A stretch of 36,215 nucleotides of DNA. Origin: Bacteroidia bacterium (GTDB lineage: Bacteria; Bacteroidota; Bacteroidia; AKYH767-A; OLB10). The notes under the pieces are model-generated. The model made no database searches. It saw nothing but the letters and a program-made list of their open reading frames with translations, and was not told the DNA's origin. Below are positions 1 to 36,215 of the stretch, piece by piece. Within the stretch, counting starts at the first letter, position 1. The number at the start of each line of letters is the position of its first letter. Where the stretch lies: positions 1-36,215 of the forward strand of contig JAEUTI010000039.1 of NCBI GenBank assembly GCA_016788065.1, given 5' to 3'. Both the position numbers and the translations under genes were made by a program.

Positions 1-803
1 TTAAGTGCACCACCACTGTTGTCAGTGTCGATACCGAAAGAAGAAGATTTTCCAGTTTTAGTAGTTTGAGACTTAACTGAAGTTCCGTCAAAGAACTCAA
101 CAGTTTGCTCACCTTCAGCCTGGCTTGAAAGACCAAGTCCCCAACCGAATTCACCACTAACTGACATTTTAGGAGCGAAGAAATACTCAACACCTACGAA
201 TGCACGCAGTGTGAAAGAGAATTCGCCACCACTTTTAACTTCAGTAGTTCTTGAACCATCGATGTTTGGCTGTCCTGGGATGCCGGTAGATGGATTTGGG
301 TTTGTAGCAGTGATAGCATTTGCAAATGAGTGCTCAGTTTTTGAAGACTGAAGACCGATTAATGCTTCTCCACCATAGATACCATGCAATCTGTGTTTAC
401 CACGAGTTTTTTGAAGTCCACCACCGATGAAAATACTTTTTCCACCTGATTTTACTTCATCAAAACTTTGATCGTTAGGATCAGTTGTTCCGTCGTTAGC
501 GGTTGCATAGTTGTCAGTGTTTGAACCGAATCCTAGGCGTAATTTTCCTCTGTAAGCAGTGTTTGCATCTTTAACATACAAACCTGAGATTACAAAAGGA
601 CTGGTTTTGAAATCAAATGAAGGTGCAGAATTTGAACCGTTCATAAGGTTACCGAAGTACTCAAGGAATGGAACAGCGTCGATTCCGATTGAATAATCTC
701 CTGGTTCTGGAAGAATTGGCGTTCCTCTCTTAGAATTCATGTCTTGCGCAGAGGCAAAGGTTGTTGCAGACGCAAGGGCAATAACTAACAATGATTTTTT
801 CAT
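1..803 (-). CDS. Outer-membrane beta-barrel protein, partial (C-terminus beyond window)
   Basis: The gene starts at the ATG complementary to 801-803 and stays open to the left window edge, giving 267 codons without a stop; the C-terminus is missing. The N-terminus MKKSLLVIALASATTFASA followed by QD is a clear Sec signal peptide with an AXA cleavage site. The mature part alternates short hydrophobic stretches with Gly/Ser/Asn/Thr-rich segments (for example KLRLGFGSNTDN, EYFFAPKMSVSGEFGWGLGL), as expected for a transmembrane beta-barrel of the OmpA/OprF-like or outer-membrane-beta-barrel type common in Bacteroidota. Family and cargo cannot be decided. A well-formed Bacteroidota promoter lies directly upstream, which fits an abundant envelope protein. 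pcm lies upstream on the same strand, with a 99-base gap that contains this promoter, so the gene is probably transcribed independently. Confidence 0.75.
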   Translation of the reverse strand, partial: MKKSLLVIALASATTFASAQDMNSKRGTPILPEPGDYSIGIDAVPFLEYFGNLMNGSNSAPSFDFKTSPFVISGLYVKDANTAYRGKLRLGFGSNTDNYATANDGTTDPNDQSFDEVKSGGKSIFIGGGLQKTRGKHRLHGIYGGEALIGLQSSKTEHSFANAITATNPNPSTGIPGQPNIDGSRTTEVKSGGEFSFTLRAFVGVEYFFAPKMSVSGEFGWGLGLSSQAEGEQTVEFFDGTSVKSQTTKTGKSSSFGIDTDNSGGAL

Positions 804-828
804 AGTGTATAGTTTTGGTTTAATGGCA

Positions 829-861
829 CAAAGTTACGTACGAAATACAATTGCCTCCAAA
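829..861 (-). promoter_or_regulatory. Bacteroidota-type promoter of the outer-membrane protein gene
   Basis: Read on the minus strand, TTTG (complement of 858-861) is followed by 21 bases and then TAACTTTG (complement of 829-836). This is an exact match to the TAnnTTTG -7 box, with a -33 TTTG at acceptable spacing. The -7 box ends 25 bases before the ATG at 803. It is the best promoter match in the window. Confidence 0.6.
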
Positions 862-902
862 TTAAATCTAAAATTGTTAACACTGTTTTGCACAAAAAAC
901 CC

Positions 903-1550
903 TCAAGGCGCTTTATTTTCAAGCATTGGCACGAATTTGAACTTGTCAAAACTCATCATTTCGTATGAATCTGCATCTTTCTTGATAACAGTGGTCATAA
1001 CCTGCTCATTTTCAGGACCTAAAGGCAAAACTAAGATGCCTCCAACCGCTAATTGCTTCACCAGTTCCGGTGGTACTATCCGGGCTCCACAAGTGATTAA
1101 AATGCGATCAAAAGGCGCAAAAGAGGGCAATCCCTTAAATCCATCACCATAAAATAGCTTTACATTGTAATTTAATTCCTGCAAAAGGGCTACAGCCTTA
1201 TTATTCAACACTTTATGTCTTTCAATGGAGTAAACTTTGGCTCCCATTTTATAAAGTACACTGGTCTGGTAGCCGGACCCGGTTCCAATTTCCAGGACTT
1301 TCATCCCTTTCTCCAATAAAAGCAGTTGTGACTGATATGCAACAGTATAGGGTTGCGAAATGGTTTGTCCTGCTTCAATCGGAAAGGCTTTATCCGCATA
1401 AGCAAATTCCAGAAAAGCATTATCCATGAATAAATGGCGGGGTACATCGGCAATAGCCTGAAGCACCAATTCATTATTGATACCTTTTTTCCTTAATTCA
1501 TCCACCAATCGCCTGCGCATTCCCTGATGCCGGAAAGTATCAACTATCAT
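903..1550 (-). CDS. pcm: Protein-L-isoaspartate O-methyltransferase
   Basis: This 215-residue cytosolic repair enzyme transfers methyl from S-adenosylmethionine to isoaspartyl residues of damaged proteins. Seen directly: the family motif ISQPYTVA (residues 64-71) and SAM-binding motif I, VLEIGTGSGYQT (85-96), then the conserved FDRILITCGA and a C-terminal GGILVLPLGP segment. The frame stays open to 1631, but that would need a TTG start and adds an unconserved stretch. The ATG at 1550 (MIVDTFRHQGMRRRLV) gives the usual family length and beginning; an ATG at 1574 is the other possibility. The gene is divergent from the Gfo/Idh/MocA gene, and a -7-like box (1629-1636) may drive it with a leader of about 70 bases. 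Confidence 0.9.
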   Translation of the reverse strand: MIVDTFRHQGMRRRLVDELRKKGINNELVLQAIADVPRHLFMDNAFLEFAYADKAFPIEAGQTISQPYTVAYQSQLLLLEKGMKVLEIGTGSGYQTSVLYKMGAKVYSIERHKVLNNKAVALLQELNYNVKLFYGDGFKGLPSFAPFDRILITCGARIVPPELVKQLAVGGILVLPLGPENEQVMTTVIKKDADSYEMMSFDKFKFVPMLENKAP

Positions 1551-1628
1551 AATTAAAGTGAGGAGTTTAGCCATTTGGCTGATCCTACAGGGTTTTACCT
1601 GTTCGGCATTCAACCAACTCTGGAGGCT

Positions 1629-1636
1629 CAAAAATA
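1629..1636 (-). promoter_or_regulatory. Possible -7 box for pcm
   Basis: The complement reads TATTTTTG, an exact TAnnTTTG. No good -33 TTG is seen at 19-21 bases (only a T-run). It faces away from the promoter at 1641-1671, so the 1629-1671 interval looks like a compact divergent promoter pair. If used, it places transcription inside the TTG-extended pcm frame and so supports the downstream ATG start. Confidence 0.3.
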
Positions 1637-1640
1637 ATCA

Positions 1641-1671
1641 TTTCAGGAACGTTAAAAAAGGGTTACTTTTG
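1641..1671 (+). promoter_or_regulatory. Promoter of the oxidoreductase/sugar-transferase operon
   Basis: TTTC (1641-1644), 19 bases, then TACTTTTG (1664-1671), an exact TAnnTTTG -7 box with an imperfect -33 element. The box ends 13 bases before the ATG at 1685, implying a leader of only a few bases. Confidence 0.45.
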
Positions 1672-1684
1672 CAAAAATTTCAAC

Positions 1685-2671
1685 ATGTTAAAAATCGGTG
1701 TTTTAGGTGCTGGCCATTTAGGTAAAATCCATATCCGCCTACTAAAGGAGATTTCTTCGTTTCAACTGGTAGGCTTTTATGATATTGATGCCGATACCAG
1801 AAAAAAGGTGTCCGATGAATTTGGAGTTGAAGCTTTTGATGATATGGATGCCTTAATCGACCGATGCGATGCGGTTGATATTGTAACACCGACATTATCT
1901 CACTTCGACTGCGCGGTAAAAGCACTAAAAAAGTCGAAACATGTTTTTATTGAGAAACCACTAGCCAATTCTGTGGATGAAGCCCGTACCATGATTTCGC
2001 TTGCAACTGAAGCCAGTGTGAAAGTTCAGGTGGGCCACGTGGAGCGTTTTAACCCTGCATTTATAGCATCCCGTTCCTATATTGGTGCTCCAATGTTTAT
2101 TGAAACACACCGTCTGGCGCAATTCAATCCGCGTGGCACCGATGTTTCTGTAGTTCTGGATCTGATGATTCATGACATCGACATTATTTTAAGTATTGTT
2201 AAATCACCCATAAAAAAGATAAGTACAAGTGGTGTTGCTGTAGTAAGTGATACCCCCGACATTGCCAATGCACGAATTGAATTTGCAAACGGCTGTGTCG
2301 CAAACTTAACAGCCAGCAGAATTTCATTGAAGAATATGCGTAAATCGAGATTCTTTCAGCGCGATGCCTATATTGCTGTAGACTTCCTGAAAAAATCTGC
2401 TGAAGTGATCCGCTTGAAGAGTGTTGAAGGTGAACCTGATCCACTCTCTGTACTAATTGAGCTTGGGCCCGATAAAGGAACAAAGCAGATTTATTTCGAG
2501 AATCCTAAAGTGGAAGAATCCAATGCAATAAAATCAGAATTGGAAGCATTTGCAAAATCAATCATGCAAAACACTACACCAATTGTAGATATTATGGATG
2601 GCTTCCATGCACTGGATGTTGCCCATCAGATAGTTGAAAAATTAAAACAATCAGCACCTCAAATGGTCTGA
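1685..2671 (+). CDS. Gfo/Idh/MocA family oxidoreductase
   Basis: A 328-residue NAD(P)-dependent sugar oxidoreductase of the Gfo/Idh/MocA type. The N-terminal Rossmann fold carries GAGHLGKIH (residues 8-16) and the family EKP motif (E90-K91-P92). VGHVERFNPAF (116-126) and LMIHDIDI (160-167, with a candidate catalytic His/Asp) follow, and the C-terminal half has the usual alpha/beta domain. Length is normal for the family. It is the first gene of a plus-strand operon; the next start lies 4 bases after its stop. The location before a sugar-1-phosphate transferase suggests that it oxidises or modifies a nucleotide sugar for a surface glycan. The substrate cannot be read from sequence. Confidence 0.85.
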   Translation: MLKIGVLGAGHLGKIHIRLLKEISSFQLVGFYDIDADTRKKVSDEFGVEAFDDMDALIDRCDAVDIVTPTLSHFDCAVKALKKSKHVFIEKPLANSVDEARTMISLATEASVKVQVGHVERFNPAFIASRSYIGAPMFIETHRLAQFNPRGTDVSVVLDLMIHDIDIILSIVKSPIKKISTSGVAVVSDTPDIANARIEFANGCVANLTASRISLKNMRKSRFFQRDAYIAVDFLKKSAEVIRLKSVEGEPDPLSVLIELGPDKGTKQIYFENPKVEESNAIKSELEAFAKSIMQNTTPIVDIMDGFHALDVAHQIVEKLKQSAPQMV

Positions 2672-2675
2672 TGCC

Positions 2676-3584
2676 ATGGTTATGAAAATTTTACAGCGAA
2701 TCGATTTCAAATCAGCATTATTTCTGATAACCGCTTTTTGCAGTGCGGCCATCCTTACTTCCTGCAATTTCATCAATCCCGATGAGGATGCACCCGCTTA
2801 CATTGAAATAGAAAAATTTACCTTCGACCCTACTCCTACTCTTGCCGAGATGGGACCTTCATCTTCCGTTAAAATTAAAGATGCCTGGGTTTACATCGAC
2901 AATGAGTTAATAGGTGCATTTGAATTACCGGCTCGTTTTCCGGTATTAAAAAACGGTTCTGCAAAAGTGTTGGTGAGTCCTGGTATATTTTTAAATGGAA
3001 TTGCCTCTACCCGATCACCCTATCCATTTTACAATGCAAGCATTCAAACAATTGACCTTCCGGCAAACGGCACCGTAAAATTAAATCCTGTAACAAGTTA
3101 TTTTGATGCAGCAGAATGTAATTACTGTGAATCATTTGATGGAGCAGGATTCAGTATGACAGCAACTGCTCAAAGTGATACGGTTATGTATCAGCTTCCT
3201 GCCGGAGATCCAAATATTTTTGAAGGAAATAGTTCTGGAGTAATTTACCTGGACACAGCAAACACCATATTTGAAGTTACTTCAACTTCGGATTATGATT
3301 TACCCGGTGCTGGTGCTGCTGTTTATCTGGAGTTCGATTATAAAATCAATCAGTCAATGCAAGCCGGACTATATGTTACTTTACCCGACGGATCAAATCC
3401 TCAGGTTCCGCTGATAACATTGAATCCTACTGATACCTGGAACAAAATTTACATTCAATTGGGATATACCGTTAGTGCTTATGCTGATGCAACAGGCTTT
3501 AAAGTTTATTTTGGCGCATTAAAAAGTGAAGATGTAGCCAATCCGGTTTTTTATCTGGATAATATTAAGGTGGTTTCTTTCTGA
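2676..3584 (+). CDS. Lipoprotein of unknown function in a polysaccharide operon
   Basis: A 302-residue protein with a type II signal peptide: basic residues, a hydrophobic stretch and the lipobox LTSC with the lipidated Cys at residue 30 (28 if the start is the ATG at 2682, MKILQR, which is equally plausible). The first half (about 45-150) contains IKDAWVYIDNELIGAFELP and resembles an extracellular beta-sandwich. The second half (about 155-302) has a CNYCESFDGAG segment and ends FYLDNIKVVSF, a pattern seen in jelly-roll, laminin-G or carbohydrate-binding-like modules. No catalytic motif is visible and I do not recognise the family. Its TGA shares the A with the following ATG, so translation is likely coupled to the sugar transferase, which links it to envelope glycan synthesis or export. 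Confidence 0.75.
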   Translation: MVMKILQRIDFKSALFLITAFCSAAILTSCNFINPDEDAPAYIEIEKFTFDPTPTLAEMGPSSSVKIKDAWVYIDNELIGAFELPARFPVLKNGSAKVLVSPGIFLNGIASTRSPYPFYNASIQTIDLPANGTVKLNPVTSYFDAAECNYCESFDGAGFSMTATAQSDTVMYQLPAGDPNIFEGNSSGVIYLDTANTIFEVTSTSDYDLPGAGAAVYLEFDYKINQSMQAGLYVTLPDGSNPQVPLITLNPTDTWNKIYIQLGYTVSAYADATGFKVYFGALKSEDVANPVFYLDNIKVVSF

Positions 3585-4996
3585 TGAATAAGCGTTTACA
3601 GATATTAAAATATGTTATCGGTGATTTCCTGGCTGCGTCAGGTGCCTGGGCATTGTTTTATATTTATCGTAAACTGGTTATTGAATCGGCGAATTATGCT
3701 TTTAAACCGGAGCTTCTCGACACCAAATTTTACATTGGGATATTTGTAATTCCAATCTTCTGGATTATGGCCTATGCCTTTACAGGGACTTATTCAGATA
3801 TCTTCCGTAAATCAAGGCTGAAAGAATTTGGCCAGACATTATACATTTCGGTTGTTGGTGTATTAATAATTTTCTTTACGCTGTTGCTTGATGATTCTAT
3901 TATCTCCTATAAAAACTATTACAGCACTTTTTTCACATTACTTGGATTACACTTTGTTCTGACAGCTATCGTTCGATTTGTTTTGACTACTATAACAGGA
4001 AGAAAAATTAAAACACGTAAAATCGGATTTAACACACTTCTTATTGGTAGCAACCAAAAGGCATTAAAACTATACAACGAATTAGAAAAAGCTGAACAAA
4101 GTCAGGGAAATATTTTTGTTGGATTTATTCATGTGGATCAAAATAACGGTCACTTGCTGAAAGGAATTCTTCCTCATCTGGGCTCAATCAATGATCTGAC
4201 TCAACTGATTGCCGTTAATAAAATTGAAGAAGTAATTATTGCGATTGAATCATCCGAACATGAAAATATTGGAAGAATCATCAATATCCTGGAAGACTCA
4301 CCTGTGATTGTTAAGATTATTCCTGACATGTACGACATTCTTTCAGGCTCTGTTAAAATGAATGGAATATTCGGTGCTCCCCTGATTGAAATCTCCCCCG
4401 ACTTAATGCCGGTATGGCAACAAACTGCCAAACGATTGATTGATATTGTTGTTTCGTTGATTACTTTAATCATCCTGACTCCGGTATTTATAGTTGTAGC
4501 TATAATTATTAAAGTCACTTCACCTGGTCCTATATTCTTCATTCAGGAACGCATCGGATTGCATGGTGTACCTTTCAATATTTTCAAATTCAGGTCCATG
4601 AAAACGGGTGCAGAGTCGGGTACTCCCATGTTATCGAGTGAAAACGATAACCGGATTACTCCTTTTGGGAAGTTCATGCGTAAAATCCGACTCGATGAAA
4701 TTCCTCAGTTTTACAATGTACTGATTGGTGACATGTCGTTAGTCGGACCTCGTCCCGAACGCCAGTTTTTTATTGATCAGATTATGCCAATCGCACCTCA
4801 TTACCGTCATCTTCACAAAGTAAAACCGGGTATAACGTCGTGGGGACAAGTGAAATTCGGTTATGCTGAGAATGTGGATGAGATGGTGGAACGTTTAAAG
4901 TATGATGTGATCTACATCGAGAACATGTCGCTTGCACTTGATTTTAAAATTCTATTCTATACCGTACGAACCATTCTTCAACGAAGTGGTAAATAA
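3584..4996 (+). CDS. Undecaprenyl-phosphate sugar-1-phosphate transferase (initiating glycosyltransferase)
   Basis: A 470-residue membrane enzyme of the WbaP/WcaJ class that moves a sugar-1-phosphate from a nucleotide sugar to undecaprenyl phosphate, the first step of exopolysaccharide or O-antigen assembly. Visible parts: four or five N-terminal membrane segments (about 8-135), a central nucleotide-binding-like domain (about 148-265, TLLIGSN), a re-entrant hydrophobic helix (283-310), and the catalytic C-terminal domain with SPGPIFFIQERIG, FKFRSMKTGAE, RLDEIPQF (about 369-376) and GDMSLVGPRPE (382-392). It overlaps the preceding TGA by one base. The dehydrogenase follows after 9 bases. The specific sugar is unknown. 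Confidence 0.92.
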   Translation: MNKRLQILKYVIGDFLAASGAWALFYIYRKLVIESANYAFKPELLDTKFYIGIFVIPIFWIMAYAFTGTYSDIFRKSRLKEFGQTLYISVVGVLIIFFTLLLDDSIISYKNYYSTFFTLLGLHFVLTAIVRFVLTTITGRKIKTRKIGFNTLLIGSNQKALKLYNELEKAEQSQGNIFVGFIHVDQNNGHLLKGILPHLGSINDLTQLIAVNKIEEVIIAIESSEHENIGRIINILEDSPVIVKIIPDMYDILSGSVKMNGIFGAPLIEISPDLMPVWQQTAKRLIDIVVSLITLIILTPVFIVVAIIIKVTSPGPIFFIQERIGLHGVPFNIFKFRSMKTGAESGTPMLSSENDNRITPFGKFMRKIRLDEIPQFYNVLIGDMSLVGPRPERQFFIDQIMPIAPHYRHLHKVKPGITSWGQVKFGYAENVDEMVERLKYDVIYIENMSLALDFKILFYTVRTILQRSGK

Positions 4997-5005
4997 TAAC
5001 AAACT

Positions 5006-5893
5006 ATGAAAAATATCGCAGTAATTGGATCGGGAACAATGGGCAACGGAATTGCTCATGTATTTGCCCAAAACGGCTTTAAGGTTGCACTCATCGACAT
5101 CCGCAAAGAAGCGCTTGATAAAGCTATGTTAACCATTGCAGGCAACCTCGATCGCATGGTAACAAAAGGAACCATCACCAATGAAATTAAGGCATCAACA
5201 CTGAGTAACATTACCACCTTTACCGATATGGCAAGTGGCGTTGCTGATGCAGGACTGGTAGTAGAAGCTGCAACTGAGAATATTGAAATAAAACTGAATC
5301 TGTTCAGGGAACTTGATAAAGTTTGTAAACCTGAAACCATTCTGGCTTCCAACACCTCCTCCATTTCAATTACCAAAATTGGTTCCGTTACCGGAAGAGG
5401 TGACAAAGTAATTGGAATGCATTTTATGAATCCGGTTCCTGTGATGAAACTTGTTGAAGTAATCAGAGGATACAGCACTTCAGATGAAGTAACCAAAAAA
5501 GTATTGGAGCTATCGTTGCAACTGGGAAAAACTCCAACAGAAGTAAATGATTACCCGGGATTCATTGCCAATCGTATTCTGATGCCAATGATTAATGAAG
5601 CAATTTACAGCTTGTATGAAGGTGTTGCAGGTGTTTCTGAAATCGATACTGTTATGCGATTGGGAATGGCTCATCCTATGGGCCCATTGCAATTAGCCGA
5701 CTTTATTGGATTAGATGTTTGTCTATCGATTCTTCGTGTTATGCATGATGGTTTTGGCAATCCAAAATATGCTCCTTGCCCTTTATTGGTTAACATGGTT
5801 ACTGCGGGAATTCTAGGCAAGAAAAGTGGACGTGGATTTTACGATTACTCAACCGGTTCCAAAGAATTGGTTGTAGCATCAAACTTTCAATAA
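5006..5893 (+). CDS. 3-hydroxybutyryl-CoA (3-hydroxyacyl-CoA) dehydrogenase
   Basis: A 295-residue NAD-dependent enzyme that interconverts 3-hydroxyacyl-CoA and 3-oxoacyl-CoA (Hbd/PaaH family). GSGTMGNG (residues 8-15) is the NAD loop. SNTSS (115-119), HFMNP with His139, Glu151 in the VEVIRG segment and Asn189 in ANRILMP match the family's catalytic Ser/His/Glu/Asn set. The length is that of the stand-alone enzyme (about 280-295), not of the FadB fusion. It is the last gene of the operon, 9 bases after the sugar transferase and before a strong terminator. A fatty-acid or butyrate enzyme behind a glycan-initiating transferase has no obvious pathway link. Confidence 0.9.
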   Translation: MKNIAVIGSGTMGNGIAHVFAQNGFKVALIDIRKEALDKAMLTIAGNLDRMVTKGTITNEIKASTLSNITTFTDMASGVADAGLVVEAATENIEIKLNLFRELDKVCKPETILASNTSSISITKIGSVTGRGDKVIGMHFMNPVPVMKLVEVIRGYSTSDEVTKKVLELSLQLGKTPTEVNDYPGFIANRILMPMINEAIYSLYEGVAGVSEIDTVMRLGMAHPMGPLQLADFIGLDVCLSILRVMHDGFGNPKYAPCPLLVNMVTAGILGKKSGRGFYDYSTGSKELVVASNFQ

Positions 5894-5917
5894 GAATAAA
5901 TTATTCGAATGATCACA

Positions 5918-5942
5918 GGGAAGGCTTCGGTCTTCCCTTTTT
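5918..5942 (+). terminator. Rho-independent terminator with UUCG tetraloop
   Basis: GGGAAGGC pairs with GTCTTCCC (one G-T wobble) around a TTCG loop (5926-5929), giving the stable C(UUCG)G form, followed by five T (5938-5942). It ends the plus-strand operon. Its T-tract overlaps the complement of the stop codon of the convergent DUF5723 gene. No T-tract serves the minus strand. Confidence 0.85.
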
Positions 5943-7365
5943 AATTTACAGGGCAGAATGGCTTCTTACCACCTTTTTTTGCGAACTCACACAAGTTTGC
6001 TTTGAACCCAAAAAACAAATCAAACCCGGTTGTATCAAACAATCCAGTAAATGAACCTAGCCTATCGGTTCCAATCACAAAAAACCGGTACCGGAATGCT
6101 AATCCCAAATGCGGAGTTTTGTATTCATACATGACAAAGGGAACAGCAACTTCAAACTTTCGTGTTTCATAGCGGGCAGTAACAGCGGCCTGAGAAGCTC
6201 TCACAATTGCATACTTTGAAAGTGGTACAGCCTGAATGATGGATGCATTCAAATAAACTTTCGGAACAATTGCATAATCGAATTGAATACTGAATGCGGT
6301 TGGAAGAAAAATATTAAACTTGTTTTTCACTCTCGACTTACCCGGATCGTTTAAAAACTGGTTGCTGATTGCGATATCCTGCTCGGTAATAGAATTGAAT
6401 TTTAAAGTATCAATACCGGGCCAAACAGTTGAGGCATCATCAAATTTAAAAACAGATGCTTCCTTACCAAAGTGAACCATTCCAATGTCTATTAATGAAA
6501 CACCTAAACGATATTTGTACTTTTTATATTTCTCGGCTGTTTCATTGCAATCGTTTGCACCATGTACTCTGCCCTTGTAATAAGTAATTCCCAAATCGAG
6601 TCCCGCGCCATAGCCACGAATTTTAAATGGCTTTTTAAATGCAGGATCACCGCCATAAAGTGCGTGACCATATTCTGCATTTACATTATTCACTATTAAA
6701 GTGTCAGATGAAGGAACCTCATAATCGAAATTCTCAAAATTTGCATATACCGCGTCGAATCCTGCAATCAGTTTTAAGGTTACAGCTGCAGCCAGATATC
6801 CTTTATCACGCCGGTCAATTAACTTTTTGCCGAAAGTACCGCCTAACTCACCCCAAAACATGCCGGCAGCACGCATGGGTTCAGCTAAATAAATTTCATC
6901 ATGTTGGGGAATATAATCGAATCCCTCTTTCATGAATTTTGCCAGGTGTGTTGGGACATTAATGGCACTCAGATTACTTCTCAATGCAGTATGAAATCCC
7001 CAGGAAAAACGTTCCCGGTTTTGAATCATTGATGGTCCCCGAAGGAAAACATTACCAAAAGCACGTTTCTTTTTACCATCGTAATAATCGAGAATATTTT
7101 CTTCCGGGATGCTTTCACCACGCAGACTTTTTGCAAACAGGGAGGTTCTTTTCTTCAAATAGACATAATCATTATCGATAAAAAAATCAGCTGAAATGAA
7201 GTTAAACTCCTGAATATAAGGACTTCCAATAAAAAGCGACGGATTTAATGCCATCCCCATATTTCCCGCAAAATTGGAGTTGCTGATACCCAGCATTTCC
7301 TGTCCCTTACCAATAAAGGAAAGCAGGAGCATTGGGATTGTCAGAAGAATCTTACTGAATTTCAT
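5941..7365 (-). CDS. DUF5723 family protein, probable outer-membrane protein
   Basis: A 474-residue exported protein. The signal peptide is MKFSKILLTIPMLLLSFIGK followed by GQ. The mature N-terminus MLGISNSNFAGNMGMALNPS is the typical opening of the Bacteroidota DUF5723 family; later come stretches resembling beta strands (ISADFFIDNDYVYLKK, FSWGFHTALRSNLSA, GYGAGLDLGITYYKGRV) and a C-terminal RYRFFVIGTDRLGSFTGLF segment. The family is usually read as an outer-membrane beta-barrel with no known biochemical role. It is transcribed convergently to the sugar-transferase operon and ends within that operon's terminator. No TAnnTTTG box was found in the 51 bases before its start, so it may be cotranscribed with the FAD oxidase upstream. 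Confidence 0.75.
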   Translation of the reverse strand: MKFSKILLTIPMLLLSFIGKGQEMLGISNSNFAGNMGMALNPSLFIGSPYIQEFNFISADFFIDNDYVYLKKRTSLFAKSLRGESIPEENILDYYDGKKKRAFGNVFLRGPSMIQNRERFSWGFHTALRSNLSAINVPTHLAKFMKEGFDYIPQHDEIYLAEPMRAAGMFWGELGGTFGKKLIDRRDKGYLAAAVTLKLIAGFDAVYANFENFDYEVPSSDTLIVNNVNAEYGHALYGGDPAFKKPFKIRGYGAGLDLGITYYKGRVHGANDCNETAEKYKKYKYRLGVSLIDIGMVHFGKEASVFKFDDASTVWPGIDTLKFNSITEQDIAISNQFLNDPGKSRVKNKFNIFLPTAFSIQFDYAIVPKVYLNASIIQAVPLSKYAIVRASQAAVTARYETRKFEVAVPFVMYEYKTPHLGLAFRYRFFVIGTDRLGSFTGLFDTTGFDLFFGFKANLCEFAKKGGKKPFCPVN

Positions 7366-7416
7366 TCGGGGGGAATGTGGTTATTTAGATTATAACGATA
7401 AAAATGTCCGTATATT

Positions 7417-8817
7417 TTAATTAAACATTTTACCGGGATTTAAGATATGGTTTGGATCAAATAAAGTTTTAATGCCCTTTTGAAGATCAAGCTGCACTTT
7501 TGAAAATGGGACATCCATATAGTCTTTTTGAACCAGTCCAATTCCATGTTCGCCAGATATGGTTCCTCCTAACTTTACGCACAACTCAAAAATTTCGCGA
7601 ATACCTTTGGGCACCTGAGTATTCCAGTCCTCATCGCTCATTTCTTCTTTGATAATATTGACATGCAAATTTCCATCTCCGGCATGTCCGTAGCAGACCG
7701 AGCGGAAACCATATTTTGCACCAATATCTTTGACTCCTTTCAACAAGGCGGGTAATTCAGCCCGTGGCACAACAGTATCTTCTTCTTTGTAAATTGAATG
7801 GGACTTGACAGCTTCTCCGGTTGCTCTGCGCATTTTCCACAATTCTGCTTTCTGTTGTGCGGATTCCGCAAATAAAACATCAGTAGCACCAAATTCATTC
7901 ATCACTTCAGTGATCCTTTCACAATCTTTAAACAATGCGTCCATATCATTGCCATCGACTTCAATAATCAAGTGGGCTTTGATATCATCCGCAACAGCGA
8001 GATTAACATCAACAAATTTTCTGACGTAATCGATTGCATCGCGTTCCATAAATTCCATTGCGGAAGGAGTGATTCCCGCTCTGAAAACAGCTGCAACAGC
8101 CTCGCATGCTTTTTCAGCAGAAGTAAAAGGTACCAGCAACAACAAATTATGTGTAGGATAAGGAATAAGCCTGAAAACAATTTTAGTTATGATACCCAGG
8201 GTTCCTTCACTTCCAATAAGCAATTGTGTGAGATTATATCCGGTAGAATTCTTCAGAACATTGGCTCCGGTCCAGATGATGTCGCCGGATGGCAATACGA
8301 CTTCAGTATTCAGAACATAATCTTTAGTAACGCCATACTTAACGGCTTTGGGACCACCGGCACATTCTGCCAGGTTACCACCCAAAAAACAGGAACCACG
8401 ACTGGCAGGATCGGGAGGATAGAAAAGACCCTTTTCGATCACAGCATCCTGAAACACCTGATTTATCACCCCCGGCTCGACGGTAGCCTGCAAATTCCTC
8501 TCATCAATCTCCAGAATTTTATTGAAACGTTCCATGGAAATCAGAATGCCGCCAAATACAGGAAGGGCACCACCGCTCAGACCCGTTCCGGCTCCCCTGG
8601 GAGTAGCAGGAATTCGTTCCCGGTTGCACAATTTCATGATTGCCGAAATTTCGGAGGCGGTACGGGGTTTTACCACTACTTCCGGATAATATCTTAAGTC
8701 TTCGGTATAATCGTGAGAATAGTCCTCGACAACCTCAATTGAAGTAAAGACAAAATCTGTCCCACAGATAGCAATTAATTCATCCAGCACTTTGCCGGTT
8801 ACTTTTCCATATTCCAT
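7417..8817 (-). CDS. FAD-linked oxidase, glycolate oxidase subunit GlcD / D-lactate dehydrogenase type
   Basis: A 466-residue flavoprotein that oxidises a 2-hydroxy acid (glycolate, D-lactate or D-2-hydroxyglutarate) to the 2-oxo acid. The N-terminal FAD_binding_4 domain shows VVVKPRTASEISAI (47-60) and the pyrophosphate loop RGAGTGLSGG (74-83), then PPDPASRGSCFLGGNLAECA. The C-terminal FAD-oxidase domain has the metal/substrate histidines in YGHAGDGNLHVNI and the end motif SGEHGIG. The length fits GlcD and single-chain D-lactate dehydrogenases; no GlcE or GlcF partner is adjacent, so a single-chain enzyme is more likely. The complement of 8822-8829 (TAAATTTG) is a -7-like box only 4 bases before the ATG. 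The substrate cannot be decided. Confidence 0.88.
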   Translation of the reverse strand: MEYGKVTGKVLDELIAICGTDFVFTSIEVVEDYSHDYTEDLRYYPEVVVKPRTASEISAIMKLCNRERIPATPRGAGTGLSGGALPVFGGILISMERFNKILEIDERNLQATVEPGVINQVFQDAVIEKGLFYPPDPASRGSCFLGGNLAECAGGPKAVKYGVTKDYVLNTEVVLPSGDIIWTGANVLKNSTGYNLTQLLIGSEGTLGIITKIVFRLIPYPTHNLLLLVPFTSAEKACEAVAAVFRAGITPSAMEFMERDAIDYVRKFVDVNLAVADDIKAHLIIEVDGNDMDALFKDCERITEVMNEFGATDVLFAESAQQKAELWKMRRATGEAVKSHSIYKEEDTVVPRAELPALLKGVKDIGAKYGFRSVCYGHAGDGNLHVNIIKEEMSDEDWNTQVPKGIREIFELCVKLGGTISGEHGIGLVQKDYMDVPFSKVQLDLQKGIKTLFDPNHILNPGKMFN

Positions 8818-8821
8818 ACTA

Positions 8822-8829
8822 CAAATTTA
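8822..8829 (-). promoter_or_regulatory. Possible -7 box directly before the FAD oxidase start
   Basis: The complement is TAAATTTG, an exact TAnnTTTG, ending 4 bases before the ATG at 8817. No -33 TTG lies at the right distance. If real, the transcript would be essentially leaderless. A chance match in AT-rich DNA is possible. Confidence 0.25.
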
Positions 8830-8850
8830 AGGCAAAAATCTGAGGTGGCT

Positions 8851-10971
8851 CTATTCAGCTGATTCTTTTCTGATAACATCAAAAGATCGGGTATTGTACC
8901 ACAGTCGTTCGCCCGGTTTACTCATCAAAACAAATTCATTTTCAAAAAGCGAATACTTCTCATATTCAACAGGCACCAGCACATTGTGATTAGGATCAAT
9001 AAGTCCGTAAATACTATCACGTCTGGCGACAAAAACGTTGTTTGCAATTAATTTCAATTCATCATATTGTGGAGGAATCACAAGCATGCCTTTTTCATCC
9101 ACAAGACCCCATTTCGATTTGACTTCCACAATCGCAAAACCCCTTTGAAAAGCAAATGCTTTGTCGTAATTAAATCTTGAGGGAACAGTTCTGTCATTTA
9201 GATCAATGTAGTTCCATTTCGACCCTTTTCGAACAACAGCTTTTCCAAAAGAAAGCGAAGCAATTTCATCAAATCGAAAAGGAATAATTTTTCGACCCAT
9301 CGAATCAATTACCCCATATTTGCCATTAAAATTTGCTATCAGAAAACCATCTGTAAATTCGTACAATTCTGATTTACTGCCAGGAACATAATAAAATGGA
9401 ATTTGAATGCCACCAGTTGAATTTATGAATCCTAATTTACCATTTTTAACGCAGGCAAATAAATTATTAGAAGTTTGCTTAATCATAGAATACTCAAAAG
9501 GAATTACAATCCCGGAATCGAGTGATACTACTCCAAACAAATCATCTTTTTTTAAAACTATCATTCGATTAACCGGTAAGGCGATATCCTGATAAATAAA
9601 AGGAAGCAGTTCATTTCCGGCCTGATCAATCAGACCAAAATTTTCATCTTTCTGACAGATAGCGAAACCGTTCTTAAAATCACCGGCAATATCAAATTGT
9701 GGATTTATTATTTGCATTCCATCCCGATCGATGTACCCAAATAATCCGTTTTCTGCAGCAGCAGCTAAACCTTCCGAGAAGTCACTTAATTCAGAATATT
9801 TTAAAGGAATAATCATCCTTCCATTTCTGTCGATAACGCCCAATTTGTTCTGATCACCAACTACTGCCAGATTGTTATGGAAATTTTCCGCTTCATCATA
9901 AAATGGAGGAATTACTTCTTCACCCATTTTATTCACATAACCCGATTTACCATCTTTACCAACAACGGCCATTCCTTCAGCGAAGGGTTCAACGAAATCA
10001 TAAACCGGATCAATTACCAAAGTGCCTTCAGAATTTATAAATCCATACTTCCCGCTTTTTTCATAGGGAAGAAGCACCATTTTAATAAGTGAAAACTCCG
10101 TCATTAGTTTATCCTGATAAGGATAATCGGGATAGGTGGAGCGGAAATTTTGCAGAGACTGTTCATTAAAAACAGGAATAGATAGTTCAAAAACTCGTTG
10201 CCAGGCATCTTCAATAAAAAGTGATGAAGGGTATTTTTTTATAAAATCGTGATATATTTTAGGATCAGAAGCATCCCGGGTAGCTAATTTAAACAACTGC
10301 TCATGAGCTTCTCTGAAATGGGGGCTTCTGGGATATGCAATCGTAAATTTTTCATAAGCATCTGGGGTGCCCTCGGCAGTCAGTTCATTGTATAGTGCCC
10401 TTTCAAAGCGTGAACGGGCCGTGTAATACAAATGCGACTCGGGGTATTGCTCCATAAAAGCTCCATAGCTTTCTGAAGTATTATCATTACGTACAATTTC
10501 GAATGCCAGACTATCCCGAAAACGAAGTGCGTCCTTATATTTATGTGAATCGCCATAAAAATCGATGAAGTGATTGAAGCCTGATATAGTAGACTGTTTT
10601 TCGGCATGCACAAAAGCGTCATTGATAATTTTGAACTGTAAAGATTGCATGTCACTAATTCGCACCTTATACTTTTCTAATATTGCTTTTTCTTTGGAAT
10701 CGGCAATTGTAAGAAATGACAGCGCTTCATTTATTTTTTTAAATGCGGAATCGGTATTATAAAAAGGATTGTCATTCTTGCTATAAATAAATGCAAGTCC
10801 ATAAGAAGCTACCGAAGGATACTTCTTTATAGATTTTTCGAAATACTTCTTCGCATTAAAATAATCAAAAATTTGCAACGACTCAAATGCTTTATCAGGA
10901 TTTCCTGCCTTTGAAACAAAAGAACTCATTATCCAAAATAGCAAAAATGGTATAAGGAGTAGTCTTTTCAT
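8851..10971 (-). CDS. WG-repeat protein with N-terminal TPR-like region
   Basis: A 706-residue exported protein. The signal peptide is MKRLLLIPFLLFWIMSSFVSKAG. Residues about 25-290 are helical and TPR-like (FNAKKYFEKSIKKYPS, FTIAYPRSPHFREAHEQL, YHDFIKKYPSSLFIEDAWQR). From about 305 to 690 run nine to ten WG-type beta repeats of 40-50 residues with the pattern KYGFINSEGTLVIDPVYD, FAEGMAVV: a Gly-(Phe/Tyr/Val)-(Ile/Val)-(Asn/Asp) core, a hydrophobic I-P-P-x-Y/F and a following F-x-x-G. WG repeats are found in many bacterial envelope proteins and are not enzymatic; the combination with TPR points to protein binding at the cell surface or in the periplasm. The partner is unknown. The sulfotransferase gene lies 35 bases upstream. 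Confidence 0.85.
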   Translation of the reverse strand: MKRLLLIPFLLFWIMSSFVSKAGNPDKAFESLQIFDYFNAKKYFEKSIKKYPSVASYGLAFIYSKNDNPFYNTDSAFKKINEALSFLTIADSKEKAILEKYKVRISDMQSLQFKIINDAFVHAEKQSTISGFNHFIDFYGDSHKYKDALRFRDSLAFEIVRNDNTSESYGAFMEQYPESHLYYTARSRFERALYNELTAEGTPDAYEKFTIAYPRSPHFREAHEQLFKLATRDASDPKIYHDFIKKYPSSLFIEDAWQRVFELSIPVFNEQSLQNFRSTYPDYPYQDKLMTEFSLIKMVLLPYEKSGKYGFINSEGTLVIDPVYDFVEPFAEGMAVVGKDGKSGYVNKMGEEVIPPFYDEAENFHNNLAVVGDQNKLGVIDRNGRMIIPLKYSELSDFSEGLAAAAENGLFGYIDRDGMQIINPQFDIAGDFKNGFAICQKDENFGLIDQAGNELLPFIYQDIALPVNRMIVLKKDDLFGVVSLDSGIVIPFEYSMIKQTSNNLFACVKNGKLGFINSTGGIQIPFYYVPGSKSELYEFTDGFLIANFNGKYGVIDSMGRKIIPFRFDEIASLSFGKAVVRKGSKWNYIDLNDRTVPSRFNYDKAFAFQRGFAIVEVKSKWGLVDEKGMLVIPPQYDELKLIANNVFVARRDSIYGLIDPNHNVLVPVEYEKYSLFENEFVLMSKPGERLWYNTRSFDVIRKESAE

Positions 10972-11006
10972 TTCAATCAGGTGATAAGAACATCGGGAAA
11001 AGTGAA

Positions 11007-11954
11007 TTAATTTATTTTAATATTAAATGCATCTCTACGGGCATTTTTTCCTCTACTGAATGATTTGAGAATGATCATAGTTCTGCGAACAGAACGATGA
11101 AAGAAATCATAAGTAGTTAGAAGAATATTGTAAATATAATAAATTGGATCTTTAGAATCAAAATAAAGTTCATAGCCGAATTCTTTGGAATACTTGCCTG
11201 CCATCCAGTTATAGCGGTAGTGACGAAAGCGGCTCCAGTGACTAAATCTCCCTAGCGGATTAAAAGTTTTCGTTTTAGGAATCGGATCCCAGGTCACTTT
11301 TTCAGAATTACCTTTGAAAGTAGAGGAACCAATGACATCAAAATTCGCACTTTTGTCAAAATCAAATTTCGATTTATCAAGTTTCAGAAAATCAAGAATC
11401 TGAGTCATTACTTCTGTATTTTTCTGATACAGATCTTCATATTTGATGACAAGTACTCTCCCCGATTTCATTAATTTGGGATCATTCATAACATCATGGA
11501 TTGCTGCAGCACCACGTTTCCATCCACGCACCGCATCTTCAAAACGTGAGCTAAAGGTTTTCATAAATGATTCAACCAAATCCTGACCTTTCCGGGTTAT
11601 CACAATCATATAGCCCTCCGAAAACATTTCCAGATAATTTTTGGAATTGATGGCTGAAGGGGTTTTGGTGACCATATATTTAGCCGCAGCAGGACCGTTT
11701 CCGGGATTTAAATAGTTAAGCAGTCCCAGCTCCAAAGCTCTCCTGAAAACCTCATTGTCATTTTTCCAATCAGGGCTCCAATGTTTGGTAACTACGTCAT
11801 AAAATTCAAGATACTTGTCTGATGCAAAAAGAAAAAAATCTTCACCATAATGTCTGGAATGCACACAATCGGGATGAAGTGCTATTAACTGATACAAATA
11901 ATTTGTTCCACTTCTGGGGTTAATTCCAACAATAAAAATAGGGACTTTATGCAT
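11007..11954 (-). CDS. Sulfotransferase family protein
   Basis: A 315-residue PAPS-dependent sulfotransferase-like protein. The 5'-phosphosulfate loop is GINPRSGTNYLYQL (residues 10-23), a good match to the P-R-S-G-T family signature. The 3'-phosphate segment is VITRKGQDLVESFMKTF (118-134), with an Arg and a Ser in place, followed by VLVIKYEDL, the usual strand before the C-terminal half. No signal peptide is seen, so it is cytosolic. The acceptor could be a glycan, lipid or tyrosine side chain; neighbours do not tell. The 171 bases upstream (11955-12125) contain only a small perfect hairpin (CTTTC/GAAAG at 11971-11983) and no convincing promoter or RNA gene. Confidence 0.82.
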   Translation of the reverse strand: MHKVPIFIVGINPRSGTNYLYQLIALHPDCVHSRHYGEDFFLFASDKYLEFYDVVTKHWSPDWKNDNEVFRRALELGLLNYLNPGNGPAAAKYMVTKTPSAINSKNYLEMFSEGYMIVITRKGQDLVESFMKTFSSRFEDAVRGWKRGAAAIHDVMNDPKLMKSGRVLVIKYEDLYQKNTEVMTQILDFLKLDKSKFDFDKSANFDVIGSSTFKGNSEKVTWDPIPKTKTFNPLGRFSHWSRFRHYRYNWMAGKYSKEFGYELYFDSKDPIYYIYNILLTTYDFFHRSVRRTMIILKSFSRGKNARRDAFNIKIN

Positions 11955-12125
11955 ATTCTAATACTAAGACCTTTCGGAGAAAGCGTATTCTACTTTGATT
12001 TCACTTGCTAAAAATCGGCATTTATATCCTAAAATCAAAATAACCAAGATTAGTTCACTTAGAAAACACCAAGGACCAAATTTTTAAAATAATGATTATC
12101 AACTACTAATAGCTAAAAGTGCTCG

Positions 12126-13271
12126 CTACAAAGACTTTTCAGGTTTAAATTGTGAAAAAGTAAATTTCAGAAAAGTGAGCCCTAAAATTGCACAAGTTGC
12201 AGAACCAGCCAAAATACTAATCTTTGACATGGTGGTAAATGCAACAACATCAAATGCCAGCGTGCTAATAAAAATTGACATGGTAAAACCAATTCCGCCA
12301 AGCATTGCTGCTCCGGCTATCATCGGCCAGGTTACTCCATTCGGCAATGACGACCAACCGGTTTTAACCGACAACCAGGTAAAGAATAAAATACCAACCG
12401 GCTTGCCTATGACCAGGCCTGCCAATATCCCATAACTAACAGGAGAAGTAAGTGAAGCAATCAGATCACCTTCGAGAACTATGCCTGTATTTGCCAATGC
12501 AAAAATGGGCATAATAAACAATGCTACCGGTTTGTTAATAGCATGCTCAATGTGATGCAGCATCGACTTTGTTTCATCCTTAGCAATCGGAATTGTCAGA
12601 GCCAGCAGCACCCCTGCAATGGTTGCATGAATACCACTCTGCAGAATGAAAAACCATAACAGAACACCGGGAATTAAAAAATACAACAATTTATGTGAAC
12701 CACTTCTGTTTAATATGATTAACAACAAAAGCGTTGCCATTGCTGCACCAAACCATATCCATGAAAAACCATGTGAATAAAACAAAGCTATCACTAATAT
12801 TGCTCCCAGATCATCGACTACGGCCACTGCAACAAGAAATACTTTCAGTGCCACAGGAACACGGTTTCCTAACAATGATAACATTCCCAATGCAAAGGCA
12901 ATATCTGTTGCCATAGGAATTCCCCATCCACTAACTGAAGGCTGATTGTAGTTGAAACTCAGAAATAAAAGTGCCGGAAACAACATACCTCCTATTGCAG
13001 CCATAACGGGCATTGCTGCTGAACTAACAGATGACAACTCACCTCCTACCAGCTCTCGTTTGATTTCCAATCCCACCAATAAAAAAAAGACTGCCATCAA
13101 ACCATCGTTAATCCAGTGATGCAGGCTCATGCCCAGATTTATTTCCCAGAAAGAAAGATACTGACCACCCCAACTACTATTTGTAATCAACAAACTGATT
13201 GCGGTGCAGAAAATCAATAAAATTCCACCTGTTTGTTCTGATTTTACAAATTTTAAAAAGGTATCAAACAT
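12126..13271 (-). CDS. nhaA: Na+/H+ antiporter NhaA
   Basis: A 381-residue inner-membrane antiporter that exports Na+ (or Li+) in exchange for protons. Twelve hydrophobic segments are visible. Diagnostic motifs: FFLLVGLEIKRELVGGELS (62-80), PMATDIAFALG (119-129, Asp123 corresponding to E. coli Asp133) and VAVVDDLGAI (149-158, Asp153/Asp154 corresponding to Asp163/Asp164, the ion-binding pair). Length equals the family norm. Only a near-match -7 box, TACTTTTA, is seen upstream. It is a single gene between ispE and the sulfotransferase, with gaps of 113 and 171 bases. Confidence 0.96.
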   Translation of the reverse strand: MFDTFLKFVKSEQTGGILLIFCTAISLLITNSSWGGQYLSFWEINLGMSLHHWINDGLMAVFFLLVGLEIKRELVGGELSSVSSAAMPVMAAIGGMLFPALLFLSFNYNQPSVSGWGIPMATDIAFALGMLSLLGNRVPVALKVFLVAVAVVDDLGAILVIALFYSHGFSWIWFGAAMATLLLLIILNRSGSHKLLYFLIPGVLLWFFILQSGIHATIAGVLLALTIPIAKDETKSMLHHIEHAINKPVALFIMPIFALANTGIVLEGDLIASLTSPVSYGILAGLVIGKPVGILFFTWLSVKTGWSSLPNGVTWPMIAGAAMLGGIGFTMSIFISTLAFDVVAFTTMSKISILAGSATCAILGLTFLKFTFSQFKPEKSL

Positions 13272-13384
13272 AAAGTAAATCGGTTGCGACAGTATGATAA
13301 AAGTAATTAATCCAGATATAATAAGTAACTAAATTGTCGTCAAATTGTTTATCTGATGGCGCTATATGAATTTAAGATACTAGC

Positions 13385-14272
13385 TTAAAGTTCTTTATGA
13401 AACCGAAAGCAATCGTTGAATGGACTCAAATCTATTTCAGTATTCGCATCAAACAAAGCAAATACTGCTGATCCACTTCCGCTCATTGCTGTATAAGTGG
13501 CTCCCATTTCCAATAACTTCTGTTTTATTTCCGCTATAGCGGGATAATTTTTAAAGACAGAATTTTCAAATTCATTGATAACCTGTTTTTGCCACGATGT
13601 AACCGGATTTTGCAAGAGCTCTTGTAATTTCGATGGCTCATCAACCGGTACTACAGTTTCATAAGCAACTTTTGTTGGAACACTTATTTCAGGTTTAATG
13701 ATCACAATTTGCAAATTCTTCAGATTTACTTTCACATCTGCTAAAACCTCCCCCTTTCCGCTTCCAAACATTGGTTTGTTATAGAGAAAAAAGGGACAAT
13801 CGCTCCCAATGTCAGCCGAAAGCTGAACTAATTCTTCGAAAGCACATGGTTCATTGTGATCGAGCCACAATTGTTTAAGAAAGAATGCTGCATCAGCTGA
13901 GCCACCACCCAATCCCGCTCCCATAGGAATTGCCTTGTGTAAATGAATTCGAACGCCTGACTTCAATCCAAAATTTGCCTCAAATAAGTTTAAAGTTTTA
14001 AGCAACAAATTATTAGACGGATTGCCGGCAACCGGAAATCCGGAAATGGAGAAGTAGACTGGTTTTCCGGCAGCAGTCACCAGCTTCGTAACTTCTGAAA
14101 CATCAAAATTGGTTAAATCATCCTGAGAATCAGACGAATCGATATAAACATACTCTAGACTGTCACAAAGGGGCACAGGATAAAACACGGTCTCTATATC
14201 ATGAAAGCCATCATGACGCTTTCGCAGAATTTTCAAACCCAGGTTAATTTTTGCATTCGGAAACAATACCAT
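13385..14272 (-). CDS. ispE: 4-diphosphocytidyl-2-C-methyl-D-erythritol kinase
   Basis: A 295-residue GHMP kinase that phosphorylates CDP-ME in the non-mevalonate isoprenoid (MEP) pathway, in the cytosol. FPNAKINLGLKILRKRHDGF (residues 4-23) is the substrate-binding N-terminus, PMGAGLGGGSADAAF (116-130) the ATP loop with the catalytic Asp127, and MSGSGSAVFALF near the C-terminus is GHMP motif 3. The length is normal. Its presence shows that the organism makes isoprenoids by the MEP route. It is divergent from accA across 107 bases that carry back-to-back promoters. Confidence 0.96.
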   Translation of the reverse strand: MVLFPNAKINLGLKILRKRHDGFHDIETVFYPVPLCDSLEYVYIDSSDSQDDLTNFDVSEVTKLVTAAGKPVYFSISGFPVAGNPSNNLLLKTLNLFEANFGLKSGVRIHLHKAIPMGAGLGGGSADAAFFLKQLWLDHNEPCAFEELVQLSADIGSDCPFFLYNKPMFGSGKGEVLADVKVNLKNLQIVIIKPEISVPTKVAYETVVPVDEPSKLQELLQNPVTSWQKQVINEFENSVFKNYPAIAEIKQKLLEMGATYTAMSGSGSAVFALFDANTEIDLSPFNDCFRFHKEL

Positions 14273-14290
14273 AAACTGCTATCTATCAGG

Positions 14291-14325
14291 CAAAAATAAG
14301 CACAAAAGGTTAAGGAATCAGGAAA
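14291..14325 (-). promoter_or_regulatory. Possible promoter of ispE
   Basis: The complement of 14291-14298 is TATTTTTG, an exact TAnnTTTG box, 18 bases before the ispE ATG. A weak TTTC -33 element (complement of 14322-14325) sits 23 bases further out. It faces away from the accA promoter. Confidence 0.35.
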
Positions 14326-14330
14326 AGTGA

Positions 14331-14359
14331 TTTCGGGTAACATTTACTTAATATATTTG
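14331..14359 (+). promoter_or_regulatory. Promoter of accA
   Basis: TTTC (14331-14334), 17 bases, then TATATTTG (14352-14359), an exact TAnnTTTG -7 box. It ends 20 bases before the accA ATG. The -33 element is imperfect. Confidence 0.5.
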
Positions 14360-14379
14360 TAGCTTAATAAGACCGAAAA

Positions 14380-15336
14380 ATGAGTCATTTGGATTTCGAA
14401 AAGCCTTTGGATGAACTGAAGGATCAACTTGAAAAAGCAAAGCAAATTGCTGAAAAGGGAAAAGTTGATGTGAGTGGTCTCATCATGGAGATTGAAAAGA
14501 AAATTGAAGATACCCGAAAAAATATCTTTAGTAATCTGACTGCCTGGCAAAAAGTTCAGCTTTCACGTCACCCCGACCGCCCCTATTCATTGGATTACAT
14601 AAAGGCAATTACCAACAACACTTTTATTGAGATGTTTGGCGATCGCAATGTGAAAGATGACAAGGCTATGATTGGTGGCTTTGGTATGGTTGACGGTCAA
14701 ACCATTATGTTTATCGGACAGCAAAAAGGTAATAACACCAAAATGCGTCAGTATCGCAATTTCGGTATGCCAAATCCGGAAGGTTACCGGAAGGCGTTGA
14801 GATTGATGAAACTGGCAGAAAAATTCAATAAACCGGTGATAACGTTTATTGATACTCCCGGAGCTTTTCCGGGACTTGAAGCCGAAGAACGTGGTCAGGG
14901 AGAAGCTATTGCAAGAAACTTGTATGAGATGTCTATATTGAAAGTCCCTGTAATTTGCTTCATTATCGGTGAAGGTGCATCAGGTGGAGCATTAGGCATT
15001 GGTATCGGAGATAAGGTTATGATGCTTGAAAATACCTGGTATTCAGTAATATCGCCTGAATCTTGTTCTTCAATTCTCTGGCGTAACTGGGATAATAAGG
15101 AAAAAGCAGCCGAAGCATTGAAGCTGACAGCAACCGATATGCAGGATCTGAAACTGGTGGATGGTATTGTGAAAGAACCACTTGGTGGTGCTCATTCCAA
15201 TCCCGACAAAATGTTCCAGACCGTGAAATCAGAAATCAAGAAATTGCTACCCAAACTTTTAGAAATGGACCCCAAAATCAGGGTGGAGAAACGGATCGAG
15301 AAATTCTGTTCCATGGGAGTCTATACAGAAGGTTAA
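14380..15336 (+). CDS. accA: Acetyl-CoA carboxylase carboxyltransferase subunit alpha
   Basis: A 318-residue subunit (E. coli 319) of the acetyl-CoA carboxylase carboxyltransferase, which with AccD transfers the carboxyl group from carboxybiotin to acetyl-CoA in the first step of fatty-acid synthesis. Residues 1-45 form the typical N-terminal helical section ([18 protein letters not shown]), followed by [13 protein letters not shown] (62-74), [20 protein letters not shown] (154-173) and the oxyanion segment [15 protein letters not shown] (196-210). It starts at the ATG behind a good promoter. dnaB follows after 110 bases; no terminator was seen between them. Confidence 0.97.
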
Positions 15337-15431
15337 TACCTTGTAAATTAATTAATTCCATTTTCAGGACAATAAAATTCCTGTTGAAAACTATTTATCT
15401 TGCGGAGAGGCGCTGCTTAAGCCTCATTGCG

Positions 15432-15439
15432 TAATTTTG
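15432..15439 (+). promoter_or_regulatory. Possible -7 box of dnaB
   Basis: TAATTTTG, an exact TAnnTTTG, ends 7 bases before the dnaB ATG. The closest TTG (15400-15402) is 29 bases away, too far. Immediately upstream lies the inverted repeat GAGGC/GCCTC (15407-15411, 15421-15425), which includes the palindrome GCTTAAGC (15415-15422). If the box works, the mRNA is nearly leaderless. Confidence 0.3.
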
Positions 15440-15446
15440 AAGTATT

Positions 15447-16970
15447 ATGAACGAGTCAGAAAACACAGGGGCTGCCAAACGCAGAACCACTGTTAAAAAT
15501 ATAGTTCCCGGAGCATTATCACAACAACTTGGAAAATTACCTCCACAGGCTGTTGATATTGAAGAAGCCGTATTAGGTGCATTGATGCTTGAAAAGGACG
15601 CTTTATCTGCAGTAATTGATGTATTGCGTCCCGAAGTATTTTACAAAGAAGCGCATCAGAAAATTTTCAATGCCATTCATCATTTGTTTCATCGTGCTGA
15701 ACCAATAGATATTTTAACGGTAACGCATGCGCTGAAAAAAAGTGGTGAACTGGAAATTGTTGGAGGTGCATTTTACATTACGCAACTTACCAGTCGCATT
15801 GCATCTGCAGCAAACATTGAATATCATGCAAGGATTATTTTGCAGAAATTTATTCAGCGCGAATTAATCCGGATATCAAGCGAGACCATAAAAGATGCCT
15901 ATGAAGATCATCAGGATGTGCTGAGTTTACTCGATACTGCTGAGAAAAATTTGTTTGCCATTGCCGAAGGAAATATCCGAAGAAACTTTGAAGATATGCA
16001 GTCTTTGGTCTCTAAGGCAATCAAGGAAATTGAAGTTGCAAGTAATCAAACATCCGGGATTACCGGTGTACCCAGTGGCTTTACCGAACTTGACCGTGTT
16101 ACTGCTGGCTGGCAAAAATCAGATCTTATCATCATTGCAGCCCGTCCAGGTATGGGAAAAACGGCATTCGTACTATCCATGGCACGCAATGCAGCCGTTC
16201 AATTTAAGAAACCGGTTGCCTTCTTTTCATTGGAGATGTCTGCAGTTCAGTTAGTGAATCGTTTGATCTCGAGTGAAACAGAAATCACCTCTGAGAAAAT
16301 CAGAAAGGGACAACTGGCAAATCACGAATGGGAACAATTAAATGCTAAAATAAAACCGCTTACCGAAGCACCACTTTATATTGATGATACTCCTTCCCTC
16401 TCTGTATTTGAACTCCGCGCTAAATGTCGCAGGCTGGTAGCAGAAAAAGGTGTTTCCATGGTAATTATCGATTACCTTCAATTAATGGTTGCGGGTGGCG
16501 ATAACAGAAATGGAAATCGTGAACAGGAAATCAGTACAATTTCCCGATCGCTGAAAGCCATTGCGAAGGAGTTAAGCATTCCAATTATCGCTCTATCTCA
16601 GTTGAGCCGTGCTGTGGAAACCAGAGGAAGCACCAAACGTCCGCAGTTATCGGATTTGAGGGAATCGGGAGCAATTGAGCAGGATGCGGATATGGTAATG
16701 TTCATCTATCGTCCGGAATATTATGGTTTGAGTGAAGATGAAAATGCAAACTCAACACAAGGAATTGCAGAAGTTAACGTTGCTAAGAATAGAAGTGGTT
16801 CATTGAAAACCGTATCTCTGAAATTCATCGGCCATCTTACCAAATTCGCCGACCTGGATGGTTATGATTTTGTGGATGACTCTGTACCGATGGCTCCAAG
16901 AGCACTCGATTCAGACCGGGTTACCAGAAAATCGAGGTTGAATGATATGGAAGATGAGCCCCCATTTTAA
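15447..16970 (+). CDS. dnaB: Replicative DNA helicase
   Basis: A 507-residue hexameric 5'-3' helicase of the replication fork. The N-terminal primase-interaction domain begins at LPPQAVDIEEAVLGALM (31-47). The RecA-like domain has Walker A ARPGMGKT (232-239), Walker B IIDYLQLM (340-347), SQLSRAVE and the conserved RESGAIEQDADMVMFIYRPE (405-424), and then NRSGSLKTV. It has no intein and no truncation; the length is usual for Bacteroidota. It lies between accA and a secreted protein gene that starts 3 bases after its stop. Confidence 0.97.
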   Translation: MNESENTGAAKRRTTVKNIVPGALSQQLGKLPPQAVDIEEAVLGALMLEKDALSAVIDVLRPEVFYKEAHQKIFNAIHHLFHRAEPIDILTVTHALKKSGELEIVGGAFYITQLTSRIASAANIEYHARIILQKFIQRELIRISSETIKDAYEDHQDVLSLLDTAEKNLFAIAEGNIRRNFEDMQSLVSKAIKEIEVASNQTSGITGVPSGFTELDRVTAGWQKSDLIIIAARPGMGKTAFVLSMARNAAVQFKKPVAFFSLEMSAVQLVNRLISSETEITSEKIRKGQLANHEWEQLNAKIKPLTEAPLYIDDTPSLSVFELRAKCRRLVAEKGVSMVIIDYLQLMVAGGDNRNGNREQEISTISRSLKAIAKELSIPIIALSQLSRAVETRGSTKRPQLSDLRESGAIEQDADMVMFIYRPEYYGLSEDENANSTQGIAEVNVAKNRSGSLKTVSLKFIGHLTKFADLDGYDFVDDSVPMAPRALDSDRVTRKSRLNDMEDEPPF

Positions 16971-16973
16971 ACT

Positions 16974-18236
16974 ATGAAAAAACTACTGTTGGCATTTGCT
17001 TTTTTATTGGTATGGATGAATTCTTCCATTGCCTCTCACATTCTTATTCCAATGGATGAGACTCAAAAAAATCACCTGAAGGCTTATGGAATTGCCTATT
17101 GGGAATTGCAACATCAGGGTGGTACTTTGGAGTGGCTCCTGAATTATCAGGGTGGCAGTTTTCTTTTTCTTTATTCTAAAGATATTGAAAAGGAATGCAA
17201 TATCAGAGGCGTGACTTACAAAGTAATTGCAGATGTTCAGGCATCTCAAATACGCCAGGAAATTGCCGATCCGGAAGTCAATATGGAGGTCGTAAAACTG
17301 GAGAAAGCCCCTAAGGTTGCAGTTTATTCACCAAAAAACAAATTGCCCTGGGATGATGCCGTTACCTTGGCACTCACTTATGCAGAGATTCCTTATGAGG
17401 TAATCTATGATGAAGAAATTATTCAGGAAAAGTTGCCTTTGTATGACTGGCTTCACCTGCATCATGAAGATTTTACCGGTCAATATGGAAAATTCTATGC
17501 CATGTACCGCAATGCACCCTGGTATCAGGAGCAAGTTCGAAGTATGGAATCTCTTGCAAAAAGTTTAGGATTCAATAAAGTTTCGCAACTCAAACTAGCT
17601 GTTGCACATAAAATTCGAGATTTCACCGCAGGAGGTGGTTTTCTTTTTACCATGTGCTCAGGAACCGATTCGTATGACATTGCGCTTGCTGCAGAAGGTC
17701 TCGATATTTGTGAAAGCATGTATGATGGTGATGGGACAACACCAGACTACAATTCAAAACTCGATTACAGTAAAACATTCGCATTCCAAAATTTCAAGTT
17801 GAGCACGAATCCCATGGAATATGAATTTTCTAATATCGATGTGAAGCCACAAAACCGTATGTCGAGGGATAAGGATTTCTTTACCTTATTCGACTTCTCT
17901 GCAAAATGGGATATTGTTCCTACCATGCTTTGTCAGAATCACGAACAGGTGATTTTCGGATTCATGGGACAATCTACAGCTTTCAATAAAGAATTGGTGA
18001 AGCCCGGTGTTCTGATTATGGGTGAAGCTAAAGCCGCGAATGAAGCAAAATACCTCCATGGTGAATATGGTAAGGGCACATGGACTTTTTATGGCGGCCA
18101 TGATCCCGAAGATTACCAACACATGGTTGGTGACCCTCCTACTGACTTAAATCTGCATCCGAATTCACCCGGATATCGCCTGATTCTGAATAACATTTTA
18201 TTCCCTGCTGCTAAGAAGAAAAAGCAGAAGACGTAA
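16974..18236 (+). CDS. Secreted protein of the family often labelled asparagine synthetase B; no synthetase domain
   Basis: A 420-residue protein with a signal peptide (MKKLLLAFAFLLVWMNSSIA then SH), hence periplasmic or exported. In Bacteroidota genomes similar proteins beside dnaB are commonly labelled asparagine synthetase B, but I see neither the N-terminal Cys2 glutamine amidotransferase nor the SGGxDS ATP-pyrophosphatase loop. Residues about 115-240 look like a class I glutamine-amidotransferase/ThuA-like alpha/beta fold (VAVYSPKNKLPWDDAVTLAL, YDWLHLHHEDFTGQYGKFYA, GGGFLFTMCSGTDSYDIALA with Cys at the nucleophile-elbow position), and the C-terminal part has GKGTWTFYGGHDPEDYQH. The start lies 3 bases after dnaB, so the two are probably cotranslated. 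It meets the convergent propeller array after 15 bases with no visible terminator. Its function is unknown. Confidence 0.8.
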   Translation: MKKLLLAFAFLLVWMNSSIASHILIPMDETQKNHLKAYGIAYWELQHQGGTLEWLLNYQGGSFLFLYSKDIEKECNIRGVTYKVIADVQASQIRQEIADPEVNMEVVKLEKAPKVAVYSPKNKLPWDDAVTLALTYAEIPYEVIYDEEIIQEKLPLYDWLHLHHEDFTGQYGKFYAMYRNAPWYQEQVRSMESLAKSLGFNKVSQLKLAVAHKIRDFTAGGGFLFTMCSGTDSYDIALAAEGLDICESMYDGDGTTPDYNSKLDYSKTFAFQNFKLSTNPMEYEFSNIDVKPQNRMSRDKDFFTLFDFSAKWDIVPTMLCQNHEQVIFGFMGQSTAFNKELVKPGVLIMGEAKAANEAKYLHGEYGKGTWTFYGGHDPEDYQHMVGDPPTDLNLHPNSPGYRLILNNILFPAAKKKKQKT

Positions 18237-18251
18237 ATCAAGGTACAAAAT

Positions 18252-20915
18252 CTACAGTTTTATTACTTTTCGTGTTGAAGTCAACTTGTTGTTGATTCTG
18301 ATGTAATAAACACCCTGCGCCAAATCAGAGATATCAATTTCAGCAGTGTGGGTAGGTAAAATCTTAATAGCTTTCACTTCTTGTCCATATAAGTTGAACA
18401 CATTTGCCGCAGTTATTTTTTCTGCTGTTTCCGTTAGCCGGATGGTGACTTTGTTGTTGGTGGGGTTTGGGAAGATTGAAATATTTCCTGGAGTGATTTC
18501 CTGCACACCTGTTGGCTGTACAATATTTGTAACAGCAGTGTTGGTAATGACAGGATTATTAAAATCAAAATAAATTGCTGCGAAGTTTTGAATGGAATCA
18601 TCCACTGCAACGGTTGTTTTTGGTTTAATGCGGTAACGAACAAAGCCATGACTCAATGGTTCATTGATGTTGCTATCTGGGAGCAGAATATTATTCATCA
18701 CAAACTCCAGATTGCGTTCATGGTAGACAAACCGAATATCGGCAGGATGCGAAGTTGCTACCATTTCCAGGGTACTCAAATCGAGGCGGTTGGTGTCGAG
18801 GGGATTTAAAATTTTAACGGTAAAGGCAGTGTCATTTCCGGTATTCTGATATCGGATTATATATTCCAGATCAGGTGGAGCAGGCATTTCATAATCGTAT
18901 AAGAAATTTCTGTTTACCAAAATATCATTTGGAACCATTGAGCCTGTTGTGTGCACTTCCCAGTAACTGGAATTACATCCCGGATTGGCATCGTTTGCAA
19001 TGGGAAGTATCATCGCTCCCGAGTTAATCAACGTTCCAATCGGCAACCCTAAATCAACACTAACGGTGATGGATAATTGTCCGGATTGAAAAGGTGTCAA
19101 CGTACTTAAAACAAACACCACCGAATCTTGCGCAATAGTTGTTGGTGTCACACTCGCCGAAACAAAACTCACATTGGTATCGGGATAAAAAACAATTGTT
19201 GGAATAAGTGTTGTGGTGCCTTGGTTGGAGTAATTCAACACATAACTCGCATTAAAACCTGAGCGGAACTGGCTTGTTGGTGTTATGGCTAAGCACAAAT
19301 CATTGAAAGTTCCGGTTGGTTGGAAGGCGAAATCGTTAAGGGAATCTATTTGCTGCATGGCTGTAAAAGTTCCGGTATGTACCATTGGAACAGGATTGTA
19401 AAAATTCAAGTAATCCGGTGCGACTTCGAAGTTTCCGGTATCTAAAACTGATACAATATAAAATCCGTTTAGTTGTGAAAATGCAAAACGAGTGGTGTTA
19501 CTTTCGGTTACTTTCACATAAGGAATGGCAGGATCCGTTGGTTCTTGAACTTGGTTGGAGTTTAGGTCCGCATAGGTTTTGCCTTGTATAAAGTTATAGT
19601 TTCCGGTGATTTTTACAATCCAAAAATCTTCCCCTCCATTCGAATTTTCCGCTTTATCACCCGAAATGTTTGAACTGGAAGTTCCGCCTAGTATGTATGC
19701 CTCGTCTGAGGTTTGCTGAATGAAATGTAACCTATCCTGACCATTCCCCAAAATTGTATTCTGCCACTGGATAGTTCCCAGGTTATCTGTTTTTACAATC
19801 CAAAAGTCTTCCCAACCATTGCTATTTTCTGATTTATCTCCCGAAATGTTTGAATCGGAAAATCCGCCTAGCATGTATCCTCCGTCAGCGGTTTGCTGAA
19901 TTGAATTAAGTCCATCAAAACTACTCCCCCCAATGGTATTCTGCCACTCTATAGTTCCCAAACTATCGGTTTTTACAATCCAATAATCAACTGATCCATT
20001 GCTGTTTTCTGTTTTATCACCCGAAATGTTTGAATTAGAATATCCACCCAGAATGTATCCTCCGTCTGAGGTTTGTTGTAAAGAAAAAAGCCGATCAATA
20101 CCACTCCCCCCAATGGTATTCTGCCACTCTATAATTCCAAGGCTATCTGTTTTTATGATCCAGTAATCGCCACCACCACCCAAACTGTTTTCTGTTTTAT
20201 CTCCCGAAATGCTTGAATTTGAATAGCCTCCCAGAATGTATCCACCGTCTGTGGTTTGTTGTACGGAATAAAGATAATCATAACTACTCCCTCCAATGGT
20301 ATTCTGCCACTCTATATTTCCAAGATTATCTGTTTTTACGATCCAATAATCCCAAGAACCATTGCTGTTCTCTGTTTTATCACCCGAAATGTTTGAATCA
20401 GACCATCCGCCCAGAATGTAACCTCCATCATTAGTTTGCCTTAACGATAAAAGTACTTCTTCACTATTCCCCCCAATCGTATTCTGCCACTCAATATTTC
20501 CCAAACTATCTGTTTTTACAACCCAGTAATCCCAATCACCATTGCTATTTTCAGTTTTATCTCCTGAAATGTTTGATTTGGAATATCCTCCCAGAATGTA
20601 TCCCCCGTCAGTGGTTTGCTGCAACGAAAAAAGAATATCAGCATCACTTCCTCCAATAGAATTCTGCCACTTGATATTTCCCAATCTATCTGTTTTTACA
20701 ATCCAATAATCGTTTCCTCCTTTGCTATTTTCAGTTTTATCTCCCGAAATGTTTGATTCGGAATATCCGCCAAGAATGTATCCACCATCTGAAGTTTGCT
20801 TTATGGTACGAAGCTCATCAGAGGCCATCCCCCCAATCGTATTCTGCCACTCAATTTCCTGAACAAATGATAGACTTGAAATAAGTACTAAAAGTAAGGT
20901 GAACAATTTTTTCAT
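18252..20915 (-). CDS. T9SS type A sorting-domain protein, seven-repeat propeller, paralogue 5 (last of train)
   Basis: An 887-residue secreted protein. Signal peptide 1-18. Seven repeats of about 59 residues (about 20-435) are very alike (YILGGYSNSNISGDKTENSN, DYWIVKTDSLGNIEWQNTIG) and probably form a seven-bladed beta-propeller. Then come an SdrD_B/prealbumin-like domain (GKTYADLNSNQVQEPTDP, about 436-515), a DUF11-like segment (about 520-650), a DUF7619-like domain (about 655-795) and a T9SS C-terminal domain from NISIFPNPTNNK to the end (about 811-887). Unlike the other four copies the extreme C-terminus is INNKLTSTRKVIKL instead of LISKIVKY. It is the most distal gene, 15 bases from a convergent gene. 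The ligand and role are unknown; surface adhesion or matrix binding is inference only. Confidence 0.88.
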   Translation of the reverse strand: MKKLFTLLLVLISSLSFVQEIEWQNTIGGMASDELRTIKQTSDGGYILGGYSESNISGDKTENSKGGNDYWIVKTDRLGNIKWQNSIGGSDADILFSLQQTTDGGYILGGYSKSNISGDKTENSNGDWDYWVVKTDSLGNIEWQNTIGGNSEEVLLSLRQTNDGGYILGGWSDSNISGDKTENSNGSWDYWIVKTDNLGNIEWQNTIGGSSYDYLYSVQQTTDGGYILGGYSNSSISGDKTENSLGGGGDYWIIKTDSLGIIEWQNTIGGSGIDRLFSLQQTSDGGYILGGYSNSNISGDKTENSNGSVDYWIVKTDSLGTIEWQNTIGGSSFDGLNSIQQTADGGYMLGGFSDSNISGDKSENSNGWEDFWIVKTDNLGTIQWQNTILGNGQDRLHFIQQTSDEAYILGGTSSSNISGDKAENSNGGEDFWIVKITGNYNFIQGKTYADLNSNQVQEPTDPAIPYVKVTESNTTRFAFSQLNGFYIVSVLDTGNFEVAPDYLNFYNPVPMVHTGTFTAMQQIDSLNDFAFQPTGTFNDLCLAITPTSQFRSGFNASYVLNYSNQGTTTLIPTIVFYPDTNVSFVSASVTPTTIAQDSVVFVLSTLTPFQSGQLSITVSVDLGLPIGTLINSGAMILPIANDANPGCNSSYWEVHTTGSMVPNDILVNRNFLYDYEMPAPPDLEYIIRYQNTGNDTAFTVKILNPLDTNRLDLSTLEMVATSHPADIRFVYHERNLEFVMNNILLPDSNINEPLSHGFVRYRIKPKTTVAVDDSIQNFAAIYFDFNNPVITNTAVTNIVQPTGVQEITPGNISIFPNPTNNKVTIRLTETAEKITAANVFNLYGQEVKAIKILPTHTAEIDISDLAQGVYYIRINNKLTSTRKVIKL
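18658..18880 (-). repeat. Homogenised 223-base DUF7619 block, copy in paralogue 5
   Basis: This encodes the segment around NPLDTNRLDLSTLEMVATS and FVYHERNLEFVMNNILLP. By eye it differs from the 23991-24213 copy at about 13 of 223 positions (about 94% identical) with no length change, while other parts of the two genes differ more. Confidence 0.75.
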
Positions 20916-20919
20916 GAAT

Positions 20920-23580
20920 CTAATATTTCACTATTTTACTGATAAGTTGGTTGCTGTTATTTAGTTTGATAAAATACACACCCTGAGCCAAATCGGAGAT
21001 ATCAATTACAGCAGTGTGCGCTGGTGCAATCCTAATTGATTTCACTTCTTGTCCGTAAATGTTGAATATATTTACCGAGCTAACTTTTTCTGCCGTTTCC
21101 GTTAGCCGGATGGTGATTTTGTTATTGGTGGGGTTTGGGAAGATGGAAATATTTCCTTTAGGGATTTCCTGAACACCTGTGGACTGGACAATATTTGTAA
21201 CAGCAGTGTTGGTAATGACCGGATTATTAAAATCAAAATAAATTGCTGCAAAGTTTTGGATGGAATCACCTACTGCAACTGTTGTTTTTGGTTTAATGAG
21301 ATATCGAACAAAACCATGACTCATGGGCTCGTTGATATTGCTATCGGGGAGTAGTATATTATTCATCACAAACTCCAAGTTGCGTTCATGGTAGACAAAA
21401 CGAATATCGGCAGGATGAGAAGTTGCTACCATTTCCAGGGTACTTAAATCGAGGCGGTTGGTATCGAGTGGATTTAAAATTTTAACGGTAAAGGCAGTAT
21501 CGTTTCCGGTATTCTGATATCTGATAATATATTCCAGATCCGGTGGAGTCGGCATTTCATAATCATAAATATATTTCCTGTTTACAATAATATCATTCGG
21601 ATCATAAGAACCGGTAGTAAACACCTCCCAGTAATTCGAATTGCATCCTGGGTTAGCATCGTTTGCAATGGGCAATATCATTGCTCCGGAATTAATGAGT
21701 GTGCCAATAGGCAGTCCGGTATTCACATTTACGGTTATGGTAATTTGTCCAGATTGAAAAGGATTCATAGTACCTAAAACGAACACAATAGAATCGGGAG
21801 TTATAGTTGTAGGTGTTAAGCTGGCTGAGATAAAAGTAACATTGTTATCGGGGTAAAACACAATGGTTGGAATTAATGTGGTTGTGCCCAAATTGGAATA
21901 ATTCAGTGCGTAATTGGCATTAAATCCCGAACGAAAATTTCCCAATGGAGAAATAGAAATGCATAGATCATTAAAACTTCCGGATGGTTGCAAAGCAAAA
22001 TCGTTCAAGGAATCAATCTGCTGAATAGCAGTGAAATTTCCCGTATGAGTTAGCGGAACAGGATTAAATAAATTCACATAATCGGGAGAAACCTCGAAGT
22101 TGCCGGAATCTAAAACTAATAAATTATAAAAACCTGTTGGTTGAGAAAATGCGAAACGGTTGGAGTTGCTCTCCGTTATTTTTAGGTAAGGAATTGCTGG
22201 ATCGCCGGGCTCTTGTTGTTGGTTAGAGTTTAAATCTGCGAAGGTTGTGCCTTGGATTTGATTATTATCATCAGTGATTTTAACGATCCAATAATCCCAA
22301 TCCCCCTTGGAATTTTCATTCTTATCAAATGATATATCACTCCTTGAGCCTCCACCCACTACAATCCCACCATTAATAGATTGTATTGATGGACACATCC
22401 AATCATCACCAATCCCCCCAATTGTATTCTGCCATCTAATATTGCCAGCAGAATCCGTTTTAATTATCCAAAAGTCGCCATCTCCATTTGAAACTTCTGT
22501 TTTAATTCCCGAAATATCAGAAATTGAGGTACCACATAACAAATATCCTCCATCACTTATTTGAATAATAGAACTTAAAGCATCAAATTCAGCCCCTCCA
22601 TATGTATGTTGCCATTGAATAATTCCAACTGAATCAATTTTAATCATCCAGTAATCATTTTCACCATACGAATTTTCACTTTTATCACCTGAAATAGTTG
22701 AAGAAGAATATCCTCCAAGTAAAAATCCATTATCAGACGTCAGAATAACAGAAGTTAGCATATCATCATCATTTCCACCAATTGTTCTCTGCCAAATGAT
22801 ATTTCCGTTGGCATTGATGTTAATAATCCAATAATCACATCCACCTCTTGAATTTTCATTTTTATCACCTGAAGCGTTTGAATATGAATACCCCCCTAAT
22901 AAATATTCGCCAACCGAATTTTGAACGATAGAGATTAACTCATCTGCACCAGCACCTCCAATTGTTTTCTGCCATATGATATTCCCGACGGCATTAATTT
23001 TTATAATCCAGAAATCACCGGAACCTTTTGAATTTTCACTTTTATCTCCTGAAATATCTGAATAAGAACTTCCTCCTAATAAATATCCGCCGTCGGGAGT
23101 TTGAATTAATGATCTAAGAATATCATAAGAAAGTCCTCCAATAGTATTCTGCCATTGAATATTTCCAACAGAATCAATTTTTACAATCCAGAAATCTTCT
23201 TCACCATTTGAATACTCAATTTTATCACCTCCCCAATCGGAATCAGAGGATCCACCTAACAAATATCCACCGTCAGCAGTTTGAATTATTGAATAAAGAT
23301 TATCTACATCAGCACCTCCTATCGTATTCTGCCATTCAATATTCCCAGCAAAATCGACTTTTAAGATCCAGTAATCAGCGTAACCAATACCATTCTCTGT
23401 TTTGTCTCCGGAAATACTAGACTCAGAATATCCTCCAAGCATATACCCGCCATCCGAAGTTTGAATAATGGAATTACATCTATCAGAATTTTGGCCCCCT
23501 ATAGTCCTCTGCCACTCAATTTCCTGAGCAAATGAAATACTTGAAATAAGTACAAAAAATAAGGTGAGTAATTTTTTCAT
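20920..23580 (-). CDS. T9SS type A sorting-domain protein, seven-repeat propeller, paralogue 4
   Basis: An 886-residue protein with the same order of parts as its neighbours: signal peptide (MKKLLTLFFVLISSISFAQ), seven repeats, SdrD_B-like, DUF11-like and DUF7619-like segments, and a T9SS tail ending LISKIVKY. Its repeats belong to a second sequence type (YLLGG in place of YILGG) and are less regular: blade 4 reads QNSVGEYLLGG, and blade 7 has INGGIVVGGGSRSDISFDKN. The first 80 bases, including the AGTC spacer, differ from those of the 26247-28907 copy by one base in my count, although the two propellers have diverged clearly. Export is through Sec and then T9SS to the outside or the cell surface. 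Confidence 0.88.
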   Translation of the reverse strand: MKKLLTLFFVLISSISFAQEIEWQRTIGGQNSDRCNSIIQTSDGGYMLGGYSESSISGDKTENGIGYADYWILKVDFAGNIEWQNTIGGADVDNLYSIIQTADGGYLLGGSSDSDWGGDKIEYSNGEEDFWIVKIDSVGNIQWQNTIGGLSYDILRSLIQTPDGGYLLGGSSYSDISGDKSENSKGSGDFWIIKINAVGNIIWQKTIGGAGADELISIVQNSVGEYLLGGYSYSNASGDKNENSRGGCDYWIININANGNIIWQRTIGGNDDDMLTSVILTSDNGFLLGGYSSSTISGDKSENSYGENDYWMIKIDSVGIIQWQHTYGGAEFDALSSIIQISDGGYLLCGTSISDISGIKTEVSNGDGDFWIIKTDSAGNIRWQNTIGGIGDDWMCPSIQSINGGIVVGGGSRSDISFDKNENSKGDWDYWIVKITDDNNQIQGTTFADLNSNQQQEPGDPAIPYLKITESNSNRFAFSQPTGFYNLLVLDSGNFEVSPDYVNLFNPVPLTHTGNFTAIQQIDSLNDFALQPSGSFNDLCISISPLGNFRSGFNANYALNYSNLGTTTLIPTIVFYPDNNVTFISASLTPTTITPDSIVFVLGTMNPFQSGQITITVNVNTGLPIGTLINSGAMILPIANDANPGCNSNYWEVFTTGSYDPNDIIVNRKYIYDYEMPTPPDLEYIIRYQNTGNDTAFTVKILNPLDTNRLDLSTLEMVATSHPADIRFVYHERNLEFVMNNILLPDSNINEPMSHGFVRYLIKPKTTVAVGDSIQNFAAIYFDFNNPVITNTAVTNIVQSTGVQEIPKGNISIFPNPTNNKITIRLTETAEKVSSVNIFNIYGQEVKSIRIAPAHTAVIDISDLAQGVYFIKLNNSNQLISKIVKY
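21326..21548 (-). repeat. Homogenised 223-base DUF7619 block, copy in paralogue 4
   Basis: Same length and almost the same sequence as the blocks at 18658, 23991 and 26653. The encoded core segment is identical in the four copies. Confidence 0.75.
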
Positions 23581-23584
23581 GACT

Positions 23585-26242
23585 CTAATATTTCACTATT
23601 TTACTTATAAGTTGGTTGCTGTTATTCAGCTTGATAAAATAAACACCTTGCGATAAATCCGAGATATCAATTTCAGCATTGTGCGTTGGAGCAACCTTGA
23701 GAGCTTTCACTTCTTGCCCATATAAGTTGAACACATTTGCTGCAGTTATTTTTTCTGTCGTTTCTGTTAGCCGGATTGTGACTTTGTTGTTTGTGGGGTT
23801 TGGAAAGATAGAAATATTTCCGTGAGGGATTTCCTGAACACCTGTGGGCTGGACAATATTTGTAACAGAAGTGTTGGTAATGACCGGATTATTAAAATCA
23901 AAATAAATTGCTGCAAAGTTTTGAATGGAATCACCCACTGCAACGGTTGTTTTTGGTTTAATGCGGTAACGAACAAAGCCATGACTCAATGGTTCATTGA
24001 TATTGCTGTCGGGGAGCAGAATATTATTCATCACAAACTCGAGATTGCGTTCATGGTAGACAAAACGAATATCGGCAGGATGCGAAGTAGCTACCATTTC
24101 CAGGGTACTTAAATCGAGGCGATTGGTGTCGAGGGGATTTAAAATTTTAACGGTAAAGGCAGTATCGTTTCCGGTATTCTGATATCTGATGATGTATTCC
24201 AGATCAGGTGGAGCAGGCATTTCATAGTCATAAATAAATTTCCTGTTAACAATAATATCATTCGGATCATAAGAACCGGTAGTAAAAATTTCCCAGTAAC
24301 TCGAATTACATCCCAGATTAGCATCGTTTACAATGGGCAATATCATTGCTCCTGAATTAATGAGTGTGCCTATAGGGAGCCCGGTATTCACATTTACTGT
24401 TATAGTAATTTGTCCAGATTGAAAAGGATTCATAGTACCTAAAACGAAGACTACAGAATCGAGAGTTATAGTTGTAGGTGTTATACTTGCCGATACAAAC
24501 GATACATTATTGTCAGGATAAAAAACAATGGTTGGAATCAATGCTGTATTCCCAAGATTGGAATAATTCAATGCATAATTTGCATTAAAACCCGAGCGGA
24601 AATTGCCTATAGGAGAAATAGAAATGCATAGATCATTGAAAGTTCCTGTGGGTTGAAATGCGAAGTCGTTAAGGGAATCAACCTGCTGAATGGCACTGAA
24701 ATTTCCCGTATGAGTTAGAGGAACCGTATTGTAAAGGTTTAAATAATCGGGAGCTACTTCAAAATTGCCGGAATCTAAAATTGCAATACTGTAAAATCCG
24801 GAGGCTTGCGAAAATGCAAAACGATTGGAGTTACTCTCCGTTACTTTGAGGTATGGTATTGCTGGATCGCTTGGCTCTTGTTGTTGGTTAGAGTTTAAAT
24901 CGGCATATGTTTTGCCTTGGATTAGGTTGTAGTTGTCGGTGATTTTTATTACCCAATAATCGAAACTTAGACTAATTTCTGTTTTATCACCCGAAATGTC
25001 TGAACTTGAAGCTCCACCCAAAATGTATCCCCCGTCTTTAGTTTGCCCTATGGAATAAAATTCTTCCGTCGAATTTCCCCCTATTGTATTCTGCCATTGA
25101 ATAGTACCCACACTATCTGTCTTTACGATCCAATAATCTCTATCAAGATTGCTTTTTTCAGTTTTATCGCCCGAAATGTTTGATTCGGACCATCCACCAA
25201 AAATGTATCCTTCATCCATAGTTTGGATTATGGAATATAGCTGATCAGTTTCACTACCTCCAATGTTATTCTGCCATTGAATTATCCCAAGGCTATCTGT
25301 TTTTACGATCCAGTAATCAAATGCTCCATTGCTGGTTTCTGTTTTATCACCCGTATTGGAGGAACTAGAAGCCCCACCCAAAATGTATCCCCTGTCATTA
25401 GTTTGCTGTATGGAACGAAGATAATCACTACCATTTCCCCCAATGGTATTTTGCCACTCTATAGTTCCGACGCTATCAGTCTTTACAATCCAATAATCAT
25501 ATAATCCAAGTTTATTTTCTGATTTATCACCCGAAATGTTTGAATTGGAATACCCACCCAAAATGTATCCCCCGTCTGCAGTTTGTTGCAACGAATAAAG
25601 TAAATCTGAAGAACTTCCCCCTATGGTATTCTGCCATTGGATAGATCCCAGACTATCAATTTTCACGATCCAATAATCATGATACCCATTGCTGCTTTCT
25701 GTTTTATCACCAGAAATATTTGAGACAGAATATCCGCCCAGAATATATCCGCCATCTGTGGTTTGTTTTATGGATCTGAGATAATCAAAACTATTTCCCC
25801 CAATGGTATTCTGCCACTCAATATTCCCAAGGCTATCGGTTTTTACGACCCAGTAATCAGAATCTCCATTGCTGTTTTCTGTTTTATCACCAGAAATGCT
25901 TGAATTAGAATCTCCGCCCAAGATGTATCCCCCATCTTCAGTTTGAACTAAAGAATAAAGTTCATCATGATCGCCTCCTCCGATGGTATTCTGCCACTCA
26001 ATATTCCCAAGGCTATCTGTTTTTATGATCCAGTAATCTGTAAAACCATTACTGTTTTCTGTTTTATCTCCCGAAATGATGGAATTGGAATACCCACCCA
26101 AAATGTATCCTCCATCAGCAGTTTGGATCACACATGACAATGCATCTTGACCACTCCCCCCAATAGTATTCTGCCACTCAATTTCCTGAGCAATAGAAAT
26201 AATTGACAGCAAAACAAAAAATGTTGTGAATAATTTTTTCAT
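23585..26242 (-). CDS. T9SS type A sorting-domain protein, seven-repeat propeller, paralogue 3
   Basis: An 885-residue protein. The A-type signal peptide is MKKLFTTFFVLLSIISIAQ. The seven repeats are nearly uniform and of the same type as in the last copy (YILGGYSNSNISGDKSEN, VKTDSLGNIEWQNTIGG), which makes these two propellers closer to each other than to the copies between or before them. Blade 7 is one or two residues short (EISLSFDYWVIK). SdrD_B-like, DUF11-like and DUF7619-like segments follow, then a T9SS C-terminal domain ending LISKIVKY. It starts 4 bases (AATC) after the TAG of the upstream copy with no Shine-Dalgarno sequence, so translation is probably coupled. Confidence 0.88.
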   Translation of the reverse strand: MKKLFTTFFVLLSIISIAQEIEWQNTIGGSGQDALSCVIQTADGGYILGGYSNSIISGDKTENSNGFTDYWIIKTDSLGNIEWQNTIGGGDHDELYSLVQTEDGGYILGGDSNSSISGDKTENSNGDSDYWVVKTDSLGNIEWQNTIGGNSFDYLRSIKQTTDGGYILGGYSVSNISGDKTESSNGYHDYWIVKIDSLGSIQWQNTIGGSSSDLLYSLQQTADGGYILGGYSNSNISGDKSENKLGLYDYWIVKTDSVGTIEWQNTIGGNGSDYLRSIQQTNDRGYILGGASSSSNTGDKTETSNGAFDYWIVKTDSLGIIQWQNNIGGSETDQLYSIIQTMDEGYIFGGWSESNISGDKTEKSNLDRDYWIVKTDSVGTIQWQNTIGGNSTEEFYSIGQTKDGGYILGGASSSDISGDKTEISLSFDYWVIKITDNYNLIQGKTYADLNSNQQQEPSDPAIPYLKVTESNSNRFAFSQASGFYSIAILDSGNFEVAPDYLNLYNTVPLTHTGNFSAIQQVDSLNDFAFQPTGTFNDLCISISPIGNFRSGFNANYALNYSNLGNTALIPTIVFYPDNNVSFVSASITPTTITLDSVVFVLGTMNPFQSGQITITVNVNTGLPIGTLINSGAMILPIVNDANLGCNSSYWEIFTTGSYDPNDIIVNRKFIYDYEMPAPPDLEYIIRYQNTGNDTAFTVKILNPLDTNRLDLSTLEMVATSHPADIRFVYHERNLEFVMNNILLPDSNINEPLSHGFVRYRIKPKTTVAVGDSIQNFAAIYFDFNNPVITNTSVTNIVQPTGVQEIPHGNISIFPNPTNNKVTIRLTETTEKITAANVFNLYGQEVKALKVAPTHNAEIDISDLSQGVYFIKLNNSNQLISKIVKY
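23991..24213 (-). repeat. Homogenised 223-base DUF7619 block, copy in paralogue 3
   Basis: A member of the near-identical set of four. The differences from the 18658 copy are scattered single bases, with no indels. Confidence 0.75.
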
Positions 26243-26246
26243 GATT

Positions 26247-28907
26247 CTAGTATTTCACTATTTTACTTATAAGTTGGTTGCTGTTATTCAGTTGGATGAA
26301 ATACACACCTTGCGCCAAATCAGAGATATCAATTTCAGCAGTGTGCGTCGGCGCAATCTTAAAAGCTTTTACTTCTTGCCCATATAAGTTGAACACATTT
26401 ACTTCAGTTAAATTTTCTGCTGATTCCGTTAGCCGGATGGTGAATTTGTTGTTTGTGGGGTTAGGGAAGATTGAGATGTTTCCTTGAGGGATTTCCTGAA
26501 CACCTGTGGGCTGAATAATTTTAGTAACAGCAGTATTGGTAATGACCGGATTATTAAAATCAAAATAAATTGCTGCAAAGTTTTGGATGGAATCGCCAAT
26601 AGTAACTGTTGATTTAGGTTTGATACGGTAACGAACAAAACCATGACTCATTGGTTCATTGATGTTGCTGTCGGGAAGTAAAATATTATTCATCACAAAC
26701 TCTAAGTTGCGTTCATGATAGACAAACCGAATATCGGCAGGATGCGAAGTTGCTACCATTTCCAGGGTACTTAAATCGAGGCGATTGGTATCGAGGGGAT
26801 TTAAAATTTTAACGGTAAAGGCAGTATCGTTGCCTGTATTCTGATATCTGATGATGTATTCCAGATCAGGTGGAACAGGCATTTCATAGTCATAGATGAA
26901 ACTTCTATTCACCAAAATATCATTCGGATCATAAGACCCGATTGTAAACACCTCCCAAAAACTGGAATTACATCCCGGGTTAACATCGTTAACAATGGGC
27001 AAAATCATTGCACCAGAATTAATGAGTGTGCCTATGGGCAGTCCGGTATTTACATTTACGGTTATGGTAATTTGACCAGATTGAAAAGGATTCATAGTAC
27101 CTAAAACGAAGACTACAGAATCGGGAGTTATAGTTGTAGGCGTTATACTTGCCGAAACAAACGATACATTATTGTCAGGATAAAAAACAATGGTTGGAAT
27201 CAATGCTGTATTCCCAAGATTGGAATAATTCAATGCGTAATTGGCATTAAAACCCGAGCGGAAATTACCTACAGGAGAAATAGAAATGCATAGATCATTA
27301 AAGGGTCCGGTTGGTTGGAAGGCAAAATCGTTCAATGAATCAACCTGCAGAAATGAAATGAAATTGCCCGTATGAGTCAGTGGTACCGGATTGAACAAAT
27401 TCACGAAATCAGGAGCTACTTCAAAGTTACCGGTATCGAAAACTGCTAAACTATAAAATCCACTAGGTTGTGAAAATGTGAATCGGCTAGATTTACTTTC
27501 TGTAATTTTTAAATAAGGAATTTCAGGATCCCCGGGTTCATTTTGTTGGTTTGAGTTGAGATCAGCAAATAAATTACCCCGTATTAAATTATAATTTTCT
27601 GTAATTTTGAATATCCAAAAGTCAGCAAGACCATTTGAATTTTCTGTTTTGTCTCCAGATAAATCTGAATAGGAAGTTGCTCCGAATAAAAACTTAGTAT
27701 CAGAAATTTGAATCAAAACTGGAGAATCTTCGCTATCTTCAGCACCTATATTATTTTGCCATTGAATCTCTCCTGACGAGTCAGTTTTAACTATCCAAAG
27801 ATCAACATCTTCAAACAGATCATCGGTTTTACTATAAGATATCCTAGAGTCTCCCCAACCTGCCATTAATATTTCATCGTTTTCTAAAAGAACAACTGAA
27901 GATAAATAATCCATTAAGCTACCGCCAATAGTTTTTTGCCATAAAACACTTCCTAGAGCATCTACTTTAACTATCCAAAAATCATAAGATCCAAAAGAAC
28001 CTTCTGATTTATCACCTGAAATGCCTGAATAAGAAGTTCCTCCCAATAGGTATCCTCCAGATGAAAATTCCGAAACTGAACACAATTCATCCTTGGCATT
28101 GCCTCCGATAGTATTCTCCCATTGTACAACTCCCAACGAATCTGTTTTAACTATCCAATAATCAAGATCCCCTAATGAATTTTCTGACTTATCAAATGAA
28201 CTGTCCGATTCAGAAGAACCTCCTAATAAAAAGCCTCCATCTGCTGTTTGAATAATGGATTTAAATTTATCTCTATAGGTTCCGCCAATAGTATTCTGCC
28301 ATTGTAAATTTCCAATTGAGTCAATTTTGACTATCCAATAATCCTCATAACCAATTATATCTTCGGTCTTATTACCAGAAATACCTGACATTGACAGTCC
28401 TCCTAAAAGATATCCTCCGTCATTTGTATTAATTATAGAATATAAATTATCAATATTATTTCCACCTATTGTTTTTTGCCATACAATTGAACCATTTTCA
28501 TCAATTTTAACTATCCAATAATCAAAACTGCCAATAACATTTTCAGTTTTATCACCTGAAATATTTGAACCTGACAACCCGCCAAGTAAATATCCACCAT
28601 CGTTGGATTCAACTACTGATAATAACTCATCTATATAATTTCCACCAATCGTATTCTGCCATTCTATGTTCATGGACGAATCCAACTTTAATACCCAATA
28701 GTCCGAATATCCCTGACAGTTTTCAGATTTATCTCCGGATATAACGGAGTTTGAAAAGCCACCAATTAAATACCCACCATCAGTGGTTTTTATCATTGTT
28801 GTCAACCTATCATTTTGAGCCCCCCCAATTGTATTCTGCCACTCAATTTCCTGAGCAAATGAAATACTTGAAATAAGTACAAAAAATAAGGTGAGTAATT
28901 TTCTCAT
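26247..28907 (-). CDS. T9SS type A sorting-domain protein, seven-repeat propeller, paralogue 2
   Basis: An 886-residue protein with a B-type signal peptide, MRKLLTLFFVLISSISFAQ. The repeats are of the YLLGG type and degenerate toward the C-terminal side: blade 6 has LENDEILMAGWGDSRISYSK and blade 7 starts NIGAEDSEDSPVLIQISDTK, losing the Gly-Gly pair and the DGGY signature. The heptad number is kept, which suggests the seven-blade fold is under selection while blade surfaces vary. The SdrD_B-like domain (GNLFADLNSNQQNEPGDPEI), DUF11-like segment, DUF7619-like block (almost identical to copies 3 to 5) and T9SS tail follow. Its role is unknown. Confidence 0.88.
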   Translation of the reverse strand: MRKLLTLFFVLISSISFAQEIEWQNTIGGAQNDRLTTMIKTTDGGYLIGGFSNSVISGDKSENCQGYSDYWVLKLDSSMNIEWQNTIGGNYIDELLSVVESNDGGYLLGGLSGSNISGDKTENVIGSFDYWIVKIDENGSIVWQKTIGGNNIDNLYSIINTNDGGYLLGGLSMSGISGNKTEDIIGYEDYWIVKIDSIGNLQWQNTIGGTYRDKFKSIIQTADGGFLLGGSSESDSSFDKSENSLGDLDYWIVKTDSLGVVQWENTIGGNAKDELCSVSEFSSGGYLLGGTSYSGISGDKSEGSFGSYDFWIVKVDALGSVLWQKTIGGSLMDYLSSVVLLENDEILMAGWGDSRISYSKTDDLFEDVDLWIVKTDSSGEIQWQNNIGAEDSEDSPVLIQISDTKFLFGATSYSDLSGDKTENSNGLADFWIFKITENYNLIRGNLFADLNSNQQNEPGDPEIPYLKITESKSSRFTFSQPSGFYSLAVFDTGNFEVAPDFVNLFNPVPLTHTGNFISFLQVDSLNDFAFQPTGPFNDLCISISPVGNFRSGFNANYALNYSNLGNTALIPTIVFYPDNNVSFVSASITPTTITPDSVVFVLGTMNPFQSGQITITVNVNTGLPIGTLINSGAMILPIVNDVNPGCNSSFWEVFTIGSYDPNDILVNRSFIYDYEMPVPPDLEYIIRYQNTGNDTAFTVKILNPLDTNRLDLSTLEMVATSHPADIRFVYHERNLEFVMNNILLPDSNINEPMSHGFVRYRIKPKSTVTIGDSIQNFAAIYFDFNNPVITNTAVTKIIQPTGVQEIPQGNISIFPNPTNNKFTIRLTESAENLTEVNVFNLYGQEVKAFKIAPTHTAEIDISDLAQGVYFIQLNNSNQLISKIVKY
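26653..26875 (-). repeat. Homogenised 223-base DUF7619 block, copy in paralogue 2
   Basis: A member of the near-identical set of four, although the propeller of this gene is strongly diverged from those of the 18252 and 23585 genes. Confidence 0.75.
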
Positions 28908-28911
28908 GACT

Positions 28912-31542
28912 CTAATATTTCACTATTTTACTTATGAGTTGGTTGCTGTTATTCAGCCTAATGAAATAAATACCTTGCGATAAATCGGAGATATCAATTT
29001 CAGTCGTGTGAGTAGGTGAAATCCTAAAAGCTTTTACTTCTTGTCCATAAATGTTGAACACATTTGCCGAAGTTATTTTTTCTGCCGTTTCCGTTAGCCG
29101 GATGGTGACTTTGTTGGTGGTTGGGTTTGGGAAGATAGAAATATTTCCTTGAGGGATTTCCTGAACACCTGTTGGCTGAATAATTTTAGTTACAGCCGTA
29201 TTGGTAATGACAGGAGTATTAAAATCAAAATAAATTGATGCAAAACTTTGAATAGAATCACCAACTGCAACAGTTGTTTTGGGCTTGATGCGATAACGAA
29301 CAAAACCATGACTCAATGGTTCATTGATGTTGCTGTCGGGAAGAAGTATATTATTCATGACAAACTCAAGTCTGCTTGCATGATAAACAAACTGAATATC
29401 AGCCGAGTGGGACGTTGCAGCTAATTCCAAAGTACTTAAATCGAGGCGATTGGTATCGATCGGATTTAGAATGGTTACGGTAAATGCTGTATCATTACCT
29501 GTATTCTGAAACCGGATAATGTATTCCAGATCAGGAGGAGCAGGTATTTCATAATCATATATGAATTTCCTGTTTACAATAATATCATTAGGGTCAAACG
29601 AGCCGGTTGTAAATACTTCCCAGAAACTGGAATTACATCCCGGATTAGCATCGTTGGCAATAGGCAGTATCAGCGCTCCGGAATTTATGAGTGTGCCTAT
29701 GGGGAGTCCTGTATTCACATTTACAGTTATTGTAATTTGGCCAAATTGAAAAGGATTCATAGCACCTAAAACGAATACTACCGAATCGGGGGTAACTGAT
29801 GTAGGAGAAATGCTGGCTGATACAAAAGTAACATTGTTGTCAGGATAAAAAACGATGGTTGGTATCAGTGTTGTATTCCCAATATTGGAATAATTTATTG
29901 CATAATTGGCGTTAAAACCTGACCGGAAATTTCCTAAAGGAGAAATAGAAATGCATAAATCATTGAAAGATCCGGTTGGTTGAAAAGCAAAATCGTTCAG
30001 GGAATCGATTTGTTGTACCGAGCTAAAATTTCCGCTATGAACCAAAGGTACGGGATTGAATAAATTCACATAATCAGGAGATACTACGAAATTGCCGGAA
30101 TCTAAAACTAATAAGTTATAAAATCCGGTTGGTTGAGAAAAAGTAAACCTGCCTGAATTAGATTCAGTAATTTTAAGATATGGAATCCCTGGATCACTAG
30201 AATTTTGCGACTGATTTGAATCCAAATCAGCATAGGTTTTTCCCCGGATGCGATTGAATTTTTCGGTGATGCTAAGAATCCAAAAATCGTATATACCATT
30301 CGTGATTTCTGATATATCACCCGACAAACTTGATCCAGAATGTCCACCTACTAAATAATCACCATTAGCAGTTTGAATAATTTGTGGATCATATTCATAA
30401 CTACTTCCACCCAGCGTATTATCCCATTCAATATTTCCGCTAGAATCAGTTTTAATAATCCACCAATCCCTCCACCATGAATCTTCGCTTTTATCATAAC
30501 CGGCATCAGCACTGGAATAGCCGGCTAACATCAAGCCACCGTCAGCAGTTGTAATCACGGAAGTCAATTTGTCAGGACCGCTTGAATTATACCCTTTATA
30601 ATTCTTCTGCCAGTTAACATTTCCTACTGAGTCAGATTTAACAACGTAGTAATCCGAATTCCCATTCTTACCCCCTCCTAAAATTAAACCTCCATCTGCA
30701 GTTTGAAGCAGCGCTGATAAGAATACATCTCCGTTATTTTGTATGGTATTTTGCCAATTAATATCACCCACTGAATCTATACTTACAATCCAATAGTCCA
30801 GATCACCTGAATTCTCAGTTTTATCTCCTGAAATTGGTGATTCAGAAATCCCACCTAATAATAAATTGCCATTCAGTATTGGAACTAACTTGTAACAAAA
30901 ATCATTCAAGGCACCTCCAATTGTTTTATCCCAAATCACATTTCCAAGAGGGTCAATCTTAACAATCCAATAATCATAATTACCTTTTGAATTTTCTGAT
31001 TTGTCTCCGGAAATATTGGACTGAGAATATCCTCCAAGGAGATATCCTCCATCTGCTGTTTGAACAACAGAGTACAACTTTTCATACAAACTCCCTCCAA
31101 TTGTCTTGTCCCAAAGTTTGATTCCGTTGGCATCTGTTTTCAAGATCCAGAAATCATAACCTCCTTTTGGATTTTCTGATTTATCGCCTGATGCAGCAGA
31201 GGCTGAATACCCCCCTAATAAAAATCCTCCATCATTTGTTTCAATTACAACAGTCATATAATCATCAGCATTGGCTCCAAATGCGTTTTGCCACAATACA
31301 ATCCCGTTTGAATCAGTTTTAAAAATACAATAGTCTAATAAATTATAGGTTGTTTGAGTAATATCTCCCGAAATAGTTGTGGTATTTGTTGTCCCTCCTA
31401 AAAGAATTCCACCATCGGAAGTTTGAATTATTGAAGTTAATTTTTCATTACTACTCCCCCCAATCATATTCTGCCACTTAATTTCCTGAGCAATAGAAAT
31501 AATTGAAAGCAAAACAAAAAATGTTGTGAATAATTTTTTCAT
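28912..31542 (-). CDS. T9SS type A sorting-domain protein, seven-repeat propeller, paralogue 1 (first after CotH)
   Basis: An 876-residue protein, the shortest and most divergent copy. The A-type signal peptide MKKLFTTFFVLLSIISIAQ is shared with the 23585-26242 copy. Seven repeats are still countable, but blade 1 carries TTTISGDITQTTYNLLDY, blade 5 lacks the SGDKTENSNG loop (LILGGGKNGNSDYYVVKSD, about 48 residues) and blade 6 is a few residues longer. The DUF7619-like block (29318-29540) also differs much more from the others (for example VTILNPIDTNR and HASRLEFVMNN). The T9SS tail ends LISKIVKY and is close to the CotH protein's tail. It begins 4 bases after the CotH gene. Confidence 0.88.
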   Translation of the reverse strand: MKKLFTTFFVLLSIISIAQEIKWQNMIGGSSNEKLTSIIQTSDGGILLGGTTNTTTISGDITQTTYNLLDYCIFKTDSNGIVLWQNAFGANADDYMTVVIETNDGGFLLGGYSASAASGDKSENPKGGYDFWILKTDANGIKLWDKTIGGSLYEKLYSVVQTADGGYLLGGYSQSNISGDKSENSKGNYDYWIVKIDPLGNVIWDKTIGGALNDFCYKLVPILNGNLLLGGISESPISGDKTENSGDLDYWIVSIDSVGDINWQNTIQNNGDVFLSALLQTADGGLILGGGKNGNSDYYVVKSDSVGNVNWQKNYKGYNSSGPDKLTSVITTADGGLMLAGYSSADAGYDKSEDSWWRDWWIIKTDSSGNIEWDNTLGGSSYEYDPQIIQTANGDYLVGGHSGSSLSGDISEITNGIYDFWILSITEKFNRIRGKTYADLDSNQSQNSSDPGIPYLKITESNSGRFTFSQPTGFYNLLVLDSGNFVVSPDYVNLFNPVPLVHSGNFSSVQQIDSLNDFAFQPTGSFNDLCISISPLGNFRSGFNANYAINYSNIGNTTLIPTIVFYPDNNVTFVSASISPTSVTPDSVVFVLGAMNPFQFGQITITVNVNTGLPIGTLINSGALILPIANDANPGCNSSFWEVFTTGSFDPNDIIVNRKFIYDYEIPAPPDLEYIIRFQNTGNDTAFTVTILNPIDTNRLDLSTLELAATSHSADIQFVYHASRLEFVMNNILLPDSNINEPLSHGFVRYRIKPKTTVAVGDSIQSFASIYFDFNTPVITNTAVTKIIQPTGVQEIPQGNISIFPNPTTNKVTIRLTETAEKITSANVFNIYGQEVKAFRISPTHTTEIDISDLSQGIYFIRLNNSNQLISKIVKY
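29318..29540 (-). repeat. Divergent 223-base DUF7619 block, copy in paralogue 1
   Basis: Alignable over the same 223 bases but with roughly 45 differences from the other copies by eye. It lies outside the set that appears homogenised. Confidence 0.7.
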
Positions 31543-31546
31543 GATT

Positions 31547-33607
31547 CTAATATTTTACAATTTTAAAAATAAGTTGGTTGTTGTCATTCAGCCAAATGAA
31601 ATAAACACCCTGTGATAAATCGGAGATATCAATTTCAGCAGTGTGAGTAGGCGCAATCTTAAAAGCTTTCACTTCTTGCCCGTATATGTTGAACACATTT
31701 ACTTCAGTTATTTTTTCTGCCGTTTCCGTTAGCCGGATGGTGACTTTGTTGGTGGTTGGGTTTGGGAAGATGGTGAAAGAGTTTGAAGCATTTGTCAATT
31801 CATTTTCGCCGCTCAACGTACACACACCCGGGATATTGGAATCGAGCCACGTTAACCGCTGTTGGATCCAGTTTTTCATGTTTGTTACTTCTCCTGCATA
31901 AGTGCTGGCAACTGGTTGTGGATTTGCCCAGACAGCGGTGCCCAAAATTGGCCACTTCGTAAAATGACGATTTTTGGCTTCATCTAATTCCAGAGCCCAC
32001 TCATCAATTTTATTCAGCAATGTGTCAGTATGAAGCACCGACAGCCTCAGTTCTTCCCACCTGCACCTGAGCGCATCCTTGTAATAAGGATCCTGCAACA
32101 TCCTGGTCCACCAGAATGGAACATTATTTTCACCAGCAGTTCCACAAACATTGTTATATTGGTATTGCCAGCCTGATGTAGTGTAGCCTAAACAATAATC
32201 AGCATTCCAGAAGCCAATGTTGTAATCCCATGCAGGTCCAATGTAAAGCTTGCCACCTTTGGTGATTTTCTTTTTGTAGAGAAAGGTACTGTTCCGGTAT
32301 GCATCTACATTTTTCGAAGTTTCATTGAGGATGAAATAATCGATGAATGATTCTACATCAATAAACTTTTTATATCCACTATCGGGACTGGTAAACCAGG
32401 ATGCCTGCAGTGCATTTTCAAATGAATCGACATATGATTCGATATAGACTTTTTGTTGCGGCATAATTTCGGTGTAATCGGGGTACTCGTACTGGAATCG
32501 AATCAACGTCCCGGGATAACCGGCATAATTAGAATACCAACCCGGAGTACTTCCTCCAATGGGTTTATCGATTTTAATAATATACCCGCCGGTCAAATCG
32601 TCACCGGTTGTATCGGCAGGAACTAATTTGGAAATATCAACACGGTTAGAGTCACGTTTAATTTTCTCAAGGAGTACATATATTCCTTTATAATCGTTGT
32701 TGATCACCAATTCGCAAAATTGTGTGCGCGATGCATAATGTCCTGTTTTATTGGCGATATCGTATGCAAGCACATTTCGAATACAGGTTTTATCATTGTA
32801 TGGGGCGTATAAAATCCAGTCGCTTTCAGCGGGCATGCCAAGCAGCATGGTTTCCACTTCCTCATTGGTACTATCCAGCGTTTCAAAGCCATATTGTTTT
32901 TGTGGGAATGTCTGCGACCAGGAGCCTCTTATTTCAATTCCAATATTTCCATCGTAATTATTGAAGGGATCCGATAAATAATTGATAGCACCAGGTCCAT
33001 TGTAAATAATTCCCATGTGCGCAATGATTTTAGGGTCATCCACAATGGTTTGACCATTCGTATTTAGCACAACAATTGGCAAATTGGAAGAACCAAAAAC
33101 AAAAGGAAGCGCAGGGTTATTGCCAAATGTTACATTCCAGGCTAATAAGGTTCCGGAAGTTCCAAAATTCTGATCCCTGATTTTCAGCTGCCAGGTTCCA
33201 TTTCCATTCTGTCCATTATTTACATTCCCTAAAATTCCCTGAGCAATATAATTCCCCGAAAAAGGAGCACTTCCCGCAGTTATACTCGTAGTTGCATTAG
33301 CAGTAAAACATGTATTGGTATAATTATTTCCCGTTCCTCCATTATTCATAGATAAATCAATGGTAGTTCCATCGGGTGCCACAATCTGAATTGTTAGATG
33401 GTAATCGTTGTTGTGAAGCAAGTTAATACAAACCGATTGAAGTCCGAAAGAACTATCGATAACAGTCGATGATAATCCACTTACCGTAATCGGGAAATAA
33501 ACATAATTGTTGTTATCAGGAATAGCACCTCCTGTACCTGAAAAAGTTTGAGCCTTGGAAATGAGAGAAACAACAACAAAAGATAAAACAAGCAGAATGC
33601 GCTTCAT
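31547..33607 (-). CDS. Secreted P-domain / CotH-kinase-like protein with T9SS sorting domain
   Basis: A 686-residue protein with signal peptide MKRILLVLSFVVVSLISKAQ. Residues about 24-164 resemble a proprotein convertase P-domain (HLTIQIVAPDGTTIDLS, NGTWQLKIRDQNFGTSGTLL, AWNVTFG). Residues about 172-595 are CotH-like: YNGNIGIEIRG-type opening (NYDGNIGIEIRGSWSQTFPQ), GIYVLLEKIKRDSNRVDISK (308-327, nucleotide/catalytic region) and GPAWDYNIGFWN (457-468, with the presumed metal-binding Asp461). Residues 611-686 are a T9SS type A domain nearly the same as in the five downstream proteins. CotH proteins of Bacillus phosphorylate spore-coat proteins; whether this secreted relative is an active kinase is unknown. 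It heads the train behind a candidate promoter and is followed after 4 bases by the first propeller gene. Confidence 0.88.
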   Translation of the reverse strand: MKRILLVLSFVVVSLISKAQTFSGTGGAIPDNNNYVYFPITVSGLSSTVIDSSFGLQSVCINLLHNNDYHLTIQIVAPDGTTIDLSMNNGGTGNNYTNTCFTANATTSITAGSAPFSGNYIAQGILGNVNNGQNGNGTWQLKIRDQNFGTSGTLLAWNVTFGNNPALPFVFGSSNLPIVVLNTNGQTIVDDPKIIAHMGIIYNGPGAINYLSDPFNNYDGNIGIEIRGSWSQTFPQKQYGFETLDSTNEEVETMLLGMPAESDWILYAPYNDKTCIRNVLAYDIANKTGHYASRTQFCELVINNDYKGIYVLLEKIKRDSNRVDISKLVPADTTGDDLTGGYIIKIDKPIGGSTPGWYSNYAGYPGTLIRFQYEYPDYTEIMPQQKVYIESYVDSFENALQASWFTSPDSGYKKFIDVESFIDYFILNETSKNVDAYRNSTFLYKKKITKGGKLYIGPAWDYNIGFWNADYCLGYTTSGWQYQYNNVCGTAGENNVPFWWTRMLQDPYYKDALRCRWEELRLSVLHTDTLLNKIDEWALELDEAKNRHFTKWPILGTAVWANPQPVASTYAGEVTNMKNWIQQRLTWLDSNIPGVCTLSGENELTNASNSFTIFPNPTTNKVTIRLTETAEKITEVNVFNIYGQEVKAFKIAPTHTAEIDISDLSQGVYFIWLNDNNQLIFKIVKY

Positions 33608-33643
33608 AAATAATTGGTGTTAAAATTGATTTCAATTACTTAG

Positions 33644-33673
33644 TAAAATTAAGCAAAAAATCCAATATCCCAA
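33644..33673 (-). promoter_or_regulatory. Candidate promoter of the CotH/propeller train
   Basis: On the minus strand TTG (complement of 33671-33673) is followed by 19 bases and then TAATTTTA (complement of 33644-33651), a 7 of 8 match to TAnnTTTG. It ends 36 bases before the ATG at 33607. No other promoter-like gap exists in the next 15 kb of the train, where spacers are 4 bases. Confidence 0.45.
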
Positions 33674-33686
33674 CACGTAAGCTCTA

Positions 33687-35564
33687 TTAATCAGCCAAAT
33701 CCCAGCTCAGCCCAAACTTGAAATTCCTGCCAGTTAATGGATGTAAATAGGCTCCATAGTAGTCTCTTTCAGACAATCCGGCATTAAAATGTTCCAATTT
33801 TACAAATATGTTGGCTGTGCCAATTTTTAATACACCAACCAGATCCAGCCTGGGATAATTACCTGATTTCTTGTTTGTGGACTCAAAAAAGACTCCGGTG
33901 GCAGGCATGTATTGATACAATTCCGATTGGGATGAAAATGTAACATCTACACCTAATTTCAGACGAAGTGGATTTTTAAAAAAGCTATTATGATAATATA
34001 AAGATGAAAAAAGGGCGACTGTTGGCACATAGACCGCAGGAGACTCATCCACGTTTTGCAATCGAATCATATTATCTGTTCCAAATTTTCCTATTTGCCA
34101 GGAATGGGTGAAACGAGCCTCCAGATAATTTAACTTCTTACCAAGCATTTCCGGTTCAGCTTTTTCATTGTAGAAAACATAATTTCCGACATTCAAATAA
34201 GTAGCCTGCACTTTGAGTTTTAATGATGGAATAAGTATACCGGTTTCAAATCTTAATTGTTCCGCAAGTTCAAAGTCATTTGACCAACTGAAATGGTTGG
34301 AGACATAAATCTGATCTTTGAAATACTGTGGGCGTTTAGAAATATTTAGTGATGCCCATGTTTTATAACGTTTCGAAATCGGAGAAAAAGCAACATATAA
34401 TTGGGATTCAATCACCTTTTCATAGCTATCAGAAATAGCTTTCCTAAAAGAAAAATCAGCATTGAAGAGGCGGTCTTCAAAATGTGCCTGCAAAATGGCA
34501 GAGCCTAAAAACTGGTCAAAATTGATACTATCTGTGCGATAATGTGCATCCTGATATTCGTAGCCTCCACCCAGATTGAATCTGGCATCATTCAATTTGA
34601 AATTATAGCCTAAAACTACCTGCTGAAAACCATCATAATAGAATGAAGAATCATCGGCTGCGGTGCTGTCTTTGTAAAAATTTGTAAAATAGGATGAATC
34701 CGCATTTTGATTTACAAATTCCACTGATTTCCTGCTCCACCAGGAGGTGTGAGAAAAAACGAATCCGTTGTTATCAAATTCAGGGACAGAAGAAGAGTCT
34801 GTATTTGAGAATAAGTTTGATAAATGAAATTGCTGTTTAATGAAATAATCCCGTGTGCGATGAGTGGTGGTTGCAGCTGCGAGAGATATCGGCAGTGTTT
34901 TGGTATTTAGATCAGAGGCATCTTCAAAAACAGAATCTGCGACAATACCACCATTTTCCTGATTTTCTACTTTATTGGAAGTGTAGCTAAGGAAATTCAG
35001 GTATGATTTAGATTTTGATTCATATCCGGCATAAATATTAAAGTTTCTGTTCTTATTTAGCTGACGGGAAAAATCGCCGGGCGAAGAGAGCGCACCAAAA
35101 TCAAGTCCTGCAACGAGACCTTTTCTGAATTCTTGCTTATGAGAGATCAGAATATGTTGTTCTTTTTTGGAGCCCAGGTGATAATTGACATTTGTAAACC
35201 TTCTTTTAAGCCCATTTAATGTAGTTTGATCGGGTCTGATCAGATAGGCATCAAACTGATTAAATCCATCTGTAAAGAACCTGTAGTCATTTAAATGATT
35301 GACAAAGCTAAAAGAGGCTGATCCGAGGTTTCCGGATCTTGGGTCACCCAAGAAATTACGGTAAAGCGGGTCATAAATCTGGACAAATGATGGCAGGAAA
35401 GCGGAGTCAGAAACAAGTACTGGACTATGAGAATTGATCAAATAGAAGCCTTTAAAAGCAGTGATTTTAAGTGTAGTGGAATCGGCAGAAGACTGAGCCT
35501 GGGAGCAGGTAGTTTTCAGCACTAAAAGCCAAAGGATCAGAAACTGAAGGAGGAAATTTTTCAC
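33687..35564 (-). CDS. Putative porin (Porin_10-like outer-membrane beta-barrel)
   Basis: A 625-residue outer-membrane protein. It uses a GTG start (complement of 35562-35564): MKNFLLQFLILWLLVLKTTC followed by SQAQ is a good signal peptide, and no ATG in frame upstream or shortly downstream preserves it. The mature protein has the family opening FVQIYDPLYRNFLGDPRSGN and then many amphipathic strands with aromatic girdle residues (YLNFLSYTSNKVEN, FNLGGGYEYQDAHY, FKNPLRLKLGVDVTFSSQSE, ending GRNFKFGLSWDLAD), as in the putative porin family of Bacteroidota. The substrate is unknown. It lies 79 bases upstream of the CotH gene on the same strand and downstream of the rRNA terminator. Confidence 0.82.
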   Translation of the reverse strand: MKNFLLQFLILWLLVLKTTCSQAQSSADSTTLKITAFKGFYLINSHSPVLVSDSAFLPSFVQIYDPLYRNFLGDPRSGNLGSASFSFVNHLNDYRFFTDGFNQFDAYLIRPDQTTLNGLKRRFTNVNYHLGSKKEQHILISHKQEFRKGLVAGLDFGALSSPGDFSRQLNKNRNFNIYAGYESKSKSYLNFLSYTSNKVENQENGGIVADSVFEDASDLNTKTLPISLAAATTTHRTRDYFIKQQFHLSNLFSNTDSSSVPEFDNNGFVFSHTSWWSRKSVEFVNQNADSSYFTNFYKDSTAADDSSFYYDGFQQVVLGYNFKLNDARFNLGGGYEYQDAHYRTDSINFDQFLGSAILQAHFEDRLFNADFSFRKAISDSYEKVIESQLYVAFSPISKRYKTWASLNISKRPQYFKDQIYVSNHFSWSNDFELAEQLRFETGILIPSLKLKVQATYLNVGNYVFYNEKAEPEMLGKKLNYLEARFTHSWQIGKFGTDNMIRLQNVDESPAVYVPTVALFSSLYYHNSFFKNPLRLKLGVDVTFSSQSELYQYMPATGVFFESTNKKSGNYPRLDLVGVLKIGTANIFVKLEHFNAGLSERDYYGAYLHPLTGRNFKFGLSWDLAD

Positions 35565-35639
35565 TGGTACAAATATCGTAAAAAACCTATAGAGAGAAAG
35601 CGGTGTTGGGGAGGAGAAAGGAAATTAGTTTTAGGGGAT

Positions 35640-35677
35640 AAAAAAAAAGCCTCATTTCTTTCGAAATGAGGCTTTTT
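35640..35677 (-). terminator. Intrinsic terminator of the rRNA operon
   Basis: A perfect 10-bp stem (35649-35658 with 35663-35672) closes a 4-base loop. Read on the minus strand it is followed by a T-run of nine (complement of 35640-35648). The plus strand also has five T after the stem (35673-35677), so it could stop transcription in both directions. It lies just behind the 5S rRNA gene. Confidence 0.9.
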
Positions 35678-35683
35678 AAAATT

Positions 35684-35795
<112 letters not shown>

Positions 35796-35866
35796 TAAGA
35801 GATTGGCCGGACGCCAAAATACGTATATGACATTTAGAGAAAGAAAACACATTGAACATCCCAGTA

Positions 35867-36215
<349 letters not shown>

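Follow-up and report, generated by a model that had tools for sequence, protein, structure and literature searches.

A locus-specific T9SS sorting domain shared by a CotH-type gene and the adjacent propeller gene array of a Bacteroidia bacterium

The sorting domains (tails) of T9SS cargo usually vary between proteins, even inside one genome. Tail sequences in general are described as very dissimilar in the accessible part of PMC11285876, and according to the available sections of PMC10202324 a tail by itself can drive the secretion of a fused protein. How, then, did a CotH-type gene and the five propeller genes next to it come to end in one type of tail? The locus suggests recombination in which genes copy the export tags of their neighbours. 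It lies in a window of 36,215 bases (the whole stretch of DNA that was analysed), which is contig C7 of the 4.26-Mb genome G000. The CotH-type gene is followed by the propeller genes g1 to g5, all on the minus strand and with 4 nt between successive genes in the list of open reading frames. The features of the locus are:

31547-33607, minus strand: CotH gene, 686 aa, first in the run, with PF01483 (P-domain), PF08757 (CotH kinase) and PF18962 (T9SS tail) above cut-off
31550-31771, minus strand: CotH sorting domain, IFPNP...KIVKY, TIGR04183 above cut-off, with a sharp upstream border at 31771
31547-31549, minus strand: CotH stop codon
31706-31771, minus strand: 66-bp block in CotH, identical to 29071-29136 in g1
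31489-31549, minus strand: junction CotH/g1 (stop, 4-nt spacer, start, g1 signal peptide), 60/61 identical to junction g2/g3
28912-31542, minus strand: g1, propeller gene, 876 aa, DUF7619, tail at 28915-29136
29071-29136, minus strand: g1 copy of the 66-bp block
26247-28907, minus strand: g2, propeller gene, 886 aa, tail at 26250-26471
26189-26249, minus strand: junction g2/g3, near-identical to junction CotH/g1
23585-26242, minus strand: g3, propeller gene, 885 aa, tail at 23588-23809
20920-23580, minus strand: g4, propeller gene, 886 aa, tail at 20923-21144
18252-20915, minus strand: g5, last propeller gene, 887 aa, DUF7619, tail at 18255-18476, the most diverged, lacking the shared junction on its 3' side

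The CotH protein belongs to the CotH kinase family (PF08757, 214.8 bits against a cut-off of 23.8), and all six proteins of the run (6/6) end in a type A T9SS sorting domain scoring above the TIGR04183 cut-off. In the three proteins that were scanned with Pfam, PF18962 reached 53.7 (CotH), 54.4 (g1) and 50.2 bits (g5) against a cut-off of 27, and the two propeller proteins among them, g1 and g5, both combined DUF7619 with the T9SS tail. The N-terminal half of g3 matched CylK in the PDB (E = 1e-12); CylK contains a propeller, and the match fits this assignment. As predicted from the known function of the tail family, all six proteins should be exported by the T9SS. Tails of this kind are very abundant in G000, with 434 candidates at first pass and all 150 scored ones (150/150) above the TIGR04183 cut-off. 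A Bacteroidota promoter pattern had no match upstream of CotH and three matches in the window, against 2.7 expected by chance.

Over its final 222 coding bases, CotH was identical without gaps to the ends of g1 to g5 at 197, 190, 190, 181 and 175 positions, respectively (79–89%), and the next-best ungapped match in the rest of the window reached 87/222. The encoded tails of 74 residues end in KIVKY or KVIKL, and those of the propeller proteins are 73–86% identical to the CotH tail at the amino acid level. The initial annotation had described the similarity as extending over about 240 bases (31547–31790). The close likeness to all five propeller ends is confirmed, although its limit is at 31771, where the Ile codon of IFPNP begins, and not at 31790. 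This border is abrupt: in the 60 bases 5' of it, CotH agrees with the propeller genes at 17–19 positions (17/60 with g1), as expected by chance. Likewise, the identical stretch of more than 50 bases that had been reported at 31714–31772 and 29077–29135 exists and proved to be longer and offset, comprising 66 bp (31706–31771 in CotH and 29071–29136 in g1). On the other side, the similarity runs past the stop codon and includes the 4-nt spacer, the start codon and the signal peptide of the next gene. The junctions after g1, g3 and g4 are identical to junction CotH/g1 at 44–49 of 61 positions; the sequence 3' of g5 agrees with it at only 21/61. Because the shared unit extends this far beyond the tail, direct repeats lie on either side of each propeller gene: the unit of tail, stop, spacer, start and signal peptide stands ahead of all five, and each of the five ends in the tail. 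The signal peptides themselves are near-identical in g1 and g3 and in g2 and g4, a grouping at variance with that of the propeller parts. Upstream of the tail, the body of CotH gave no blastp match to any of the five propeller bodies at E ≤ 1e-3, in agreement with the earlier statement that the remainder of the protein is unrelated to them, and the propeller proteins are related to each other.

A search of the whole G000 genome at the DNA level with the last 244 bases of CotH returned six matches (40 of 42 candidates scored), all of them at this locus (CotH itself and g1–g5, E = 3e-80 to 2e-59). We compared the 150 sorting domains of G000 scored by TIGR04183 (of the 434 candidates) together with the tail of the CotH paralogue CotH2, that is, 151 tails and 11,325 pairs with a mean nucleotide identity of 0.44. 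All pairs with an identity of at least 0.70 (25/25) were neighbours on the same contig: fifteen within CotH and g1–g5, six within a propeller array on contig C91, and one each on C65, C3, C17 and C30. A search among the 151 for unlinked tails as alike as these found none: the maximum over 11,216 unlinked pairs was 0.66, and the best unlinked partner of the CotH tail among the matches listed reached 0.54 (C15:40815). Protein family did not predict tail similarity. Propeller paralogues on C91 and C30 have 52–65% of body residues in common with the propellers of the window and tails with just 0.38–0.47 nucleotide identity among the pairs listed, and CotH homologues with a recognisable tail in 20 relatives have bodies that are 45–55% identical and tails at 0.19–0.32 amino acid identity (background mean 0.28). 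With the similarity of the CotH tail confined to the locus and tail identity low in paralogues and homologues, the aligned tails thus cluster by locus and not by protein family. Across 61 genomes, this tail type gave eight matches at 124–164 bits, the next best having 50.5 bits, and occurred at no other locus; no donor from another locus or relative was found in these genomes at E ≤ 1e-9.

Tail sharing between non-homologous neighbours is rare. Of the 84 linked G000 pairs whose bodies are not homologous, 6 have a tail identity of at least 0.6; five of these combine CotH with the array and one is on C17. None of 60 such pairs reached 0.6 in the sister genome G001, for which 124 tails were compared (of 150 scored, from 351 candidates) together with CotH2.

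G001 also allowed the shared tail to be dated. From 79 reciprocal-best pairs between the two genomes we kept 72 whose bodies were ≥ 70% identical across ≥ 60% of the shorter one; one of the 72, CotH2, was added by hand. Median identity of these ortholog pairs was 94.6% for bodies and 93.6% for tails. Since tails diverge as fast as bodies, the sharing at the locus is read as local copying, and the dissimilarity of unlinked tails is not merely an effect of fast evolution at this distance. Fast tail evolution as the cause of dissimilar tails elsewhere was accordingly rejected for close relatives; it may still apply where bodies are about 60% identical. Among CotH proteins, tail identity reaches background once that of the bodies drops to this level, so deeper comparisons cannot tell replacement from divergence. 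The CotH gene of G001 (contig C56) has the same tail type, with 166 of 178 aligned bases identical to the G000 tail (0.933) and a body identity of 0.936. The sharing is therefore older than the species split. In G001 the locus is broken between contigs, which stop within the CotH tail and within a propeller gene, and most of the array is absent from this assembly. Its CotH and its gene at the g5 position, located on separate contigs, have tails that are 0.79 alike. The initial suggestion that the sorting domain had been moved or converted as a cassette is supported by the grouping by locus, with 0.66 as the best unlinked tail pair, and is refined by the sister genome: the tail did not arrive in a recent single jump, as the sister CotH has the same tail type.

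Within the array, sequence exchange left traces. The gene at the g5 position in G001 is a mosaic, with a middle part like g2, g3 or g4 and an end like g5; whichever parent pair was tested, the maximum chi-square was reached in none of 5000 permutations. Runs tests detected identity tracts between g2 and g3, g2 and g5, and g3 and g5 (0/1000 shuffles each), the first also on the six tails alone. For the 66-bp tract between CotH and g1, the test on the six tails alone gave p = 0.03, which lost significance when corrected for 15 pairs, and the test on five tail-plus-junction units of 283 nt gave p = 0.0004 (0.004 corrected for 10 pairs); the two tests differ in their sequence sets and in strength. 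The propeller parts are about equally divergent within the array (0.49–0.73 amino acid identity) and against C91 and C30 (0.44–0.71). DUF7619 (0.85–0.96 within, 0.52–0.67 between) and the tail (0.68–0.84 within, 0.18–0.30 between) have been homogenised within the array; these ranges exclude ORF C91_0, which is not a propeller paralogue. The propeller of g5 is 0.71 identical to that of a C91 paralogue but only 0.52 to that of g1. CotH itself showed no sign of recent conversion (tail 0.933 and body 0.936 since the split). Because its tail and body have changed equally, present-day exchange is demonstrated for the array and only suggested for CotH.

We consider it reasonably probable (roughly 60%) that CotH and the array carry one locus-specific type A tail that goes back to a founding in-frame transfer followed by conversion and unequal crossing-over. 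Before the sister species split, one of the two gene families would have taken the tail of the other, in either direction, by in-frame recombination at the border between body and tail, at the IFPNP codons. A possible simple route would be a deletion that fused the 3' end of CotH to the tail of a propeller gene formerly at the head of the array; such a deletion would also account for the presence of stop, 4-nt spacer and following signal peptide in the shared unit. The repeat of tail, stop, spacer, start and signal peptide would then bound every propeller gene on both sides. Unequal crossing-over between repeats could add or drop whole propeller genes and would leave CotH complete, with a hybrid tail, and conversion between repeats could keep the tails similar.

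A simpler course of events, possible if on the unlikely side, is one founding transfer of the tail to CotH, or from CotH to the array's founder, with tandem duplication and plain descent without conversion thereafter. The equal divergence of the CotH tail and body since the split fits such a history, as do the lack of significance of the CotH–g1 tract on tails alone after correction and the within-array tail identities, which are about the same as the identities immediately upstream. Plain descent is at odds with the mosaic gene in G001 and the identity tracts within the array, and also with propeller parts that are as divergent within as between arrays and yet have similar 3' ends. That selection made the tails converge, or kept them similar at the protein level in six proteins needing one signal, is highly improbable. 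All six are T9SS cargo by profile and are encoded in one gene run with 4-nt gaps, as this explanation would have it, but selection on the tail protein leaves unexplained both the exact 66-bp block and the near-identity of stop, spacer and signal peptide, and other cargo of G000 manages with tails at a mean nucleotide identity of 0.44.

Even less credence is due to an assembly error in which the repeats produced a chimera of CotH and a propeller tail. Contig ends inside the CotH tail and a propeller gene, as in G001, are typical of repeats; against an artefact, the separately assembled contig C56 of G001 joins the CotH body to the same tail type (166/178 bases), and the CotH tail of G000 has a base that is unique among the copies (alignment column 320). 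Finally, the sorting domains of G000 might all be much alike, with nothing local about the sharing. Some genomes do repeat tails widely, such as that of Stygiobacter electus with 28 matches to one 171-nt tail, but the ceiling of 0.66 for unlinked pairs in G000 and the restriction of the DNA search to this locus leave this explanation practically no probability. On the same two results, a genome-wide tail cassette was rejected for G000 within the tails compared.

In a wider reading, which we offer tentatively and regard as rather unlikely, sorting domain and junction together would act as a recombination repeat that builds arrays of T9SS surface proteins: each array would have its own tail type, the repeats would drive gain and loss of variable propellers beside a fixed anchor such as CotH, and unrelated neighbours would be drawn into the same tail. 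Tail type would then identify the locus instead of the protein family, both at this site and in other arrays, the ones on C91 and C30 among them.

The locus is a clear case, at the DNA level, of an already known phenomenon, for which the KLIKK proteases of Tannerella forsythia are the closest precedent. In the accessible part of PMC4404884, these proteases of different families, encoded in two gene clusters, are reported to have a nearly identical tail; its authors called the common tail unusual, suggested a recent common origin and left the explanation open. The CotH-array set resembles the KLIKK set without being a member of it. In both, clustered T9SS cargo of different families ends in similar tails amid the variable tails of the same genome, and the bodies are unrelated, here between CotH and the five propellers. 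The KLIKK set, as presented in these sections, comprises serine and metalloproteases with virtually identical tails of 86 residues ending in KLIKK, whereas the present tails occur on a CotH kinase-like protein and propellers, have 74 residues ending in KIVKY or KVIKL, and are less identical (73–86% to the CotH tail); the Pfam scan of CotH, g1 and g5 found no protease family, and none of the tails has a KLIKK end. The DNA-level border, the junction repeat and the dating by a sister species are provided here and were not encountered in the sections of PMC4404884 at hand. With unrelated neighbours sharing one tail, a border sharp to the base and timing by a sister species, the origin of common tails in clustered cargo, left open for the KLIKK proteases, becomes directly testable.

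All six tails belong to the type A T9SS sorting domains (TIGR04183/PF18962), of which the locus has its own version on unrelated bodies. Recombination of modules among T9SS-exported surface proteins is likewise described for Porphyromonas gingivalis; in the available text of PMC5266723, strains exchange adhesin modules and alleles, and the T9SS tail is called conserved and is not named among what is exchanged. In the literature searched, which lies mostly outside subscription journals and was accessible in part, we found no description of conversion between the tails of neighbouring T9SS genes. A practical caution is that tail-based trees or annotation transfer can track the locus instead of the protein.

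Concerted evolution of tandem gene arrays is a known process. As expected under it, the 3' parts of the array genes are more similar within than between arrays; unlike in concerted evolution, the non-homologous first gene, CotH, participates, and by its tail only.

Several further loci of G000 have shared or exchanged tails. The tandem paralogues at 3572–5041 and 5065–6543 on C65 have tails with 0.99 nucleotide identity and bodies with 0.69–0.83 per 40-codon window, with the change at the tail border, and are a cleaner instance of tail homogenisation than the CotH case. Among three neighbours on C3 (3817–8145, 8540–13054 and 13066–14901), two large paralogues have tails with 0.91 nucleotide identity on bodies with 43% amino acid identity, and the third neighbour has the linker VNVPCRVGEL in common with them and a different tail. 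Three genes without body homology (C17 1690–2259, C17 8279–9952 and C24 2720–4240) have related tails, at 0.71 for the linked and 0.66 and 0.62 for the unlinked pairs, and are the sole other instance of non-homologous sharing of at least 0.6 among the tails compared.

Between the sister species, the CotH2 orthologues (G000:C61:108000–117400 and G001:C116) have bodies with 95% and tails with 23% amino acid identity, and the divergent segment extends through the convergent downstream gene (67% nucleotide identity) to an ATP synthase-like gene (92%). The pair G000:C37 5454–7283 and G001:C6 2662–4497 has 97% identity in the body, 39% in the tail and 74% nucleotide identity in the convergent downstream gene. 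Clean swaps of the tail alone were ruled out for both pairs, as the divergence reaches the convergent downstream gene, and we therefore read them as longer imported segments with one break near the border of body and tail. In Stygiobacter electus, a fragment of a tail (12860–13030), in a short ORF that shows no body, lies 1 kb downstream of the 171-nt tail of a CotH gene (11876–12046) and has 95% identity to it. The CotH tail has 26 further matches elsewhere in that genome, mostly partial and with 69–93% identity; tails of this organism are thus repeated more widely than at one site.
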